Source of the DNA: Verrucomicrobiota bacterium
GTDB lineage: Bacteria; Verrucomicrobiota; Verrucomicrobiia; Chthoniobacterales; Chthoniobacteraceae
Direction: 5' to 3'
NCBI GenBank assembly: GCA_026398235.1
Contig: JAPLTE010000129.1
Location: 1 to 64,000 of the forward strand
Length of the DNA stretch: 64,000 bases
In this document: in pieces, positions 1 to 64,000 of the stretch
How positions within the stretch are numbered: the stretch's first letter is position 1
How the letters are laid out: every line of letters begins with the position of its first letter
Program-made: the position numbers and the translations under genes
The notes under the pieces: model-generated
What the model saw: the letters and a program-made list of their open reading frames with translations, nothing else
Told to the model about the DNA's origin: nothing
Database searches by the model: none

Positions 1-152
1 CTCGTTCCCAAATTCTATTTGGGAACGCACTTGCAGCCGCAACTCCATTGCGGCGATTTGTTCTTGGAACTGACGGATACGCTTTTGAGAGGATTGTCCC
101 AGGCAATGGAGTTGCCGGGACAATGGCGTTCCCAAATGGAGTTTGGGAACGA
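1..152. repeat. Palindromic REPIN-like repeat unit
   Basis: Two palindromes built on CGTTCCCAAAT...ATTTGGGAACG lie at about 3-27 and 126-152, in inverted relation to each other. Between them is a second inverted pair (GCAACTCCATTGC at about 38-52 and GCAATGGAGTTGC at about 104-118). The nested arrangement resembles two REP sequences forming a REPIN. No credible gene lies in 1-184. The start of the unit may be cut by the window edge. Confidence 0.6.
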
Positions 153-184
153 GAAGAACGAGAAGAGTAAGAGTCGCAGGGTTC

Positions 185-748
185 CTACAAGCTCAGAAAA
201 TTCTGCAACAGCCGCTTGCCTTCCAGCGTGAGGATTGACTCCGGGTGGAACTGCACGCCGTGGATCGGGAACTCCCGGTGACGCAGTCCCATGATCTCCC
301 CTTCCGCCGTTTCCGCTGAAATTTCCAGCGCGTCCGGGAAGGTCTCGCGCTTGACCAACAGCGAATGGTAGCGCGTGGCCTCGAACGGGTTCGGCAACCC
401 CGCGAAGATCGCTTTCCCATCGTGCTGGATGGGCGAGGTTTTGCCGTGCATCAAGCGCCCGGCGCGGACGACGTCGCCGCCGTACACGTAGCCGATGGCC
501 TGGTGCCCGAGACAGACGCCCAGGAGCGGAATGCGCGGCCCAAATTGGCGGATCACCTCGCAACTGATCCCCGCTTCCTTGGGCGTGCACGGCCCCGGCG
601 AAATGCAGATGCGCTCGGGTTGGAGCGCCTCGATTTCCGCCAGCGTGATCTCGTCGTTGCGCTTGACGAGCAACTCCGCGCCCAGTTCGCCGAAATACTG
701 CACCAGGTTGTAGGTAAACGAATCGTAGTTATCGATGACGAGTAGCAT
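185..748 (-). CDS. trpG: Anthranilate synthase component II (glutamine amidotransferase)
   Basis: Supplies ammonia from glutamine to the TrpE subunit for anthranilate synthesis; in some bacteria the same subunit (PabA) also serves p-aminobenzoate synthesis. The 187 residues match a complete class I amidotransferase. The nucleophile is Cys79 in GVCLGHQA, and His168 and Glu170 in the HPES motif complete the triad. The N-terminal [14 protein letters not shown] is typical of TrpG/PabA. It is the last gene of hisI-trpE-trpG, 13 bp after trpE, so it is almost certainly co-transcribed. The TrpG call rests on adjacency to trpE; an amphibolic TrpG/PabA role cannot be excluded. Confidence 0.95.
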
Positions 749-761
749 GGCTATTGAGGGT

Positions 762-2279
762 TTAGTGGTGGCACGAGCAGCCGATTCCCTTGGCGTGGTC
801 GATGGCCCGCATCATCCCCATCGCCTTGTTGACGGTCTCCTGGTATTCCCCCTCGGGCGTCGAATCCGCAACGATCCCCGCGCCCGCTTGCACAAAGGCT
901 TTGCCGTCCTTGAGCAGCACCGAGCGCAGCGTGATGCACGAGTCGTGATTGCCGTCGAATCCGAAATACCCCACCGCGCCCGCATACGCGCCGCGCCGGC
1001 TTTTTTCAGAGGCGTTGATGATCTGCATCGCGCGCACTTTTGGCGAACCCGAGACGGTGCCCGCCGGGAAGGTCGCCCGCAACACGTCATACGCATTGCA
1101 CCCGTCGCGAAGTTTGCCCACCACATTGGAGACGATGTGCATGACATGGCTGTAGCGCTCAATCGTCATGAAATCGGTCACCCGCACGGTGCCGAATTCC
1201 GAAACCCGGCCCACATCGTTGCGCGCAAGGTCCACCAACATGAGGTGCTCGGCGCGTTCTTTGGGATCGGCCAGGAGGTCTTCGGCGTTAAAGTTGTCTT
1301 CCTCCGGGGTGGCACCGCGCTTGCGGGTTCCGGCGATCGGACGAATGGTGATGTTCCCTTCGATGGCCCGCACGTGGACCTCGGGCGAACTCCCCACCAA
1401 AGCGAACTCGTTGCCAAACTTGAGGCAGAAGAGATACGGCGAGGGGTTGATGTACCGCAGCGCCCGGTAGAGTTGCAGCGCGTCGCCCTCAAAATCCGTC
1501 TCGAACCGTTGCGAGAGCACGACCTGGAAAATATCCCCGGCGTGGATGTATTCGTGGGCGTTGCGCACCATCGCGTGGAATTCCGCTTCCGTAGTGTTGC
1601 TGCGCGGCGCTTCCGTGGCTCCGGTGTGGTGGATGTTGACCGGCGGCAGGAACGAAGGCCGGGCAAGCCGCTCCACGAGCGCCTCGATCTTCTCGCAGGC
1701 GATGTCGTAGGCCGTATCGGCGTCGCCGTCCACGAGCGCATTGGAAAGCACGCGCAACCGGCGCAGGCGGTGGTCGAAAATGAGCAGCGTGTCCGTGATC
1801 ATGAACACCATGTCCGGTACGTCATTGGGCGGATGAGCCTCGCGGGGCGGTTCGCCAATGGTCGGCTCAAAAAAACGCACCATGTCATACGACATATAAC
1901 CCACCGCACCCCCGGCGAACCGAGGCAGGCCCGGCATCGCCACGGGCTGGAAGCGGGCCATCAATTTTTGCAATTCATGAAGCGGATCGCCCGCAGCCTC
2001 GAACTGGCGGGTCTCCCCGCATTCGGTCACGGTCACATCGCCTCCGCGCGCTTGAAACAAAATGCGCGGGTCGGTGCCGACGAAAGAATAGCGCCCGCCT
2101 TCATCGCTGTTCTCGGCACTTTCGAGCATGAAGGTATGCCCGCCCCGATCCAGTTTCTGGAAAGCGGAAATCGGCGTCTCCGCATCCGCAATCAACTCCG
2201 TGCTGACGGGAATCACATTGCCCTGGGCTGCCAGCGCGCGGAACTCTTCGCGGCTCGGAGTAATAAGATGGGTGGTCAC
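762..2279 (-). CDS. trpE: Anthranilate synthase component I
   Basis: Converts chorismate plus ammonia to anthranilate, the first committed step of tryptophan synthesis. The protein is about 505 residues from the GTG at 2279, which overlaps the hisI stop as GTGA and therefore suggests translational coupling. The reading frame stays open upstream to 2387 but that part lies inside hisI. The chorismate-binding domain is complete, with PIAGTRKRG, the [18 protein letters not shown] stretch and the C-terminal [17 protein letters not shown] region. An N-terminal SYVL-like region ([17 protein letters not shown]) suggests feedback inhibition by tryptophan, although the usual LLES is here MLES. Long antisense frames over it are shadows. 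Confidence 0.96.
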
Positions 2280-2671
2280 TTGGTGTAAATTTTCTCGGGA
2301 TCGAAAATGCGCGGCTCGGTAATCGGCTCGGGCGATCCGTCCCGTCCGAAAGCCTGGTAAAAGCAGGAGGCATAGCCGGTGTGGCACGCGCCTCCCTCCT
2401 GGTCCACTTCAAAAAGAAGCGTATCCACGTCGCAATCGGCAAACCAGCGCACGACTTTTTGCGTGTGGCCGCTGGATTCCCCCTTGAGCCAGAGCTTCTG
2501 GCGCGAACGGCTCCAGTAGTGCATGAACCCGGTTTCGAGCGTTTTCTCGATGGAAAGGCGGTTCATCCAGGCCATCATGATCACGCGGCCCGCCGTCGGC
2601 TTGCCGTTTTGGGTTTGCTGGATAATGGCCGGGATCAACCCGTCGCTGTTGAATTTGAAATCGAGGTTCAT
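2276..2671 (-). CDS. hisI: Phosphoribosyl-AMP cyclohydrolase
   Basis: Opens the purine ring of phosphoribosyl-AMP in histidine synthesis. The 131-residue protein carries the family signature with metal-binding Asp and Cys residues: a DCDVDTLLFEVDQ stretch followed by GGACHTGYASCFY. It is a stand-alone cyclohydrolase with no HisE pyrophosphatase domain. The start at 2671 is chosen because homologous sequence begins there; the frame extends upstream to 2806 through the leader terminator and is unlikely to be coding. It is the first gene of an operon with trpE and trpG, an unusual mixture of His and Trp pathway genes, and lies directly behind an attenuator with His and Trp codons. Confidence 0.94.
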   Translation of the reverse strand: MNLDFKFNSDGLIPAIIQQTQNGKPTAGRVIMMAWMNRLSIEKTLETGFMHYWSRSRQKLWLKGESSGHTQKVVRWFADCDVDTLLFEVDQEGGACHTGYASCFYQAFGRDGSPEPITEPRIFDPEKIYTK

Positions 2672-2703
2672 GTGGGATTCTGGTTTCGGTTGGATTTTAG
2701 AAA

Positions 2704-2741
2704 TAAAAAAGCCCGACGATTCAGTTTTGGAATCATCGGGC
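2704..2741 (-). terminator. Intrinsic terminator in the hisI-trpEG leader
   Basis: On the minus strand a 12-bp stem (GCCCGATGATTC / GAATCGTCGGGC) with a 7-nt loop is followed by TTTTTT. It sits 33 nt upstream of the hisI start and 75 nt downstream of the stop codon of the HWWH leader peptide, the normal geometry of a transcription attenuator. It could also end tamA transcripts, whose stop lies about 280 bp upstream. Confidence 0.88.
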
Positions 2742-2767
2742 AAAGGGTTCGACGCAAAGGCGGAGAA

Positions 2768-2800
2768 AAGCGATCGACCGCGACTCTCAAAACTCAAGAG
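2768..2800 (-). promoter_or_regulatory. Hairpin between leader peptide and terminator
   Basis: GGCTCT pairs with AGAGTC around a loop of about ten bases, between the leader-peptide stop and the attenuator terminator. It could serve as a pause or competing structure. Which alternative pairing acts as antiterminator cannot be decided by eye. Confidence 0.35.
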
Positions 2801-2815
2801 CCACAAGCCCGTCTG

Positions 2816-2845
2816 CTAATGCCACCAATGCAAGGGAAGTTTCAC
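2816..2845 (-). CDS. Leader peptide of the his-trp operon (MKLPLHWWH)
   Basis: A nine-codon frame starts at GTG (2845) and ends CAT TGG TGG CAT TAG, so its last four residues are His-Trp-Trp-His. An AAGGA Shine-Dalgarno lies seven bases upstream of the GTG (2853-2857). The same frame is open from an ATG at 2911, which would give a 31-residue peptide. The codons match the two amino acids made by the downstream operon, and a terminator follows at 2704-2741. Ribosome stalling at these codons when charged tRNA-Trp or tRNA-His is scarce would be the expected regulation. The role is inferred from position and codons; no tool has confirmed it. Confidence 0.72.
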   Translation of the reverse strand: MKLPLHWWH

Positions 2846-3016
2846 TGGGGAATCCTTTACACCCCGCCCCCCGCCGAAGGCAAGCGGATTTTGAAACCCA
2901 AAATGAGGCATTGAATCGCCTGCTTCGTCTCTTCGCGTGGTCCTTCAGGATACTTCCCGAGTTCCTTTTCCTGGTTTCCTGAGTTCCTGATCATCTCCCT
3001 CTTTCCTGATCCCAGA

Positions 3017-5249
3017 TCAAAACGCGAACCCAAAGCTGAAGTGGATGGCCCCGGTGGGCTGGCCGGGGCGGCGCACCGGGTTCCAGCCGTAGTCGAGCCG
3101 GATGGGGCCGATGGGCAGCCGATAACGCAGCCCGGGGCCAAGAGCAAACCCGGTCTGCCCCAGGCCCGAACCCAGGCGGCGCCCTGTGGAACCGGCATCC
3201 CCGAAGAACGCCAAATCGAGGTTGTCGCGGATCGGCGTGATGAATTCCACCCGGGAACCCATGGCTATCTTTGGGGCCGAGGGTGCGTTCGTTAAAGCTC
3301 CGCACAGTGCGGCTGCCGCCGTTGAAGAAGCGCTCGTCAATGGGCAGGTCGTCACTGGAACCCAGGGGCGCGATCACCCCGCCACGCACCCCCGCCGCAA
3401 GCAGGGATTCCGTTCCCACGGGATGGTAATAGGAGGCGCGGAAAGTTCCGCGCAGGAATTGCAGCGAACTGCCGAGGATGTTCGTCGCAAAATCGCCCGT
3501 GGTGTTGATGACAAATCCGCGCCGGGGATTGAGCACGCTGTCGCGCTTGTCGTAGGTGGCGGAAAGCCCCAGGCTGTCGGCCCGGTAATGGATGGGGCCA
3601 ACCTCCGCAGGATCAATCCCGTGGTTGGCGATCTCCACATACCGCGTCAGGAGAAACGTGGAGATCTCGAGGTTTTTGCCGAATTTCCGGGAGAATTCGG
3701 GACGCAATCCCGTCTCCGTTTTCGAGTAGCCGTCAAGTTCCTGGCTCAACGCAAAGAGCCGTGCGCGCAGCGTGTTTTCCGTCTCCAGAAACCACGGATC
3801 GGTATAGAGCACTTCGCCCCGGAGCAGTTTTTGGGCGATTTCCGCATCGAGGTTCAAAGGCCGCCCGTTGCCGAACAGGTTGCGGTCCACATAATGGGTT
3901 CCGAGGATCAACCCTTCGAGTTTGGCGTACCCGACGGAAAAGCCCAGCTCGCGCGCCTTGGCTTCCTCCACGTCAAAGTGAAGTTCCACTTCGTGGCTGG
4001 GCAGCGGGATTTGCGTGAGTTTCAGGTTGGTGAAAAGCCCGGTGCCGATCAGCTTGCGGTAGAGGTCTTCCAATAGCTCCGGGTTATAAACCTCGCCCTT
4101 GAGGGCCTTAAAACGATTGGGCAAAAAATTCGGGCGCAGTTTGCCCAAGCCGCTCTGCGTCACGCCGTCAAAGCGATAGACCTCCCCGGCGCGGACAATA
4201 AACTTGACTGGCACATACCCGTTGACCGCCTGAGCCGGGTCGCTCTCGCTGCTCACCTCGACGGTGAAATAGCCGCGCGTCCGGTAAAAATAATCGATCT
4301 TTCGCTCCAGGTTCGTCAACGCAAGCGGCGTGTACGGTTTGCTCGTGAACACCTCCATTTCCTTGAGCAGGTCGCGTTGCGGATAAAAAATAATGTCTCC
4401 CTCGAACGTGATCTTCCCGAAATGGTATTGAATCCCTTCGTGAATGGTCACGGCGACATCCGCCCGGGTTTTATCCGGCGAGATCGTAATCACCGGGGGA
4501 TCCACCGTGGCGTCCAGGAACCCTTCGGAATGATACAACCCCCGGATGCGTTCCACCCCGCCCTTCACATCGCTCTCGACATAAGGCAGCGGCTGTTTTT
4601 TGTCGGGAAACCGTTCGCGGATCGCCCCGGTGACGTAGCCCAACAACGTGGAGGCGGGCAAATGGGCGTTGCCGCGAAAAACAACCTCTCCGAGCCGCGT
4701 AAAAGGCCCTTCGACAATGGTCAGCCGCAGCGTATTGCCTGCGGAGATGGCCCATTTCACCTCCACCTGGGAATAGCCGTTCTTGCGGTAGAAAACTCCA
4801 AGCAAAAAAGCGGCGTCATCGGCCAGCGCAGGGGTGAGGCCGGACTGTTCCATGGCCGAGAGCGGATCGGCCAGAGCCGCACGAATCTGGTCCGCGCTGA
4901 AATGGGTGTTGCCTTCCAACACCACCCGCACCCGCGTGAGGACCGGCGGCTTGGGCACCGGCTCGTTGAGGGGCAGCGCCGGTTGATACGGTTCCACCGC
5001 CGCAGGCGCTTGCGGTTCTGGTGCCGGTTGCTCTTCCGGGGCAGGCGCGGCGGGGATCTCCCTCGGGGTCGGCAGCGGAGGCGCAGGGCGTTGCGGAACG
5101 CGGGAAACCGGAGCAGCGGGGGGCGGGGTGGAAATCCCCGGCAGCGGAGTCGGCTCCGGCGGTGCAACCGGCGGCTGCGCATGCAGGGCAAGCAGCCCCG
5201 CCGCGCAAACCGTGGCGATCAGAAAAAGGATTTTAGGCCGGGGGTGCAT
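3017..5249 (-). CDS. tamA: BamA/TamA-family outer-membrane protein, with an apparent C-terminal frameshift
   Basis: Omp85-type outer-membrane assembly protein, probably TamA because it follows a TamB-like gene by 18 bp. It has a signal peptide (LFLIATVCAAGLLALHA), a Pro-rich stretch to about residue 90, three or so POTRA domains (about 100-400) and a 16-strand barrel. The frame read from the start goes out of register near 3250-3262: its continuation to a stop at 2991 is Arg/Pro-rich nonsense. The +1-shifted frame carries a proper barrel ending (VEFITPIRDNLDLAFFGDAG ... GAIHFSFGFAF, stop at 3017) with the expected terminal Phe. One base is therefore lost or gained in the GGGTTCCCGGG stretch. 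A sequencing error is as likely as a real mutation. Confidence 0.85.
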
Positions 5250-5267
5250 GAGGGGGGAGGTCTCGTT

Positions 5268-8200
5268 TTATCGGAACCGGATCAGGTATTGCAATTGCAT
5301 CCGCACATCCCCCTGCATATCGACGCCCGCCCCGATCTGGTATTGGTCGGAGAGCTTGAATTTACCCATCAATTCCTGCCGCCCCGTGCGGGGATCGACC
5401 CCTCCGACATCCAGCGAAAAACGGTCCATGGGATTCGCCTTGTTTTCGGGCGGCGGACGGCGGGGGAACAGCTTGCGGTAAACATCCTGAAACACGAGGA
5501 CGGCGGCGCGCCCCGCAAGCGCCTGGTTGTTTTGGGCGAATTCGCGGGTCGTGGCCCCGGTGGCCAGCAGCGCGATCACTTCCTCCTGCGGCAGCGACGG
5601 TTCGCTGGTGAAAAGCGTCTGCGGCTCCGCGGCCGTGCCGTAGAGGTAGACATTCACGTTGTAATCCCGGATGCGCGAGAAGCCGTGAATGTCCAGGGTC
5701 GGATTCAACGAAGCGTTTCCTGAAAAATAGAGGGCTCCATGATCGACCATCAGGCGGCTAAAAGGCAACGACGCCACAAAATTTTGAATATAAGCCGTGC
5801 CCTCCAGTGTCGGCGCGAGGCCGGTGCCCCCCAGTTGCAGATCGCCCACAATGGCACCGTTGGCCAGGTTTCCCTTCACCAGGAACGGTTCGACGGTCTG
5901 GATCTCCACGTGGTACGCCCAGTTGCGGAACGGCAGGGTGTCGGTGGAAAGGGTGAACCACCCTTTGGCCGGTTTGGGAACGGGGCGACCGGGCAATCCG
6001 ATGGGCAGAATGTCGATTTCGCGGAAAAACCGGCTCTTGGTCACGCCGATCTTCCCGCTCAAGGCCGCTTTGGAAAAAGGCCCGGTGAGATGCAGGTCGG
6101 CGTCGGTGCGCAACGTGAGGGTGTCATTGCGGGCCAGCAAGGTGCCCTGAGACTGGAGCCGCAAATCGCAGAACGGATCCGCAAGCCGATCGAGCCCCAG
6201 GCGGCCCGTCACCGAGAACGGCCCCCCCGCCACATCCCCGGTGCAGCGCTGGAAAGTCAGTTCCGTCCCCGCAAACCGGAGGTCGCCCCGGAGATGGTTG
6301 ATGCCGGGAAAATCGGCGGATTGGAAGCGAATGGCCGCGAGGTCCAGCGCGATGCCGCCGCTAAACACCGGTTTTGCCCAAGTGCCCGTGGCGGAGGCGT
6401 CCATGCTCAAACGGCCATCCAGCAGGCGGACACCGGGGATCAACGGTGCGAGGAGCTCTGCGGACGAAGGCGGCAGTTTTACGGAGAACTCGATCGGCGT
6501 CGTGGCGGGATCGATCCGGCGTTCAGTGAGGATTTTGCGCAGGTCGAGCGGCACCCCCCCCCGGAACGAGAGCGTGCTCAAACCGGGCTGGGCCAGCGTG
6601 CCGGAAAGGAGCAGTCGGCTGTCTTTGAAAACCAAAGCCGCATTCCCCGAGGCCGGGGGACATTTCTCCGCCACGCCCGTTTGCAGATTGTGCGCCTCCA
6701 ATTTCGCCGTGATTTCCGGCGCGGCCAGTGTGCCGCCCGCTGTGAATGAGCCGGTGGCCATCCCGCGCACGGCAAGGCCGGGAGGGGCTGCAGGGAAGAG
6801 TTGGGCGAGGTCAATCTGGTCCAGAACCAGCGTCCCTGCCAGCGCTCCCGAGGCGGGAAAAATGGTTTCCCGGCGCGTGGGCGTGCGCAGGTCCAGCGGC
6901 AGGCTGAAGCCGCCGGTGGCCACGCCGGTTTTGCCCGCCGTGAGCCGGAAGCCGTCCACCTGCAGGCGTTGGTCGCGCAAACGCACCCCGGCTTGCAGTG
7001 TCCCCTGGTCGCAGCGGGCTCTCAGCGCGGTGATATCGATGCTCTCTGGCGAATAAACTCCCGCCAGCTCCCCTTCCACTCCGGTCCATTCTCCCACCCG
7101 CCCGTGCTCAAGCGCCACCCGGCCTTCGCCGGTGTGCCGCATCCGCGCGATTTCCCCTGTGCCATGCCATTGGATCTCCAGAGCCCCCCCCAGCGGGATG
7201 GAAACAAACGGCTGAAAAACCGAAAGGTCCTGCACGTTCCCGGAGAGGTTCGCTTCGTAGGCAAACGGAGCGCTCAGCCCGACACTGGCCTTGCCGCCGA
7301 ATTGGTCTTCGCCATTGATATCCAGCGCAAACGTGGCCACCCGCGCCGTCGCTCCCGCCACGGGCAGGTCGAGCGTCAAATGCCGCGCGGCAAATTCCCG
7401 GAAATGCAGATCGCTGGCTTCCACCCGGGCATGGCCGGAGAGGCCGCCACCCCATGCCGTCCCGGAACCGTTCCATTGCCCTTGGAAAACTGCGCTCCCC
7501 CTCGCCACCCCGAACGCCGCTCCTTGCACGCCGGAGGCGGTCAGATCCCCTTCGACGGCGAGGCTTTTGTTCTGAATCGCAACGGTTCCCTTCCCGTGCA
7601 CAGCGCCGCCGGTAAAGTGGCCATGCAGACGGGAAAGCTCCGGGGCATTGAGGGTGAAGGCGGTCTGGAAATTCGCGAAAGCAGAACGCTCCCACGTTTT
7701 CGGAAGGCGTTGTTCGCCCCGGAAAGCGAGCCGGTTTTTCCCGAGTGAAAAGAGCAATTCTTCGAGCCTCAATATCCCCTCGCCCACCGAAACTTTCGCG
7801 GAAACAGTATCCACGGGAAACCCCCCGTACCCGCCGTTTTCCATCGCGGCAGTCAGTTGCCCCACCCATTCGGAGGGAACCAGCGGATCGCCGCTGAGTT
7901 GCATCCACGCCTCCTTCAAGCGGCCGGTGATGGGGCTTTTCCCTCTGTATTTTGCCAGACTCTCCAGCGGCAAATCGTGTAAATAGGCGGTGACCTGCGC
8001 CTTCACCGCGCCGGAGGGGCTTTCGCGTTCCCAAAGAAACAGGCCGAGATCGCCACCCAACACCGCCCCTTCAAAGGAGAGATAGCGGACGCCTTGCGCC
8101 CGGTGCGAAGAATCGAGTTCAAGCCGGTCCACGCGCACCTCTTCGCCCAGGTTGAAATGGCGCATCACCAAATGGCGGTTCACATACGTGGCACTCGTAT

Positions 8201-8825
8201 GCAGATCCTGCCAGGCGCCGATTCCAGGCAGAACCAATGCCCCCATGCGCACGTACCCATGCTCGAGCGGATCCAGGAGGGCGTGCACCTCGCTCAACCG
8301 GTAGATCCCCTCCGGCGTGCGCAACGTCAGGTTCAGATTTTCGATCTGCGCCCGGTCGCTGTTCATCGAGGGTTGTTGGAGAATGTCCCTTAAAACGTGG
8401 AGGAGGTTGCGCTTCTGGTTTTCGTTGCCCTTGCCGGGATCGAGCGCCAGATGGGCGTTGCGCAGATGGTAAAAGCTCAGGAATTCCTCACGCCCTTCGC
8501 GCAGAAGCGTCCATAAATTGTATTCCACCCGCAACCGCTCAATGGAGATCGACTCCACGGGCGAGGGTCCCGTGGCCACGGCCCGTAAATCCTTGAGCGT
8601 CAGATCGGTCCAGACGCTCCCCTCCAGTTTGAGCGAAAGCGCCACATTTTCACGGGCGGCAAAGTGGACGGCAACCCGCTTCAAACCGGCCCGCAAAAGC
8701 GGTTGGTGAAAAAGCGCCAGCAGCAACACGCAAAGGCCCGTCAGCACGCGCGCAAAGCGCTTTTTCCGTTTTCCCGCACAGGGAACGGTCGGTCGGATGG
8801 CCTCCGGTAGTGGTGCTTCGGACAT
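5268..8825 (-). CDS. tamB: TamB-like translocation and assembly / lipid-transport protein
   Basis: A very long (about 1185 aa) AsmA-like beta-helical protein with a C-terminal DUF490/TamB domain. There is one N-terminal membrane anchor (VLTGLCVLLLALFH), a long region of short repeated beta-strands, and the family C-terminus with PSLPQEEVIALLATG and a final LQYLIRFR. Known members bridge the periplasm and act with TamA, and are linked to phospholipid transport to the outer membrane. The start at 8825 (MSEAPLPEA) is chosen because it precedes the basic stretch and membrane anchor; upstream codons to 8951 look non-coding. The next gene, tamA, starts 18 bp after its stop. Confidence 0.92.
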   Translation of the reverse strand: MSEAPLPEAIRPTVPCAGKRKKRFARVLTGLCVLLLALFHQPLLRAGLKRVAVHFAARENVALSLKLEGSVWTDLTLKDLRAVATGPSPVESISIERLRVEYNLWTLLREGREEFLSFYHLRNAHLALDPGKGNENQKRNLLHVLRDILQQPSMNSDRAQIENLNLTLRTPEGIYRLSEVHALLDPLEHGYVRMGALVLPGIGAWQDLHTSATYVNRHLVMRHFNLGEEVRVDRLELDSSHRAQGVRYLSFEGAVLGGDLGLFLWERESPSGAVKAQVTAYLHDLPLESLAKYRGKSPITGRLKEAWMQLSGDPLVPSEWVGQLTAAMENGGYGGFPVDTVSAKVSVGEGILRLEELLFSLGKNRLAFRGEQRLPKTWERSAFANFQTAFTLNAPELSRLHGHFTGGAVHGKGTVAIQNKSLAVEGDLTASGVQGAAFGVARGSAVFQGQWNGSGTAWGGGLSGHARVEASDLHFREFAARHLTLDLPVAGATARVATFALDINGEDQFGGKASVGLSAPFAYEANLSGNVQDLSVFQPFVSIPLGGALEIQWHGTGEIARMRHTGEGRVALEHGRVGEWTGVEGELAGVYSPESIDITALRARCDQGTLQAGVRLRDQRLQVDGFRLTAGKTGVATGGFSLPLDLRTPTRRETIFPASGALAGTLVLDQIDLAQLFPAAPPGLAVRGMATGSFTAGGTLAAPEITAKLEAHNLQTGVAEKCPPASGNAALVFKDSRLLLSGTLAQPGLSTLSFRGGVPLDLRKILTERRIDPATTPIEFSVKLPPSSAELLAPLIPGVRLLDGRLSMDASATGTWAKPVFSGGIALDLAAIRFQSADFPGINHLRGDLRFAGTELTFQRCTGDVAGGPFSVTGRLGLDRLADPFCDLRLQSQGTLLARNDTLTLRTDADLHLTGPFSKAALSGKIGVTKSRFFREIDILPIGLPGRPVPKPAKGWFTLSTDTLPFRNWAYHVEIQTVEPFLVKGNLANGAIVGDLQLGGTGLAPTLEGTAYIQNFVASLPFSRLMVDHGALYFSGNASLNPTLDIHGFSRIRDYNVNVYLYGTAAEPQTLFTSEPSLPQEEVIALLATGATTREFAQNNQALAGRAAVLVFQDVYRKLFPRRPPPENKANPMDRFSLDVGGVDPRTGRQELMGKFKLSDQYQIGAGVDMQGDVRMQLQYLIRFR

Positions 8826-9008
8826 GGACAAGGGTGAAGAATAACGGCGCAAACGCCTTGGGCAAGCGCAGAGGTCCGGGGGCTCCCGCTTTGGTGGAAC
8901 ACCTGTCGCCGAGATCGGGGGGAAATGCAAATGGAGGATTGCGCTTCGCAAACGAACTTGCCGGTTCCACGTCGGTGCGGTAGGGTTCGCTCATCACGCT
9001 GTAACAAA

Positions 9009-9230
9009 ATGAACGAGATTGTCTTCAAGGTGGAGCAGGAAGAAGATTGCCTCGTCGCCACATGGGACGACCCCAAGGGCGGCGGCATCGCCACGCAAGG
9101 GGAAAGCGTTCCTGAACTGATTGCTATGATCCGGGATGCCGCTGCGGGGTACTTCCGTGCGGCGGGTATCCCCACGCCCAAGCGGGTACGCCTGCATTTT
9201 GTCAACGACCCGGAGCTAGTGCTTGCGTGA
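9009..9230 (+). CDS. hicB: HicB-like antitoxin
   Basis: A 73-residue protein with the short HicB fold: an N-terminal strand pair (IVFKVEQEEDCLVATWD), a helix (SVPELIAMIRDAAAGYF) and a C-terminal strand with basic residues. It overlaps the HicA gene by the sequence GTGA, the usual coupling in hic modules. The start at 9009 is the Met directly before conserved sequence; the frame is open further upstream without family features. HicB proteins of this short type neutralise HicA and may repress their own operon. No separate DNA-binding domain is seen. Confidence 0.8.
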   Translation: MNEIVFKVEQEEDCLVATWDDPKGGGIATQGESVPELIAMIRDAAAGYFRAAGIPTPKRVRLHFVNDPELVLA

Positions 9231-9445
9231 AGCTTCCGGCGGATGTCCACGGAACGGATGCCGTTAAAGCCTTGCGGAGGCTGGGCTTTGCAACCGACCA
9301 TCAAACCGGCTCACATCATATTATGCGGGGAGGAGGCGGGCGTATCGTGGTTGTGCCGATGCACCGGCCCATCAAGCGCGGCACGCTCAAAAGCCTTTTG
9401 CGACAGGCGGGCGTGAGCCTGGAGGCTTTCGCCGATGCGCTTTGA
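9227..9445 (+). CDS. hicA: HicA-family mRNA interferase toxin
   Basis: 72 residues, full length for HicA (YcfA). The double-stranded RNA-binding-like fold is evident, with the catalytic histidine in GSHHIMRG and the C-terminal GTLKSLLRQAGVSLEAFADAL helix. HicA cleaves mRNA and is held inactive by HicB. The start is a GTG that overlaps the stop of the antitoxin gene. The antitoxin-first order is reversed from the classic hicAB order but common in this family. Confidence 0.88.
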   Translation: MKLPADVHGTDAVKALRRLGFATDHQTGSHHIMRGGGGRIVVVPMHRPIKRGTLKSLLRQAGVSLEAFADAL

Positions 9446-9588
9446 TCGCCCCCAAGGCTTCTCCCACTCGACTGGCTTTGAACCCCAGCCCAACCCCTCC
9501 GTAGCTGCAGGAAAAGAAACGGCTTACCTTTTCTTTTTCCTGACTCCTCGCTTCACGCGGCCCGATTTCCGCCTATATTATCTGGACC

Positions 9589-12500
9589 ATGTCCGATTCT
9601 TTCGTCCATCTGCATCTCCACACGGAATATTCCACCCTCGACGGAGCGGTGCGCATTCCGGCGCTGATGAAAAAGGCGAAGGAGTTCGGGATGCCCGCCG
9701 TTGCGATCACCGACCACGGGGTGATGTATGGGGCCGTGGAATTCTACCTCGCCGCCCAGAAGGCCGGAATCAAGCCGATCATCGGGTGCGAGGTGTACAT
9801 GGCCCCGGGTTCGCTTTTTGAAAAAAAGGCGACGAGCGCCCGCGACGCCTCCTTCCATTTCACCCTGCTGGCCGAGAACGAGGAGGGGTATAAAAACCTC
9901 GTGAAGCTGGTCTCCATCGGCCAGCTCGACGGGATGTATTACAAGCCGCGGATCGACCATGAACACCTCGCGAAATTTTCCAAAGGGTTGATCGGCCTCA
10001 GTGCTTGTTTGAAGGGCGAAATCCCGATGGCGTTGCAGGAGGACAATTACGCCAAGGCGCGCGAGCTGGCGGCGACCTACCGGGACATCCTCGGCCCGGA
10101 GAATTTCTTCCTGGAGATGCACAACCACGGCCTGGAGCAGCAGCGCAAGATCAACGCCGCCATGCCCCGTCTGGCGCAGGAACTCGGCCTTGGGCTGGTC
10201 GCCGCCAACGACGTCCATTTCCTGAACCGCGAAGACCACGAGGCCCACGACGTGCTCATCTGCATCGGCACCGGCTCCAACGTCACCGACGAGCGCCGGA
10301 TGCGCTACACGCCGGAATTATACTTTAAATCCCCCGCAGAAATGCGGGCGCTCTTCGCCGATCACCCGGAGGCGTGCGACAATACGCTGCTCATCGCCGA
10401 GCGCTGCGGGTTTAAACTCGACACCACGCCCAAATACCCGGACTACCAACCGCCCGCCGGGAAGACGCAAAACCAGTACCTGCGCGAGATCACCGAAGAA
10501 GGGATCCGCAGGAGGTACAAAGGAATGGCGGACAGCGAGGAAGTCCAGAAACGGTATGCGCTGGAGATCGACGTCTTGGAAAAACAGGGGTTCGTGAACT
10601 ATTTCCTGATCGTCTGGGATTTCATCCACTGGGCCAAACAGCAGGGCATTCCCGTGGGCCCGGGGCGCGGCTCGGCTGCCGGCTCGCTCATCGCCTACGC
10701 GATGGGGATCACCGACATCGACCCGATCCAGTTCAAGCTGCTCTTTGAACGTTTCCTCAACCCCGAACGCGTGAGCCCGCCCGACATCGACGTCGATTTC
10801 TGCCAAAACCGGCGGCCCGAGGTGATTGAATATGTCCGCAACAAATACGGCGAGCGGGCGGTCTCGCAAATCATCACCTTCGGCACGCTCGGAGCAAAAT
10901 CGGTGATCCGCGATGTGGCGCGCGTGATGGGCTGGCCTTATGGCGACGCCGACCGCGTGGCGAAGATGATCCCCAACGAACTCAACATCACCCTCACCGG
11001 TTACGACGAAAAGGACAAGGAAACGGGCCAGATGAAGCACGTCGATGGAGCCATCGACAAAAACCCGGAACTCAAGGCCGCCGTGGATAACGAACCGGCC
11101 ACGCGCGACCTCTGGGATGCCGCAACAAAGCTCGAAGGCTTGACCCGCGGCGTCGGCGTCCATGCGGCGGGCGTCGTCATCGGCGCGTGCGACTTGAGCG
11201 AATATATCCCGCTCACCCGCGCCAACGACGGCTCCATCGTGAGCCAGTACGCAATGGGTCCGCTCACGGAAGTCGGCATGCTCAAGTGCGACTTTCTGGG
11301 ACTCAAAACGCTCACCGTCATCACCGACGCCCAGGCGCTCATCCGCAAGCACTCCCCGGAGTTTGACATCAGCGTGATCCCGCTTGATGACAAAAAGACC
11401 TACGACCTGCTCAACCGCGGCGAAACCTGCGCGGTGTTCCAGTTGGAATCCGGCGGCATGGTCAACGTCTGCCGTCAGTTCGACCTGACGGACATCGAAG
11501 ACATCAACGCCATCCTGGCGCTCTACCGGCCCGGCCCGATGGAACTGATCCCGGACTACATCAAACGCAAGAAGGGGCTCGCAAAGGTCAAATACGCCCA
11601 CCCGCTGCTGGCCAAGGTCTGCGGCGAAACCTATGGCATCATGGTCTATCAGGAGCAGGTCATGCAGGCCGTGCAGGTGCTCGCAGGCTACACGCTCGGC
11701 GGCGCGGATTTGCTGCGCCGCGCGATGGGCAAAAAGGACAAGGAGAAGATGGCCAAGGAGCGCGTCACCTTTGTGGAAGGGTGCGCGAAGCTCAACAACA
11801 TTCCCGCCGACAAGGCCAACGAGATTTTCGATTTGCTCGAAAAATTCGCGGGCTACGGCTTCAACCGTTCCCACTCCGCCGCGTATGCCTGGGTGAGCTA
11901 CCAGACGGCGTTCCTCAAGGCCAACTACCCCGTCGAATTCATGGCGGCGGTGATGAGCAACGAAATTTCCAACACCGACAAGATCAGCATCTTCGTGGCC
12001 GAGTGCGACCGGATGGGGATCAAAATCCTCGAGCCGGACGTGAACAAAAGCTCCCTCAAGTTCGCGCCGGAGCCGGTCGATGGCACCCTGCCGCCCAAGG
12101 CCGATGGAACCGAATACCACGGGGCGATCCGGTACGGATTGGCAGCCATCAAGAACGTCGGCGAAGCGGCGATGGAAGCGGCGATTGCGGAGCGCGAAGC
12201 CCACGGCCCGTTCACCTCGATGGAAGATTTTTGCGGGCGGGTCGATTCCAAAAAAATGAACAAAAAGGGGCTCGAATGCCTCGTCAAATGCGGCGCGTTC
12301 GACTTCACCGGAATGGAGCGCGCCCAGCTTTTCTCCGAGATCGACGGCGCAATGGCTTCCGCCGCGAGCGCGCACCGCGACAAGGCCGCCGGGCAGGTCT
12401 CCATGTTCGACGTGTTCGAGACAACCCCCAAAGCGGCCAAGAAAGCAGGTTCCACCGTGCAGCCGTGGAGCCAGAGCGAAAAGCTCGGGTTCGAAAAAGA

Positions 12501-13083
12501 ACTGCTGGGATTCTACGTCACCGGCCATCCGCTCGACGAATACCGGACGGCGCTCGAAAGCGGGAAATTCATCCCGATCGCCGCGCTGCCCGAGCAGGAA
12601 GACAAGAGCACCGTCACCATCGCCGGAGCGCTGACCACGGTGGAGCGGCGGTTCACCAAAAAAGAGAGCAAACCGTTTGCGATCGTCACGCTCGAAGACC
12701 TCACCGGCCAACTCGAAGTGATGATTTGGAGCGAGACGTTCAACAAAACCCAGGCGTTCCTGATTCAGGGGGCCGTGGTCTCCATGACCGGCAAGCTTGA
12801 TCTCCGCGAGGAAGGGCCGCGTCTGACGGCCAACGAAATCAAACCCGTGCCGAAACCGACCTCATCGGAAAAGCCGCTGGTGCTCACGCTCGACCGCACG
12901 GCTACCCAGCCGCGCGACCTGGAACTGATCCGTGACGTCATCTGGCAGAACCCCGGCAACCGCCGCATCATCCTGCGCATCACCGGCGGCGACGCCCAGC
13001 CGCTCCGCCTCATCCCGTCCGACGAATTCCGCGTCAACCCCGAAGCCGAAGCCAAGCTGGCAAGGTGGATTGAGGCAAAATAG
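9589..13083 (+). CDS. dnaE: DNA polymerase III alpha subunit
   Basis: Replicative polymerase subunit, 1164 residues, complete. The N-terminal PHP domain begins with FVHLHLHTEYSTLDGA and carries metal-binding His7, His9 and His11, so it may retain PHP activity. The catalytic aspartates lie in PPDIDVDF near residues 398-402, preceded by GPGRGSAAGSL. The palm, fingers and helix-hairpin-helix regions follow, with KKMNKKGLECLVKCGAFD, and then an OB fold (about 1000-1090). It has DnaE1 rather than DnaE2/PolC architecture. The start at 9589 is the first Met and gives the conserved N-terminus. A 797-codon antisense frame inside it is a GC-rich shadow. Confidence 0.98.
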   Translation: MSDSFVHLHLHTEYSTLDGAVRIPALMKKAKEFGMPAVAITDHGVMYGAVEFYLAAQKAGIKPIIGCEVYMAPGSLFEKKATSARDASFHFTLLAENEEGYKNLVKLVSIGQLDGMYYKPRIDHEHLAKFSKGLIGLSACLKGEIPMALQEDNYAKARELAATYRDILGPENFFLEMHNHGLEQQRKINAAMPRLAQELGLGLVAANDVHFLNREDHEAHDVLICIGTGSNVTDERRMRYTPELYFKSPAEMRALFADHPEACDNTLLIAERCGFKLDTTPKYPDYQPPAGKTQNQYLREITEEGIRRRYKGMADSEEVQKRYALEIDVLEKQGFVNYFLIVWDFIHWAKQQGIPVGPGRGSAAGSLIAYAMGITDIDPIQFKLLFERFLNPERVSPPDIDVDFCQNRRPEVIEYVRNKYGERAVSQIITFGTLGAKSVIRDVARVMGWPYGDADRVAKMIPNELNITLTGYDEKDKETGQMKHVDGAIDKNPELKAAVDNEPATRDLWDAATKLEGLTRGVGVHAAGVVIGACDLSEYIPLTRANDGSIVSQYAMGPLTEVGMLKCDFLGLKTLTVITDAQALIRKHSPEFDISVIPLDDKKTYDLLNRGETCAVFQLESGGMVNVCRQFDLTDIEDINAILALYRPGPMELIPDYIKRKKGLAKVKYAHPLLAKVCGETYGIMVYQEQVMQAVQVLAGYTLGGADLLRRAMGKKDKEKMAKERVTFVEGCAKLNNIPADKANEIFDLLEKFAGYGFNRSHSAAYAWVSYQTAFLKANYPVEFMAAVMSNEISNTDKISIFVAECDRMGIKILEPDVNKSSLKFAPEPVDGTLPPKADGTEYHGAIRYGLAAIKNVGEAAMEAAIAEREAHGPFTSMEDFCGRVDSKKMNKKGLECLVKCGAFDFTGMERAQLFSEIDGAMASAASAHRDKAAGQVSMFDVFETTPKAAKKAGSTVQPWSQSEKLGFEKELLGFYVTGHPLDEYRTALESGKFIPIAALPEQEDKSTVTIAGALTTVERRFTKKESKPFAIVTLEDLTGQLEVMIWSETFNKTQAFLIQGAVVSMTGKLDLREEGPRLTANEIKPVPKPTSSEKPLVLTLDRTATQPRDLELIRDVIWQNPGNRRIILRITGGDAQPLRLIPSDEFRVNPEAEAKLARWIEAK

Positions 13084-13100
13084 AAGAGAGAGGAGCATCC

Positions 13101-13161
13101 GCAGATTACGCAGATTACGCAGATTACGCAGATTACGCAGATTACGCAGATTACGCAGATT
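13101..13161. repeat. Nine-base tandem repeat (GCAGATTAC)
   Basis: Six full copies and one partial copy of GCAGATTAC directly follow dnaE. A related inverted sequence (ATCTGCATCTGCGAAATCTGC) follows at about 13170-13196, so the whole can fold into a hairpin and may end the dnaE transcript. There are no spacers, so this is not a CRISPR array. Confidence 0.9.
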
Positions 13162-13250
13162 TTAAGGTTTGCCTGATCTGCATCTGCGAAATCTGCCGAC
13201 AACGCTTCTTCCTGATTTTCTTTTCTCCCGGCCTACCCTAAATTGATTCC

Positions 13251-13703
13251 ATGCAATTGACCGACGAACAAAAACGGGAAGTGGCCAGCTGGATTGCTGG
13301 GGGGGCGAAGCTTTCGGAAGTGCAACAGCGCCTCGATGAGGCATTTGGCGTCCGGCTCACCTACATGGAGGCCCGCCTGCTCGTGGACGATTTGAAGCTC
13401 GTGCCGCAGGAAAAAGCCGCGCCGGTCGAAAAGAAACCGGATGCGGGAATCGTCGCTCCGGTAGCCGAGCCCGCTCCCACGCCCGCCCACGGAGTCTGCG
13501 TGGAAGTGGATTCCATCATGCGCCCCGGCGCGCTTGTCAGCGGCAAAGTGACGTTCAGCGATGGCGTGAGTGCCGATTGGTCGCTCGACCAGGCCGGGCG
13601 GTTCAGTCTCATCCCGTCCCAGGAGGGATACCGCCCCTCGCAGGGGGATTTGGCCGAGTTCCGCAAAATCCTGGAGCGCGAACTCACCCGCCAAGGGCTT
13701 TAA
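13251..13703 (+). CDS. Hypothetical protein with N-terminal helical domain
   Basis: 150 residues. The first 55 form a helical, possibly HTH-like domain (LTDEQKREVASWIAGGAKLSEVQ). A Pro/Ala/Val linker follows to about residue 85. The C-terminus is a compact beta domain (VEVDSIMRPGALVSGKVTF) that ends in a helix rich in charged residues. It has no signal peptide or membrane segment. The N-terminal half resembles a region that senses or binds nucleic acid, but this is only a guess. The pattern of synonymous GC-rich codons and the strong start context support a real gene. No function is assigned. Confidence 0.7.
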   Translation: MQLTDEQKREVASWIAGGAKLSEVQQRLDEAFGVRLTYMEARLLVDDLKLVPQEKAAPVEKKPDAGIVAPVAEPAPTPAHGVCVEVDSIMRPGALVSGKVTFSDGVSADWSLDQAGRFSLIPSQEGYRPSQGDLAEFRKILERELTRQGL

Positions 13704-14015
13704 AGCGTTTCTCACAAGGACCAGGTCGGGTGGATCGCGACCTCCGGGCGCGATTCGGGGGAGGGCATTGCAAGCAAATCAGCTCGCTGCGCTCGATCTG
13801 CTTTAAAAAATCGTCCGCGGAGCGGTCGATCCACCAAATGATGGTGATTCGGAAATTCTTTTAAATGGCCGTTGGGAATGGCTTGGGATGACAAGCAGGT
13901 TGGCGCCCTTGGTTCTTTTTCCTGATTTCCTGATTTCCTGATAAATCTTTCCTGATTCTGGATCCCTTTTTAAAACCGACCTCGCTTGCGCCACCGGATT
14001 GTTGTAGAGTTTGCT
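13704..14015. other. Intergenic region with repeats, no gene
   Basis: Holds a repeat element at 13729-13839 and, at 13918-13960, several copies of TTTCCTGATT. The short frames seen here are AT/GC-skew accidents. Confidence 0.6.
13729..13839. repeat. Short element with inverted ends (MITE- or REPIN-like)
   Basis: The left end GGTGGATCGCGACCTCCG and right end CGGAGCGGTCGATCCACC are imperfect inverted repeats about 110 bp apart. The left-end sequence recurs at 14709-14735 (GGTGGATAGCGACCTCCGGG), there in a back-to-back pair with GGTCGCTCCACC at 14673-14685. The recurrence indicates a dispersed family. Confidence 0.55.
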
Positions 14016-14597
14016 ATGGATGAGACTCCACGCATTCTCGCATTTGCTGGCAGCTTACGCGCCGGGTCATTTAATAAGCGGCTGATCAAAATCGCCGTCG
14101 AGGGGGCGCGCGCGGCGGGCGCGGAGGTGACCCTCATCGATTTGCTCGATTTCCCACTGCCGATTCTCAATCAGGACGACGAGGCCGCCCATGGGCTCCC
14201 GGAGAATGCCAAAAAATTAAAGGCACTCTTTGTCAGCCATCACGGGTTGCTCATTTCCTCGCCCGAATACAACAGTTCCATTACCGGCGTGCTCAAGAAC
14301 GTGATCGACTGGGTTTCGCGCGCGGAAACCGAGGACGAACCGCCGCTGATCGCCTACACCGGCAAAACGTGCGCTTTGGTAAGCGCCTCGCCGGGGGCGC
14401 TGGGGGGATTGCGCGCGCTGGTGCATGTGCGCGCCATTCTCGGCAACATCGGGGTCTTTGTGCTGCCCGGTCAGGTCTCGATTCCCAAGGCCGACGAAGC
14501 TTTTGATGAAAACGGCGCGCTCAGGGATGCCCACAAGCAGAAATCCGTTCATGATCTGGCCCGGAAACTGGTGGAAGTGACGCGCAAGCTGGGGTAA
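14016..14597 (+). CDS. NADPH-dependent FMN reductase family protein
   Basis: 193-residue flavodoxin-like oxidoreductase. The FMN phosphate loop is FAGSLRAGSFNKRL (residues 7-20), and the flavin-ring loop is SPEYNSSITGVLKNVIDW. Members reduce FMN, quinones, azo compounds or chromate with NAD(P)H; the substrate cannot be told from sequence. The start at 14016 puts the first beta strand in the usual place. The gene stands alone and is followed by a palindromic repeat that may act as terminator. Confidence 0.88.
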   Translation: MDETPRILAFAGSLRAGSFNKRLIKIAVEGARAAGAEVTLIDLLDFPLPILNQDDEAAHGLPENAKKLKALFVSHHGLLISSPEYNSSITGVLKNVIDWVSRAETEDEPPLIAYTGKTCALVSASPGALGGLRALVHVRAILGNIGVFVLPGQVSIPKADEAFDENGALRDAHKQKSVHDLARKLVEVTRKLG

Positions 14598-14667
14598 AAA
14601 GCGAAAGAAATAGCCGCAAAAAAGGCACGCAAAAGGGAAAACCTGCTTTCGACGACACCACCCCGGA

Positions 14668-14735
14668 ATCGCCCGCGGTCGCTCCACCCTCCAAGGATCA
14701 TGCAGTCTGGTGGATAGCGACCTCCGGGCGCGATG
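14668..14735. repeat. Inverted pair of dispersed repeat ends
   Basis: GCGGTCGCTCCACC and GGTGGATAGCGACCTCCGGGCGC face each other and can form a hairpin downstream of the FMN reductase. They are the same ends as in the element at 13729-13839. Confidence 0.5.
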
Positions 14736-14755
14736 CGAACGGCACACAATAAAAA

Positions 14756-14783
14756 ACGCCGGGGCTCCGAAGAACCCCGGCGT
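14756..14783 (-). terminator. Terminator of the first outer-membrane protein gene
   Basis: CGCCGGGG stem with loop CTCCGAAGAA-type sequence and CCCCGGCG, followed on the minus strand by a T run (plus-strand A run at 14751-14756). Confidence 0.88.
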
Positions 14784-14799
14784 GTCATTTAAGTGTTGT

Positions 14800-15441
14800 T
14801 TAGAACACGAACCGGACACCGGCGCGCGTGGTGCTCACGTCGTTCCGATTGTCCCCGGTCATGAAGTTCCAGCGCCAATCGGTGAAGACGCCGACTTTCG
14901 GGGTGATGCGAACTTCAACCCCGGCGCCTACGTCCGAGAAGCCGCAGTTCTCGTCACTAAAGAGCGCTCCGCCGCCACCGAAAATATACGGAGCCACACC
15001 GAACGTGGTGAACTCCATCGGGTAACGCAGGATCAGGTTCGCCGTGACCTGGGAGCCGACTTCCTTATCAAAGCTCCGGGGAATATCTCTCCCCTTGGCG
15101 AGCAGGGCATCGTGAGTTTCCTGGGAAATGCCAGGCCGGGTGCCATTCCACCAATTGCCTTCCACGCCCACGCCGAAATAGCGGGCGAAGAAGTAGGTCA
15201 CTCCCACGCCACCGCCGCTGCCGTCCACGAAGAACTGCGGTTTGATAATATCACCCCCGTTTTTGGACAACTGGGGATCCCGATGTTGCGCGTCATTATA
15301 AGAATAAAACGCGTCCAAGGCGAATTCCTTATCCTGAAAGAACTGTGGAGCCGCTGGTTGTTTAAAATCCTTGGCAGGGCCTGCAAAAGCCGAGCCCACT
15401 ACTGCGCATACCGCCAAGGCACTGAGAGTTAATTTTTTCAT
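14800..15441 (-). CDS. Outer-membrane beta-barrel protein (paralogue 1)
   Basis: 213 residues with a clear signal peptide (MKKLTLSALAVCAVVGSAFA). The rest is a small beta-barrel with aromatic-girdle strands (FFARYFGVGVEGNWWNG, APYIFGGGGALFSDENCG, VGVFTDWRWNF) and a terminal Phe (RAGVRFVF), the BAM recognition signal. The start at 15441 is fixed by the signal peptide and by an AAAGGAAA Shine-Dalgarno. It shares about half its residues with the next minus-strand gene (15755-16699), so the two come from a duplication. An OmpA-like or porin-like structural role is likely; the ligand is unknown. Confidence 0.85.
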   Translation of the reverse strand: MKKLTLSALAVCAVVGSAFAGPAKDFKQPAAPQFFQDKEFALDAFYSYNDAQHRDPQLSKNGGDIIKPQFFVDGSGGGVGVTYFFARYFGVGVEGNWWNGTRPGISQETHDALLAKGRDIPRSFDKEVGSQVTANLILRYPMEFTTFGVAPYIFGGGGALFSDENCGFSDVGAGVEVRITPKVGVFTDWRWNFMTGDNRNDVSTTRAGVRFVF

Positions 15442-15544
15442 GTGGTTTCCTTTGGTTTGTTTGCTAGTTGAGAGCGATAAATATCGCTTGATAGCAAGGG
15501 AAGGAACTTTTTGCCGGGCAAGCAAGCACAATCTCTCACCCAAA

Positions 15545-15690
15545 CGCGCTATTTTAGAAGCTGTCTAAAAATTCGGCGAGGGTGCGCAAGAGGGGAAAAC
15601 GGGGTATGACAAGGCACGAGCGAGGAGCCTATCTGTGGAGAGGCGACGAGGGAGTAACGCCTCAAATAATTCTTGTTCCCACTTTCGCGA
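15545..15690. other. Intergenic region between the two barrel genes
   Basis: No gene. It contains GC-rich sequence with short direct GAGGAG/GGCGACGAGGGAG motifs that looks like a dispersed repeat rather than coding DNA. Confidence 0.4.
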
Positions 15691-15698
15691 CAAAAAAA

Positions 15699-15722
15699 CG
15701 CCGGGGCATTCAAGCCCCGGCG
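15699..15722 (-). terminator. Terminator of the second outer-membrane protein gene
   Basis: CGCCGGGG / CCCCGGCG stem with a CATTCAAG-type loop and a T run on the minus strand (A run at 15692-15698). The stem is identical to that after paralogue 1, so the terminator was duplicated with the gene. Confidence 0.88.
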
Positions 15723-15754
15723 CTCTGGTTTTTTCCGATCGTTCGATGCAGCGA

Positions 15755-16699
15755 TTAGAATACGAAGCGAACGCCCACGCGGGTCATGTTCACGTCGTTG
15801 TGATCCCGGTTCCGATTGTTGTCGAGATCGAGGCCGACAGTGCGTGCAAAATCCCGGATTTCGCCATTGTCGTCATTATTACGATCCACGAACTCCCAGC
15901 GCCAGTCGGTGAAGAAGCCCATGTAGGGGGTGACACGGAATTCAACGCCCAAACCGATGTGACCGAACCCGACGCTGTGGCCATCAAACATCCCGCCGCC
16001 ACCGCCGAAGATGTACGGTGCCCAGCAGATCGGCCCTTCAAACGGATAACGCAGGATGAGGCTCCCGGTGACCTGATTGACGACCTTCCGGTGGTTGCGG
16101 CGGTTGAATTCAGCGCTTCTGGTGATGAGCAACGTACTGGGATCAACCACAGTAACATTGGTCTGGCCAGCGGCGGTGAGGGCAGCAGCAACAGCTGCGG
16201 CCGTTCCGGCGTTCACCCCATTGAGGGTAATCGTATCTTGCAAGCCGAACTGCCCGTCATTGCCTTGCCGGATACCGTCCCACCAGTTGCCTTCCACGCC
16301 GATACCGACGTAGCGGGTAAAGAAGTAGTTCAAGCCGACGCCTCCACCACTGCTGTCTTTAAAGCGCCGCTCATCAAAACCCGAGGCTTCTCCGCTGGTC
16401 ACCACGGTGCTACCCGCAGGGACAATGGCCGGGTTATTGATCAAGGAACTGGCCGTAATGCTGTTCGGCGGAATCGGCGTGAGCGCCGGAGCCGTCAGGA
16501 AACTATCACTGACCGTCCTGTGGTCTTGGTGCTGCGCATCGTTGAAGGAATAAAAGAGGTCCAACTGGAGCTCTTGATCCTTAAAGCAAGGCGTGGCACA
16601 TGGTTGCTTGAATTCCTTGGAAACGACAGGGCAGGGTCCGGCGAATGCCGTTCCGACCACCGCGAACGCTGCCAAGGCGCTAAGTGTGAGTTTTTTCAT
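15755..16699 (-). CDS. Outer-membrane beta-barrel protein (paralogue 2)
   Basis: 314 residues with signal peptide MKKLTLSALAAFAVVGTAFA, nearly identical to paralogue 1. The barrel strands correspond (FFTRYVGIGVEGNWWDG, APYIFGGGGGMFDGHSVGFG, MGFFTDWRWEF) and the C-terminus is RVGVRFVF. It is about 100 residues longer because of extra extracellular loops: a Thr/Pro/Ser-rich insertion near residues 50-95, an Ala-rich loop near 150-190 and an acidic Asp/Asn-rich loop before the last strand that could bind calcium. The frame is open upstream to 17050, but the signal peptide fixes the start at 16699. The function is unknown beyond an outer-membrane structural or uptake role. Confidence 0.85.
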   Translation of the reverse strand: MKKLTLSALAAFAVVGTAFAGPCPVVSKEFKQPCATPCFKDQELQLDLFYSFNDAQHQDHRTVSDSFLTAPALTPIPPNSITASSLINNPAIVPAGSTVVTSGEASGFDERRFKDSSGGGVGLNYFFTRYVGIGVEGNWWDGIRQGNDGQFGLQDTITLNGVNAGTAAAVAAALTAAGQTNVTVVDPSTLLITRSAEFNRRNHRKVVNQVTGSLILRYPFEGPICWAPYIFGGGGGMFDGHSVGFGHIGLGVEFRVTPYMGFFTDWRWEFVDRNNDDNGEIRDFARTVGLDLDNNRNRDHNDVNMTRVGVRFVF

Positions 16700-17058
16700 G
16701 ATGTGTTTTTTTTGGTTTGTTTCTGTTGTGGCGATGCAAATCGCGCAGTGCCAAGGAAAGGAAAGTTTCGGGGGACAGGCAAGCGGTTTTAACTCGGTTA
16801 AAAGGGTAGGGGATTTCCTGATGTTCCTCATTTTGAGGCACTTACAAAAGCCATTTTTTGCACACATCCATCCCTCTGCCCACCCGCGAAATGGGACGGC
16901 ATCGCGCGAATTTTTCCCCCTCCCAAACCGTCGGCTTGGACGCGCCAACCGCCCCTCTCCGGCCTTTCGCCGGAATGGAGGCGGCCCGCCGCTAAAGTTT
17001 GCGATTGATATTATTTTTGGGCCACATAGAGTCTCCCTCCCTTCGCCCAAACACGCCG
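16700..17058. other. Intergenic region upstream of prs
   Basis: No gene is supported. It contains a CCGGCCTTTCGCCGG hairpin near 16959-16973 and should carry the divergent promoters for the barrel gene and prs, which cannot be assigned by eye. Confidence 0.5.
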
Positions 17059-18018
17059 ATGATGTCCCATTCCTCAGAAATGAAAATTTTTAGTGGTTCT
17101 GCCCACCGTGAGCTCGCCCGCCGTATTGCTGAATATGTGGGGGTTCCCTTCGGAGATGCCACCGTAGACTCGTTCCCCGACGGGGAGACTTTCGTCAAAA
17201 TCAACGAGAACGTGCGGGGTCGCGACGTGTTCCTCGTCCAGCCGACGAGCCCGCCGACCAACCAGAACCTGATGGAGCTGCTCATCATGGTGGACGCAGC
17301 ACGCCGGGCCAGCGCCGCCCGGATCACCGCGGTGATCCCGTTCTTCGGCTACGCACGGCAGGACCGCAAAGACCAGCCGCGGGTGCCGATCACTGCGAAG
17401 CTCATCGCCAATCTTTTGACCGCCGCCGGAGTGGACCGGATTTTGACCATGGACCTCCATGCGCAGCAAGTCGCCGGGTTCTTCGATATCCCGGTGGACC
17501 ACCTGCAAGCCCTCCCGGTGATTCATCGGTATCTGGCGAAGAAAAACATCCAGGATCTCGTGGTCGTCTCGCCCGACGTGGGCGGCGTGAAAAACGCGGG
17601 CCACTACGCCGAAGCCCTCGGGGCCGGGCTCGCCATCGTGGCCAAGCGCCGCAAGAGCGCGACCGAAATCGAACACCTCCACGTGATCGGCGACGTTGCA
17701 GGCAAGGATGTGATCATTGTGGACGATCTCACCGAAACCGCAGGGACCTTGACCAGCGCGGCCCGCAGCTTGAAAAAGCACGGCGCGAAGACCATCTACG
17801 CGGCTGTCTCTCACGCGGTCCTCTCGGACCTGGCGATCGAACGCTTCAAGGCGTCGGAAATCGCCGAACTCATCACCACCAACAGCGTGCCCGTGCGCGT
17901 GTGCGCAGGCGTGCCGCTCACCGTGCTCTGCATCGCGGAACTCCTCGGCGAAGGGATTAAGCGGATTCACAACGACGAATCCGTCAGTTCGCTATTTGAA
18001 CTCAAAGGAAACAAGTAA
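17059..18018 (+). CDS. prs: Ribose-phosphate pyrophosphokinase
   Basis: Makes PRPP from ribose-5-phosphate and ATP, the precursor for nucleotides, His and Trp. About 319 residues, the usual class I length. Motifs are the ATP loop (FGYARQDRKDQPR), the metal-binding TMDLHAQQVAGFFD and the PRPP loop (VIIVDDLTETAGTL, where many homologues have VDDMIDTAGT). Two adjacent Met codons at 17059 and 17062 are both possible starts; the Met of MKIFSGSA at 17080 is a third and would match the commonest N-terminus. It begins a run prs-rplY-pth-rpsF-ssb on the same strand with tiny gaps, probably one operon. Confidence 0.97.
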   Translation: MMSHSSEMKIFSGSAHRELARRIAEYVGVPFGDATVDSFPDGETFVKINENVRGRDVFLVQPTSPPTNQNLMELLIMVDAARRASAARITAVIPFFGYARQDRKDQPRVPITAKLIANLLTAAGVDRILTMDLHAQQVAGFFDIPVDHLQALPVIHRYLAKKNIQDLVVVSPDVGGVKNAGHYAEALGAGLAIVAKRRKSATEIEHLHVIGDVAGKDVIIVDDLTETAGTLTSAARSLKKHGAKTIYAAVSHAVLSDLAIERFKASEIAELITTNSVPVRVCAGVPLTVLCIAELLGEGIKRIHNDESVSSLFELKGNK

Positions 18019-18021
18019 GCT

Positions 18022-18666
18022 ATGGCAAAACAAGTCAAACTCGCCGCACAGGTTCGCTCTGAAACGGGCCGCACAGCGGTGAATAAAATCAAGAGCCAGG
18101 GTTTTGTCCCGGCAGTCATTTACGCCCACAACGAGACCCCCGTCTCCCTGCAAGTGGGTGCGCGCGACATCGACACGCTCCTTTCCCACGCCGTGGGCGA
18201 GCATTTGCTGGTCGAACTCGCCATCGCCGGCGGGTCCAACCGTCTGGCGATCATCCAGGAAGTCCAGCATCACCCCGTCACCCAGGCGGTGTTGCACGTC
18301 GATTTCCATGGCGTCTCTGCCGACGAGGAAATCGAATCCAGCATCCCCGTGGAAGCGGTCGGCGAAGCGGTGGGCGTCAAGAGCTACGGCGGCATCCTCG
18401 AACAGTTGGCGCGCTCGATCACCATCACGTGCTTGCCCAAGGATCTTCCCGAAGTCCTCAATGTGGACGTCTCTTCGCTCAACGTTGGCGATGCGATCCA
18501 CGTGAAAGACCTCCAACTCCCGGCGGGCGTCACCGCAGTGGATGGCGACGTCACCGTCTTCCTCGTGGCCGAACCGAACGTGGCAGCCGAAGCTCCGGCA
18601 GCCGAAGCCGCTGCGGCTCCGGAAGTGATCAAGGAGAAGAAGCCCGCCGCCGAAGAGAAGAAGTAA
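18022..18666 (+). CDS. rplY: 50S ribosomal protein L25 (general stress protein Ctc type)
   Basis: 214 residues, the long Ctc-type L25 that binds 5S rRNA. The N-terminal L25 beta-barrel (about 1-95, with RSETGRTAVNKIKSQGFVPA) is followed by the TL5 C-terminal domain (about 100-185) and an Ala/Glu/Lys-rich tail. It starts three bases after the prs stop and ends directly before pth; this prs-rplY-pth order is widely conserved. Confidence 0.96.
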   Translation: MAKQVKLAAQVRSETGRTAVNKIKSQGFVPAVIYAHNETPVSLQVGARDIDTLLSHAVGEHLLVELAIAGGSNRLAIIQEVQHHPVTQAVLHVDFHGVSADEEIESSIPVEAVGEAVGVKSYGGILEQLARSITITCLPKDLPEVLNVDVSSLNVGDAIHVKDLQLPAGVTAVDGDVTVFLVAEPNVAAEAPAAEAAAAPEVIKEKKPAAEEKK

Positions 18667-19230
18667 TTGAACGCCGCGCGGCCAAGTTTTCGCCTCATTG
18701 TCGGGTTGGGAAACCCGGGGCGCGAATACGAGCAGACGCGGCACAATGTGGGGTTTATGGTGCTCGACAAACTCGCCGCCCGTTCCGGCGCGCCCTGGCG
18801 CACGGAGAAGAAATGGAAGGCGCAGATTGCCGACTGCGAAGGGGTCGTTTGCTGCAAGCCGACGAGCTTCATGAACCTCAGCGGCAACCCGGTCAACGGC
18901 GTGGCCCACTTTTACAAGGTGCCCCCGGCGGAGACGCTGGTCGTCTATGACGACCTCGCGCTGCCGCTGGGCAAACTGCGGTTCCGGCCCGACGGGTCCG
19001 CAGGCGGCCACAACGGCATGCAATCCGTCATCGAGCACCTTGGCACGAGGGAAATTCCCCGGTTGCGCATCGGCATCGGCGGGGCTGCTGGCGGCATGGT
19101 CAACCATGTGCTGGGACGCTTTTCCGCCGAGGAACTCCCGGAATTGGAAGCCGCGCTGGAACGGGCCGCCGACGCGATCGCATTTGCCCAAAATCGCGGC
19201 TTGCAAGCTGCCATGAATCATTTCAACTAG
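18667..19230 (+). CDS. pth: Peptidyl-tRNA hydrolase
   Basis: Releases peptides from peptidyl-tRNA to recycle tRNA. 187 residues. Family motifs are LIVGLGNPGREYEQTRHNVGF with the catalytic His in TRHN, PTSFMNLSG, the DDLALPLGKLRFR stretch, and GSAGGHNGMQS. The start codon is TTG at 18667 immediately after the rplY stop; no nearer ATG gives a complete protein. The gene lies in the rplY-pth-rpsF series and is certainly co-transcribed. Confidence 0.97.
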   Translation: MNAARPSFRLIVGLGNPGREYEQTRHNVGFMVLDKLAARSGAPWRTEKKWKAQIADCEGVVCCKPTSFMNLSGNPVNGVAHFYKVPPAETLVVYDDLALPLGKLRFRPDGSAGGHNGMQSVIEHLGTREIPRLRIGIGGAAGGMVNHVLGRFSAEELPELEAALERAADAIAFAQNRGLQAAMNHFN

Positions 19231-19245
19231 ACCCAAACACCTATC

Positions 19246-19557
19246 ATGAAGAACCGTTACGAAGCACTCCTCATCCTCAACATCAAAGGCGGCGACGAAG
19301 CCGTCAAAGACACCGTCGAACGCCTGGAAGGCGACTTCGCCAAAGAAGGCGCGAAAATCGAGTCCGTCCAGAAGATGGACCGCCGCCATTTCTCCTACGT
19401 GAAGGGCAAGCTCGACGCCGGCTACTACGTCAATTTTATCTTCGAAGCCACGCCGGTTGTGCTTGAAAAACTGCGCGGCAAACTCAAACTTGACGAAGAA
19501 ATCTACCGCCAGAACTACACCAAGCTCGCCGCGAAAAAAGCGGCAGCTGCCGCGTAG
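19246..19557 (+). CDS. rpsF: 30S ribosomal protein S6
   Basis: 103 residues, a typical S6 ferredoxin-like fold. RYEALLILN at the N-terminus and KMDRRHFSYVKGKLDAGYYV are diagnostic, and the C-terminal tail is Ala/Lys-rich. S6 normally binds S18 on the 30S platform. The gene is followed by ssb, but the usual rpsR and rplI are absent downstream; a terminator follows ssb instead. Confidence 0.96.
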   Translation: MKNRYEALLILNIKGGDEAVKDTVERLEGDFAKEGAKIESVQKMDRRHFSYVKGKLDAGYYVNFIFEATPVVLEKLRGKLKLDEEIYRQNYTKLAAKKAAAAA

Positions 19558-19599
19558 TCCGGCACCCCCCCCCACCCAGAACCGAACCGGGCACCACCT

Positions 19600-20091
19600 A
19601 TGGCCAATCTAAACAAAGTCATGTTGATCGGGAATATCACCCGTGATCCCGAAATTCGTTACACGCCCAAGGGCACAGCGCTTACCGAATTGACCCTCGC
19701 GGTAAATCGCCGCTACACGGCGGATAATGGTGAAAAGAGAGAAGAGGCAACATTCATCGATGTTACTTTGTGGGGAAAAACAGCTGAAGTTGCCGCCGAA
19801 TATCTCAAAAAAGGGCGTCCCCTTTTTGTTGAAGGACGTCTTCGGATGGAGACTTGGGATGACAAGACGACCGGCCAAAAGCGCAGCAAGCTCACAGTCG
19901 TGGGAGAGAATATCGAATTTCTCAATGCACGCGAAGGCGGCGGCGGTGGAGGGGGCGCAAGCCGCGAATACGACGAGGAGCCGCGTTCCTCGCGTCCGCA
20001 GCAGCAGCGCCCGGCCAGTCGCCCCGCAACCCCTCCCAAAGCCCCGGTGGACCCGGACCTGGACGTGGAAGGCGACGACATTCCGTTCTGA
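19600..20091 (+). CDS. ssb: Single-stranded DNA-binding protein
   Basis: 163 residues. The OB fold (1-110) starts NLNKVMLIGNITRDPEIRYTP, followed by a Gly/Ser/Pro/Gln-rich linker with a run of seven glycines. The acidic tip ends DDIPF, the conserved protein-interaction tail that recruits repair and replication partners. It is the last gene of the prs operon and is followed 20 bp later by a strong terminator. Confidence 0.97.
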   Translation: MANLNKVMLIGNITRDPEIRYTPKGTALTELTLAVNRRYTADNGEKREEATFIDVTLWGKTAEVAAEYLKKGRPLFVEGRLRMETWDDKTTGQKRSKLTVVGENIEFLNAREGGGGGGGASREYDEEPRSSRPQQQRPASRPATPPKAPVDPDLDVEGDDIPF

Positions 20092-20111
20092 GCGTCGCCC
20101 CTGAAAACTTC

Positions 20112-20145
20112 AAAAGCCCGCAAGGATCGCTTGCGGGCTTTTTTG
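20112..20145 (+). terminator. Terminator after ssb
   Basis: AAAAGCCCGCAAG / CTTGCGGGCTTTTTT with a GATCG-type loop. It ends the prs-rplY-pth-rpsF-ssb transcript. Confidence 0.93.
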
Positions 20146-20159
20146 TTTTACAAATTGAA

Positions 20160-20570
20160 AACAGCCCAGCGCTTTAGCGCCTGGGTTTTTTGTTGGCAAA
20201 CGGAAGAGTTTCGTAGGTACGAAAGAACCCTCCTCTGTCGCCCCTGACGGGACTTCTGCATTTTGTGGGGCGGTTTTCCCAGCCATGAAACCGGATCTCG
20301 ACGTCCTCGTGGTTTCGGCTGGGCTATTTTCTTGAGAACCCGAAGGGTTCGTGAGCGAATAGCCGGGGGTTGAGCGAAGCGACACCCCCGGCTGCGTGTG
20401 CCCCATCGACTCACCCCGACGGGGTGGCAGAATTCCCGCCCTCTGCCACCCCGTTGGGGTGAACGCCTTTTGGGCCCGGGTTCCGGTGGTGTCGGCGCAC
20501 GATCGCGCCTCAACCACCGGCTATTCGCTGGAAACCCTCCGGGTTTCGGAAAGAATGCCCGGCTTTTTTA
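20160..20570. repeat. Cluster of palindromic dispersed repeats, no gene
   Basis: Four or more palindromes lie together: CCCAGCGC...GCGCCTGGG with a T run (20164-20190), GAACCCGAAGGGTTC (20336-20350), a 20-bp-armed hairpin CACCCCGACGGGGTGGCAGA / TCTGCCACCCCGTTGGGGTG (20412-20461) and GAAACCCTCCGGGTTTC (20531-20547). A GTTGAGCGAAGCGACACCCCCGG-type hairpin lies near 20370. Such clusters are common intergenic repeats in this kind of genome. The open frames over them are repeat artefacts. Confidence 0.75.
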
Positions 20571-20657
20571 AGGATGCTCTAAATCCCGAGCCCCCATTGA
20601 AACCCGAGTTACGCCTTGATTGAAGGCGCGGTTTTGCGCTCAGGTTCAGACTTGCAC

Positions 20658-21173
20658 TCACGCTTTGGCGCAGCGGCGCACGTAGGCGAGCACCTTTTGT
20701 TCGTCCCCGCCGGAGGCCCAGACTTCCCGCAGGAAATCGGCCGGATGCATGTCGTACTGCTTGAAAAACCGCCGGTCCCCTCCGCAGCAATACATCAATT
20801 CGTTCGGCAACTCGCCCCGGAGTCGGCCCAGGGCTTTTTGAATGACGCGCGGCAACCACGGGATCCCTTCCAGCTCGGCATCCTTGGCTGGCAGCTCCGC
20901 CATGACCAAACGGTGCCCGGACGGGACGCCGTTTTGGATCACCACGAAATAATCCCGGCGCACGGAGAGGATCAACAACGCGGTTTCCCAATCCAGCGCG
21001 TCGGCATCCTCGGCGTAGTCGAACAATTCCATCGGCGAGGCTCCGATCGCGGCAAGTTCCTGCTGTTGTTGGGCATCAAAAAGGGTCTGCGGATCACGAT
21101 GCCCCGCCCGGTAACGTTCCAAGGCGTGGAGATAGAGCGGCTTCACCCGGCTGGTCCAGTCGTAGCTTTTCAT
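20658..21173 (-). CDS. DUF5069 domain protein
   Basis: 171 residues, all-alpha, no signal peptide. It begins MKSYDWTSRVKPLYLHALERY and matches my memory of DUF5069, a family common in Verrucomicrobiota and Planctomycetota. The conserved parts are the N-terminal SRVKPLYLHAL block, GIPWLPRVIQKALGRLRGELP in the middle and the C-terminal block ADFLREVWASGGDE. No function is known for the family. It is on the same strand as ilvB but separated by about 270 bp of repeats, so it is probably a separate unit. Confidence 0.78.
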   Translation of the reverse strand: MKSYDWTSRVKPLYLHALERYRAGHRDPQTLFDAQQQQELAAIGASPMELFDYAEDADALDWETALLILSVRRDYFVVIQNGVPSGHRLVMAELPAKDAELEGIPWLPRVIQKALGRLRGELPNELMYCCGGDRRFFKQYDMHPADFLREVWASGGDEQKVLAYVRRCAKA

Positions 21174-21224
21174 AACGGCAAACTACGCCAACCCAGCCGG
21201 TTTGTCACGGGTTCGCAATGGCAG

Positions 21225-21430
21225 CCTCGGCAATTTAGACAGGATTCACAGGATTTTAAGGATTATCAGGATTACGCCTATAGCCTTTGAAAGCCTGTAA
21301 GCATTTGTGACAACCAAACGAAAAAATCCTGTAAATCATGTCAATCCTGTAATCCTGTCTAAAAAGAGCAGGGCTCCATCGGCGCAAAACGACAAACTCC
21401 ACTCCTTCCTGTTCATCCTGTCTGCGATTA
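21225..21430. repeat. Degenerate ACAGGATT-type repeats
   Basis: Copies of ACAGGATT/AAGGATT/CAGGATT lie at 21238-21275, with the inverse AATCCTG/ATCCTGT at 21325-21360, so the block can form a long imperfect hairpin downstream of ilvB. No gene is visible in 21174-21445. Confidence 0.65.
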
Positions 21431-21445
21431 GGCAGCGAGAGATTA

Positions 21446-23119
21446 TCACTCCTCCACCGCGACCCCGAGCATCTCGGTGTTGGCTGCGCCGGGCGGAACG
21501 ATCGGATACACGTTCTCGTCCTCCTCGATGGGCAGGTTGATGAGACACGGGCCGGGCTTGGAGAACGCCTCCTTCAGCGCGCCCGCAACATCATCGACTC
21601 CCGCCAGATCATACGCCCGCAGACCGAACGCGCGGGCCAGCGCCGCGAAATCGGGCTGACGCTCGAAAATCGACGCCGCATACCGCTTTTCATAAAACAA
21701 CTCCTGCTGTTGGCGCACCATCCCGAGCCGGTTGTTGTTGAGGATGATGACCGTCACGTCGAGGTTCAGCTCAACCAGCGTTGCCAACTCCTGCACGTTC
21801 ATCAAAATGGAACCGTCGCCGCTCACGCACACCGAGCGCCGATGGGGAAACGCCAGCGCTCCGCCAATGGCTGCGGGCAACCCGAACCCCATCGTGCCGA
21901 GCCCGCCCGAGGTGAGGAAGCAACGGGGGCGGCGCACGGGATACCCTTGCGCCATCCACATTTGATGCTGGCCGACGTCCGTGGAAATCAACGCGTCGGG
22001 CGGCAGCAGTTCGCCCAATTTCACGCAGAATTCCAGCGGGTGGATGCCGCTTGCGGCCTTGGGGATCACGAGCGGATGCTTCGTCTTGAGTTCCTTCACG
22101 CGGCAGAGCCAGTCCGCGCGTTCCTGCGGCGCAACGGCCGGGAGGAGTTGGCGCAACACCTCGCCCGCGTCTCCCGCGACCGGGATGTTAGCGGGTTTGA
22201 TTTTGTCGAGTTCACACGGGTCGATCTCGATATGAATGATGTCCGCGTGCTGACAAAAGCGAGCCGCAAGCCCGGTGGCCCGATCGTCAAATCGCGCGCC
22301 GATCGCAACGAGGAGATCGGCTTCGTCGAGAATGTAATTCGTGCACGGAGCGCCGTGCATCCCGAGCATGCCGAGCGCCAGCGGGTGGTCGCACGGGACC
22401 GCCCCCAGGCCCATCAACGTGCTCGTAACGGGCGCGCCGATGCGCGTGGCGAGTTCCAGCACCAACTCCCCGGCATTCGCCCCAATGACGCCGCCGCCGA
22501 TGTAAATGACCGGGCGCTGGGCCTTGGCGATCAGGGCGGCCATGCGCGCCACCTCCTCCGCCGAACAGCCTGCGGGTTGCGCGGCGATCCCCGGCTCGGG
22601 CCAGGTCTCCACGTCGCAAATGCCCAGAAAAACGTCCTTGGGGACATCGACCACCACCGGGCCGGGCCTGCCGGATTGGGCGATCTCGAATGCGCGCGGA
22701 ATCACATCCAGGAGTTCCTCCGTGCTCATCACCATGAAGCTGTGTTTGGTAATCGGGAGCGTGAGCCCGAACGTATCGACCTCCTGGAAAGCGTCCGTGC
22801 GCAACAGCGCGCGCGGAACCTGCCCGGTGATCGCCACCAGCGGCACGCTGTCGAGCTTGGCATCGGCAATGGCCGTGAGGAGGTTCGTCGCGCCGGGCCC
22901 CGAAGTCCCCAGGCAAACCGCCGCCTTGCCCGTCACGCGGGCCATCCCTTGCGCGATGAATCCCGCCCCTTGTTCATGCCGCGCCAGAATGTGCCGGATG
23001 GGGCTGTCGTGGAGGGCGTCGTACAGGGGCAGAATGGCGCCGCCGGGAATACCGGAGAGGACTTCCACTCCCTGGCGTTCGAGTAATTTGCAGATGATCT
23101 GGGCTCCGTTGAGCTTCAT
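21446..23119 (-). CDS. ilvB: Acetolactate synthase large subunit
   Basis: Thiamine-diphosphate enzyme of branched-chain amino-acid synthesis: it condenses two pyruvates, or pyruvate and 2-oxobutyrate. 557 residues, complete. It carries the catalytic Glu region (GIPGGAILPLYDAL and HEQGAGFIAQG), the FAD-binding beta domain and the ThDP motif GDGSILMNVQELATLVELNL ... NNNRLGMVRQQQ. No regulatory subunit ilvN follows; the gene is flanked by repeats. The start ATG at 23119 lies 42 nt after an intrinsic terminator and about 100 nt after a Val-rich leader peptide, so attenuation is likely. Confidence 0.95.
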   Translation of the reverse strand: MKLNGAQIICKLLERQGVEVLSGIPGGAILPLYDALHDSPIRHILARHEQGAGFIAQGMARVTGKAAVCLGTSGPGATNLLTAIADAKLDSVPLVAITGQVPRALLRTDAFQEVDTFGLTLPITKHSFMVMSTEELLDVIPRAFEIAQSGRPGPVVVDVPKDVFLGICDVETWPEPGIAAQPAGCSAEEVARMAALIAKAQRPVIYIGGGVIGANAGELVLELATRIGAPVTSTLMGLGAVPCDHPLALGMLGMHGAPCTNYILDEADLLVAIGARFDDRATGLAARFCQHADIIHIEIDPCELDKIKPANIPVAGDAGEVLRQLLPAVAPQERADWLCRVKELKTKHPLVIPKAASGIHPLEFCVKLGELLPPDALISTDVGQHQMWMAQGYPVRRPRCFLTSGGLGTMGFGLPAAIGGALAFPHRRSVCVSGDGSILMNVQELATLVELNLDVTVIILNNNRLGMVRQQQELFYEKRYAASIFERQPDFAALARAFGLRAYDLAGVDDVAGALKEAFSKPGPCLINLPIEEDENVYPIVPPGAANTEMLGVAVEE

Positions 23120-23160
23120 GGTTTTTGGTTTTCTAGTTGGTCCGGCAGCGCTAAAGGGGC

Positions 23161-23199
23161 AAAAAACAACCCCCTCTGGCGGCGAGCCGGAGGGGGTTT
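23161..23199 (-). terminator. Attenuator terminator upstream of ilvB
   Basis: ACCCCCTCCGGC pairs with GCCAGAGGGGGT around a TCGCC loop, followed on the minus strand by TTTTTT. It lies between the leader peptide (23221-23307) and the ilvB start, and no other minus-strand gene upstream would need it. Confidence 0.88.
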
Positions 23200-23220
23200 G
23201 TTTCTAAAGTGATGAAACCC

Positions 23221-23307
23221 TCACCGAGCCGCAAGCGCGACGCTTACTACGACCACCACGAGGCGGACGACGTTTGCGAGTTGCACAGTGAGGCTGGCAG
23301 GATTCAT
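23221..23307 (-). CDS. Putative branched-chain leader peptide of ilvB
   Basis: A 28-codon frame beginning MNPASLTVQLAN and continuing VVRLVVVVVSVALAAR before TGA. Nine residues are Val, five of them consecutive, and four are Leu. This is the pattern of ilv attenuation leaders such as enterobacterial IvbL. Its stop is 22 nt upstream of the terminator stem. The weakness is that no Shine-Dalgarno precedes the ATG on this strand. A small plus-strand frame overlaps with a better ribosome site. The leader role is inferred. Confidence 0.6.
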   Translation of the reverse strand: MNPASLTVQLANVVRLVVVVVSVALAAR

Positions 23308-23489
23308 TTGAAGGAGGTGTTACGCTGGATGAGGACGAATGTCAATGCCTTATCAGGAAAGGAAGAAAAATCAGGAAGCCAGGAAGCAGCTTGCTGATTT
23401 GTTTTTCCTGGTTGCTGAGTTCCAGATTTCTCTGGCATTTCCTCGCCGGGACGCTTGTCGTCGCGGCAGAAGCAGGTACAATTCGTTCA

Positions 23490-24284
23490 ATGATTCGCTT
23501 GTTGAGCACTGATTTTGACGGAACCTTGGTGGACCATTTTGCGTCGCCGCCGGTTGCGCCTGCTTTGTTTGAACTTTTTGCCCAGCTCCAGCGTTGCGGT
23601 GTGCTCTGGGCGGTGAACACCGGGCGTGACCTGAGGTTCGCCCTCGATGGGTTGCGGGAATTCCATTTTCCCGTGGAGCCGGATTACATCCTGACCAACG
23701 AGCGGGAGCTTTTTCACCGCAATCCCCATGGCGAATGGCAGGATTACGGCGACTGGAACCGTCGCTGCCTTCAAGCCCACGAGCGCATGTTCCAAAACGA
23801 AGCCCCGTTTCTCAACGAGATGCTGCGCTTTATTCGCGACGAAACCCGGGCGGATACCATTTACGAGGAGAGCAAGCCGGTGGGGTTGGTGGCCCAGGAC
23901 GATGCGGAAATGGACCGCGTCATCGCCCATCTGCACAAAACGCGCAAGCCGGAGTCGCTTTTCCATTACCAGCGCAACACGATTTACCTGCGGTTTTGCC
24001 ATGCGGACTATTCCAAGGGAGCTGCGCTGGGGGAACTTTGTCGGCTCGTCAAAATCTCCCCCCAAGAGACGTTCACCGCAGGCGATCACCACAACGACCT
24101 TTCGATGCTCGATGGCCGGTATGCCCGGTGGCCCGCCGCTCCCGGCAACGCCATCGAGGAAGTAAAAGAGGCGGTGCGCAAAGTGGGCGGGTATGTGGCC
24201 GCTGCCCGTTGCAGTGACGGGGTGGTGGAAGCGCTGAGGCATTTCTTCGAGGTGGAACGCCTCGCCCCTCCCGGGTTCGCTTAA
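23490..24284 (+). CDS. HAD-superfamily hydrolase (Cof-like phosphatase)
   Basis: 264 residues. Motif I is STDFDGTLVDH with nucleophile Asp8 and acid/base Asp10. The cap is of the C2 type, and motif IV is GDHHNDLSML with metal-binding Asp residues. It resembles sucrose-phosphate phosphatase and Cof sugar-phosphatases; the substrate cannot be deduced. The start at 23490 puts motif I at the usual distance; the frame is open further upstream through a repeat. It stands alone on this strand. Confidence 0.85.
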   Translation: MIRLLSTDFDGTLVDHFASPPVAPALFELFAQLQRCGVLWAVNTGRDLRFALDGLREFHFPVEPDYILTNERELFHRNPHGEWQDYGDWNRRCLQAHERMFQNEAPFLNEMLRFIRDETRADTIYEESKPVGLVAQDDAEMDRVIAHLHKTRKPESLFHYQRNTIYLRFCHADYSKGAALGELCRLVKISPQETFTAGDHHNDLSMLDGRYARWPAAPGNAIEEVKEAVRKVGGYVAAARCSDGVVEALRHFFEVERLAPPGFA

Positions 24285-24327
24285 ATTCTGGAAGCCGTCC
24301 CGGGGCTGATGCCTGAATGCCTGCCCC

Positions 24328-25365
24328 TTAGAGCACCGGCACTTCGCGCCAGCCTGCCAGATCCAGGAAAAGCCGCTGGTAATGGAGTTTCACAAAAAGC
24401 CGGGAAAACGGCTGGACGGCGGCGACGGGGATTTTGATTTTGCCCACGCGCCCCGTGATCCGCACAATGGCATCGCGCGCTGGCACGTCGGCAATCGTGT
24501 CGTGCAGAGCGACTTTACGGGAAGTGATTGGCAGCTTGAGCCGCCACCGCACGCTTCCAGCCTGGGCGGATTCGCCGGCAACCAAAAGAGCACACCCGTT
24601 GCGGAATCCCGCAGGGAGATGCGCGGTGAGATGAAGCTCCCCGGCGTCCAGAAACGCCTCGGAAATGCAATGGTGAGGCATGCGCGCCTGCACGGGTTCG
24701 GGCCGATAGTAGGCTTCCTCCGGGCGGGCATAGGCCAGAAACCGTTTGCGGCTCAAGGCCATCTGGGTGGTGTGGCAGAGAATCGCCTGCCGTTTGACAT
24801 GCCGTTCGTGTTCGACGAGCGGAAGTGCCACGCGGCTAGGAACCAGATCGGGCCGTTTGCAATGGACCAGGAACTGGAATTGGGGAAGCGCCGAACGCCC
24901 CATGCGGTCGAGGGCGATTTGCAGCAGCACGTTCAAGGCGTTGTGGTCCGGATGCAGATCGTAGGAGGAAGGGAGTACAATGTGCGTCGGGTCCGACTCT
25001 TGAATTTCGGCACAAAAACGTTCCACGGTCTCTTGATCCGCTCTCAGGAGTTTAGCGGTCAACCCCTGGTCGGGAAATTGCAGGAATCGGGTTTCCCCCT
25101 CAAATCCCAGGGTTTTGAGGGCAAAGCGCGATTCCCGCCGCCGCAGCGTCCCCCAGCGTTCCCGCTCGGGATGCCCGATGCGCCACCGTTTTTCCAGCCA
25201 CCGTTGCGGCCAGGGATTATTGTCGCCGTTGGTGACCAGCAGCACGCGCGCGGCCGTGCCGGTATGGCGCAGGCGTTGGATGAGCCCGCCGGTGGCGAGC
25301 GATTCGTCATCGGGATGCGGCGCAATGATGAGCAGCCGGTCGGTGTTTTGGAAAATGAGACTCAC
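24328..25365 (-). CDS. PIG-L family deacetylase
   Basis: 345 residues. The zinc-binding motif is IIAPHPDDESLATGG, with a second His in the HPDHNAL motif. Members remove acetyl groups from N-acetylglucosamine-type sugars in glycolipids or small thiols. It carries an extra C-terminal beta domain (about 235-345) that is not part of the catalytic fold. The start is GTG at 25365, overlapping the stop of the preceding glycosyltransferase gene by GTGA. Coupling to a membrane glycosyltransferase suggests a shared glycoconjugate pathway. Confidence 0.88.
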   Translation of the reverse strand: MSLIFQNTDRLLIIAPHPDDESLATGGLIQRLRHTGTAARVLLVTNGDNNPWPQRWLEKRWRIGHPERERWGTLRRRESRFALKTLGFEGETRFLQFPDQGLTAKLLRADQETVERFCAEIQESDPTHIVLPSSYDLHPDHNALNVLLQIALDRMGRSALPQFQFLVHCKRPDLVPSRVALPLVEHERHVKRQAILCHTTQMALSRKRFLAYARPEEAYYRPEPVQARMPHHCISEAFLDAGELHLTAHLPAGFRNGCALLVAGESAQAGSVRWRLKLPITSRKVALHDTIADVPARDAIVRITGRVGKIKIPVAAVQPFSRLFVKLHYQRLFLDLAGWREVPVL

Positions 25366-27026
25366 GGGCGCAGGTTTTGCGGGGTGTATCCTTTGGCTGC
25401 CGCTTGAGCCCAAAAAACGGCCAGCGGGCGAGGATCGGTGCAAGTAAATGTGTGCATTCCGGAGGTCAGGAACACCGGTCCGGTATAGGCAACCCCATCG
25501 AGTTTGCCCTCCAAGGGAGCTTCGCCGCCGCTCACCACGTACTCGGTCGGGATGCCCACTTCAAAGCGGCGTTCAGCCCCGGGTTCCGGCGTAGGCGGCA
25601 GGAAGCAGCCAGCCACCCAAAGGTCCTCATTTAATGGCACGTAATGCTGCTTTACCCATTGAAGAGTTTTTTCAGGCAAACGCTCCAAAATGACGACGCA
25701 GGTCCGGGTTTTGAGCATCTCCGCGGCGATGGTGTCAGCAATCAATCCCAAACTAATGCGCCGCTGTGTGATATTTTCCAGAGCGTAATAAAACGGGCGG
25801 CGACGGAAGATCGTCTCCCCCTTGGCGTCCATGACAAAATCGGACGGTTTGGTGAGTCGGAGCACGTCATCCAGAAGAATTTTATTTTTCGAGATCCGGC
25901 AAGCGAAGGGGGAATATTTTTTGGTGGAAGCGTAAAACTGGATGCCCACCACAAGCATCAGGAGCCAGATTTTGTTTTTGCCCAAATGCACCAACAACGG
26001 CGCTACGGAGAGGGCAAGCAGGGGAATTCCCGGCAGGTAATCTTGTCGGGTCACCAGCGGCCAGAAACAGAAAAGCAGAATGAAATACAGGATGCCCGTG
26101 AACAGCACCAGCGTGCGTCTTGCGGCCAGCTCCCGATCCGGGCCCGCGCGCAGGAGGAACCGCCCGAGCCAGGCGGTTAAAAGAAGCAGGAACGGGAATG
26201 CCCATCCCAAATAGCGGCGCGCACCAGGAACCTGGCTGATGATGGCGTTGTGCTTGAATACGCAATAAATGAGGTCCGGGATGGCATGATGCGCGGCAAA
26301 GAGCCCCCCAATCGCCGCCGGGGCTACACACAGGCCCGCGAGGGTGCATCCCATTTTGCCCAAACTGCCTTGCAGGAGCGCTTTGCGTTCTGGTTTTGCC
26401 GAAAGGGCAAAGACCATCCCCCAGGAGCATAAAAGCGAAGCCAGCAGAAGCGTGGTCTTCATCGACACCCCGAAAGTGATACCCAACAGGAGCCCGGTCG
26501 CAAACGCCCGCTTGCGCGAAAAGGGCCCGGTGAGTGCGACGGCAAGCGTCGCGAACCAACACATCATCCAGAGGACATCGGTGCGGAATTGGGTGGTCGC
26601 CGCCAGAACCAGCGGGGTGGTGGCGGTGAGCAAGGCGGCCCCAAAGCCCGCGCGCGCTGAGTAAAGGCGCGTCCCCAGCCACCCGATACACCCCAGGGTG
26701 CCTACGAAAAAAGGGAGCATTGCGAACCGCATCAAAGTCAGGATGTCCGAGCGCTCGCCGAGTTGTTGCAAAAGCGGGGCCATGGCCAGGTGGAAGAGCG
26801 GGGTGTGATTGTCAAAAAAATCCCGGTATTGCACCATCCCCTGGGTCCACCCCCAAGCCACATGGAGATGCTGCCCCTCGTCGGAGTTGATGGAGAGCGA
26901 GTAAATATAATTTACTTTTAGAACCAGAAGCAGCAGCAACAGCAGGACGGTTGCGGCTTTTTCCCAAACGCCCATTCGGGGGCGCGCGTGGGTTGCGGGG
27001 CTTACAGCAACGGGGGAGGAAAGCAT
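25362..27026 (-). CDS. Membrane glycosyltransferase of the PMT/ArnT (GT-C) type
   Basis: 554 residues with ten or more membrane segments from about residue 25 to 400, then a soluble C-terminal domain. The first extracytoplasmic loop has NSDEGQHLHVAWG with the acidic pair expected for the catalytic DE of GT-C enzymes, and FFDNHTPLFHLAMAPLL resembles the following loop. These enzymes move a sugar from polyprenyl phosphate to protein or lipid. The start at 27026 lies one base after the prfA stop. The frame further upstream lies within prfA and is ignored. The acceptor is unknown. Confidence 0.82.
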   Translation of the reverse strand: MLSSPVAVSPATHARPRMGVWEKAATVLLLLLLLVLKVNYIYSLSINSDEGQHLHVAWGWTQGMVQYRDFFDNHTPLFHLAMAPLLQQLGERSDILTLMRFAMLPFFVGTLGCIGWLGTRLYSARAGFGAALLTATTPLVLAATTQFRTDVLWMMCWFATLAVALTGPFSRKRAFATGLLLGITFGVSMKTTLLLASLLCSWGMVFALSAKPERKALLQGSLGKMGCTLAGLCVAPAAIGGLFAAHHAIPDLIYCVFKHNAIISQVPGARRYLGWAFPFLLLLTAWLGRFLLRAGPDRELAARRTLVLFTGILYFILLFCFWPLVTRQDYLPGIPLLALSVAPLLVHLGKNKIWLLMLVVGIQFYASTKKYSPFACRISKNKILLDDVLRLTKPSDFVMDAKGETIFRRRPFYYALENITQRRISLGLIADTIAAEMLKTRTCVVILERLPEKTLQWVKQHYVPLNEDLWVAGCFLPPTPEPGAERRFEVGIPTEYVVSGGEAPLEGKLDGVAYTGPVFLTSGMHTFTCTDPRPLAVFWAQAAAKGYTPQNLRP

Positions 27027-27027
27027 A

Positions 27028-28074
27028 TTATCCCAAATTGGCTTCGCGGAGCCGTTCGGCAACGTCCTCGGCTTGGAGCGCGGCCACCATTTCGGTGATT
27101 TCGCCTTCCACAAAACGGTCGAGGTTGTAGAGCGTCATCCCGATGCGATGGTCGGTCACCCGGTTTTGCGGGTAATTATAAGTGCGCACCTTTTCCTCAC
27201 GCCCCCCGCCGCCGATGAGGCTCTTGCGGTGGGCGGAATATTTTTCGGCTTCTTCGAGCTGCTTTTTTTCCAGCAACCGGGAACGCAGGATGCCGATGGC
27301 TTTCTCCTTGTTCTTCTGCTGGCTGCGGCCGTCCTGGCAGCGGACGATGGTCCCTGTGGGAATGTGCATCACCTGCACAGCGGAGTCGGTGGTGTTGACC
27401 CCCTGGCCGCCCGGACCGCCCGCGCGACAGACTTCGATGCGCAGTTCGTCGGGCTTGATCTCAAAATCGACCTCCTCGGCCTCCGGCAACACGGCGACCG
27501 TGGCGGTGCTCGTGTGGATGCGCCCCTGGGCTTCGGTGGCCGGGACACGCTGGACCCGGTGCACGCCGCTTTCGTAGCGCAATTTGCGGAACACCGCGTC
27601 GCCCGAGGCGCGGAAAATCACTTCGCGGAAGCCGCCCAACTCCGACGGGCTCGACTCCATCATCTCGATTTTGAGCCCCGTCGCTTCGGCGGCAAACAGG
27701 GCCGCTTCGGCTCCGCCGGTTCCGGCGCGGATTTCCACGATGGCATCCCGATCTTCACCCGGTTCGGGAGGGAGCAGCGAAATTTGAATCTGGCGCTCAA
27801 GCTCCGCGAGCCGTTTTTCCAGTTCGGGGATCTCCGCCGCAGCCATTTCGGCCATCTCGGCGTCGTCGCTTTTCGCAAGCGCCTGACTTTCGGTGAGTTC
27901 GGTCTGGGTTTTCCCAAACGCCTCCCAAGCGGCAAGCAATCCCTTGAGCTGGGAATGCTCCTGCATCACCGCACGAGCATGCTGCGGATTGGCAAAAACG
28001 CTCCCGTCTGCGATTTCCGCTTCGAGTTCGCGGAATCGTTCCGTCTTTTTGTGAATCAGCGGGGCGAAGTCCAT
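27028..28074 (-). CDS. prfA: Peptide chain release factor 1
   Basis: Reads UAA and UAG stop codons. 348 residues. It has the GGQ catalytic loop in [18 protein letters not shown] and the RF1-type codon-recognition PAT in [15 protein letters not shown], not the RF2 SPF. The usual neighbour prmC, which methylates GGQ, is not next to it; a glycosyltransferase gene follows instead. rpmE lies upstream on the same strand behind a terminator. Confidence 0.96.
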
Positions 28075-28098
28075 AAAATCAATTTACCCAAAAAAGAA

Positions 28099-28129
28099 AC
28101 GGTGACGCGCAAAATGGGCGCGTCACCGT
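28099..28129 (-). terminator. Terminator between rpmE and prfA
   Basis: ACGGTGACGCGC / GCGCGTCACCGT perfect 12-bp stem, followed on the minus strand by a T-rich run. It ends the rpmE message. Confidence 0.92.
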
Positions 28130-28151
28130 CTTAAAATGTCCGAAAATATCG

Positions 28152-28361
28152 CTAAGCGCGGCGGGCAGTGCCGTAGCGGCGGGCGAATTTCTCGATGCGG
28201 CCTGCCGTATCGACGAACTTCTGCTCCCCGGTAAAGAACGGGTGGCACGCTGCGCAAATGCCGACCCTGATGTCGCGGCGGGTGGAACGGGTGTGATAGA
28301 CCTTGCCACACGCGCACGTGATGGTGGTCTCATTGTAGGTAGGATGAATATCTGCTTTCAT
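28152..28361 (-). CDS. rpmE: 50S ribosomal protein L31
   Basis: 69 residues. It is the zinc-binding C+ form: Cys pairs CAC near residue 16-18 and CAAC near 36-39. It begins MKADIHPTY and continues through [21 protein letters not shown]. Under zinc shortage such forms can be replaced by a C- paralogue; none is seen here. Confidence 0.97.
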
Positions 28362-28480
28362 GGCCGGAAAAGGGACAGTGAAGATACCGGCTTCCGGGCA
28401 GAGCGCAACCCAAAAGTTCGGTTTTATGAAGGAGGCGACCCATCGACCGCTCTTTTTGCGCCTCTTGCGCCTCTTTGCGG

Positions 28481-28888
28481 CTAAATCCCCCAGCGTTTCT
28501 TCCCTCGTGCCAGCTCGATCCGCAGCCAGGCCAGGTCGTCTTGCACCTGCTCTGGAGGTTGGTTCTCGGCCATTTCCAGCGCGGTTTTCGCCCGGCGAAT
28601 GGCTTCTTCGATTTGCACCTTCTCCTCCTCGGGAGAGGCGAACAGCGCCAGGACCGTCACCCGCTCGGGGTCGATCTCCACATGGCCGCCCAAAACGACA
28701 AACGAGGCGGGACCCTCGGCGGAATGGACCCGGATTTCCCCGGCCCCCAATCCGGTCACCAATCGGACATGCCCCGGGTAGATGCCCAAATCCCCCTCGG
28801 CTCCCGGTAATTCCACGAAATGCGCCTCGCCCTCGAAAACGCGCGCTTCCGGGGTGACGATTTGCAGGCGGAGGGTGGGGGGAGTCAT
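28481..28888 (-). CDS. atpC: F-type ATP synthase epsilon subunit
   Basis: 135 residues. The N-terminal beta-sandwich ([25 protein letters not shown] in part) is followed by the two C-terminal helices (about 90-135), which can inhibit ATP hydrolysis. It lies 31 bp downstream of nagA, not in an atp operon; no atpD or other subunit gene is in the window. It may be the sole epsilon gene displaced from its operon or an extra copy. The family call is firm, the role of the location is not. Confidence 0.88.
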
Positions 28889-28919
28889 TCGTTTCTAAAC
28901 TAGAAGGTCTCCGCGATCA

Positions 28920-30092
28920 TCAAGCTCGATGCACTCTGCGGCCTTGGACAAAGGTGGCGATCACTTCCAGATCGTCGCTTAAGAGGACCAAGTCGGCATC
29001 CATGCCGGGCGTGAGCCTCCCTTTGCGCTGGAGCTTGAGCGCGCGGGCCGGGTTTAGAGAGGCCATTTGGAGCGCCTCCACGAGCGGCACCCCGGCGGAC
29101 TGCACGAGCGTGCGCACGAGATGAATCATGGAGGAGGTGCTTCCCGCGAGGGTGGTGCCGTCAGCGGTCCATCCCACCCCGTCGCGCACCACGCAGTCGA
29201 TCTCCCCCAGCCGGAATGTCGTCTCCTCGGCAAGCCCCGCGCCTGCCGTGGCGTCGGTGACGAGCACGATCCCTTCCGGCCCTTTGGCATGGTAGAGCAT
29301 CCGCATCAACGTGGGCGAAACGTGCCGCCCGTCGGCGATCAATTCACACAGAATGGATGGTTCGCTCAGTGCAAATTCCAGCAATCCCGCCACGCGATAC
29401 GGGCCGCGCCGCCGGGCCGAGGACATGCAGTTAAAGGTATGCGTGACCCCTTCCATGCCATGGACATGAGCCGCGCACGCCTCCTCGTCCCAGGCGTCGC
29501 TGTGGCCGCCGCTCACCCGCACGCCCCGCGCGTGCAACGCCTCGATGAGAGCGAGCGCTGCCGGCAACTCCGGGGCGAGGGTCATCTGCGTCATCACGTG
29601 CGCCCATTCCAGCAACGGCGCATAATCGGCCGGGGTCGGATTGCGGATCAACTCGGGCCGATGCGCCCCTTTCTTTTGTGGCGAAAAATAGGGACCTTCC
29701 ACATGCACCCCGAGCAGTTGCGCCCCTTCATGCGGCTCGCCGCGGTAGGCTTCCGCCGCGCGCAGTACCGCAACAAGCTCCTCGGTAGGCGCGCAGACGG
29801 TGGTTAAGGCGAGGGCAGTCGTCCCGCCACGCGCGTGGTATTGGCAAATCGTCTCAAACGCCTCGGGACTGGCTTCCATCGCATCGCGTCCGAGCGCGCC
29901 ATGGAGATGGATGTCAATAAAACCGGGCGCAAGCGTGCGCCCGCCGAGATCCTGAACCATGTCGCCCGGCTCAGGCAGAAGCGAGGGGGCGATGGCCGCG
30001 ATGCGCCCGTCGGCGACGCGCAGATCACCGCGCGGTTCGATCCGGTCCGGAAACACCAGCCGGGCATTCTTGAATAAGAGATTGGCCACCAA
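28920..30092 (-). CDS. nagA: N-acetylglucosamine-6-phosphate deacetylase
   Basis: Removes acetate from GlcNAc-6-P in amino-sugar use and cell-wall recycling. 390 residues, amidohydrolase fold with metal-binding HLHGALGRDAM at about residue 62, Glu in GVHVEGPYFSPQKKGAH, and a later GHSDA. The C-terminal strand region includes NPARALKLQRKGRLTPGMDADLVLL. The start is TTG at 30092 or the adjacent GTG at 30089. It is followed by atpC on the same strand. No nagB or PTS gene is near. Confidence 0.92.
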   Translation of the reverse strand: MVANLLFKNARLVFPDRIEPRGDLRVADGRIAAIAPSLLPEPGDMVQDLGGRTLAPGFIDIHLHGALGRDAMEASPEAFETICQYHARGGTTALALTTVCAPTEELVAVLRAAEAYRGEPHEGAQLLGVHVEGPYFSPQKKGAHRPELIRNPTPADYAPLLEWAHVMTQMTLAPELPAALALIEALHARGVRVSGGHSDAWDEEACAAHVHGMEGVTHTFNCMSSARRRGPYRVAGLLEFALSEPSILCELIADGRHVSPTLMRMLYHAKGPEGIVLVTDATAGAGLAEETTFRLGEIDCVVRDGVGWTADGTTLAGSTSSMIHLVRTLVQSAGVPLVEALQMASLNPARALKLQRKGRLTPGMDADLVLLSDDLEVIATFVQGRRVHRA

Positions 30093-30165
30093 AGAAACAT
30101 CAGGAACACAGGAAAAAATGCAATCAGGAAAGAGGGAGATGATCAGGATCTCAGGAAATCAGCAA
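30085..30165. repeat. TTTCCTGAT-type dispersed repeat
   Basis: Copies of ATCAGGAAA and CAGGAA lie here. A 25-base stretch is the inverse of one at about 2986-3010 (core CCTGATCATCTCCCTC). Related copies are at 13918-13960 and 23355-23430. No gene is visible in 30166-30330. Confidence 0.65.
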
Positions 30166-30330
30166 GAGCGCCTACTCGATTGGTTGGGCTGCTTTGCCAT
30201 GCGACCGGGCTCTGCTTTGCGCCGTCGACCCATTCGTAAGCGGGCTTGGTTTGCGGTTGGGAGGAAGCGAGCGAGCAAAGCAGCGGGATGTGGAGGAGAA
30301 CGCGAGAGGTGCGCACGGCTGAAGTTAAAA

Positions 30331-30366
30331 AAAACCGCAAAAAGGCATGACCCTTTTTGCGGCTTA
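30331..30366. terminator. Bidirectional terminator after the SGNH hydrolase
   Basis: CCGCAAAAAGG / CCTTTTTGCGG with a CATGA-type loop, flanked by A and T runs on both sides. Confidence 0.85.
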
Positions 30367-30376
30367 AAAATCCAGC

Positions 30377-31162
30377 TTAGGGTTTGGCTGCCATCGGGAA
30401 AAACTGGTCGATGATCGGCTGGATGGCATCTGCCCAAATTTGATAACCTTTGGCGGAAGGGTGGAGGAAATCAGGCATTACTTCAGCGCTTATGGTGCCA
30501 TCAGGTTGCAGAAATTTGTCACCAAAATCCACGTAAATGACTTTTCTGCCATCCCCCAATTTAGAGATGATCTGGTTGATCTGCTTGATTTTAGCGCGAG
30601 CGGGGGTGCCGGGTTTCTCTCCGCGAGGGAAGACCCCTTGAAGAAGAATCGCAGCCTCCGGGCAACGCTTCTGGTATTCCGCCACAATGGCCTTCACGCC
30701 CTCGGCGATTTGCTCGGGGGTATTGGTGACATTGTTTGTGCCAATCATAATGGCGATCAATTTGGGGTGCATTCCTTTTGCCTGGCCTTGGGAAAGACGC
30801 CAGAGGACGTGTTCGGTACGGTCGCCGGAAATTCCGAAGTCGAAAGGGTGCAGTTTTGCATAGTGTTTCTCCCAGACCTCCTTGCCCGTTCTGGGCCAGT
30901 AATTTGTGATTGAATCTCCTTCAAAAATCAACTCGATCGAGGAGGCCATCTTCTCGCCGACTTGGATGTTTTTCTCGACGCGTCGGAGCCAATCTTTGAT
31001 TTTCTCGGGACTTCCCTGCACCCGCTGCATGGGGTAGGCTGCGGAATTAACTCCTGCAGGCACCGTGAGAAGAGGAGAAGGCGTGGCCGAAACGGACGGG
31101 GCAACTTGCGCGAAAGCGGAGCCGAAGCACAATATGGATAAGAGGAGAACGCGGATTTTCAT
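30377..31162 (-). CDS. Secreted SGNH/GDSL hydrolase
   Basis: 261 residues with signal peptide (IRVLLLSILCFGSAFA). The catalytic Ser is in FEGDSITNYW; oxyanion residues are in GISGDRTEHVLWRL and IGTNN; the catalytic Asp/His pair is in PDFLHPSAKGYQIWAD. It resembles platelet-activating-factor acetylhydrolase-like GDSL proteins, often carbohydrate esterases in polysaccharide-degrading bacteria. It stands alone and has its own terminator. The substrate is unknown. Confidence 0.88.
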   Translation of the reverse strand: MKIRVLLLSILCFGSAFAQVAPSVSATPSPLLTVPAGVNSAAYPMQRVQGSPEKIKDWLRRVEKNIQVGEKMASSIELIFEGDSITNYWPRTGKEVWEKHYAKLHPFDFGISGDRTEHVLWRLSQGQAKGMHPKLIAIMIGTNNVTNTPEQIAEGVKAIVAEYQKRCPEAAILLQGVFPRGEKPGTPARAKIKQINQIISKLGDGRKVIYVDFGDKFLQPDGTISAEVMPDFLHPSAKGYQIWADAIQPIIDQFFPMAAKP

Positions 31163-31362
31163 GCGGGAATCTATTCAATATTTCAGCTGGGGGAAATGTC
31201 CATGCCCGAATGGGAATTATGGAAACGGGCGGTGAAAACTTATGCCGCAGGCGTCTTTTCCCCTGCGTTCAAGGTGGTCGTTATCCCGCTATAAAGGGCC
31301 GGGATCAATTCCCGGATGCCTCTTGACAAAAAAGGCATAAATCCAAGAATGAAACCAACCTT

Positions 31363-31626
31363 ATGAATAAATACCTTTTTGCGGCATTGTTGGCCTCGCT
31401 TTCCGCGTGCTCTAAATTACCGGAACCCATGGTGGCGACCCCTTCGCCTACGCCCGATATCGTAGCCAGCCCGACTCCGTTCCCTGCGACACCGAGCCCG
31501 ACAGCAACTCCGGAGCCCCCCACCATGATCCCGGCGACTCCGACCCCTGAGGCGTCCATCATGCCCGTCTCGCCCACGCCGGAAGCTCCTGCCGTGCCCG
31601 CGCCGACAGCAACAGCTACGCCTTAA
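31363..31626 (+). CDS. Small Pro/Thr-rich lipoprotein
   Basis: 87 residues. A lipoprotein signal with lipobox LSAC (Cys16) is followed by a low-complexity tail of PTPxxTP-type repeats that looks like a cell-envelope spacer. No enzymatic domain is visible. Such small lipoproteins may be abundant structural components. The tail is mostly Pro, Thr and Ala, so composition alone keeps the frame open; the lipobox is the main support. Confidence 0.55.
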   Translation: MNKYLFAALLASLSACSKLPEPMVATPSPTPDIVASPTPFPATPSPTATPEPPTMIPATPTPEASIMPVSPTPEAPAVPAPTATATP

Positions 31627-31977
31627 GCTTTGGTCGATTTCGAGGCGGGGATTTAGGCTTATTTTCAGGGGGTGGTTTCACAGCGCGGGGAGAGGAGGCT
31701 TGTGGTAATCAAAACCGGGCTTCTGCTTTGCTACCTGGATCCCCACGATCATGCTTACGACTGGGCGGAGCGGCGCAAGGTATCGGTTGTTCGCCAGAAA
31801 TCATGATGTTGGCGGGGATCAGGAGGCGGTGCAGGATTTGGAGGAGGGAGCAGAGGGTTTTCATCGGATTTTTCTGGTGATGCGGCTATTCCAGCATGAC
31901 CCGTGAGACAAACGCAGTCTCACCCCTTTGCCTTTCCTGCTTGTGATGCGGAGGCTTTCAGGATTATTGAATACGAC
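31627..31977. other. Intergenic region, nothing identified
   Basis: No gene, terminator or repeat is recognisable. It should hold the promoter of the WYL regulator. Confidence 0.5.
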
Positions 31978-33054
31978 ATGGCTGCAAAACGTTCGGCAAT
32001 TCAGCGGGCTCCAAAAACCAAAACCGCACGGGCGACTGTGGAGCAGGCGCCCCGGATCGACTCCCGCGGCTTCTCCCGGCCTCCGCTGGAGCGGATGCTG
32101 CAGTTGCACCGGGAGATTCAGGCGGGGCGGTTCCCGAATTGCCGCAAGCTGGCCGAGGCCCTGGAGGTTTCCGCCAAAACCATCCAGCGCGACATCGAGT
32201 TCATGCGTAGTCGGCTGAACCTCCCGATTGAATACGACCAGCTTCAATTCGGCTTCTATTACACCGAGCCGGTCACCAATTTCCCCAGCATTGAGGTCAC
32301 GGAAGGGGAGATCGTCGCTCTGTTCGTCGCCCAGAAGGCGCTGGAACAGTACAAAGGGACTTCGTTTGAGAAACCGCTCCATGCCGCCTTTCGGAAGATT
32401 ACCGATGGATTGCGTGAAACCGTCACGTTTCCTTGGGATGACCTGGATGCGGTGATTTCCTTCCGGGGCATCGGCAAGACCGTCGGCGATGTGGATTTGT
32501 TCGAGACCCTAAGCAAGGCGGTGCTACGCTCTCAGGAGGTCGTCTTCGAATACAAAAAGCTGGGTGGAGCCCGCCACGAAGGGCGTCGGGTGCAGCCCTA
32601 CCATCTTGGGTGCGTGGAAAATCAATGGTATCTCTTCGGCTTTGACCTGGCGCGAAAGCAACTCCGCACCTTCGCGCTTCCCCGGATGCGGAAAGTTCAG
32701 GCCACGGCGCTGAAATTCAAGCGCCCGGCGGATTTCACCATCGCCGGCCACCTTGGCAGTTCGTTTGGGGTCTTTACCGGCGCGGGGAAACATCGTATCC
32801 GCATCCGTTTCGACGCCTTTGCGGCGCAGTTGGTCGGGGAGCGCCAATGGCATGCGTCCCAGAAAATCCGGCCCGTGGGCAAGAACGGCGACGAAGGGAT
32901 CGAATTGACCCTGGCACTGGGGAGCCTCGAAGAGGTCAAGCGGTGGGTTCTGAGTTGGGGTGGCCACGCCCACGTTCTGGAACCGAAGGAACTGGCAGTG
33001 CAGGTGAAAGCGGCGGCAAAAGCGATTTTGAAGGGGATAGCGGAAAAGTATTAG
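31978..33054 (+). CDS. WYL-domain transcriptional regulator
   Basis: 358 residues. An N-terminal winged HTH (about 35-95: LERMLQLHREIQ, LEVSAKTIQRDIEFM) is followed by a WYL domain (about 185-270) with ENQWYLFGFDLARKQLRTFALPRM, where WYL is literally WYL, and a C-terminal WCX-type domain. WYL proteins sense ligands, often nucleic acids, and several control defence genes. This one lies 510 bp outside the left end of the tRNA-Ser island, so it is a chromosomal neighbour, not island cargo. Met 31978 is chosen because upstream codons have no family features. Confidence 0.88.
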   Translation: MAAKRSAIQRAPKTKTARATVEQAPRIDSRGFSRPPLERMLQLHREIQAGRFPNCRKLAEALEVSAKTIQRDIEFMRSRLNLPIEYDQLQFGFYYTEPVTNFPSIEVTEGEIVALFVAQKALEQYKGTSFEKPLHAAFRKITDGLRETVTFPWDDLDAVISFRGIGKTVGDVDLFETLSKAVLRSQEVVFEYKKLGGARHEGRRVQPYHLGCVENQWYLFGFDLARKQLRTFALPRMRKVQATALKFKRPADFTIAGHLGSSFGVFTGAGKHRIRIRFDAFAAQLVGERQWHASQKIRPVGKNGDEGIELTLALGSLEEVKRWVLSWGGHAHVLEPKELAVQVKAAAKAILKGIAEKY

Positions 33055-33287
33055 ACCCCCTTCGTCGTGAACCAGTTCACGCAGCCGGTTTTTGTTAAGA
33101 TGTCCAAGGCCTCCTCCATCGGGCAGACACGGATGCGCGCAATCAATTTCTCGGCTGCACTGGTAGAACTAATCCACCGCGTTACATTTGCTCTTGCCTC
33201 TTCCATCAGGCGATTCGTGGCTGTCAGTTCATCAGACCCTCCCGCCCGTTCAACGACACGTTCCCGGAGAGCGAACTCCATGAACAA
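33051..33287 (-). CDS. Possible small protein next to the WYL gene
   Basis: A 78-codon frame with TTG start (or 76 codons from an ATG at 33281), convergent with and overlapping the WYL gene by four bases. Its sequence is amphipathic and charged (FALRERVVERA, MEEARANVTRW), as expected for a helical small protein. No family is recognised. The opposite strand has a similar-sized frame, so this call is weak. The rest of 33288-33563 shows nothing. Confidence 0.25.
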   Translation of the reverse strand: MFMEFALRERVVERAGGSDELTATNRLMEEARANVTRWISSTSAAEKLIARIRVCPMEEALDILTKTGCVNWFTTKGV

Positions 33288-33542
33288 ATCAACGCCCTAT
33301 TTGGCAGCTGAAAAAGTGGCGGAGAGATAATTTCGCCGTTTCTGGCTCGGATTTGGCACCATTCCATGTGGCGTTCATACCTCAACCGATTGGTCAAATA
33401 CTGTCCGACCCCTTTCAGATTTGGCGATTTTGTAAAAAATATATTGTGAAGGTCAGCCGTTGTCCTACCCAAGATGGTATCGGTTGGGCACAAAACCATG
33501 CGAATAGCTGGAACAAATCAATGAGCACGCCCGCAATCAACT

Positions 33543-33628
33543 AAGCCAATTCCAGAGTAGAAATGGCGGAAGGGGTGGGATTCGAACCCACGGTGAGATT
33601 TCTCCCACGTTCGATTTCGAGTCGAGTG
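33543..33628 (-). other. attL: duplicated 3' part of tRNA-Ser
   Basis: The CCA end, acceptor 3' strand, T arm, variable arm and anticodon region of a tRNA-Ser are present (33564-33628), but there is no 5' half, so it is not functional. It is a direct repeat of the intact tRNA at 58537-58628, and similarity continues about 20 bases past the tRNA end (AAGCCA.TTCCAGAGTA). The variable arms differ, but each still folds, which implies two tRNA-Ser lineages. This marks the chromosomal end of an integrated island. Confidence 0.85.
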
Positions 33629-33744
33629 AATTTACTCTGTAAATCAAAAGTTACTGCCAATTTTCTACCACTTTTGGGCGTTCATTATTTAAACAGCAGT
33701 CGAAAAGTGCAGCGGGTGGCGTGAAAATGTTCGCCGGATTGGCC

Positions 33745-34152
33745 TCAATCATCCAGGAGAATGAGTATTGAAGCCGCCGCAATCTCGACAGCTTTCATCC
33801 TTTGAGCGTCCTTTCCCTCGCTTGACCAGCCAGTGATGTTCGCATGGTGTGGTGGATTATCGTTTCGTTCCACTTCCAATCGCTGTTTACGAACGGAGCT
33901 CGCTTTCCGGTCTGCACGGCCATAAAGAGTCACATTGTCGGGCCGCTTCATCACGACGACTTCGCCTAAAGGCCAAATCTCACTCTCAGACAATTCTTCA
34001 GTGCAACTGACCGAAAGCTCGATACGGGGATGGGGAATGAACGCATCAGCTTTGACTCGCCGGGTCTGCCGGGTAAACCAGCGACTGAAAAGCAAAAACC
34101 GCGAAATGCGTTCAATATCCGCTACCTTGAGCGGCTTATGGCCTTCAACCAT
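33745..34152 (-). CDS. Third gene of a TIGR04255-type cassette, hypothetical
   Basis: 135 residues. A beta-rich N-terminal half (FIPHPRIELSVSC, GEVVVMKRPDNVTLYGRAD) is followed by HHANITGWSSEGKDAQRMKAVEIA. I recall similar proteins beside TIGR04255 genes, with conserved LSV, GRAD and HANI.GW blocks. No catalytic motif is known. It starts two bases after the stop of the gene upstream, so the three genes form one operon. Function unknown; a toxin, antitoxin or defence role is possible but unproven. Confidence 0.65.
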   Translation of the reverse strand: MVEGHKPLKVADIERISRFLLFSRWFTRQTRRVKADAFIPHPRIELSVSCTEELSESEIWPLGEVVVMKRPDNVTLYGRADRKASSVRKQRLEVERNDNPPHHANITGWSSEGKDAQRMKAVEIAAASILILLDD

Positions 34153-34153
34153 A

Positions 34154-34645
34154 TCAGGCGAGCACTTCCCAAATTAAGGAATAAAGCCGACTATCAAACG
34201 CCCCATCGAATGGCATGGAACCGAAGCAACGCTTTTGTCCGTTCAATGAAGCAAAGTGAAGCCCCCCGGAAGATGAAATCCCCACAGACACCACGCGATA
34301 CGGACTTTGCGCCCATTCAAAAGTTACATCTCCATCCGAGGAGGCTCCAATCTCCGGTTGAGGGATATCCGATGGAATCGACTCAATGAAAGACGCGGCC
34401 TGCCTAAATGTGTCGGGGCTGATTGCTGGCGCACCATACCCGTCCCAGTTTGGATGGCAGCACTCTTTGGCGACATCCGTCAAATCGGACATAGCGGTAT
34501 TCCAATGTTCGCCATGGGTCCATGTGTTTCTGAAGTCGGCTGCCATCTCCGAAAGCTTCCGGTGGATTTCCACGCCAACTCCACTTTCGGGACTCGGAAA
34601 GTCCCACGCGGAGGGCATAGTAGCTGGAAAGTCAATGGCGATCAT
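34154..34645 (-). CDS. Second gene of a TIGR04255-type cassette, hypothetical
   Basis: 163 residues. The central block NWDGYGAPAISPDTFRQAASF and a following beta hairpin (PQPEIGASSDGDVTFEW) look conserved in partners of TIGR04255 proteins. It has no signal peptide, membrane segment or nuclease motif. Its start overlaps the end of the TIGR04255 gene by four bases, which implies translational coupling. Function unknown. Confidence 0.65.
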   Translation of the reverse strand: MIAIDFPATMPSAWDFPSPESGVGVEIHRKLSEMAADFRNTWTHGEHWNTAMSDLTDVAKECCHPNWDGYGAPAISPDTFRQAASFIESIPSDIPQPEIGASSDGDVTFEWAQSPYRVVSVGISSSGGLHFASLNGQKRCFGSMPFDGAFDSRLYSLIWEVLA

Positions 34646-35391
34646 TGAAAGAGTTCAATTCCTTTTGCCTCAAAACTGCCAAAAAACAAGCGGTTTTTTA
34701 CCGCCCGCATTTCTTCCCATATCTTCTGGACAGGCTTTTCTTGGAGTACCGCCCCTCTCGCTTGGACGTTGATGTCCAGAGCAACGCAAAGCTTTGTGGG
34801 GTCCGGCGACGGTTGGTGCGCCAGAGTCCAAATCGATATGAACCCCGTTTCCTTATCGCGAAAGCCACCCTGGTTGAAAAAAGTCTGACACTCAAAACCG
34901 TCCACTTTAGGTCCTGGCATTTCCAGCTTGAAGTATTCCTTAAACCGCACGTTGCCATTAACGATGGGAATCAAGACCTGATTGATGTAACGCAACCCTA
35001 CTCGAACAATACCCATTTCATGGAAAGCGCTTTGGTAAATGTCCCATGCGGAACTTGCCTTTGCTGAGACAATTTCCCATCCCGGATAAGGCTTGAGCCG
35101 GTTGAACGTGAGGCCGTCTTGGCGGCACTGCACGATTTCTTTTTTGTCCTCTGATATGAAACGGCACCCTTGGCTCTTGATTACGGGAGCCACTGCTTCC
35201 GGCATCTGACCCGGTTTCTGTTGAAACCCAAACTGGGCAAGCTGCAATTGGTCTTTATGGGGAAAATCTGAGGCGAAACTCGGATGCAATCCCTCCAGCA
35301 TTTCGAGCGTTGGTGGTACAGGCAAATGGATCTGCACATCGAGAATAGTCTCGACCGCAGGAGGATTTGCTAATTTAGGAAAGTCATTCAT
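34642..35391 (-). CDS. TIGR04255 family protein
   Basis: 249 residues. The N-terminal strand (NPPAVETILDVQI), the GLTFNRLKPYPGW block, and GIVRVGLRYINQVLIP in the middle agree with the TIGR04255 family, whose function is not known. It is the first gene of a three-gene minus-strand operon at the left end of the tRNA-Ser island. The island location and coupling suggest a mobile cassette, possibly for defence. Confidence 0.75.
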   Translation of the reverse strand: MNDFPKLANPPAVETILDVQIHLPVPPTLEMLEGLHPSFASDFPHKDQLQLAQFGFQQKPGQMPEAVAPVIKSQGCRFISEDKKEIVQCRQDGLTFNRLKPYPGWEIVSAKASSAWDIYQSAFHEMGIVRVGLRYINQVLIPIVNGNVRFKEYFKLEMPGPKVDGFECQTFFNQGGFRDKETGFISIWTLAHQPSPDPTKLCVALDINVQARGAVLQEKPVQKIWEEMRAVKNRLFFGSFEAKGIELFQ

Positions 35392-35452
35392 AAGACGAAC
35401 TTTTAAAACTCGAGGCTACTTCGGCAAGTTTTCTTAGGATACCTAATGCTGA

Positions 35453-35695
35453 TTACACCTCCAGCCCCTTTTTTCCGATGAACTCAATCAACTCCGCCGG
35501 GGTGCGGGTGTCCTCTTCGGCTTTGGCGTGGGGTTTCACTGCTTCCAGATCGAAAGCGGCATCCTCGATGGCCTGCGCCTTTGCTTCGATCTGGCGGATC
35601 TCCCGCTCGGCGTCAGCTTGGGCGCTCTTGATCTTTTCGATCTCGGAAGCTGCGGCTTTTGCAGCCTTTACCACACTCAACGGAATATCTCTCAA
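35453..35695 (-). pseudogene. Coiled-coil remnant of a larger gene
   Basis: An 80-codon frame from a TTG at 35695, rich in Ala/Glu/Lys with heptads (SEIEKIKSAQADAEREIRQ), ends at 35453. The same frame continues upstream with coding character (DADDARQLAQAKSAFERLR), so it looks like the 3' end of a truncated gene. Fragments in other frames to about 36040 (LVDNAPHLLWETKY, DSLWRVEETVDLF) may be further relics. The family is not identified. Confidence 0.4.
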
Positions 35696-35739
35696 ACGCT
35701 CAAACGCGGATTTTGCCTGAGCGAGTTGTCGGGCGTCAT

Positions 35740-36148
35740 CTGCATCTCCCGGATGGCTCCCCGGAGAGCGGGCTGAGGATCACCTGCCTGTTGTCCCTCC
35801 GTCTGGCGAGATGCTCCGCGCCGTGGTAGTCGGCTCTGGTGCGTTCCCAAGGCGTCGCGGGAAATAACGGCGGCTCCGTTGGCTACGGCCCGCCGTTTGT
35901 GATTTCGCTTATGAAAAGAGGTCGACGGTTTCCTCCACTCGCCAGAGGGAGTCGCGGCTGTATTTGGTTTCCCAGAGCAGGTGAGGCGCATTGTCTACCA
36001 GTTGGAACAGCGTTGCCGGAATGTCGAGGTGGAATGACCCTCATCCTTGGCAATATCAGCTCACCGAAGGTTTTAGAGAAAATTCCCGGAATTACAGAGT
36101 CGGATTGACGGGGCTGCCCCTTTACTGTAACCGTGCTTCCCTTGTGTT
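35740..36148. other. Degenerate region before the TerB gene
   Basis: No intact gene. Broken minus-strand coding fragments and the promoter region of the TerB operon are expected here. Confidence 0.4.
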
Positions 36149-38548
36149 ATGAGGTGGCTGTTTGCGATTATTGGAGCGCTTCTCCTGGGCCAAGTGGCCG
36201 GGGCATGGGGTGCTATGGCCGGATTTATGCTGGGGTTCCTCTGTGTAAGTTATTTTTCCCATAAGAAGGGAAAAGATGTCAGAACCGTCCAACCGCCTCC
36301 TTTTTCAGCCGAAACCAGACGTCAGACCAACTCCGCTCCCGACGCACGCTCGGCAAGGCCAGATCTTGGGGTTTCGATCCATGTGTCATTCGGCGATCGT
36401 GAAGCGCCATCCCCGCGGGGCGGGGCAAAGTTGACTTGGTATCCTGCCGATCAACCTGTCAGCCATGCGGGCCTACATATTGAGCGATCCATGGTCTATG
36501 CAACGGATCGCGGGCTCAGGTGGCCGGGCGAACCTTCCGCGATTATTACGTCGCTTACCGTTGCGCGAACGGCCGCTCATCCCTTGCAGGATTTTGGGTA
36601 TTATCCAAGCTACGAGAATATCACGCCGGAGCAGCGGCGCTGCTATCTCGAATGGCTTGCCGCAGGCCGGAAGGACGAAGATCCGGCGCAGCGCTCGCTG
36701 GGCTACGTGTTTCTGTTTTTCTACGGATTGGAACGACGTATCCTTGTGGAGAAGGATCGCGACCCAGCTCTGATCGAGGAAATTATCAGGCTGCTTCAGC
36801 ACTATGGGCCAGCTCATAAATCTCGATCTCTAAAAAGCTACGCGCTTCAGCTCCTGCATTTTGCCGGGTGGCAACTCGGTTCGGATTATTACCGGGCTCT
36901 CTGGCCTAGGCTGCTTGAGTTTGACGGCGAGCGGCCAAACGAAACAGGCTTGTCTTTCGTACTCGCAAATCTTTGTCAACGAGGAGAGCCCTTGGATTGG
37001 ACTGTGGCGTATCGCCTTGCTCTCGCCAGCGAGGAAAGCCGACGCAGCACCACCGTCTCCAGGACGCGGGAGCAATTCTGGGCGCTATTCCAGCAGCGTT
37101 TCAATCAGCAGTTTCCCGGCGGACTGATCTTAAAGACGGCAAAACAAGAAACATTGATACAATACCGCCCCGCCAGTAGTGCGCTGTTGCAGATGAGCTA
37201 TCAAGGGCGGCGGGAGAATCCCTTCGAGCTTCGCTTGCCAAACGTCATGGGGATGCACCGCCAGTTCAAGGAGATTCCTGAGATCTGGAACTCTTGCGTG
37301 AACGACTTATCCGGTTATAGCCGTGCAATCGGCGGGAACAAGCAGGGGCAAGCTGCAGCAGTGTCTGCATGGCAGGCGCTTCCTCTCGAATTGCGCCGAA
37401 TCGAAGACAACCCCAGCAAGCCAGCTTTCGACAAGGTGATTGCCGCTTCGCCACAAGAAGGTGAATATATTTTCGTATCTGTGGGCGCCCTTGCCTCGCT
37501 GGTGGAAATCAGCGAACGCGCGAAACTGACGGCTGGGCAATCCCGGCAAGTATCGGAGCTGGTAAGCGGGCTGGGCTGGCAACTGGCCCCAAATCCCGAA
37601 ATAACAGGGCTTCCGCTTGCGTGGAACCAGGAAGTGGTTTTGTACCCTGCATTGCCCGAGGAAGCTGGCTCCAAAGCGCACCTGCCAGGACTCGCACGCC
37701 TTCTGTACCTCGCCCTGGCAATGGCAGCGGCCGATGGTTCCGTGGATGCGGAAGAACTGGACGCATTCTACGAACTCATTGCGGCCAAGGTTGAACGCGA
37801 AAGCGACTGGAATTTTTTGAAAGCCACCGAAGCGGCGCTCCAGCGCGACGTCAACGTGGCACTCCGGTCTCTCCCGCAGATGACGAAGTTGATCCCACAC
37901 GAAAGCCGCCCGTTAGTGCTCCGCACCATGGCCCACATCGCAGCGGCGGACAATGAGATCAGCCTTGATGAGGTAAAGCTCCTCCGGCGCATCGCCCGGG
38001 CTTTCGAGCTTGAGACCGACGCCGTCGAAAAGCTGTTGTGCGACGAAGCATTCCGAGAGATTTCGATCGAAGGAACCAGCCGGGCGTCAGAAGGGGGAGA
38101 GCCTATCCCTGAGCGCCAGAGCAAACAACCGGCGGCATTTGCCCTCGATCACGAGCGAATCAAAGCACTCACGCAGGAGACACACGAGGTCATCTCGCTC
38201 CTTTCCGAGGTCATGACCGAGCAGGAAGAAACGCCAGCACCTATTACGCATGCCACTCCAACGGCCCCAAAAGCCGAGGCGCCCAAACCGTGCGAGTGGC
38301 TGAGCAATCTGGAGGCTCGTTACCATGCGGCTGTGCTGTATCTGACACGCCGTGATGAAATCACCCCCGCCGATTTTGACCACATCGCCACAGAGCATCA
38401 CTTGCTGCCTGATGATCTTTTTAACGCGGTAAACGAATGGGCCGACGAGACCCTCGGCGACTTCCTGCTGGAGCGCCGCGAAAACATTCGCATCTTCCGA
38501 AACTTGCTGCCCAATTCAACCGAAGCGCCTTTCGCCGCCACTCCATGA
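36149..38548 (+). CDS. TerB-N/TerB/TerB-C multidomain protein
   Basis: 799 residues. Two N-terminal membrane segments (WLFAIIGALLLGQVAG and GAMAGFMLGFLCVSYF) precede a TerB-N domain (about 110-330, with GLHIERSMVYATDRG). Two TerB-like EF-type helical units follow (AAADGSVDAEELDAFYELI and AAADNEISLDEVKLLRRIA), then a TerB-C domain (about 715-790). TerB-type domains have been predicted by Aravind and colleagues to couple stress sensing to DNA processing. The stop overlaps the ATPase gene by ATGA. This is the membrane-anchored, possibly metal-sensing member of the module. Confidence 0.8.
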   Translation: MRWLFAIIGALLLGQVAGAWGAMAGFMLGFLCVSYFSHKKGKDVRTVQPPPFSAETRRQTNSAPDARSARPDLGVSIHVSFGDREAPSPRGGAKLTWYPADQPVSHAGLHIERSMVYATDRGLRWPGEPSAIITSLTVARTAAHPLQDFGYYPSYENITPEQRRCYLEWLAAGRKDEDPAQRSLGYVFLFFYGLERRILVEKDRDPALIEEIIRLLQHYGPAHKSRSLKSYALQLLHFAGWQLGSDYYRALWPRLLEFDGERPNETGLSFVLANLCQRGEPLDWTVAYRLALASEESRRSTTVSRTREQFWALFQQRFNQQFPGGLILKTAKQETLIQYRPASSALLQMSYQGRRENPFELRLPNVMGMHRQFKEIPEIWNSCVNDLSGYSRAIGGNKQGQAAAVSAWQALPLELRRIEDNPSKPAFDKVIAASPQEGEYIFVSVGALASLVEISERAKLTAGQSRQVSELVSGLGWQLAPNPEITGLPLAWNQEVVLYPALPEEAGSKAHLPGLARLLYLALAMAAADGSVDAEELDAFYELIAAKVERESDWNFLKATEAALQRDVNVALRSLPQMTKLIPHESRPLVLRTMAHIAAADNEISLDEVKLLRRIARAFELETDAVEKLLCDEAFREISIEGTSRASEGGEPIPERQSKQPAAFALDHERIKALTQETHEVISLLSEVMTEQEETPAPITHATPTAPKAEAPKPCEWLSNLEARYHAAVLYLTRRDEITPADFDHIATEHHLLPDDLFNAVNEWADETLGDFLLERRENIRIFRNLLPNSTEAPFAATP

Positions 38549-39891
38549 ATCCCTCGATTACCATCAAGCGCCGCGAACGCGACGCCGTACTCCAATCACT
38601 GAACGCCGGTCTTGTTCCAAAGCAAGGTCTGCATCTGATCCAAGTCGGACGAAAAGCTGAGGTATCGGCTCTTCTTCAAGACCTTGACAGAATTGTGGAC
38701 GAGGGAGCCTCTTTCCGCATCGTCGTCGGGCGCTTTGGCAGCGGAAAAAGTTTCTTCCTGAACCTGGTGCGCAACCTCGCCTTCCAAAAGAAACTCGTGG
38801 TCGCCCAGGCAGACTTCAGCATGGAGAGGAGGCTTTACGCCAGCGGCGGTGAAGCGCGGGCGCTCTACAGCGAATTGATGCGCAATCTCGCCACCAAAGT
38901 GCAGCCTGATGGCGGCGCCCTCCCAAGTGTACTGGCAACATGGGTTTCGCAGGTGCAGCATAGCATCATGAGCACGGGCGGCACACCGGCCGATGTGGAC
39001 AGCCAAATTGCCGCTGACCTACGCGACTTGGAAGGCTATGTCGGTGGATTCGAGTTCGCGGAAGTCGTGCGTGTCTTTTACCGTGGCCACGTCGAAAATA
39101 ACAACGAACTGCAAGCCGCCGCTTTGCGATGGCTGCGCGGCGAATACACCACAAAAACAGAGGCGCGCAATGACCTTGGCGTGCGCCGCATCGTGGATGA
39201 CGATTCGTTCTACGACAGCCTGAAGCTGATGGCCGCGTTTGTACGGAAGGCAGGCTTTGGCGGCCTGGTGATCAATCTTGATGAAATGGTGGTGCTCTCT
39301 CATCGGCTGCCCAGTTCGCGCGCACGGCAGGCAAACTACGAGGCGCTTCTGACACTGCTCAACGATTGCTTCCAGGGCAATGCCCGTGGACTTGGCTTCC
39401 TGCTCGCCGGAACGGACGAATGCCTGGAAGACAAACGGCGCGGCCTTTTCAGCTATGAAGCATTGCGGAGCCGCCTGGCGGAAAACGCGCTGGCGCGGCA
39501 GAACGGGCTCGTGGATCTTTCCGGCCCGGTCGTGCGTTTGCAGCCGCTGACACAGGAGGACCTCTTCGTGTTGCTCAAGAACATCGCGCTCGTCCATGCG
39601 AGCGGCGATCCGACAAAGGTGATCGTATCTGACGATGGGATTGAGACCACATTGCGCAAAGCGAGTGAAACACTCGGCGCGGACTATTTCCGCACCCCTC
39701 GCGACGTGGTAAGGTCGTTCATCGGCTTACTCAACGTGCTGGAGCAAAACCCGGGGAAAACTTGGCAGGAATTGCTCGGCACGGACGTGTTCCAAAAGCC
39801 ATCGGCTCCCATGTCCACGGAGGAGGAAGTTTCAACCGGCGTTGTGGTGCCGGACGACGAGGATGGTGATCTCGCCGCTTTCAAGCTATAA
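38545..39891 (+). CDS. BrxD-like (DUF2791) P-loop ATPase
   Basis: 448 residues. Walker A is IVVGRFGSGKSFFLN (about residues 57-71); Walker B is GFGGLVINLDEMVVL; a sensor-like LLAGTDECLED follows. The family is the P-loop ATPase found as BrxD in some BREX systems. The start is the Met at 38545 inside the TerB stop; upstream codons overlap the TerB gene. It is co-transcribed with the TerB and helicase genes. No other BREX genes are present, so it belongs to a separate module. Confidence 0.82.
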   Translation: MNPSITIKRRERDAVLQSLNAGLVPKQGLHLIQVGRKAEVSALLQDLDRIVDEGASFRIVVGRFGSGKSFFLNLVRNLAFQKKLVVAQADFSMERRLYASGGEARALYSELMRNLATKVQPDGGALPSVLATWVSQVQHSIMSTGGTPADVDSQIAADLRDLEGYVGGFEFAEVVRVFYRGHVENNNELQAAALRWLRGEYTTKTEARNDLGVRRIVDDDSFYDSLKLMAAFVRKAGFGGLVINLDEMVVLSHRLPSSRARQANYEALLTLLNDCFQGNARGLGFLLAGTDECLEDKRRGLFSYEALRSRLAENALARQNGLVDLSGPVVRLQPLTQEDLFVLLKNIALVHASGDPTKVIVSDDGIETTLRKASETLGADYFRTPRDVVRSFIGLLNVLEQNPGKTWQELLGTDVFQKPSAPMSTEEEVSTGVVVPDDEDGDLAAFKL

Positions 39892-39903
39892 CCGTCCCCT
39901 CGG

Positions 39904-42087
39904 ATGAGCGCAGCCTTCGCCAAGCTTCACCCGAAGATCCAGGAAGCCGTATGGAATCAGCACTGGGACAAGCTGCGGCCGCTGCAAGTGGATGCGATCA
40001 ACGCGGTGCTCGACACCGATAAGCACATGATCCTCGCGGCAGCCACGGCCAGCGGAAAAACGGAGGCCGCGTTCCTTCCCATCCTCTCGAAGATCGCAGC
40101 GGAACCAGCACCCTCGGTGCAGGTGCTCTATGTCAGCCCCCTCAAAGCGCTGATAAACGACCAATTCCGCCGCCTGGAAGATCTCTGCGCCTATGCGGAT
40201 ATCCCGGTCCATCGATGGCACGGCGACGTGAGCGCTACCGACAAGCAACGGCTCCGGAAATCGCCCGGTGGCGTCCTGCTCATTACGCCCGAATCGCTGG
40301 AAAGCCAGTTTATCAATCACGACCGGCACCTCCGCCGCATGTACGCGCACTTAAGCTTCATCGTCATCGATGAACTGCACGCCTTTCTGGACAACGTGCG
40401 CGGCATCCACCTCCGCAGTTTGCTTGCGCGGCTGAATATCGCCGCATGTGTGACCCCGCGACGCCTTGGCCTCTCCGCCACAATTGGAGATTTTGCGCCA
40501 GCGCAAACTTTTCTCTGCCCGGAAAGCCCTGGCACGGTGTGCGTGATTGAAGATAAAGACCATCGCAAAGAGCTGCGAATCGGTCTGAAAGCATACCTGG
40601 ACGCGCCCGAGCCGAACGAAGGCGACGGCTCCGAACCAGCTCAAGTCAATGAGGCCCCAAGAGGATTGGCCGCCATCGCGGCGGACGTCGCTCAACGATT
40701 CCGGAGAGGCACCAATCTCATCTTCTGCAACAGCCGACGCCAGACGGAGTTGCTTGCGGATAAACTACGGAGCGTCAGCGAACAAGAGCACTGGGTGCGT
40801 AACCCCTTCCTCCTCCATCACGGGTCGCTCGACCGGGAACTGCGTGAAGACGCCGAACGCGAGCTGAAATCCGGCCAGCCAGTCACGGCCATTTGCACGA
40901 GTACGCTCGAAATGGGCATCGACATCGGCGCGGTGCGCTCGGTCGGACAGGTCGGACCTACGTGGAGCGTCGCCTCGCTGGTGCAACGCCTCGGCCGTTC
41001 CGGGCGGCACGACAACGAACCGCAAATTCTGCGGCTCTACACACTGGATGAGCCGATCAAGGAACAATCGGCCCTTTCTGACAGACTTTATCCGGAGCTG
41101 GTTCGCGCCATCGCTCTCCTGGAACTCCATCGCGAGCAATGGTTGGAGCCTCTGGAGTCCAACCGTTTTCACTTCAGCACGTGTGTACATCAAGTCTTGA
41201 GCGTCCTGCGGCAAACGGGCGGAGCCACCGCGGCGCATTTGCTCAATGTCCTCTGCCGGAATGGCGCCTTCGCCCGGATCGAATTAGACCAGTTCGCCGT
41301 ATTGCTGCGCGGCCTTGCGTCCCAGCTACTCATCGAGCAGATCCCAACTGGGGAACTCATCTTGGCACCGGCAGGCGAGAAGATCGTAGAGAGCCGTGAC
41401 TTTTACGCGGCTTTTGCAAGCCGCATTGAATACCGTATCGAGCATAACGATCTCCCGATCGGGGTACTGCCCGCCGACTGTATTCCCGCAGAGGGTGAAT
41501 TTCTACTCTTTGCGGGTCGCCGTTGGCGGGTGGAACTGATCGACCACAACAGCAAGCGCGTCACCGTCTCGCCGGCCAAGGGTTGGAAACAGCCTCGCTT
41601 TTTAGGAGGCATCGGCCTCACGCACCCCAACGTCATTCAAAAAATGCGGCGCGTGCTCAACGAAGACACCGGATATCCCTACCTGAATCCGACCGCCATC
41701 GAGCTTCTCGATGAGGCACGCAAGACCTTCGAGGAAGCGGGCTTGGGAACCCGGGATGCCATTGTGGGCTTCAGCGGCATCGAGTGGTTTCCTTGGACAG
41801 GAACCCGCGTCCTGATAACGCTGGAACTTTGCGCCAAGGCCGACGGCATTGAGGTGGTCCGAGATGGACTTTGCTTGCGATACCGGAAGCTATCCGCAGC
41901 GGAGTTCGCGGCGCATCGGGCAAAAATCGCTTCTGGTGCCTTCACTTCCGAACAACTCGTGTCGCTCCTCAAGGATCTCAAGCGAGATCGCTTTGACGAA
42001 TACGTGCCCTTGCCTCTTCTTCAGCAAGCCTACATCTCCGAAGTCATCGACTTGCCCGGCACACAAGCTGCGGCAAACGGAAATTGA
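39904..42087 (+). CDS. DEAD/DEAH helicase of the Lhr/BrxHI type
   Basis: 727 residues. Motif I is AAATASGKTEAAFLP, motif II IVIDELHAFLDNVRG, motif III LSATIGD, and motif VI QRLGRSGRHD. The long C-terminal part (about 430-727) resembles the Lhr core winged-helix and beta-barrel domains. Lhr-type helicases unwind 3'-5' on DNA or RNA-DNA hybrids. The gene follows the ATPase by 12 bp, completing a TerB-ATPase-helicase operon that could remodel or detect foreign DNA. Confidence 0.85.
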   Translation: MSAAFAKLHPKIQEAVWNQHWDKLRPLQVDAINAVLDTDKHMILAAATASGKTEAAFLPILSKIAAEPAPSVQVLYVSPLKALINDQFRRLEDLCAYADIPVHRWHGDVSATDKQRLRKSPGGVLLITPESLESQFINHDRHLRRMYAHLSFIVIDELHAFLDNVRGIHLRSLLARLNIAACVTPRRLGLSATIGDFAPAQTFLCPESPGTVCVIEDKDHRKELRIGLKAYLDAPEPNEGDGSEPAQVNEAPRGLAAIAADVAQRFRRGTNLIFCNSRRQTELLADKLRSVSEQEHWVRNPFLLHHGSLDRELREDAERELKSGQPVTAICTSTLEMGIDIGAVRSVGQVGPTWSVASLVQRLGRSGRHDNEPQILRLYTLDEPIKEQSALSDRLYPELVRAIALLELHREQWLEPLESNRFHFSTCVHQVLSVLRQTGGATAAHLLNVLCRNGAFARIELDQFAVLLRGLASQLLIEQIPTGELILAPAGEKIVESRDFYAAFASRIEYRIEHNDLPIGVLPADCIPAEGEFLLFAGRRWRVELIDHNSKRVTVSPAKGWKQPRFLGGIGLTHPNVIQKMRRVLNEDTGYPYLNPTAIELLDEARKTFEEAGLGTRDAIVGFSGIEWFPWTGTRVLITLELCAKADGIEVVRDGLCLRYRKLSAAEFAAHRAKIASGAFTSEQLVSLLKDLKRDRFDEYVPLPLLQQAYISEVIDLPGTQAAANGN

Positions 42088-42117
42088 CGTTCTATCGCGT
42101 AGGTTAGTTTTGGAAGA

Positions 42118-42927
42118 CTACGTCACCAGATCGCGTTCGGGTGCCTCTTTGCAATAGCTATCGTCCATTGTCTCATATCCCTTCTTCTGGAACCCCGAAT
42201 TCTCTATCAGTTCCCTCAATGAACGAATCTCCGCCGTAAGCTGGTCTATTTTCTTGTCTTCCCGATCATCGCACTCGACAAACAGGCTTGCGATATAGCC
42301 GGTAAGCGTTCCAAACAAGCCGACTCCGGTCACTATCAGGAAAAATGCAACGATTCTTCCTTCAAAGGTTACAGGATATTTGTCGCCATATCCCACCGTT
42401 GTAATCGTGGTGGCAGCCCACCAAAGCGCATCAGACGGAGTCTTGATGTTGGATTCCGGAGCAGTCTCGAAATTCAGAATGGCAATTGATGCAAACATCG
42501 CCAGCACGATGGCAATCGCGATTACCGACGCGGCCGAACTTTTGGCTCGGTTCCTAAAAATCGCCTGCACGAGCACCTTTGCCGACCGAAAAGCACGAAG
42601 CATCCGCAGTACCCGAATTACGCGAAGCATCCGGCCGTATCGGAAGATCGCGATTTTCGGAATACATGAGATCAGGTCGATCCACCCCCATTTAAGGAAG
42701 TTCCTTTTCGAGGGAGCCCTGAAGAAACGAACTGAGAAGTCGATAAAGAATACCGCACAGACGAAATCGTCCAGCAGATCAAGCAGATCGTCAATGTTCG
42801 GGGGAAGCCTGAAGGCAGTCTGCACAAAGATAGCCCCCAGAGCGTAGATCGAGAGGACAAGCAGCAAGATATGCAACACCGAAACTCGTTCCTCCGATGC
42901 TGAAGCTTGGCCGATATTTCTATCCAT
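42118..42927 (-). CDS. Voltage-gated-type potassium channel
   Basis: About 269 residues. Six membrane segments: S1-S3, an S4 with regularly spaced arginines (RYGRMLRVIRVLRMLRAFR), S5, and S6 after the pore loop. The selectivity filter is TTITTVGYGD, exact for K+. A C-terminal coiled coil (KIDQLTAEIRSLRELIE) probably tetramerises it. The start at 42927 gives the complete first helix. It is convergent with the helicase and lies between defence-like genes, so a membrane-effector role is possible; a plain K+ channel is equally possible. Confidence 0.87.
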   Translation of the reverse strand: MDRNIGQASASEERVSVLHILLLVLSIYALGAIFVQTAFRLPPNIDDLLDLLDDFVCAVFFIDFSVRFFRAPSKRNFLKWGWIDLISCIPKIAIFRYGRMLRVIRVLRMLRAFRSAKVLVQAIFRNRAKSSAASVIAIAIVLAMFASIAILNFETAPESNIKTPSDALWWAATTITTVGYGDKYPVTFEGRIVAFFLIVTGVGLFGTLTGYIASLFVECDDREDKKIDQLTAEIRSLRELIENSGFQKKGYETMDDSYCKEAPERDLVT

Positions 42928-42963
42928 TCCAGGAATGCCGCCACGTCTCTGAGACAATGTCAA

Positions 42964-43243
42964 TCACCTACTTGAGAGCCCAAAGCGTATTTTGGAAATT
43001 GAATCATGACACCCAAAAGAGGGAAGTTCTCGGCTTTCATCTTGTTCCACATCCGTTGGAGCATGGATCACCCGATTTTTTAGAGCAATTTGAGACGCCT
43101 GAACATCAAGGTCCACCACTTATCGAAGAGTTCCTGGTTGGTGTGGAGCTTGTATTTCATGATGGCGCGTCAGGGCCTATTTCACCTCGTGTGTGCTTTG
43201 GTCGGTCACCGTGATACAGTTCTTGTGCTGGATTCGGTAAAGC
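42964..43243. other. Region of uncertain content between channel and RloC-like gene
   Basis: Both strands have short open stretches (plus: LGFHLVPHPLEHGSPDFLEQ; minus: MKYKLHTNQELFDKWWTLMF then a stop). Neither is a recognisable gene; it may be an eroded insertion. It also holds the left copy of a 14-bp repeat (43225-43238). Confidence 0.35.
43225..43238 (+). repeat. 14-bp direct repeat, left copy
   Basis: GTGCTGGATTCGGT occurs here and at 45613-45626, directly on either side of the RloC-like gene. It could mark insertion of that gene as a cassette. Confidence 0.4.
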
Positions 43244-45532
43244 TCATGGGGTCCCTTTGTGGATGACATTTAAGGCTCGCACTGCAAACGTCTGTAGTTC
43301 GGTGGAAACAACCACGACAGTGTCTGCGTTTCCTGGATTTGTGTCGTGATGAAATTGACCAGCGTAATCATTGATTTCCTGCAATTCATCGACCAGGCAC
43401 TTGGCGTGGCAAATTGGTTCCGGCGGCTTCGTATCTTTTATGAAAGCAATCACTTGGCCAAACATCATATCGCGGGGCACAAGCCCTGGGAAACGCCGAT
43501 GCAGGTAACCTTCTAATGCTGGCCGAATTGCTTTGGCAATGTGGCGCAGCTCCCCGCTCCCGTTGTTTATAAAATCGGCGAGCATCCGATGGTGCCGGAA
43601 ATAGGGCGATTCGCATTCCTTATCGACATCGAAGTTATCGAAATCGCTGTATCCTCCTTGGGCAATTCGTAGTTGCAGAACGCTTATGGGAGATGAAGCG
43701 TTTTTTACCATTAGGGAGTCCCGAACATCACGGAGGAAAAAGGGATCGTGCGCTAACACAATCAACTGCTCTGCTCCGTTGAAAATTTGCCTAAGAACGG
43801 TCTGCGTGTGCTGCTTTCGGTTAAGGTCCAAGCTGCACATTGGGTCATCAATAACGACAATCCGCTGTCCCAACTTGGGATTTGCCAATGTGCTGGCAAC
43901 GAAAAATGCGAAAGCGAGTGTTCGCTTATCGCCTTCACTGAGAGCGGTTGCAAAGGAAAGAGCGGCACCATCGATCTGGATTGATTTCCCGCGAAGCGCC
44001 AAACCATATTCACTCCGGGGGGAGCCACCCCGGAAATTGGCGGCCATTTTTTCAATCGAAAACGCCGCTCCGAACTTCAATAACAGCGCGTTGATGGACT
44101 TCTCAAACTGAGAAAGGGTCGTGGACATCAATGTGTTCAACTTATCTCGCGCGGTTTTCTTCTGCCTCTCTGCTTGAACCACTTCGTTTCTCGCCGTCAC
44201 CAATTTTCCAAAAATGTCCCGTACCACTTGGGTGTGCCTTTGCTTGGATAGCTGCAATCGTAAAATTTGCCGTTGCAGGTCATCGACTTTTTCAGTCGAG
44301 AGTTTTGTCCTAAAGGCTTCGATAGCGGTTTTTGCTGCCAATATCTCTTGATTTGCCCTCTGCATTAACTCCGTCAGGTTCTGCCAAAGCCGCCCTGCGG
44401 TGCTTTTATTCTGATTGTTCCCGACTGCCACTGTGGGGCTCGCTTGTTTTTCGAGAGCCAGCCCAACCAGCAATTCCCGAAGGTCTTGGATTATCTTTGT
44501 TGCTGCTGCTTCATCAAAAATAGCGGCCTTTACGCTCACGTGATCTTCCCACCCGACCGCTTTCTCGTTTGCGTCCGAGATGCCCTTGGCGAAGTTCTCG
44601 ATGATGACCGGATCGGTTTTCGTAAGAACGCCCGGGTGTAATCGAGAGACTTTGTCTTTGAGATCCGCATACGCCGCGTTGAAGTGAGTACGATAGGCGC
44701 GAACGAGATCCAGCCCCGTCGTTACCTGCCCACAATAGGGGCAGGTTTCCCCATGGACAAAGCTTTGACCTTGGCTCAGCCAGTTTTCGACTCCTGGAGT
44801 CGCCAAAGCGGTAACATGCGCACGAACAATCCTTTCCGCGTCTTCCTGAATGTCTTCCATCGTCTTGCCAAGCAGGGAGAACAAAGCATCAACATCGAGC
44901 GAGGGCATTAGAACAGGTGCGGGCACTGGCCGCTTAGCAATGAAAGCGATACCAGCCGCGGCTGTCACTCGCGTTTGCAAAGCCGCGATCTGCGCGTCTG
45001 CATCAGGGATTTCAGGAAGTTTTTCGAAAACATCAAGTGTCGATCCCTGATGATATCCACTCAATTGCGCCGTAAGCTGTCGCACCTTATCGCCGGCTGT
45101 TTTCGCATCATTTGTGGCAATTTCTTCCTGGTTTCGGGCTGCAACAGCACTTTCACCCAATGCGAATTCAAGAAGGCTCTTTCTATGATCCGTATTCACC
45201 ACTCCTCCGGAATGGACATTTCGTTCAATGAAATCGGAATCGAAAATAAGAAGTTCCGGTCTCAGTTGCGACCATGCGCCATTTTGGAAGGTGACTCTAT
45301 GTCCACTTCCAAGTTGCAGGATAGCCTTTGGTGCCAATTTCGCATCCACGGTGGCTCTGGAACTAATTGCAGAAGTGTCTCCTGTTGCAAGCGAACGCAT
45401 CACGCTCGCCAGGGTGGTCTTCCCTCGTCCATTATCGGCGTAAATCAGCGTGGCTTTCTGGAATTTGAAGGGCTTGCCATTCGCATCATGAAGGAGCCCA
45501 ATCCCCTGAATTTGCTCGATTCTTTCTAACAT
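43244..45532 (-). CDS. RloC-like AAA ATPase with zinc hook (candidate anticodon nuclease)
   Basis: 762 residues. The Walker A motif is LIYADNGRGKTTLASV (residues about 29-44). A long coiled coil is interrupted by a zinc hook, ETCPYCGQ, with Cys264 and Cys267. The ABC signature region is ALSEGDKRTLAFAFF and Walker B is RIVVIDDPMCSLD. This is the AAA_13 architecture of RloC. The C-terminal 90 residues contain Arg670-x3-Glu674 and His728/729, which resembles the Arg-Glu-His triad of PrrC/RloC anticodon nucleases, but with longer E-to-H spacing (54). RloC cuts tRNA after DNA damage or phage attack. The family is firm, the nuclease activity is inferred. Confidence 0.72.
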   Translation of the reverse strand: MLERIEQIQGIGLLHDANGKPFKFQKATLIYADNGRGKTTLASVMRSLATGDTSAISSRATVDAKLAPKAILQLGSGHRVTFQNGAWSQLRPELLIFDSDFIERNVHSGGVVNTDHRKSLLEFALGESAVAARNQEEIATNDAKTAGDKVRQLTAQLSGYHQGSTLDVFEKLPEIPDADAQIAALQTRVTAAAGIAFIAKRPVPAPVLMPSLDVDALFSLLGKTMEDIQEDAERIVRAHVTALATPGVENWLSQGQSFVHGETCPYCGQVTTGLDLVRAYRTHFNAAYADLKDKVSRLHPGVLTKTDPVIIENFAKGISDANEKAVGWEDHVSVKAAIFDEAAATKIIQDLRELLVGLALEKQASPTVAVGNNQNKSTAGRLWQNLTELMQRANQEILAAKTAIEAFRTKLSTEKVDDLQRQILRLQLSKQRHTQVVRDIFGKLVTARNEVVQAERQKKTARDKLNTLMSTTLSQFEKSINALLLKFGAAFSIEKMAANFRGGSPRSEYGLALRGKSIQIDGAALSFATALSEGDKRTLAFAFFVASTLANPKLGQRIVVIDDPMCSLDLNRKQHTQTVLRQIFNGAEQLIVLAHDPFFLRDVRDSLMVKNASSPISVLQLRIAQGGYSDFDNFDVDKECESPYFRHHRMLADFINNGSGELRHIAKAIRPALEGYLHRRFPGLVPRDMMFGQVIAFIKDTKPPEPICHAKCLVDELQEINDYAGQFHHDTNPGNADTVVVVSTELQTFAVRALNVIHKGTP

Positions 45533-45612
45533 AGAGTTTCCGTTCTTTTAGTTAATGGGGACATGCATTTTGTGCCTGCCAAAGGTGCATTTTTGTCGTG
45601 AATTACCCGATG

Positions 45613-45626
45613 GTGCTGGATTCGGT
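45613..45626 (+). repeat. 14-bp direct repeat, right copy
   Basis: Second copy of GTGCTGGATTCGGT (see 43225-43238). Confidence 0.4.
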
Positions 45627-45645
45627 GAACGCTACTACATCAGTT

Positions 45646-46083
45646 TTATTCTTCCTGTTTCCTGAGTTTTACGATCAGTTGCGATTTAATCACGGCGCAA
45701 TCACTAATGTCGAGCATTCGGTAAGATTGAGGGGCGACCAGAACCGGGTTGATTTCCCGCAAGGAAAGCGGTTTCCCGAGCTTGACTACTTTTCCGATTT
45801 TGAACGCAAAAGCTGATTTGCGACTCAAAAAGTATTGCCGGTAATGTGCACGGGATATTCCCGCGCCTTTTTTTGTCAGTTCCCAAATCCCGCTTAGTGA
45901 GCCGGTAAGTGCTCCTTTGACCTCGGCAACGGCTACAACTCTTTGGAACAGGGGTGGTCGCATAAATCATAAGATACGTCGGCAACCGTGATGGCAAAAA
46001 TTTGCGAAACTCGAATAGCTTTTCTCCCGTTGAATTTTTTCGACGAATTCAGGATGGATTGAAATTAACAAAGGAGCGTTCAT
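45646..46083 (-). pseudogene. ASCH/PUA-like domain gene with two frameshifts
   Basis: Three consecutive frames join into one ASCH-like protein. The start is MNAPLLISIHPEFVEKI (46083), then STGEKLFEFRKFLPSRLP with the next frame's TYLMIYATTPV, and finally RVVAVAEVKGALTGSL onward to the stop at 45646. The breaks fall at an A6 run near 46026-46033 and at a CCAAAG stretch near 45942-45948. ASCH domains bind RNA or modified nucleotides. Two indels in short homopolymers could be sequencing errors or decay. Confidence 0.6.
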
Positions 46084-46204
46084 GAAGGGTTACTGCCATC
46101 AAAAGTGAAAATTCTTGGTGACAGATTTGACGAAAACTCTGAATTTCCTGGACGAACCGGCGGACATCAACAGCACGGCCACGGCCCTCCCGGTGAATCA
46201 ACGC

Positions 46205-48064
46205 TTAGCGCCGGAGTTTCGCGTTGTAGTCGTCTACCATTTGATTAACAGCCCGATTCCGTGCCTTTTGCTGCTCAAGCAACGCATTGTAGCGGTTCAC
46301 CTTGAGGTTAAAAGCATCCACATCTAGTTGGCTGTTGCGGTTAAGATAAATGCGATCCCGCTCAATTTCGCTGGCGAGACTGTCGAGCTGGGCGGAGTAG
46401 CTTTGTGCTTGAGTCTTTGCAACCTCGATAGCCTGCCGATCACGGCTAAGTTCTGAGGTTCTGGACTGCGGAACACGATAATTGCCGGTATTGCTATTAT
46501 ACGAGGGGGTTGGTGCTGCGTAGGTTGTCGGGGCTGTGTATCTCGTGCTTGATGCCGTTCCCGATGATGAGTTGTTGTTAAACAATGACACAATCCAGAA
46601 AAAACCAATCACGCCGATAATCCAAAGGCATCCAGCATTCTCAGATTTTTGAGCGGCCAATGTGCGCCGGTCTTCTTCCAGGCGTTTCTTTATTTCTGGG
46701 TCAAGCGCAAACGAAAGTGCCAGTTTGCAGGCTTTTACCGCCGTTCTCTTGTCTTTGTGATTGTTCCACGCGTCCAAGGAAATGTTTCGGAGACTCGCAG
46801 CGAGGATGTTTGAAAATTCTGAAGCATCACTTATGCTTTCAACAAGGCTCGAAAATCTTGGAATTATATCCGCTTGGATTGAAGCGAGCCTTTGTTTTGG
46901 AGAATATGCCCCATCAGCAATGTTTTTCAGTTTCTCCAAAAGGGGCTGAAATTTCGCGAGTGCTAGGTTTCCCTGGCCGATCTCGATGTTTTTTGTTGCC
47001 CTTTCTCGAACCTCGGCTGACTGCGCAAAGTCGAGAACCTCCCTAAGCACAGCTACAAAGGTTTCGTCATCTCCGATCGCTTTCTGATACGTGACAATCC
47101 CACTTATGCAAGCGGATGCGGCGTCATCAAAAAGCTCTGTCCGCTGGTGGGCGTCCTTCTGGTAAAAGAGGTCGAAGAGGGGCCGATGGAGTTTGACTTC
47201 TTGGATAAGCCGTCTGATGGCAGTCAGCATTTCCTTGGGATCCGACTTTTTCGTATCTTCCAGGCAGAGGCGAATCACCTCGACCTTTGGTGTCAGCACC
47301 AAATCAAAAACCTTCCGGGCTTGTGCAGCGTCCGGCTCAAACTCCGAAATGAGCCCTATGTGCATTCTGGAGGGATCAAGCCTGCCCCTTTCCGCGAATT
47401 TTAGCGCGGCCTCAGCGTTGATCCTTGTCATCGCCTGTCTCAGCGAGGAAGCTAGTCTCCGCGCCCAGCCGGTTGTAATTCTGGGATCATCCAAGGTGCG
47501 GATGCGGTTCCTTACCGTATCCCAGATCCGGTCATCCGAAGTCAGTTTTGTCCACCGGGATAAGGATTCCCTCCAATAATTTTTGATTTTGGTTTCCCTC
47601 TCCGCATTAACCTCTGCATTTAGTTGGTAATGTGTCCAATCGTGCGCGATCAAGTGGAACATGACCGCAAGGTTATGTGTGGCGATAAAGCCTTCAGCCG
47701 TATCGCTTTCCCTTTCGAGCCAGATTTCGTAAGCTTTGTTTTGCTCCCCCCGTTCCAATGCTAGCATTGCGGGATCACCAGAAGGATGTGAACCATTCGC
47801 GGGCCAAAACCAGAAAAAGCCGTAAGTCAGACGCTGTTCAGGTTCCTTCATGCACCGGGACGCATCTCGAATTTGATCCACGGTGGGAGCCGGGTCGAGG
47901 GCGAAGGCGAACTGTTGCTGGTTGGATTCCCCCAAGTCAGCCAGAATTTTGAGCTTCTCCGTAAGCCGGGCGATCTCCTTTACTGAGGCGTCAACGGGAA
48001 GGCCCGTTATGCGAAACGGATTTTGCCGATAGAGATCGAGGTTCGAAATGGCGCTAAGTGGCAT
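46205..48064 (-). CDS. Membrane-anchored J-domain-like protein
   Basis: 619 residues. The N-terminal block NPFRITGLPVDASVKEIARL, then FALDPAPTVDQIRDASRCM and FFWFWP, is shared with the gene at 52296-53615 and looks like a divergent J domain. A helical repeat region follows (about 100-470), then one membrane segment (CLWIIGVIGFFWIVSLF, about 490), a Ser/Thr/Tyr-rich linker and a C-terminal coiled coil (about 540-615). The usual HPD tripeptide is not evident. It is the last gene of the Hsp70 cluster, 31 bp after the Clp-N gene. It could tether the Hsp70 machine to the membrane. Confidence 0.6.
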   Translation of the reverse strand: MPLSAISNLDLYRQNPFRITGLPVDASVKEIARLTEKLKILADLGESNQQQFAFALDPAPTVDQIRDASRCMKEPEQRLTYGFFWFWPANGSHPSGDPAMLALERGEQNKAYEIWLERESDTAEGFIATHNLAVMFHLIAHDWTHYQLNAEVNAERETKIKNYWRESLSRWTKLTSDDRIWDTVRNRIRTLDDPRITTGWARRLASSLRQAMTRINAEAALKFAERGRLDPSRMHIGLISEFEPDAAQARKVFDLVLTPKVEVIRLCLEDTKKSDPKEMLTAIRRLIQEVKLHRPLFDLFYQKDAHQRTELFDDAASACISGIVTYQKAIGDDETFVAVLREVLDFAQSAEVRERATKNIEIGQGNLALAKFQPLLEKLKNIADGAYSPKQRLASIQADIIPRFSSLVESISDASEFSNILAASLRNISLDAWNNHKDKRTAVKACKLALSFALDPEIKKRLEEDRRTLAAQKSENAGCLWIIGVIGFFWIVSLFNNNSSSGTASSTRYTAPTTYAAPTPSYNSNTGNYRVPQSRTSELSRDRQAIEVAKTQAQSYSAQLDSLASEIERDRIYLNRNSQLDVDAFNLKVNRYNALLEQQKARNRAVNQMVDDYNAKLRR

Positions 48065-48095
48065 GGGTTTGGACGGGGCGACCCCGGCGTGTTGT

Positions 48096-48665
48096 TCAGT
48101 TCAATTGGTTATGCCGAGGATTGTCTCCTGCTCGGGGGTTCCTACCACAACCGAAGAGGGCCTCATGTTTGCTCTCCCTCTCCAACCCCTTTCCGTCTAG
48201 GCGGAGTTCGACCAACACCTGCTCTCTGGAATCATCGTCCTCTTCCATAATGGCATATAGCAAATGGATGGGGAAGACCGGGCTTTCCGTGAGTTCGGCC
48301 CACCGTTCGGCGTTCCTAAAGACAGCCTTCGCCGACTCGCTCCGGTGATACCGTTTGGTCTCCGGTGCCCGAAGTGCGAGGTTCATGTGCAGTTTCGCCC
48401 TAAGACTGCGGCGGAACTGCTTGGCGTCAAGATTGACCGCAGCGAACACTCTCCTAAGTCGCCTAGTTTCCTTGAATAATTCCTCAAGCAGGTCGTCGCT
48501 AGCGGGCGAGATTTTGTTGGCGACCTTCGGCAAATCGAAATCGACAACCTTGCAAAGTCCAAGCAACAGGTGTGTAGGCTCAATCACGGGCGAGTTCAGG
48601 TTTCGGGCTTCGACCGCGGCGACCCTCCAGACCAGAATGAGACTTTCAGAGTGCCTCGTCGTCAT
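48096..48665 (-). CDS. Stand-alone double Clp-N domain protein
   Basis: 189 residues. Two Clp-N repeats are visible: SESLILVWRVAAVEARNL with IEPTHLLLGLCKVVD, and RSESAKAVFRNAERWAELTE with FPIHLLYAIMEEDD. There is no AAA+ ATPase part. Clp-N domains bind substrates or adaptors for ClpA/B/C unfoldases. Here it may be an adaptor that passes clients of the Hsp70 machine to a protease or disaggregase, or a decoy. Its start overlaps the TPR gene's stop by four bases. Confidence 0.65.
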   Translation of the reverse strand: MTTRHSESLILVWRVAAVEARNLNSPVIEPTHLLLGLCKVVDFDLPKVANKISPASDDLLEELFKETRRLRRVFAAVNLDAKQFRRSLRAKLHMNLALRAPETKRYHRSESAKAVFRNAERWAELTESPVFPIHLLYAIMEEDDDSREQVLVELRLDGKGLERESKHEALFGCGRNPRAGDNPRHNQLN

Positions 48666-49300
48666 GGCTTAGCATCGATTGCAGGTTTTTCTTCCGTGGG
48701 CGGAGTCGGCGGTTGCGATCCAGCCGGAATAGGAGCCGAAGTTTGCGCCATTTCCGGAGGGATTTCGGCAGGGGCAGCCAGCACAGATTCCGGATTTATT
48801 GGCTCGGAGGGCTTCGTCTTGCGCAAATTCCTTATGGATTTGGTGCAGGCGACCAACCGGTTCCCAACCCTCCCGACAATAGCGACCACCCGGCACCAGG
48901 CCCACTTGGCAAAGACGACGAAGTGGTGCCCCACCCATCTAGCGAGTTTCGCCAGTCTTTTCAGATTGGCTAATGGACTCACCAAATCCTGGAAATGCTC
49001 TATGGCTTTGATTTTCACGAGCGCTTCTAAATATGCCGAATTGCCGGGATCCAGCCTTAGCGCATCTTGCCAAAGCCTTTTGGCCTGGCTCAGGTCACGC
49101 CGCTTGGCCGCGATCCTTGCCAATAAGTCAAGGTCTCGTGGATTAGCAGGGACTCCCCTTCGGCGCAGCAGGGCTTCTGCTTCAAGCAAATGGCCAGATC
49201 TGGCAAGCAACGATGCATGGGCGTAGCGGGAATTTGAGAAGTGCGCCTCCAAAACCTCTCGGATTTGTGCCACTGCAAGACGCTTGGTTTCTGGATTCAT
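48662..49300 (-). CDS. TPR protein with basic membrane-proximal region
   Basis: 212 residues. Two or three TPR-like helix pairs (ASLLARSGHLLEAEALLRRRG, DLSQAKRLWQDALRLDPGN) span residues about 10-105. An aromatic, basic stretch (HHFVVFAKWAWCRVVAIVGRVG) could associate with the membrane. The tail is Pro/Ala-rich. The start at 49300 is chosen because it follows the Hsp70 stop by four bases; the frame is open further upstream inside the Hsp70 gene. It is likely a co-chaperone scaffold, by context only. Confidence 0.6.
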   Translation of the reverse strand: MNPETKRLAVAQIREVLEAHFSNSRYAHASLLARSGHLLEAEALLRRRGVPANPRDLDLLARIAAKRRDLSQAKRLWQDALRLDPGNSAYLEALVKIKAIEHFQDLVSPLANLKRLAKLARWVGHHFVVFAKWAWCRVVAIVGRVGNRLVACTKSIRNLRKTKPSEPINPESVLAAPAEIPPEMAQTSAPIPAGSQPPTPPTEEKPAIDAKP

Positions 49301-49304
49301 GGCG

Positions 49305-51767
49305 CTATTGCACTCCCGATACAAATCCGCGTTGCGCTTCACGTTCTTCCGCTGGGAGTAAATCCCAGAGCTGACGCACCACATTCTGCAATCCGACTGC
49401 ATTGTTGTTCGCCATGAAATTTTGACCTTGAGAGAACAAATGTGCCGCACGGTTTTGATCCGTCAATTTAGCACGTTCTTTCTCCATGTATTGGAAACGA
49501 TACACCCAATACTCTGGCTGAGCATTTGTGATTTCATAGTAAAGCCTCCACACGGATTCCAACTTACTTCTCATCCGCTCAGACTGGCGTTCTTTGATGA
49601 TTTGGTTGATTTCAGTCACAAGGGATGTATGTCTTTCCCGTTGATCTGCCGATCCATACGTTCGCACAACCTTTTCCAAACTGGCCATCGCCTCCTGCGC
49701 TTCGCAAACGAGCGATGGCCATTCCAGCGAATCAGCAACCTCGTCCAATTTGATTTTAAATTCCAAAAGGCGGGTCTCGCACTTTCGAGTCTCGTTGGCC
49801 GCAATGGCTCGTTCGATTTCTTGCAGCAGTGGTGACTCTTCGATCTCGCGAACTTTTTCATCAACACCTTGAGCATTTGTGTTTCGGGCCTTAGCTGCAA
49901 GTTCCCGGAAGCGTTTCATTTCGGTATCCAAATCCTGTTTGAGTACAAGAGCTTTTACCGTCTCATATTTCGAATCAAACTTCTCAGTAAATTCCTCGTC
50001 GAGAAGCGGAACATAAGCTTTCAGAGTGATGATTCGGTTCGCATCCATGCTCAACGTGACCTCCACATCACTACCGGCTGGTAAATCTCGCCTTATATTA
50101 TTTCCCTTTATTTCAAGGTATCCTATGAATTGATTTCGGTCAGCCTTACCATTTTCTCCTTCAACGACCGGAATTCTAACGAAGTCCCCGCTTTGGCCCT
50201 GCCGGATTAAATGTGCCGTTCGGTAGTCTTTAGTCTCTTTGCAAGGAAGACCTCGGCCCTTTTGAAAAAGACGGTCATAATTGTTAGTGCTCAGCGCGAT
50301 GCCGATTGAGTTAGGGAGCGGTTGCTCATCAAGAACGCCACCAATAAAAATGGTATAGGTCAGGCTGTCCGGGGAGGTCTTTTGTCTCCGACCCTCTGGA
50401 TCAAACATTTCGATGGAATAGAGATTTCGGACTCCGCGCTCTGCATAAAGATTCGCAACAAAGACTCCATCGGGGCGCAAAGAAATCTTACCACTTCTCC
50501 ACTGAATCGCTTGATTGACTAATTCCAATGTAAAGTCGGTGAAGTCCTGAATTTCGGGGCTTGAAACTTTCCCGCCGATGGTCGGAGTGTCATCGATTCC
50601 AACAGGCTTGTATTTGAGATCAATGGCAAACTCGCCTGCGGCGACGGGTTGCTCCCTGTTGAGTTGGAGGCGTTGCGTTCCGGCAAAAACGGCAGCTCCA
50701 AGAGCAACGACTGTCATTGGGTCCATGCTGAAATCCAAAGGCATGCTGAGTTTGCGGCTTAACATCTCGCGGAAATAGCGCGCCTTGGTTGGTCCGCCGA
50801 CCAGAATTACTTTGGAAATGGCTTCCTTAGACAAATGGATTTCATTTAAGACCCGCATGCATATATCAACCGAACGCTGGATGATAGGTTCAGAAATACG
50901 AACAACTTCCGCCTGGGTCAGTTCGCATTCCAATTCAATATCTTCACCCTTTGAGTCTGTAAATCCGCCTAGCGCTAAGTGCGTCCGATCGGACCTGGAA
51001 AGTTCGATTTTTGCATCCTCTACAGCGTGTTTGATTTTGATAAATTCCTTTTCCCAGCGCTCGTTTCCCCGATTGAAATCCTTCAACTCATACTGTGCGA
51101 GCAATTGTGGAACAATAATCTGATCAACAATCGCCCAATCGATATCGGAACCTCCAAGGAAATTATCACCCCCATGGTTTGCCACATGAATAGTTCCATC
51201 TTCTGCCTTGATCACTGCTGCATCAAAAGTCCCACCTCCAAAATCATACACCAACCAGTAAGCTCCCTCTTCATCTTTCTGAAATCCGTAAGCCAAGGCT
51301 GCTGCCACTGGTTCCTGTAGCAGTGGGCTTTGCTTGAAACCGGCTAATTGGGCCGCCTTCATGGTGGCGTTGCACTGGGGGAGTTGGAATGCAGCTGGCA
51401 CCGTGATAACGATGGCATCTATCGCCTCTCCGGTTTTTTCCTGTGCTTGATCCCGCAGGGCTTTAAGAACCTCCGCTGAAAGTTCTTCCGGTTTGCGGCG
51501 CATTCCACTGCTTTGAAATGAATAGACGAAATCGTCTCCCATGTTCCGCTTGAATTCAATGTAGGCGTCTTTGGGTTTTGCTTCACGGCTGCTCCTTGCT
51601 CGCAGCCCAACCCGCACGGTGCCCATTTTGTCAATGCCAACAGCGGACGAGGTAATATCGAAATCATCTGGATTTTTGATGATTTCCGGACGAACGCCGT
51701 TGAGGACTGCGATGGCACTATTTGTCGTGCCGAGGTCTATTCCAAAGTCGATGGTAGTTCTGGTCAT
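49305..51767 (-). CDS. Long Hsp70 (DnaK-like) chaperone
   Basis: 820 residues, about 180 longer than DnaK. The nucleotide-binding domain has DFGIDLGTTNSAIAVLNG (phosphate 1), YDFGGGTFDAAVI (about 174-186) and VILVGGPTKARYFREML. The substrate-binding beta domain follows (about 390-600). The C-terminus (600-820) is helical, Glu/Lys/Arg-rich and unlike DnaK's; it lacks the EEVD-like tail. Other Hsp70 genes for housekeeping should exist elsewhere. Immediately upstream is a GrpE-like gene and, further on, a J-like gene and a kinase, so this is the core of a dedicated chaperone cluster. Confidence 0.9.
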   Translation of the reverse strand: MTRTTIDFGIDLGTTNSAIAVLNGVRPEIIKNPDDFDITSSAVGIDKMGTVRVGLRARSSREAKPKDAYIEFKRNMGDDFVYSFQSSGMRRKPEELSAEVLKALRDQAQEKTGEAIDAIVITVPAAFQLPQCNATMKAAQLAGFKQSPLLQEPVAAALAYGFQKDEEGAYWLVYDFGGGTFDAAVIKAEDGTIHVANHGGDNFLGGSDIDWAIVDQIIVPQLLAQYELKDFNRGNERWEKEFIKIKHAVEDAKIELSRSDRTHLALGGFTDSKGEDIELECELTQAEVVRISEPIIQRSVDICMRVLNEIHLSKEAISKVILVGGPTKARYFREMLSRKLSMPLDFSMDPMTVVALGAAVFAGTQRLQLNREQPVAAGEFAIDLKYKPVGIDDTPTIGGKVSSPEIQDFTDFTLELVNQAIQWRSGKISLRPDGVFVANLYAERGVRNLYSIEMFDPEGRRQKTSPDSLTYTIFIGGVLDEQPLPNSIGIALSTNNYDRLFQKGRGLPCKETKDYRTAHLIRQGQSGDFVRIPVVEGENGKADRNQFIGYLEIKGNNIRRDLPAGSDVEVTLSMDANRIITLKAYVPLLDEEFTEKFDSKYETVKALVLKQDLDTEMKRFRELAAKARNTNAQGVDEKVREIEESPLLQEIERAIAANETRKCETRLLEFKIKLDEVADSLEWPSLVCEAQEAMASLEKVVRTYGSADQRERHTSLVTEINQIIKERQSERMRSKLESVWRLYYEITNAQPEYWVYRFQYMEKERAKLTDQNRAAHLFSQGQNFMANNNAVGLQNVVRQLWDLLPAEEREAQRGFVSGVQ

Positions 51768-51779
51768 GATTTTTGGGTG

Positions 51780-52271
51780 TTAGAGATCAGTTTTTTCTGC
51801 AAGCGGGATTTCAAGAATAATCTCACCGGGTTGCAGGATCTTGGAATTGTAACGTATGGTTGGCTTGAAGGTTTCCTTGACACGAGCCCGTGAGATGCCA
51901 GCGGTCGGTTCCGCTGCGATCACTTTTAGAAACATCCCCTCGTCATAGGGGTCGCCGGTATGACCTTTAATTGTAAACCCCAGCTCCTTCAGGCCGCGCA
52001 GGATTCCATCCACGGGCTTGGCAACTCCTTGGAATTCTTCTTTCACCTCGCCCGAAAATTTGTCAATCATTTTCGTCATCGCCCGCCATGCGTTATTGGC
52101 GATCTTCAACATACCTTGCTGCCACTCTGCGCTACATTCCACGGGGTGAATCTGAGGCAAAGATATTTCTATGCCCTCTGAAACGGCGCCGTGCAATATC
52201 CGTATTATAGCTTCGCTTGGCTTTCTTTCGTCGGGTAGTTCCGCATGGGGGATTTTGAATGGATCACTCAT
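51780..52271 (-). CDS. GrpE-like nucleotide-exchange factor
   Basis: 163 residues. The C-terminal half has the shape of the GrpE beta-wing: GDPYDEGMFLKVIAAEPTA, then TFKPTIRYNSKILQPGEIIL, where GrpE has FDPxxHEAV and LRPAxVxV. The N-terminal half contains helices (LKIANNAWRAMTKMIDKF) but is shorter than GrpE's coiled coil. It sits 12 bp upstream of the Hsp70 gene. Sequence similarity is faint, so context carries much of the call. Confidence 0.55.
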   Translation of the reverse strand: MSDPFKIPHAELPDERKPSEAIIRILHGAVSEGIEISLPQIHPVECSAEWQQGMLKIANNAWRAMTKMIDKFSGEVKEEFQGVAKPVDGILRGLKELGFTIKGHTGDPYDEGMFLKVIAAEPTAGISRARVKETFKPTIRYNSKILQPGEIILEIPLAEKTDL

Positions 52272-52295
52272 AGAATGTGCAAGTTGGCGAAAGGC

Positions 52296-53615
52296 TTATT
52301 TTGTTGTTCTGTTTAGAATTTTGTTTTTCATTCGCGTCAGCCAAGACGGTTTTTTGATGGGTAACACCTCGACTGTGTTCATTGGCCTTGCGCTAGAGGC
52401 GGCTTTCTTCCGTTGAGCCTGCTTTTCCTGCAGACTAATCTCGATGTTCTTTTTGCCGACGCCGATGGCCTCGGCTATTCGGTTGCCTAAAGCCTCGTCC
52501 GTGCTCAGTGGTTGGAGCCTTCTGAGTAAATCGACAAATACCTCATTCTTCCCAGTTTTGCGCTGGAAAAGAATCGCGCAATCGGTGCAAACGGAAACGG
52601 TTTCGTTAAGCTGCTCCCACCCAACATAGTCTGTTTCGTCGAAGAAGATTTCGACCACTTCGACCAGAAACAAAGTAGGTGCGACCAGACTGCCTGCGAG
52701 TTGATCTGCCTTTTCCGGGGATTGGCGGGCCTCGTTACGAACCCTCAGAGTGGACTCCTGCAACCGTCTCTTTGCTGAGGCCAGCACCAAATCAACGGCA
52801 ATTCGCATCACCTCGGCGCTCTTTACAAAGTCCCGCAGCAGATGCACGTGCATCTTTGCCAAATCTAGCCTACCCTGATCAATATAGTTCAGCGCCAATT
52901 CGGCATGCATCTTCGCCAAGGCAAGAGGCAAGGCGTGGCGCATCCGCTGGCTAAAACCGGTTGGAAGCCGTGGATCGTCAATTTGGTGGATGCGAGCCGA
53001 AATCTTTTCCCACAGTGCATCATCTTGCATGAGATGGTGCCACCGCTTCATGGCTTGGCGCCACGTTTCATCAAGGATGCCTTGCTGAGAAGGGGTGATC
53101 TCCGTTCCCTCAGTGTAATGTGCCCGCTCAAGCGCCGTTAGATGCCACACGACAGCAACGTTGTGCATTGCTGTGGTGCCCGAGGCCGGATTCGACTCGC
53201 GGGCTGTCCAAATTTTTGACGCCGTATCGCAGTCTCCACTCAAAAGAGCATGAATGGCAGGGTCAGCCCGACTGTTTCCAAATTCCTCGGGCCAAAACCA
53301 GAAAAATTCGTCAATGATTCGCGTTTCGGGATCGGAAAATCTTTGGATGGTTTGGCGGATTTGATCCACCGTCGGTGGCGGTCTCAGCGCAAATACTGAA
53401 TTGTGGCAACATTCACCTTGCCCCAGTTCCTCCATTATTCTGAGTCTGTCAGCATGCTTGTGGATGTCGCGGGTGGTTGCATCCACGGCCAAACCGGTGA
53501 TGCGAAACGCGTTGTTGCGGAACAAGGCGGTCGTGGCTGATTCCATCAAAGCTTTGCACTCCGGATCCTTCCAAGAAGGTTTTGTTTCGTCACGACTATC
53601 GCTGCGATCTTCCAT
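52296..53615 (-). CDS. J-domain-like protein (soluble)
   Basis: 439 residues. The block NNAFRITGLAVDATTRDIHKH, then FALRPPPTVDQIRQTIQRF and EFFWFWPEEF, matches the N-terminus of the protein at 46205-48064. A helical region (about 120-430) follows, with no membrane segment, and the tail is basic (KKPSWLTRMKNKILNRTTK). It ends 24 bp before the GrpE-like gene. With its paralogue it gives the cluster one soluble and one membrane J-like partner. The 30 residues before the block may be a genuine extension or reflect a later start. Confidence 0.6.
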   Translation of the reverse strand: MEDRSDSRDETKPSWKDPECKALMESATTALFRNNAFRITGLAVDATTRDIHKHADRLRIMEELGQGECCHNSVFALRPPPTVDQIRQTIQRFSDPETRIIDEFFWFWPEEFGNSRADPAIHALLSGDCDTASKIWTARESNPASGTTAMHNVAVVWHLTALERAHYTEGTEITPSQQGILDETWRQAMKRWHHLMQDDALWEKISARIHQIDDPRLPTGFSQRMRHALPLALAKMHAELALNYIDQGRLDLAKMHVHLLRDFVKSAEVMRIAVDLVLASAKRRLQESTLRVRNEARQSPEKADQLAGSLVAPTLFLVEVVEIFFDETDYVGWEQLNETVSVCTDCAILFQRKTGKNEVFVDLLRRLQPLSTDEALGNRIAEAIGVGKKNIEISLQEKQAQRKKAASSARPMNTVEVLPIKKPSWLTRMKNKILNRTTK

Positions 53616-53626
53616 GATTATTGGGA

Positions 53627-54733
53627 CTACATGCTGATACCACAGCGCCAGAGTTTCACTTGGTGACTGTATTTGCCTCTAAGTTCCGGAGATTTATTGA
53701 AGGCTTCCTCAAGCGCATCGGCCGCATCGGCCAGACGCCCATCTTTCTTCAAGGCGAAAGCCTTGTTGACCATCTGCCTTGCTTCGTCTTCGTCCGGCCC
53801 GGAGTGTTTGCCGCCCAAAGCTGCCTTCGACAACTGGCTGTTGGAGGTGGATTTTATCGTCCTCGCCTTGTCGTCCTCTCCTGGCTTCCAAGCCTCCAAT
53901 GCGTCGAGCATTTCCTTTGCCGAGGGAAAGCGGTCGCCCGGCTTTTTCTTAAGCGCGCGGGAAAGAATCGCGTCGAGCGATTTGTTGGCATCCGGGTTGA
54001 TTTGAGAGGGGGGCGTGAAGTTGCCTTCAAACAATCCTGATGATCCCCAGCCAAGGTCATCCGGCAATCGGAATGGGAACTCGTCGGTGAGCATCAGATA
54101 CATCGTTGTGCCCACCGCCCAAACGTCCGCGGAACACGAGTCGCCCTTGGTGTCCGAAAAGGCTTCCGGGGGCTTGAACGCGAGGGTGCCGGCCGCAGTC
54201 GCCAACAAAGTTAGCGGATTGACCTTTTTGGCGAGTCCGAAATCGCTGACACGCGCGCGCAGCCCGTCCGCTTCATAGCCGACCAGGATATTCTGCGGTT
54301 TGATGTCACGATGGATAACTGGAGGGCTCTCTTTATGGGCGACCGAAAGGCCGCGGCAAACCTGTTTCATGAGGTTGACCGTGGTTGCCACGGGGACAAG
54401 TTCCCGCCCGTGGGATCGCCAAAACTTGTCCAAACTGCCTCCGGGAACATTCTCCATCGTAAAGTATCCGCAAAGGCCGTGGGGAGTATCGAGGACGTTG
54501 GCGTCAAAAACCCGCACTATGTTCGGGTGGCCAATTTGGGACAGCATGATGGCCTCGCCCAGCATTTCCTCGATTTGCTCCACCGTCATCCCAACTCTCT
54601 TGAAAATTTTCATCGCCTGCCGCCCAAGAAACCGGTGGCGGACACGGTACACTTCAGCGAACGCCCCTTCTCCAAGAAGGCGCTCAACCTCGTAGGTGTC
54701 GCGGATTAACTGACCGGGTTGCAGAAGAGCCAT
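53627..54733 (-). CDS. Ser/Thr protein kinase with C-terminal TPR-like tail
   Basis: 368 residues. Complete Hanks-type kinase: Gly loop GEGAFAEVYRV (21-31), catalytic Lys42 in AMKIFK, HRDIKPQNIL (141-150), and DFGLAKK (164-170). All key residues are present, so it should be active. The C-terminal third has a low-complexity linker and a helix pair (MVNKAFALKKDGRLADAADALEEAF) that looks like a TPR. No membrane segment follows. Its own promoter may lie just upstream. It probably phosphorylates chaperone or sigma partners in this cluster; that is inference. Confidence 0.9.
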   Translation of the reverse strand: MALLQPGQLIRDTYEVERLLGEGAFAEVYRVRHRFLGRQAMKIFKRVGMTVEQIEEMLGEAIMLSQIGHPNIVRVFDANVLDTPHGLCGYFTMENVPGGSLDKFWRSHGRELVPVATTVNLMKQVCRGLSVAHKESPPVIHRDIKPQNILVGYEADGLRARVSDFGLAKKVNPLTLLATAAGTLAFKPPEAFSDTKGDSCSADVWAVGTTMYLMLTDEFPFRLPDDLGWGSSGLFEGNFTPPSQINPDANKSLDAILSRALKKKPGDRFPSAKEMLDALEAWKPGEDDKARTIKSTSNSQLSKAALGGKHSGPDEDEARQMVNKAFALKKDGRLADAADALEEAFNKSPELRGKYSHQVKLWRCGISM

Positions 54734-54753
54734 AGTTCTGTGTTGGTATCAGG

Positions 54754-54782
54754 GGAATACAAATGAGGAGAAAAATCGTCAA
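54754..54782 (-). promoter_or_regulatory. Possible promoter of the kinase gene
   Basis: TTGACG (54782-54777) and TATTCC (54759-54754) are 17 bases apart, 21 bases before the kinase start. The -10 is weak. A TTGACGAT sequence also occurs at 57461-57454. Confidence 0.35.
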
Positions 54783-54793
54783 CCAGCACTCAT

Positions 54794-54860
54794 TTTAGCT
54801 CCGTTCAAACGAAAACATCCAGAATGATTTAGTGTCCAAATTTGGAACGATGGAGCTAAA
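54794..54860. repeat. Imperfect inverted repeat upstream of the kinase
   Basis: TTTAGCTCC (54794-54802) followed by GTTC, and GAAC followed by GGAGCTAAA (54852-54860), are about 45 bases apart. It could be an operator or a folded leader. It lies in the 193-bp gap between the kinase and SH3 genes, the largest gap in the cluster. Confidence 0.5.
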
Positions 54861-54926
54861 GCGATGAAGACGCCCCCAAAAAACCATACTGCAAGACAAA
54901 ACCTACCGCCCGATCCGCTTCCCATC

Positions 54927-56504
54927 TTAAGGAACCTTGGCATCCTGGATTAAACTTTTAAGTTCCCGATTGCCGGAATCGAACTCGTGAGAAAGCCTTT
55001 CCCACTCCGCTTTTTTTACTGAAGCGGTTTTTATCTGCGCGCATCTTGTTTTAAGGAAATTGAGCCGTGCCGCTAGTTTTTCTATAGGCGCATACTGTTC
55101 TTGCCTAATTTGATAGCTCTTTCCCTCCCATGAAAATGGGATCAGGGAAACACCCATTCTTTGAGTGGAATCAGGTAAAAGATGAAGGAAATTCGCGTGG
55201 ATCCAACCCTCGCTATCGCCAATTAAAATTCGCACCCATCGGTAACCACCAACTGTTTTCGAACCCCCAGGGATCCAAAAAACTTCGGTCCCAGGCTGCA
55301 ACCGCGCAAGGATTTGTGCATCACTGTTTGCTTCGTTGCGCACATTCAGAAAATCTCCTGGTGGCAAATTAACTACTATGCATCGGTAATACGAAAGAGG
55401 AATCGGAGTGGGTGTCTGGATTACTTTCGGGATCACCCGCAAATCGTTCGGATCATCGTTCGCCCATTCGTATCCCGGTGCTGGTTCCCTCTTTCCGTTG
55501 GCATTCAATACGACATGTGGCGGAAGAGGAGTCGGAGTGGGTGTCGGCGTTACTTTCGGGATTACCCGCAAATCGTTCGGATCATCGTTCGCCCATTGGT
55601 ATCCCGGTGCTGCTTCCCTCTTCCCGTTGGCATTCAATACGACATGTGGCGGAAGAGGAGTCGGAGTGGGTGTCGGCGTTACTTTCGGGATCACCCGCAA
55701 ATCGTTTGGACCATCGCTTGCCCATTGGTATCCCGGCGCTGGCTCCCAATTTCCGTTGGCATTTAATATGACATGTGGCGGAAGAGGAGTCGGAGTGGGT
55801 GCCGGCGTTGATTGAGGAGCAAGCGCTGATTGCGAATTAGTGGCATCCTGGGATGTGGTCGAATACGCTGTTTGCGTGGTCGTTTGTGTTGGCTGCACGT
55901 TTGATGACAGCGATGCGATCAATCCCACGATGCCGATTCCGATAATTGAAATTACAAAAAATATCAGGCAACCGTTTGGTCCATCACTTGCAGGGGGTGT
56001 TTTTGATCCAGCGGGTGAACTCGTTGGCTTGTCGTTACTCTGGGCTTGGGCGTTCTTGTAGCTGGACACCTGAGAAGGATCAATGATGTCGATCCCCATC
56101 TCTTTTAGGCGGTAAAAGATGGCTTGCATCTCATCCGGCTCGTTGATGTTGTCCGGGAAGACCGTATTGAGGTCGTCGAACATGACATAACCTCGTTTCT
56201 TGGCCAATGTGCTCAACACCCCGAGTTTTTCGACCATCTCGGGCGAGTCAATACTGAAGGCGCCATCGCCGGAATTTGAGCTAGGAGCAGAGTGTCTATT
56301 CTGAGAATTGCTTGGATTTGCTGGCGAGTCAGGATGGGGTGGTGGCTCGCTATGTCTCTGGGGCGAAGAGGTTATCTCCTCAGCAACTGGCGGCTCCTTT
56401 ATAGCAGAGACTTTTCGACCTGCCGGAATGGGCGGCGGCAGCTCGATCTCCAATCGAGATTGTGCCGTGTTCGCATTTTCTTGCTTGTTTGGGGCGCCGT
56501 CCAT
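54927..56504 (-). CDS. Membrane protein with 43-residue repeats and a bacterial SH3 domain
   Basis: 525 residues. Cytoplasmic N-terminal part (1-190), Pro/Ser-rich with a conserved helical patch (EKLGVLSTLAKKRGYVMFDD). One membrane segment (CLIFFVISIIGIGIVGLIASL) lies near 195-215. Three tandem 43-residue repeats (129-bp period, about 55440-55800) follow; each has TPTPTPLPPHVVLNANG and DDPNDLRVIPKV. Then comes an SH3 domain with FLNVRNEANSDAQILARLQPG and DSEGWIHANFL, probably periplasmic and wall-binding. The C-terminus is helical. It may sense envelope state and signal to the adjacent kinase. Confidence 0.75.
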   Translation of the reverse strand: MDGAPNKQENANTAQSRLEIELPPPIPAGRKVSAIKEPPVAEEITSSPQRHSEPPPHPDSPANPSNSQNRHSAPSSNSGDGAFSIDSPEMVEKLGVLSTLAKKRGYVMFDDLNTVFPDNINEPDEMQAIFYRLKEMGIDIIDPSQVSSYKNAQAQSNDKPTSSPAGSKTPPASDGPNGCLIFFVISIIGIGIVGLIASLSSNVQPTQTTTQTAYSTTSQDATNSQSALAPQSTPAPTPTPLPPHVILNANGNWEPAPGYQWASDGPNDLRVIPKVTPTPTPTPLPPHVVLNANGKREAAPGYQWANDDPNDLRVIPKVTPTPTPTPLPPHVVLNANGKREPAPGYEWANDDPNDLRVIPKVIQTPTPIPLSYYRCIVVNLPPGDFLNVRNEANSDAQILARLQPGTEVFWIPGGSKTVGGYRWVRILIGDSEGWIHANFLHLLPDSTQRMGVSLIPFSWEGKSYQIRQEQYAPIEKLAARLNFLKTRCAQIKTASVKKAEWERLSHEFDSGNRELKSLIQDAKVP

Positions 56505-56558
56505 GCTGTGGGGTCAATCGGTCAAGTGCAGATTTTTCTGATGGTGGACAAGAGATAG

Positions 56559-56639
56559 TTAAGCGAACGTCCCTTCTTCAAGAAGGCGTTTGACCTTGTA
56601 GGTGTCGCGGATTAACTGGCCAGGTTGCAGAAGAGGCAT
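56559..56639 (-). pseudogene. Remnant copy of the kinase gene's 5' end
   Basis: A 26-codon frame begins MPLLQPGQLIRDTYKVKRLL and ends EEGTFA-stop; the kinase begins MALLQPGQLIRDTYEVERLL. The match covers the first 26 codons and then is lost. It lies between the two-TM gene and the SH3 gene, in the same orientation, evidence of an old duplication in the cluster. Confidence 0.8.
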
Positions 56640-56662
56640 GGTGCGGTGGATTCCATGGGAGG

Positions 56663-57301
56663 CTAGAAGAGGAAAGGATTCGGTTTCTTCTTTGGGCGTA
56701 AATACTCAATAAACATAGCGGGCACCAACCAGACAAAGATTCCAATGATGACAGCGACTCCTAGGGACAGAAGAAGGTTTTTCGAAGTGAACTCCCAGCG
56801 AAACTGAAACCACAGCCATCCGGTCAACCCAAAACCCACCAAAAAGGAAATCAGTGCGGCCCATTTTTGTGCGGTGTTTGCTATCTTTACATCCGCATTG
56901 TAGGCGTCTTCCTCTGCTTTAAAAGCAATCAATCTGCGGTGAAGTTCTTTGCTTTGCTCCTCGGGCTTTATAGGGGGAGAGATGTGGAAGCGTAGCGCTG
57001 GACTCGGTTGTGTATACTCGGCACGAATTTCAGCCCCAATATCTCGACCTATGAGCATCATAGCTAAGCGAGTCCAGTCAATCGTCATGAGATCAATTTG
57101 ATCGACGAGACCCATGAGGTCATCCATTGCTCCCTGCGAGGTGTAGACTTGGATAAGCATTTCCGCGAGCTTATCGGCAGCATCGAAGTCGGTTAGACCT
57201 TGAGCTTTTAGCTCCGCAGCCTTTTTATCCCAAAAGTCACGAATGTTATGATTCGACTTGATGTAATTGAAAACGAGGGACTCTGTGCGTGGCAGTGGCA
57301 T
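56663..57301 (-). CDS. Two-TM protein of unknown function
   Basis: 212 residues. A helical cytoplasmic domain (1-145) begins MPLPRTESLVFNYIKSNHN. Two membrane segments (about 147-165, WAALISFLVGFGLTGWLWF, and 176-200, LLSLGVAVIIGIFVWLVP) and a basic tail (RPKKKPNPFLF) follow. No family is recognised. Its start is two bases after the stop of a small duplicated frame (57304-57381), so the two may be translationally coupled. By position it belongs to the sigma/SH3/kinase part of the cluster. Confidence 0.6.
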   Translation of the reverse strand: MPLPRTESLVFNYIKSNHNIRDFWDKKAAELKAQGLTDFDAADKLAEMLIQVYTSQGAMDDLMGLVDQIDLMTIDWTRLAMMLIGRDIGAEIRAEYTQPSPALRFHISPPIKPEEQSKELHRRLIAFKAEEDAYNADVKIANTAQKWAALISFLVGFGLTGWLWFQFRWEFTSKNLLLSLGVAVIIGIFVWLVPAMFIEYLRPKKKPNPFLF

Positions 57302-57303
57302 GG

Positions 57304-57381
57304 TTAACGTCTAAATTTGTTGATCTCCAATTGAGGTCGTGCCGTGTTTGCCTTTTCTTGCTGGTTGGGGTCACCGTCCAT
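57304..57381 (-). pseudogene. Remnant copy of the SH3 gene's 5' end
   Basis: A 25-codon frame starts MDGDPNQQEKANTARPQLEI, matching MDGAPNKQENANTAQSRLEI of the SH3 gene, and then stops. It may be only a remnant or may act as an upstream leader frame for the two-TM gene. Confidence 0.75.
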
Positions 57382-57466
57382 GCTGAAGGTGTATCGGTCA
57401 GTTTTGAATTTTATTGGGAGCGGTCTCTTCAAGCACTACAAAGAACCGGGATAATCGTCAACCGGG

Positions 57467-58078
57467 TCATCCCGCAGACTGTTTTTCCCTAAACGACCGC
57501 AGGAATCCGCTCGAATCGAGCCCTTGGTATCCCAGTTGGGAGAGGCGGTTCCGAAGCTTTTCCATAGCGGGCTTGGAAATCTTATGAACCGCCTGCTTAG
57601 TGATGCCCATTTTTTCTGCGATTTCCTGAAGGCTGTTTCCGTCCTTAATCCGTTCGATTACGAGACGTTCCCGAGGTGAAAGCACAAGGAAGACTTCTTC
57701 GAGAACTCCCTTCGATTCCATTCTCCGCACGTTGCGCACGACATTGGCTTGTCGATCTGCCACCCGCGCGATAGGTGCCTCAGCCGAGGATGTCTCGGAA
57801 AACAATGGGCACGAAGAGTCGTCCAATGACTTCGGAAACATTTTCGCAAGCCTCAACTGCTTATGGTAAAGCGTGTTGAGGGCGTTGCGAATCGCCCTGG
57901 CCGCATAGGGCTCAAAGTCCCCCTTCGCCGGATCGAAACCGTCCGCAGCACGGGTCAGCGCCTCATACGCATCAGAAAGCACCTCACCCAAGGTGGCCCC
58001 AGGTATATTGAGGTAATCGACCGCAATAACGTGGGCCAATCCGAGGTGCTCTTCGATCAGGTTGAGGCACTTTTCCAT
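57467..58078 (-). CDS. Sigma-70-like RNA polymerase sigma factor
   Basis: 203 residues. Region 2 is recognisable in SDAYEALTRAADGFDPAKGD followed by FEPYAARAIRNALN. Region 4 is a helix-turn-helix (LSPRERLVIERIKDGNSLQE then IAEKMGITKQAVHKISKPAM). No region 1.1 or 3 is seen, so it is close to group 3/4 or phage-type factors. The start at 58078 is chosen because upstream codons to 58255 overlap the repeat region and lack homology. As first gene of the cluster it may direct transcription of the chaperone genes. Nothing like an anti-sigma factor is recognisable, although the two-TM protein is a candidate. Confidence 0.78.
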   Translation of the reverse strand: MEKCLNLIEEHLGLAHVIAVDYLNIPGATLGEVLSDAYEALTRAADGFDPAKGDFEPYAARAIRNALNTLYHKQLRLAKMFPKSLDDSSCPLFSETSSAEAPIARVADRQANVVRNVRRMESKGVLEEVFLVLSPRERLVIERIKDGNSLQEIAEKMGITKQAVHKISKPAMEKLRNRLSQLGYQGLDSSGFLRSFREKQSAG

Positions 58079-58117
58079 ACTGTAGGCGCATTTTGCCAGT
58101 AGGACTCTGTAATTTCG

Positions 58118-58534
58118 ATGGAAAAAACAAACAACTTGGCAAACGCCTCCGAAGTTTTGCTTCAGAACTCCACGTATATCCCGCCGCAGGTGAGCGTTCG
58201 AACTTTTCTTGTATCTACTATCATGCGCAAGAGATCGCTCTCTTTGGTTCAGCACCAGGTCACCCTCTGTCGTGCCTGTCGCGAAACGGCGCTCCCGTCA
58301 ATTCGAGTTTTTTACGTATCTAATGTCATGAGCAAAAAATCGCTTCCTTTGCATGTGGGCGTAGCTCCTATGCCGTGTTTTACAGACATTCGAGTATCTA
58401 CCCAAAATCTACCACTTTTTACCGTTCCCTATGGGTCCGATACAGTCTCCGAACAAAAAACCATCAAAAGGCACTCGATTCTGGGTCGAGTGTCATTGGC
58501 TGCCGGGCCTGGAGATAAGCCATTTCCAGAGTAA
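58118..58534 (+). CDS. Possible small protein with internal repeats at the island end
   Basis: A 138-codon frame divergent from the sigma gene. It contains three related segments (SVRTFLVSTIMRKRSLSL, SIRVFYVSNVMSKKSLPL and a short DIRVSTQ) whose spacings of 105 and 87 bases are multiples of three, which suggests coding repeats. The nucleotide repeats at 58195-58245 and 58300-58353 could instead be recombinase or regulatory sites. There is no Shine-Dalgarno and no known family. Its stop lies within the attachment repeat. Confidence 0.3.
   Translation: MEKTNNLANASEVLLQNSTYIPPQVSVRTFLVSTIMRKRSLSLVQHQVTLCRACRETALPSIRVFYVSNVMSKKSLPLHVGVAPMPCFTDIRVSTQNLPLFTVPYGSDTVSEQKTIKRHSILGRVSLAAGPGDKPFPE
58195..58353. 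repeat. Two imperfect ~50-bp direct repeats near the right island end
   Basis: Repeat 1 (TTCGAACTTTTCTTGTATCT...) and repeat 2 (TTCGAGTTTTTTACGTATCT...) each continue with TCATG.GCAA.A.ATCGCT..CTTTG. A third partial copy is at about 58388-58402. The 12-mer TCTACCACTTTT occurs at 58408-58419 and at 33664-33675, near both island ends in the same orientation, as expected of recombinase arm sites. Confidence 0.5.
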
Positions 58535-58536
58535 AA

Positions 58537-58628
58537 TGGCGGAAGGGGTGGGATTCGAACCCACGGTGAGTTTAACCCCACGTTCGATTTCGAGTCGAGT
58601 GCCTTAAACCAAACTCAGCCACCCTTCC
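58537..58628 (-). tRNA. tRNA-Ser (anticodon CGA)
   Basis: 92 bases including an encoded CCA. The acceptor stem is GGAAGGG / CCCTTCC, the anticodon loop is CTCGAAA, the long variable arm pairs GTGGG with CTCAC (one wobble), and the T arm contains GTGGGTTCGAATCCCAC. The first anticodon-stem pair is a C-A mismatch. Its 3' end points into the island and is duplicated at 33564-33628, so it is the integration target; the 3' half may have been supplied by the island. Confidence 0.93.
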
Positions 58629-58958
58629 TTTTGAAAATCAGCGACTTGCGTCGCCACCCCGAAGACTGATTTGACTTTTACACGCGTCATCGGAATAGCA
58701 ATACTATGTCCGCACCTTCGCGGACGGCAAGGAAAAATGGGCCAGCTTCAAAACCAATCTCCTCTCCATCGCCCAAAATAGAGACACCCCATCCTTTTCT
58801 GGCAGGGTGAAACTCCCTTGGAGACACACCCCGGTTTATCACTCGCGCTTTGCCAGGCGCTCATCGGGCAGCCATGGTAGCTCTCCCTCCTCGCGACGGT
58901 CTTTTGGGATGCGATTAATCTCTGGAAATCCGGGCCGGGGGTTTTAGACTTCGCCCGC
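58629..58958. other. Gap between tRNA-Ser and the nuclease gene
   Basis: No intact gene. A short plus-strand stretch reads like a coding relic (VRTFADGKEKWASFKTNLLS, about 58691-58750) but is not identifiable. Confidence 0.4.
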
Positions 58959-59510
58959 ATGAAGCACTGCCTGTCCTCCCTTCTCATTGCATGGCTCATT
59001 CCCGCCTTCGCCTCGACGGTCACCGCCAACGATTCCGCAGCGAGCGGCACGGTGAGCCGCAAAAATGCACAAGCCTACTTTTCACCCAGCGGGGGATGCA
59101 CCGAAGCCATCCTCAAGGCATTGCATGCGGCAAAATCGACCATTCGGGTTCAGGCGTATAAATTCACGTCATCGCAGATCGCCAAAGCCCTCGTCGATGC
59201 GAAGCAGCGCGGGGTCAACGTGCAGATGATTTTGGACCAAAGCCAGAGAAGCGAAGGAGAGAACCTCGCCCGCTTTGTCGCGCACGCCGGGGTTCCCACC
59301 TACATCGACGATAAACACGCCACCGCGCATAATAAAACCATGGTGATCGACGGACGCATCCTCATCACCGGGTCTTTTAATTTCACCAAAGCGGCCGAGA
59401 AAGAGAACGCGGAAAATCTTTTGGTGATCGAGGATGCCGATCTAGCCACGTGCTACTCCCGGAACTGGGAGGCCCACCGGCAACACTCCACCTTATTCAC
59501 AGGGGAATAG
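58959..59510 (+). CDS. Secreted phospholipase D-family nuclease (Nuc type)
   Basis: 183 residues. The signal peptide is MKHCLSSLLIAWLIPAFAST. The single HKD motif, HNKTMVIDGRILITGSFNFT, lies near residues 126-145. Proteins with one HKD copy act as dimers, like Salmonella Nuc, a metal-independent DNA/RNA endonuclease. YFSPSGGCTEAILKALHAAKS is the usual start of the domain. It lies just outside the tRNA-Ser island. An envelope or periplasmic nuclease is most likely; lipid substrates cannot be excluded. Confidence 0.88.
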   Translation: MKHCLSSLLIAWLIPAFASTVTANDSAASGTVSRKNAQAYFSPSGGCTEAILKALHAAKSTIRVQAYKFTSSQIAKALVDAKQRGVNVQMILDQSQRSEGENLARFVAHAGVPTYIDDKHATAHNKTMVIDGRILITGSFNFTKAAEKENAENLLVIEDADLATCYSRNWEAHRQHSTLFTGE

Positions 59511-59790
59511 CAGGGACCCTCAGCCTATGAGGGATCCTGGCGCACAGACGCATCGGTCCTGCGTCCAGCCCACGACTCTTTATCGTGCTGCTGCCGCAGC
59601 GTTGCTCTTTGCGAGAGCAAGTCGCTCTGTTTTTTTGCGGCGTACGGCGCGTTTTTTAACGTTGTCTTTACCTTTGCAGTGTCCCATAGCCTTCAACAAA
59701 CACGCTTCCTGCTTGCGTGCCAAGCTTTATTGCCGCATCCGGTAAAAAACCAGCCAACCCGATACTCGGAAAAACAGCTCCCCTCCTCGT
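59511..59790. other. Intergenic region
   Basis: A GGGACCCTCA / TGAGGGATCC hairpin at 59514-59540 may end the nuclease transcript. A 72-codon frame here has no homology and poor character and is not called. Confidence 0.45.
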
Positions 59791-60681
59791 TCAGCTCTTG
59801 AATAAGGTTTGTCGCCACACGTCGGGAGATTGACCGAAAGCACGTTTAAAAGCGAACGAGAGGTGAAACCCCGAGCTGAAACCGACGCGCGCGGCCACGT
59901 CATAGAGTTTCGCGTCGCTCGAGGCCAATAGGCGTCGGGCGCGAGTGAGCCGCAGGTGCATCACATATTGCCAGGGAGCAAATCCTGTTTGCGCACGGAA
60001 TGCGCGACGAAAATGGGAGTAGGCCACGCCAAGCCGTTTGGCAAGAGCCTCAATATTGATGGGCTCGGCATGATGGTCATTGAGGTAGCGCTCAGCTTCA
60101 TTCACCGAGTGTTGAATGCGGGAGAGTTGTGGCTGCATCGGGGCTATGAGGGCGCATAACGAGAGCACATGCAACGCAGCGGCAGACAATTCAGGTTGAA
60201 AGCCCACCGGTTTTTTCCGGATGCGTTGGTGGATGCTGTCCAATATTTCCTCCAAACCGACATCGATGGCCCTGGCGCGAAGAATCGTGTCCATCGGGAA
60301 GACCCCAGCCTCCAAGAGCCCGTCCACAAGGGGGCCCTGCACTTCGATCCAGCTTTCATCCCACCCCGTCTGCGCATCGGGTTTGTAGCGGTGCCAGGTT
60401 TTTGGGAGGAGCAGAATCACCATGCCAGCTTTCACGCGAAGCCTGCCAGTCGCGCGGGTTTCAATCCAGCCACTTCCCGACAGGATGAGCACGATTTGAA
60501 GCGAGTCGAGCACTCTTCCGCGTTCCCAGTCCAAGTGGTGATCTTCAGGGTGTTCGACGAGTGGATACCCGGCGCGCGCAGGAATTCGCGTGCATCCGGA
60601 GGCGGTCACGCACAAACCCCAGTTTCGCGCTTCGAGGGAAGGGGGTAAATAGCGAAAATAATTACCGGAGGAGGATGTCAT
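59791..60681 (-). CDS. AraC-family transcriptional regulator
   Basis: 296 residues. An N-terminal cupin-like sensor (about 1-160, with DSLQIVLILSGSGWIETRATG) is followed by two C-terminal helix-turn-helix motifs: NIEALAKRLGVAYSHFRRAF and LYDVAARVGFSSGFHLSFAF, then GQSPDVWRQ. Such regulators activate sugar operons on binding the sugar. It is divergent from the isomerase gene, with 65 bp between them, so it very likely controls that gene and the glycoside hydrolase downstream. Confidence 0.9.
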   Translation of the reverse strand: MTSSSGNYFRYLPPSLEARNWGLCVTASGCTRIPARAGYPLVEHPEDHHLDWERGRVLDSLQIVLILSGSGWIETRATGRLRVKAGMVILLLPKTWHRYKPDAQTGWDESWIEVQGPLVDGLLEAGVFPMDTILRARAIDVGLEEILDSIHQRIRKKPVGFQPELSAAALHVLSLCALIAPMQPQLSRIQHSVNEAERYLNDHHAEPINIEALAKRLGVAYSHFRRAFRAQTGFAPWQYVMHLRLTRARRLLASSDAKLYDVAARVGFSSGFHLSFAFKRAFGQSPDVWRQTLFKS

Positions 60682-60746
60682 TTTCTATATGGGTATGATC
60701 ATTCTCTCCATTCCATTGCCAATGGCGATCTTATAATCTCCTCCCT
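60682..60746. promoter_or_regulatory. Divergent control region of the AraC gene and isomerase
   Basis: 65 bp between divergent starts hold both promoters and presumably the AraC site. An AT-rich TATATGGGTATGATCATTC stretch and two CTCCATTCCATTG-like words are visible; the exact boxes cannot be assigned. Confidence 0.4.
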
Positions 60747-62195
60747 ATGAATAGCAGTTCCCCCCGGAATGACATCTCCCTGCGCGTCGGTCTTTTTGGC
60801 ATTGGGCTCGATACCTACTGGCCTCAATTCGAGTGTCTGAAGGAGCGACTTGAAGCATATGTTGCTCGTGTGGCGCAGAAACTGGAGCGACCGGGTGCCG
60901 AGATCGTTAATCTGGGATTGGTGGATAACCCCGAGCGCGCCCAGGTTGCCGGTCGCGAGTTTCGTCGCGCGGACGTGGACCTCATTTTCCTTTACGTCAC
61001 AACGTACGCCCTTTCCTCCACGGTGCTGCCGGTGGTGCGGCGTGCGAAAGTGCCGGTCATCGTGCTCAACCTCGTGCCGCAGCCAGCCATTGATTACACC
61101 GCTTTTAATGCGCTCGGGGACCGCACGCAAATGACCGGCGATTGGCTGGCCTATTGTTCCGCCTGTCCGGTGCCGGAGATTTCCAATGTTTTCCAGCGGG
61201 TCAGCATCCCTTTTCATCAAGTCACCGGCGTGCTCGAAGACGATCCGGAGTGCTGGCGCGAGATTGAGGGGTGGATGGATGCGGCCTGGGTCGCCGCAGG
61301 GTTGGCGAACAACCGGCTTGGCCTCATGGGGCATTATTACAGCGGCATGCTCGATATTTATTCCGACGTGACATTGCAGTGCGCGGTCTTTGGCACCCAT
61401 GTGGAAATTCTCGAAGTGGATGAACTCGCGGCCCTCCGGCGCGAGGTTAAAGCCCCCGAAATCGGAGCGCGCCTCGAGGAGTTCCATGAAATCTTTGATG
61501 TGCAACCGGACTGCCCCCAGGAGGACCTTCGGGAGGCTGCGTGCACAGCCGTCGCGCTGGACCGCCTGGTGGCAAATCACCGGCTGAATTCCATGGCGTA
61601 TTATTACAAAGGCACCGGGGTGGCAGAGAACGAGACAACGCTCGCCTCGATCATCCTTGGCACTTCGCAACTCACCGGGCGAGGCATTCCGGTGGCAGGC
61701 GAATACGAGGTGAAAAACGTGCATGCCATGAAGATCCTGGATCTTTTCGGCGTCGGCGGCTCGTTTACGGAATATTACGCCCTCGATTTTGAACAGGACG
61801 TGGTGCTCATGGGCCATGATGGGCCGGGCCATATCGCGATCGCTGAAGGCAAAACCAAAGTGCGCCCCCTCAAAGTTTACCACGGCAAAGTCGGGCGCGG
61901 CGTGTCGGTCGAAATGGCGGTAAAGCACGGCCCGGTCACGCTGCTTTCAGTGATCGAGCGCGGCGGGGGCAAGCTCGCCCTGCTTTGCGCGCAGGCGGAG
62001 TCCGTCCCCGGCGCGATCCTTGAGATCGGCAACACCAACAGCCGCTACCGTTTTGCGTGCGGCGCGCGCGAATTTGTCAATCGATGGAATGCCGCGGGCC
62101 CGGCGCACCATTGTGCCGTCGGCATCGGACATATTGCGGACAAGATCGAGAAACTCGGACAACTGCTGGAAATCGAGACGATTCGCGTTGTTTAA
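60747..62195 (+). CDS. L-arabinose/L-fucose isomerase-family protein
   Basis: 482 residues. The N-terminal Rossmann-like part (ISLRVGLFGIGLDTYWPQF), GLANNRLGLMGHYYSGMLDI in the middle, and the C-terminal beta barrel (about 330-480) agree with the arabinose/fucose isomerase fold. Candidate metal ligands are Glu in GVAENETTLAS and EYEVKNVHAM and His in MGHDGPGHIAI. Sugar specificity cannot be read from sequence. Its neighbours, an AraC regulator and a rhamnosidase-like enzyme, suggest that it isomerises a deoxyhexose or pentose released from plant or algal glycans. Confidence 0.82.
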   Translation: MNSSSPRNDISLRVGLFGIGLDTYWPQFECLKERLEAYVARVAQKLERPGAEIVNLGLVDNPERAQVAGREFRRADVDLIFLYVTTYALSSTVLPVVRRAKVPVIVLNLVPQPAIDYTAFNALGDRTQMTGDWLAYCSACPVPEISNVFQRVSIPFHQVTGVLEDDPECWREIEGWMDAAWVAAGLANNRLGLMGHYYSGMLDIYSDVTLQCAVFGTHVEILEVDELAALRREVKAPEIGARLEEFHEIFDVQPDCPQEDLREAACTAVALDRLVANHRLNSMAYYYKGTGVAENETTLASIILGTSQLTGRGIPVAGEYEVKNVHAMKILDLFGVGGSFTEYYALDFEQDVVLMGHDGPGHIAIAEGKTKVRPLKVYHGKVGRGVSVEMAVKHGPVTLLSVIERGGGKLALLCAQAESVPGAILEIGNTNSRYRFACGAREFVNRWNAAGPAHHCAVGIGHIADKIEKLGQLLEIETIRVV

Positions 62196-62240
62196 GCGGC
62201 CCCCTTGTTATCCACTCGTCCAACCCCCTCTGTTCTTCCC

Positions 62241-64000
62241 ATGAAAATCGTATTACGACCCGCTGGTATTTCCTTTTTTGCCTTCGTTTGCGGAGTTGTT
62301 GTCCCACGGTTCCTTATTGCAACCAGTTTGGCGGCATTTCAGCTCTGCGCTTCCTCAGCAAAATGCGCTGGTACGGAAACGTCCCTGGCCTCCGACAACT
62401 TGGAACGGGGGTTCGCACAACCTCCCCCTGAGAGCAAGCCGTGGTGCTACTGGTATTGGTTAAGCGGCCATATCAGCAAAGAAGGTATCACCAAAGACCT
62501 GGAGGCGATGGCGAGATGGGGAATTGGACAGGCCGCCATCGGAGATATCAATCGCCCGAACATCGCACGTGGTCCGGTGGCCCCATTAAGCGATGACTAT
62601 TTTGCCATGATCGAGCACGCGGTGCGCGAGGGGGAGCGGCTCGGGGTAAACATTTCCATGTTCAACTGCTCGGGATGGAGCCAGGCTGGCGGTCCTTGGA
62701 TCAAACCGGAACAGGCGATGCGGTATCTGGATTGCACCGAACGGCGTGTCAGCGGCCCGAGCGTCTTCAAAGACAAGCTGCCGGAACCTGAAAGCAAGGG
62801 AACGAAAGCCAGCCCCATTCCCGAAGACTTCGTGCAGAACGTGGCGGTTCTTGCGTTTCCATCGCCGCGTGGAGATGCCGATACACTGGCGCTTCAAGCG
62901 CCGAAGGTTACTTGCGATCCTGCAATTGAAAATGCCGACCTTTTGATGGACGGAAAGCTAGAGACGGTGGCCAGTTTTTCAGCGCCAGCCAAAAAGGGTG
63001 GCAAACTGGTGTTCGAGGTAACTGCGAGGGAGCCGTTTACAGCCCGCTCCTTGACGCTGCATCTGCCTTTGAGAAACGTAGAACCCGATCGCGGCAAAGC
63101 GGGGGCCTTTGATGCCGACTGCGAACTGTTGGCGGAGAACGCGGATGGTTCCTTCCGCAGCGTTCGCAAGTTTGATTACCGGCGCAATGCCTGTGGCGAA
63201 GCGACAGGCCCCATGACACGAGGGCCGGTCACTATCAGTTTTCCTTTGCAGAGCGCAAAACGGTTTCGCCTGGTTCTCGAAAACATCAAGCTGCGGAAAG
63301 ACATAAAGAAGGTATCTCTGGCGGAGATCGAGCTTTCAGGGGGCGCCCGACTAGAAAGTTTCATCGAGCAGCAACTCGGGAAAATGTGCCCTGAAATCCT
63401 GCCGCCTTGGGACTATTACCTTTGGCGGAGCCAGCCCGAACCGGATGCCCCCCAATTTTGCATCGACCCTTCCCGCATGGTTGATCTGACAAAGCAAGTT
63501 GCCGCCGGCGGTGTTTTAACATGGAATGTTCCACCGGGGGAATGGACGATTGTTCGCGTTGTTATGCGACCGACGGGAGTGAAAAACGTCCCGGCAGCAA
63601 AAGAAGCAACGGGGCTTGAAGTGGACAAGATGAGCCCTGCGGCCATGGCGGAGCACTACAAGGCCTATATGGGAAAAGTGGTGTCGCGAATTCCCGCAGA
63701 GCAGCGCAAGGCGCTCCGCGGTTTCATGATCGACAGCTACGAAACCGGTTCCCAGAACTGGACCGATGACGCCCGGGAAATGTTTATGAAGAGCTACGGG
63801 TATGATCCTATTCCCTGGCTGCCTACTTTGACAGGACGGCTGGTTGGCAGCGCGGATCAATCCACGCGCTTCATGTGGGATTTGCGCCGGTTCGTTGCGG
63901 ATCGTATCGCCAACGCCTACGGGAGCTTTCGCGATCTCGGCAACCGCGATGGCATGAAGTTTTGGCTGGAACCCTACGGCCACTATGGATTCCCTGCGGA
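62241..64000 (+). CDS. GH106-like alpha-L-rhamnosidase, 5' part (runs off the window)
   Basis: The frame is open from the ATG at 62241 to the window end (586 codons). The hydrophobic N-terminus (RPAGISFFAFVCGVVV) is a signal peptide or anchor. The catalytic-domain start is recognisable in KPWCYWYWLSGHISKEGITK and LEAMARWGIGQAAIGDINRP. Later blocks include MFNCSGWSQAGGPWIKPEQA, and FMIDSYETGSQNWTDDAREM near residue 495-515, which contains a conserved Glu of GH106-type enzymes. The family releases L-rhamnose from pectin and glycosides. Identification is from recalled motifs. It lies 45 bp after the isomerase and is probably co-transcribed. Confidence 0.75.
   Translation, partial: MKIVLRPAGISFFAFVCGVVVPRFLIATSLAAFQLCASSAKCAGTETSLASDNLERGFAQPPPESKPWCYWYWLSGHISKEGITKDLEAMARWGIGQAAIGDINRPNIARGPVAPLSDDYFAMIEHAVREGERLGVNISMFNCSGWSQAGGPWIKPEQAMRYLDCTERRVSGPSVFKDKLPEPESKGTKASPIPEDFVQNVAVLAFPSPRGDADTLALQAPKVTCDPAIENADLLMDGKLETVASFSAPAKKGGKLVFEVTAREPFTARSLTLHLPLRNVEPDRGKAGAFDADCELLAENADGSFRSVRKFDYRRNACGEATGPMTRGPVTISFPLQSAKRFRLVLENIKLRKDIKKVSLAEIELSGGARLESFIEQQLGKMCPEILPPWDYYLWRSQPEPDAPQFCIDPSRMVDLTKQVAAGGVLTWNVPPGEWTIVRVVMRPTGVKNVPAAKEATGLEVDKMSPAAMAEHYKAYMGKVVSRIPAEQRKALRGFMIDSYETGSQNWTDDAREMFMKSYGYDPIPWLPTLTGRLVGSADQSTRFMWDLRRFVADRIANAYGSFRDLGNRDGMKFWLEPYGHYGFPA

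Follow-up and report, generated by a model that had tools for sequence, protein, structure and literature searches.

The hisI-trpE-trpG cluster lies on the minus strand of the 64-kb stretch of DNA analysed here (the window), which comes from an uncultured Verrucomicrobia bacterium, in the order omp85-like gene, leader, hisI, trpE, trpG, and the element that precedes it is almost certainly a transcription attenuator. As the explanation of the whole we favour, with a probability of about 0.7, a ribosome-mediated attenuator that acts as a His-or-Trp OR gate on the his-trp operon. Because the arrangement is preserved among relatives of the class, the cluster is probably switched on when either amino acid runs short, and we infer that the attenuator probably responds to His as well as to Trp. 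A preliminary description of this DNA had already read the region as an attenuator; this appears largely right, since the leader, the terminator and the predicted exclusive folds recur in relatives. The parts of the locus are the following:

2878-2883, minus strand: putative -35 element TTGCCT; of 38 leaders, 33 have TTGC in the 5′-most 16 of the 45 nt that precede the start codon
2856-2861, minus strand: putative -10 element TGTAAA, 10 nt upstream of the GTG that starts the leader
2816-2845, minus strand: leader peptide ORF, GTG AAA CTT CCC TTG CAT TGG TGG CAT TAG, MKLPLHWWH-stop, 9 aa (GTG at 2845, TAG at 2816), with related leaders elsewhere
2821-2831, minus strand: region 1, GCATTGGTGGC, with its partner at about 2765-2754 in the ribosome-free fold (RNAalifold consensus and single-sequence fold)
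2822-2830, minus strand: predicted stall codons CAT TGG TGG (His-Trp-Trp), from stalled-ribosome folding of family leaders
2819-2821, minus strand: second His codon, CAT, on the margin of the stall-sensitive range
2807-2814, minus strand: region 2, AGACGGGC, 5′ strand of the predicted antiterminator, pairing with region 3 in stalled-ribosome folds
2730-2741, minus strand: region 3, GCCCGATGATTC, common to the antiterminator and the terminator
2711-2722, minus strand: region 4, GAATCGTCGGGC, 3′ strand of the predicted terminator
2701-2710, minus strand: T-run TTTTTTATTT of the intrinsic terminator, read from the sequence
2276-2671, minus strand: hisI, phosphoribosyl-AMP cyclohydrolase (PF01502, 1.5e-34; NF000768 above cut-off)
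762-2279, minus strand: trpE, anthranilate synthase component I (TIGR00564 above cut-off), whose GTG start overlaps the hisI stop (GTGA)
185-748, minus strand: trpG, glutamine amidotransferase of anthranilate synthase (PF00117; TIGR00566 above cut-off)

The preliminary description had pointed to a frame ending CAT TGG TGG CAT TAG, followed by a terminator, ahead of an operon in which histidine and tryptophan genes are mixed. All of this was borne out: the five codons occupy 2830-2816, the 12-bp terminator (GCCCGATGATTC-loop-GAATCGTCGGGC, 2741-2711, then TTTTTTATTT) reaches 2701 on the same strand, and profile matches identify hisI, trpE and trpG. The start of the frame had to be revised from ATG 2911 to GTG 2845, where the frame conserved in relatives opens. 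The leader RNA fold is much stronger than that of shuffled sequence (z -4.8). When both strands of the window were scanned for a short ORF with adjacent W/H and a strong terminator, exactly one case was found, compared with 3 in total over 20 shuffles of the window; the scan is strict and picks up 18 of the 27 leaders of the family.

In the mechanism that we propose, RNA polymerase would start at, or a few bases from, the GTG of the 9-codon leader ORF. If charged tRNA-Trp or tRNA-His were scarce, a ribosome would stall at CAT-TGG-TGG and mask region 1, leaving region 2 free for region 3 (GCCCGAT); this pairing would block the terminator and hisI-trpE-trpG would be transcribed. If both charged tRNAs were plentiful, the ribosome would proceed to the stop codon and cover region 2, regions 3 and 4 would pair, and termination would follow at about 2701-2710. 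The His codon precedes the Trp codons by 3 nt, and a ribosome stalled at either would therefore leave nearly the same footprint, making the device an OR gate for His or Trp shortage, and the same footprint should be expected whether the His codon is conserved for coding or for pairing.

Promoter-like elements suggest where the transcript might begin. A -10-like hexamer ends 6-12 nt upstream of the start codon in all 38 leaders of the pooled set described below (38% in shuffles), and the best-promoter score was 8.89, against 6.72 (sd 0.15) in shuffles. The good Shine-Dalgarno sequence noted in the preliminary description is present here as an AAGG-like motif, but such a motif occurs in only 5 of the 38 related leaders and is therefore probably fortuitous. 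Taken with this scarcity, the conserved -10 spacing suggests that the leader ORF is probably leaderless or nearly so.

We then turn to the family, which comprises 40 genomes. hisI was found in 39 of them and adjoins trpE in 38 of those, the exception being G015. Reading of the upstream regions yielded 25 leaders; when 23 of these were used to build a covariance model, it recovered the same 25, with leader and terminator at hisI, among 210 genomes of the order. Two further, diverged leaders (G043 and G017) were found by eye, so that 27 of the 40 family genomes carry a leader upstream of hisI-trpE; no leader was recognised in the other 13, and genus g4 has mostly lost it. Examples are MKLSLHWWR, MNSLLHWWRN, MILTAHHWWPC, MNFAHWWWHI, MTNYWHWWHL, MKFFWHWWHF and MNQYWWHFF. 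Over 26 leaders (the 25 of the family plus that of G025, from another family), the first Trp is present in 26 and the second in 22, the residue preceding Trp-Trp is His in 22, and the residue following it is His in 13 and Arg in 6. Both His codons are in use (CAT 32, CAC 8). A strong hairpin with a T-rich tail stands between leader and gene in 24 of the 26 by automatic search and in G020 by hand, and a weak one in G025; this is the intrinsic terminator that characterises the attenuator class, and the remaining 12 leaders were covered in a separate folding analysis.

A class-wide search of 384 genomes located the element in family f16 (6 of 7 genomes) and in G515 of f74. The f16 leaders are MNKMAQHWWWHGSGLKP, MNKTTQHWWWHGLGLKP, MNKMTQHWWWHRSGLKP, MNTTAQYQWWHGSGLKP, MTTTHHWWHGPGLWP and MNKTMQHGWSHRLGLRP, the last from G261, where the contig ends ahead of the genes; that of G515 is MIFSRWHWWH. 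Where the contig permits (five f16 genomes and G515), the genes after the leader include hisF, hisI and trpE, with hisI absent from the gene listing of one f16 genome (G222). trpG comes next in four f16 genomes, G215 and G515 being the other two, and trpE in these operons is usually preceded by a small protein with no Pfam or NCBIfam match. A small protein in the hisI-trpE interval, likewise without Pfam or NCBIfam match and probably membrane-bound by its sequence, was also seen in many mixed operons of the class (e.g. L239:1264-1821, G254). In addition, a strong trpE match was obtained in 310 of the 384 class genomes, and the trpE upstream regions of 60 of these, selected to cover a broad spread, were fetched; 35 of these loci have hisF or hisI upstream of trpE. 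De novo scanning of the 60 loci gave two more leaders, both before hisF of mixed operons, MFAGLSHWHR (G377, f58) and MYSNWHWR (G221, f22); neither the reverse strands nor one shuffle yielded any. Outside the class, 387 sampled genomes of the phylum gave no match to the model used, which also misses f22 and f58.

Pooling these results gave 38 leaders. The preliminary description had made its reading depend on the conservation of His and Trp codons where the terminator is kept, and they are conserved: Trp is present in all 38 leaders, His in 37, and the two are adjacent in 35, the sole leader without His being that of G017 (MNFSCVYWCCPA). His accounts for 60 and Trp for 81 of the 380 residues, against 2.8% and 0.9% in four proteins of the window. 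The leaders therefore carry the control codons of a ribosome-mediated attenuator, namely those for the end product of the operon. One of the 38, from G404 (family f39), is identical to that of genus g1 and sits on a contig end, so it is not independent; the contig is probably mis-binned. G404 (L235) and L057 (UBA1321, 'Methylacidiphilaceae') seem to be one record.

Among the loci examined, the leader was found only at mixed his-trp operons. No comparable leader precedes trpE at 41 evaluable loci of the order where trpE does not adjoin hisI (42 were fetched; G147 is too short), nor was one found at the 25 of the 60 class loci without hisF or hisI upstream, two of which (G431 and G224) are also without a recognisable trpE start; the feature was thus not found at 66 trpE-only loci altogether. 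Counting against our reading, no leader was seen within the scanned stretch for 33 of the 35 mixed operons of the class sample; the start of longer operons may lie further upstream. G015 (L077), whose trpE is no longer next to hisI, retains a terminator-like hairpin and T-run before hisI with no His/Trp leader ahead; this loss of the His/Trp codons upon separation of the two genes is suggestive, as one case. A His-rich leader before hisG was found at none of 25 evaluable loci out of 30, within 520 nt upstream of the domain match, which in some loci reaches only a short way past the real start. Several matches were discarded in the course of these searches. Of the weak covariance-model matches in f6, that of G094 falls at the end of a 5S-rRNA-like sequence and that of G099 does likewise, and those in G091, G129, G212, G184 and G106 were treated as chance. 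The class-search matches in G271, G296 and G388 show no leader.

Folding of the leaders was consistent with a switch. In the consensus structure, region 1 (GCAYUGGUGGC, the His-Trp-Trp codons) is paired with a downstream segment and region 2 lies in a hairpin, leaving the terminator. Within the family the antiterminator pairs are almost invariant, and therefore covariation supports them only between families. To simulate stalling in the 25 family leaders, a ribosome with a footprint of 6-12 nt was set on each codon in turn and the RNA beyond it was folded. When the A site was at the codon before the Trps, which is His in 21 of the 25, the predicted probability of pairing between regions 3 and 2 was at least 0.5 in 24 of 25 leaders with every footprint, placing the His codon inside the antiterminator-yielding range. 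With the ribosome at the stop codon this probability reached 0.5 in 0 of 25 with all footprints, a contrast that the simulation partly imposes, since region 2 lies under the ribosome mask. The antiterminator was predicted in 22 to 24 of 25 leaders with the A site at the first Trp, in 24 down to 6 as the footprint lengthens at the second Trp, and in 22 down to 0, again strongly depending on the footprint, at the codon after the Trps. The better-conserved His would therefore lie safely within the range of stall positions that yield the antiterminator, and the less conserved His at its edge. By the test of an exclusive antiterminator upon stalling at the control codons, 24 of the 25 family leaders would switch. 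The mutually exclusive hairpins expected in the preliminary description are also predicted in divergent families: in f16 and f22 the terminator and antiterminator sequences differ, yet exclusive pairing and a switch at the Trp codons are predicted. G017 and G043 are predicted to switch at the Trp codons too, less cleanly, keeping an antiterminator probability of 0.3-0.6 at the stop, and the leaders of G515, G377 and G025 do not clearly fit the fold model.

The His codons may be read in another way. In a Trp-only attenuator, they would be a by-product of an RNA motif, GCAUUGGUGGC, whose bases are needed in the ribosome-free protector, and His starvation would have no selected role. We regard this as unlikely, even though the His before Trp-Trp overlaps paired region 1 in most family members, so that its conservation could be structural: in the consensus the codon CAY pairs with RUG, its middle A facing U in most leaders, the G preceding it is kept at a third codon position while the amino acid varies, and two of the four His losses before Trp-Trp, TAT (G023) and CGC (G022), retain wobble pairs. 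Salmonella trpL likewise has a His near its Trp codons and no his gene. However, the A persists opposite a partner C, although G would pair there, giving His with a broken pair in G019, G046, G012 and G005 (and Tyr in G023). Over 58 His codons (all leaders folded, G025 excepted), the middle A is paired with a probability >0.5 in 28 and ≤0.5 in 30, and in 38 of the 58 an A-to-G change, His to Arg, would cost ≤0.3 kcal/mol, His being kept nonetheless. His is also found repeatedly both before and after Trp-Trp; all 6 f16 leaders retain the His that follows the Trps, and its A is unpaired in 5 of them; the occurrence of leaders only with his-trp operons among the loci examined is a further point against a Trp-only device. 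From these comparisons we judge coding selection on the His codons to be likely, although many of the codons are paired. The claim of the preliminary description that the stall codons serve both amino acids thus stands as regards their conservation, and is tempered by G017, which lacks His, by the position of the last His at the edge of the functional range of stall positions, and by the share of His conservation that RNA pairing may explain. Because a leader has just one to three His codons, the response to His may be a modest one. On balance we lean towards the view that reading of His and Trp is selected, one leader peptide sensing the charging of both tRNAs and co-controlling a his-trp superoperon, with the His codons maintained for coding; if so, the device would be an old one, present in several families of one Verrucomicrobiota class.

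It is improbable that the leader acts in trans after termination, as a small RNA or a peptide, in the manner of S. meliloti rnTrpL/peTrpL, attenuation being only part of its role; such an action would be compatible with an attenuator. The leader RNA, being short, probably leaderless and equipped with a strong terminator, does resemble rnTrpL as it appears in excerpts of PMC7298713, but peptide length and the sequence outside the His/Trp block vary freely among leaders. That the hairpin is simply the ordinary terminator of the upstream omp85-like gene next to a chance ORF can be dismissed for practical purposes: one terminator is expected somewhere downstream of omp85, but the peptide, the promoter-like elements and the exclusive folds are seen again ahead of hisF or hisI in other genera and families, a promoter-like pair separates omp85 from the ORF, and reverse-strand and shuffle scans give almost none. 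Tunnel-type peptide arrest (TnaC-like) was set aside because the peptide is too short.

The histidine and tryptophan pathways are separate, both drawing on PRPP. Codons for more than one amino acid in a single leader are known from the multivalent ilvGMEDA and thr attenuators, where the amino acids belong to one pathway or branch, whereas here His and Trp belong to separate pathways. E. coli trpL and its relatives share with the present element a short leader peptide, tandem Trp codons, protector, antiterminator and terminator segments, and a terminator before trpE; here, in contrast, hisI opens the operon, His flanks the Trp pair, and the ORF has 9 codons and is probably leaderless. As for trpL, excerpts of PMC1183508 describe two control Trp codons and prevention of attenuation also by a stall at the following Arg codon. 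Enterobacterial hisL is alike in that His codons in the leader peptide sense for a his gene, with seven His codons (PMC1183508, in part) against one to three here, interleaved with Trp. In S. meliloti, the trpE(G) attenuator (rnTrpL/peTrpL) also has a leader ORF at the RNA 5′ end, Trp codons and trpE(G) under its control, and trpL is reported leaderless; it differs in that, in the excerpts of PMC7298713, Trp is the only input and no his genes are involved. The trp attenuators of Corynebacterium and Streptomyces are classical, with two or three UGG codons, and lie outside Proteobacteria; according to excerpts of PMC1262725, Actinobacteria have Trp-only attenuators, and histidine operons there are preceded by no conserved RNA structure. 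The linkage of his and trp genes is not unique, since his operons next to trp operons are noted in Actinobacteria (PMC5445326, in part).

Neither the window nor five related loci matched an Rfam leader family at the gathering threshold; a relaxed threshold gave only three weak matches, all unrelated. In the open-licence PMC literature we found no His/Trp attenuator and no case of attenuation in Verrucomicrobiota. The kind of device is thus known, apparently working like the trp and his attenuators, and what seems new is the input of His plus Trp. As a rule an attenuator serves one pathway; a leader that responds to two unrelated amino acids would show the His and Trp pathways joined through charged tRNA and, if the reading is true, would couple two PRPP-consuming pathways. 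Verrucomicrobiota would also gain a case of attenuation that is ribosome-mediated and probably leaderless.

Some minor observations were made along the way. The leader of G025 (L108), MSLPAIHWWHW before hisI-trpE, differs in RNA layout: its stop codon is immediately followed by a strong hairpin, and a second U-run lies further downstream. Recurring Cys codons are found close to the end of the leader peptides of G010, G009, G020, G005, G017 and G043 (WRLC, WPC, WRC, WCIS, WCCPA, SDPC). In the window, the omp85-like gene (2991-5249, minus strand) shows an apparent frameshift near its 3′ end, with a plausible natural C-terminus, AIHFSFGFAF, in another frame (ORF 3355-3017); this appears to be either an assembly error or real. 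Directly upstream of the promoter-like elements, at about 2961-3010, lies a short dispersed repeat; the queried stretch that contains it gave 33 matches in the genome, of which nearly all fall on the repeat. Finally, positions 1-155, downstream of trpG, hold copies of a palindromic motif (cgttcccaaat / tttgggaacg) that look like a repeated element.

Follow-up and report, generated by a model that had tools for sequence, protein, structure and literature searches.

Seven tightly packed genes of a Verrucomicrobiota bacterium form one operon, which probably encodes a self-contained, client-dedicated Hsp70 machine that would run apart from the cell's own DnaK, DnaJ and GrpE, with a linked kinase and with the usual J-domain trigger replaced. 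The operon was found in a window of 64,000 nucleotides (the whole stretch of DNA analysed) from a genome of 2.58 Mb in 144 contigs. Judged by the window's Hsp70, the nearest named relatives are Verrucomicrobia. Housekeeping DnaK, DnaJ and GrpE are encoded elsewhere in this genome. A previous sequence-only reading had proposed that the Hsp70, its J-like and GrpE-like partners and the kinase make up a dedicated machine; the joint travel of the genes and a GrpE fold largely bear this out, whereas the J fold is moderately supported and the kinase is not universal.

Organization of the locus

All ten minus-strand open reading frames reported between 46205 and 58078 are present. Seven of them (54733-46205, minus strand), with intergenic distances of -4 to 31 bp, constitute the operon. 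They encode a soluble Ser/Thr kinase (KIN, 53627-54733; Pfam Pkinase, 2.7e-41), a J-like protein (J1, 52296-53615), a GrpE-like protein (51780-52271), an Hsp70 of 820 aa (49305-51767), a TPR protein (48662-49300, ATG at 49300; Pfam, hydropathy), a Clp_N-only protein (48096-48665), whose gene overlaps the TPR gene by 4 bp, and a second J-like protein (J2, 46205-48064), which is 32% identical to J1. The small gaps and overlaps described for the whole run of ten genes hold from the kinase gene to J2 but not further upstream, where the minus-strand genes for a sigma-70 family factor (57467-58255, with a GTG start at 58255 or an ATG at 58078; TIGR02937, 5.8e-23), a two-TM protein of no family (56663-57301; profile search, hydropathy) and an SH3 protein (54927-56504; Pfam, repeats, hydropathy) lie 158-193 bp apart.

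Pfam and NCBIfam profiles recovered the expected sigma-70 regions 2 and 4, SH3, kinase, Hsp70, TPR (as one weak repeat) and Clp_N (a weak match, yet above the cut-off), whereas the J-like proteins gave no Pfam J match.

Distribution of the core genes

Using the C-terminal region of the Hsp70 as query, we found 26 loci in Verrucomicrobia, Kiritimatiellae and Actinobacteria, that is, 27 with the window added. The Hsp70 gene is accompanied by a J-like gene at 25/27 loci, a GrpE-like gene at 25/27 and a TPR gene at 22/27. An orthologous kinase was found at 6/27 (the window and 5 of the 26 relatives) and Clp_N at 4/27. The J-like, GrpE-like, Hsp70 and TPR genes co-occur in Verrucomicrobia/Kiritimatiellae as well as in Actinobacteria, in an order common to two phyla. 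J-GrpE-Hsp70-TPR is the commonest arrangement; in two loci of Actinomadura (L031 and L033) the J-like gene comes last. Since L024 starts within the Hsp70 gene and L025 has an HscB-like gene before it, both loci are weak evidence on absence. The latter gene (L025, 529-1053) encodes an HscB-like J protein with HPDRF, immediately ahead of the family Hsp70, on a contig that may be chimeric.

A survey of 195 genomes of the phylum found the J-like gene and the GrpE-like gene in the same four genomes, side by side in each, a co-occurrence beyond chance. A second sample comprised 297 genomes from the class of Pseudofrankia and was searched with a J-like alignment that includes actinobacterial members. 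Seven genomes besides Pseudofrankia matched, and the regions around the best places were examined. Five of these seven further actinobacterial loci (L139-L143) carry kinase-J-GrpE-Hsp70-TPR in that order, the kinase being next to the module. The remaining two, L144 and L145, carry J-GrpE-Hsp70, with neither a kinase nor a TPR gene reaching the cut-offs; in L144 the stretch begins within the Hsp70 gene, which leaves a TPR gene beyond judgement, and L145 has sequence on both sides. The kinase is missing beside the module in Opitutaceae and in several actinobacteria, L145 included, indicating that it is not always required. Moreover, three J-like genes (L147, L148 and L149) have no recognised module partner within the stretch examined, which shows that J-like proteins can exist outside the module. 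Pseudofrankia also carries another J-like gene, a divergent one, close to a divergent Hsp70 (L146). A plasmid search with J1 gave no match.

Overall, the core genes usually travel together, as the proposal of a joint machine had demanded, but Clp_N proved to be only an occasional accessory. Conservation extends to fewer than the ten genes first put forward: the sigma, two-TM and SH3 genes, claimed as members, adjoin the module only in the window and have no match at the other 26 loci.

Genomic island and defence neighbours

The operon lies within a 25-kb tRNA-Ser island; an island had been proposed, and it is larger than had been stated. Its att-like direct repeats align over 84 bases with one gap and 5 mismatches and include the 3' part of tRNA-Ser(CGA). 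One repeat is a partial copy of the tRNA-Ser 3' end (33545-33628), a place where no tRNA was found; the other (58519-58601) lies at the tRNA-Ser(CGA) gene that is the integration site (58537-58628, minus strand). Of the island genes scanned, none was recognisable as an integrase. The stretch 36149-42087 encodes Shango-like phage-defence proteins (SngA-like, 2.8e-57; SngB-like, 8.8e-166; SngC-like, 7e-237), and 43244-45532, adjoining the Hsp70 operon, encodes an AAA_13 ATPase with a CPYCGQ motif (PADLOC PDC-S06, 1e-65). An ion channel gene also lies between the repeats.

The sharing of one island with Shango-like SngA/B/C and a PDC-S06-like ATPase makes defence a live rival in the window genome: the kinase would sense infection, and the Hsp70 set would control an effector or build a protective complex. 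Likewise, a restriction-enzyme-like gene lies near the Chthoniobacter flavus locus (L016), a Schlafen-AlbA gene lies within the cluster of L037, and the GAP1-N2 conflict systems already published include genes for Hsp70, GrpE and DnaJ, according to passages of PMC7159879. We nevertheless consider an anti-phage or conflict function unlikely. There is no obvious effector within the operon, and the majority of verrucomicrobial relatives carry the four genes as an isolated unit that has few neighbours in common. The kinase does match PADLOC kinase models, which any generic kinase would be expected to do, but none of the other operon genes scanned, a set covering all but J2, matched a PADLOC model of note.

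Genes upstream of the operon

The SH3 protein combines a sigma-70 region 1.1 (56040-56228; Pfam, E = 1.7e-11), which the sequence-only reading lacked, with a TM segment (55914-55970) and an SH3 domain (55185-55352), and its gene contains three repeats of 129 bp (55392-55809). This region 1.1 shows 51% identity over 100 residues to a 720-aa open reading frame that by inspection reads as the genome's RpoD. The neighbouring sigma factor has regions 2 and 4 (Pfam) and is devoid of region 1.1; a membrane protein that carries region 1.1 beside a sigma factor that does not is intriguing. The gap between the two-TM and SH3 genes holds a decayed 5' copy of KIN (56542-56648, minus strand; 107-nt repeat, 82%, and translation), and the gap between the sigma and two-TM genes holds a decayed 5' copy of the SH3 gene (57322-57385, minus strand; 64-nt repeat, 86%, and translation). 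Upstream of the sigma gene, there is a weaker resemblance to the start of that gene (39/54 positions).

The SH3 membrane protein and the sigma factor might thus be pictured as a sensor-regulator switching on the Hsp70 operon, a ten-gene arrangement in keeping with the adjacency on one strand, the decayed copies of both the SH3 gene and KIN, and the split of region 1.1 between neighbours. It is nonetheless improbable, given that the three genes are unmatched at the other loci and separated by gaps of 158-193 bp. In addition, a promoter scan based on the sigma-70 consensus, which is blind to other promoter types, returned fewer sites than shuffled sequences and none on the minus strand. What ties the SH3 and sigma genes to the operon is adjacency and the common decayed copies only.

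Hsp70 and its J-like and GrpE-like partners

The Hsp70 consists of a nucleotide-binding domain (NBD, 50658-51767), an Ig-like insert (50328-50633), an SBD-beta (approximately 49968-50312) and a long lid (49305-49967). Its membership of the Hsp70 superfamily, defined by an actin-like NBD with catalytic K70, E171 and T199, is evident from Pfam (HSP70, 1e-77) and from these residues in 25/25 family members. The hhalign alignment to the genome's own DnaK spans the NBD, the SBD-beta and a portion of the lid; an additional segment separates the NBD from the SBD-beta. The DnaK-type hydrophobic interdomain linker (DVLLLD) is not aligned, and an insert of ~110 residues occupies its site; by Pfam, this insert resembles carboxypeptidase-regulatory/Ig-like domains in 8 of 21 members (best 8.7e-5). 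In a tree, 31 family Hsp70s form one group (100/100) separate from DnaK; the placement of other paralogues is unsure because of long branches.

We compared 25 family Hsp70s with 22 DnaKs. R167 is lost in 24/25 family members, and N170 is replaced by Q and Q378 by F in 25/25, whereas K70, E171, T199, D8 and T11 are retained in 25/25; all of these residues are kept in 22/22 DnaKs. As described in parts of PMC8215388, the HPD aspartate binds R167 and Q378 in the DnaK-DnaJ structure and the HPD histidine binds the linker; the same parts state that J domains with a substituted H or D in HPD failed to stimulate Hsp70 in all systems examined. A redundant DnaK paralogue on the canonical cycle with the housekeeping DnaJ and GrpE is very unlikely: these cochaperones are encoded in the genome and the catalytic residues are intact, but changes at R167, at Q378 and in the linker region run through the family, and nearly all loci encode GrpE-like and J-like partners together with the Hsp70.

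J1 has a J-like N-terminal domain (53286-53528, roughly residues 30-110), and the rest of the protein is an all-helical TPR-like scaffold. In its AF2 model (pLDDT 89.4), the predicted helices of the J-like domain come in an order matching the J fold. The alignment of this domain to DnaJ J domains by hhalign is collinear, with a probability of 72% and a score of 29.4 (maximum of 60 column shuffles, 15.1); it should be noted that an earlier comparison with 20 members gave 25% only, and that 72% was obtained after realignment with a different member set. The best Foldseek matches of the whole J1 model are helical repeats, none significant, and are uninformative for the J-like domain. Pfam, applied to 28 J-like proteins, returned scattered single matches and no J-domain match. 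Moreover, HPD is absent from the J-domain place (helices II/III) in 28/28; two members have HPD or HPE further upstream, ahead of the first helix. This absence means that the J-like proteins are not J proteins of the ordinary kind, although the profile comparison moderately supports a kinship of their domain to J domains. J2 has a predicted TM helix at residues 477-495 (hydropathy 2.26).

The GrpE-like protein aligns to canonical GrpE by hhalign with a probability of 96% and an E-value of 1.3e-9, cross and shuffled controls giving ≤1%. Its AF2 model (pLDDT 88.7) shows long helices and a beta-wing, and the first 12 PDB matches of this model by Foldseek are all GrpE. The modelled protein thus has the GrpE fold and not the unrelated one that would have spoken against the machine; it is a putative nucleotide exchange factor for the partner Hsp70. 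The J-like and GrpE-like families are both without Pfam or NCBIfam match.

Kinase, TPR and Clp_N proteins

KIN has the P-loop, the VAIK-type lysine, HRDIKPQN and DFG that characterize Ser/Thr protein kinases. Its orthologues share the P-loop region, HRDI(K/T)P(Q/Y)N and DFG, the catalytic-loop K being replaced by T in several actinobacterial orthologues. A C-terminal tail motif of KIN, AADxxEEAFN...LWRxGI, was also found in several orthologues.

Beside several actinobacterial loci lies a second kinase with TPRs, divergently oriented. Upstream of the kinase in L140-L142 is a conserved protein of 235-249 aa, which in L140 gave a weak match to sigma-70 region 4; its N-terminus looked FHA-like by eye, a resemblance that Pfam did not confirm (L140 and L142 scanned). 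A conserved multi-TM-like protein of 468-489 aa is encoded downstream of the TPR gene at the same three loci.

By hydropathy, the TPR proteins have a strongly hydrophobic segment, a predicted TM helix, in 21/21 relatives, and a borderline one in the window. Clp_N orthologues were found in L016 (C. flavus; Pfam, 3e-7), L037 and L038. In L037, a Schlafen-AlbA/RecG-like gene (12613-14232) lies between the TPR and Clp_N genes.

Proposed mechanism

From sequence and models, the operon most likely encodes a membrane-tethered, kinase-linked, client-dedicated Hsp70 machine. The J-like helical scaffold would gather clients at the membrane, where the anchor would be the TPR-TM protein or, in the window, more likely J2. 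The Hsp70 would bind and release clients by way of its ATPase, and the GrpE-like protein would swap the nucleotide. The usual trigger, in which HPD acts on R167/Q378 and the linker, would be replaced, with HPD-less J-like proteins, lost receiving residues and an Ig-like domain at the linker. The state of the machine would probably be set by the cognate kinase, which would phosphorylate one of the components; at loci that have Clp_N proteins, these may pass clients on.

Neither the J-like proteins nor the Hsp70s retain their side of the HPD contact, and this suggests that the Hsp70 is operated in a manner not yet described. More tentatively, the ATPase might be switched through the linker Ig-like domain by a kinase-controlled J-like scaffold, instead of by HPD J proteins. 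Both sides of this contact being lost while the ATPase residues and a GrpE-like protein are kept, the family offers a natural experiment on rewired Hsp70 allostery; if the reading is true, an Hsp70 would obey a different allosteric trigger. That a kinase gene is repeatedly linked to the module suggests that the chaperone is under direct control by signalling, and the J-like and GrpE-like families gain a testable function.

Comparison with known systems

We found no description of this system in the open-access literature, covered mainly as titles and abstracts, and we provisionally regard the system as undescribed. In mitochondria, Pam16-type proteins are HPD-less J-like proteins that work beside an Hsp70, and Pam16 pairs with an active J protein. 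The likeness is one of description alone and, unlike in the case of Pam16, the operon encodes no active J protein.

The HSP70/GrpE theme of the GAP1-N2 systems resembles the operon in its HSP70 and GrpE genes and its DnaJ- or TPR-bearing partner, whereas a kinase is found in another theme, as far as portions of PMC7159879 describe them. In contrast to these systems, neither a GTPase nor an FNIII gene could be identified in the window operon, and its J-like proteins have no Pfam DnaJ match; Pfam recognised no TRAFAC GTPase among the ten window genes, and neighbours at other loci were scanned in part.

HscC of E. coli, with DjlB/DjlC, is also a specialised Hsp70 with its own J-type partners and a suggested membrane link. 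HscC has 550-580 aa and is thought to be GrpE-independent, according to sections of PMC8215388, whereas the window Hsp70 has 820 aa, a co-encoded GrpE-like protein and HPD-less partners. Finally, the system resembles DnaK-DnaJ-GrpE in the intact ATPase residues of its Hsp70, its putative GrpE-fold exchange factor and its probably J-related partner, but differs from it in being HPD-less, in the replacement of R167 and Q378, and in having an Ig-like domain at the linker, its own kinase and a TPR-TM partner.
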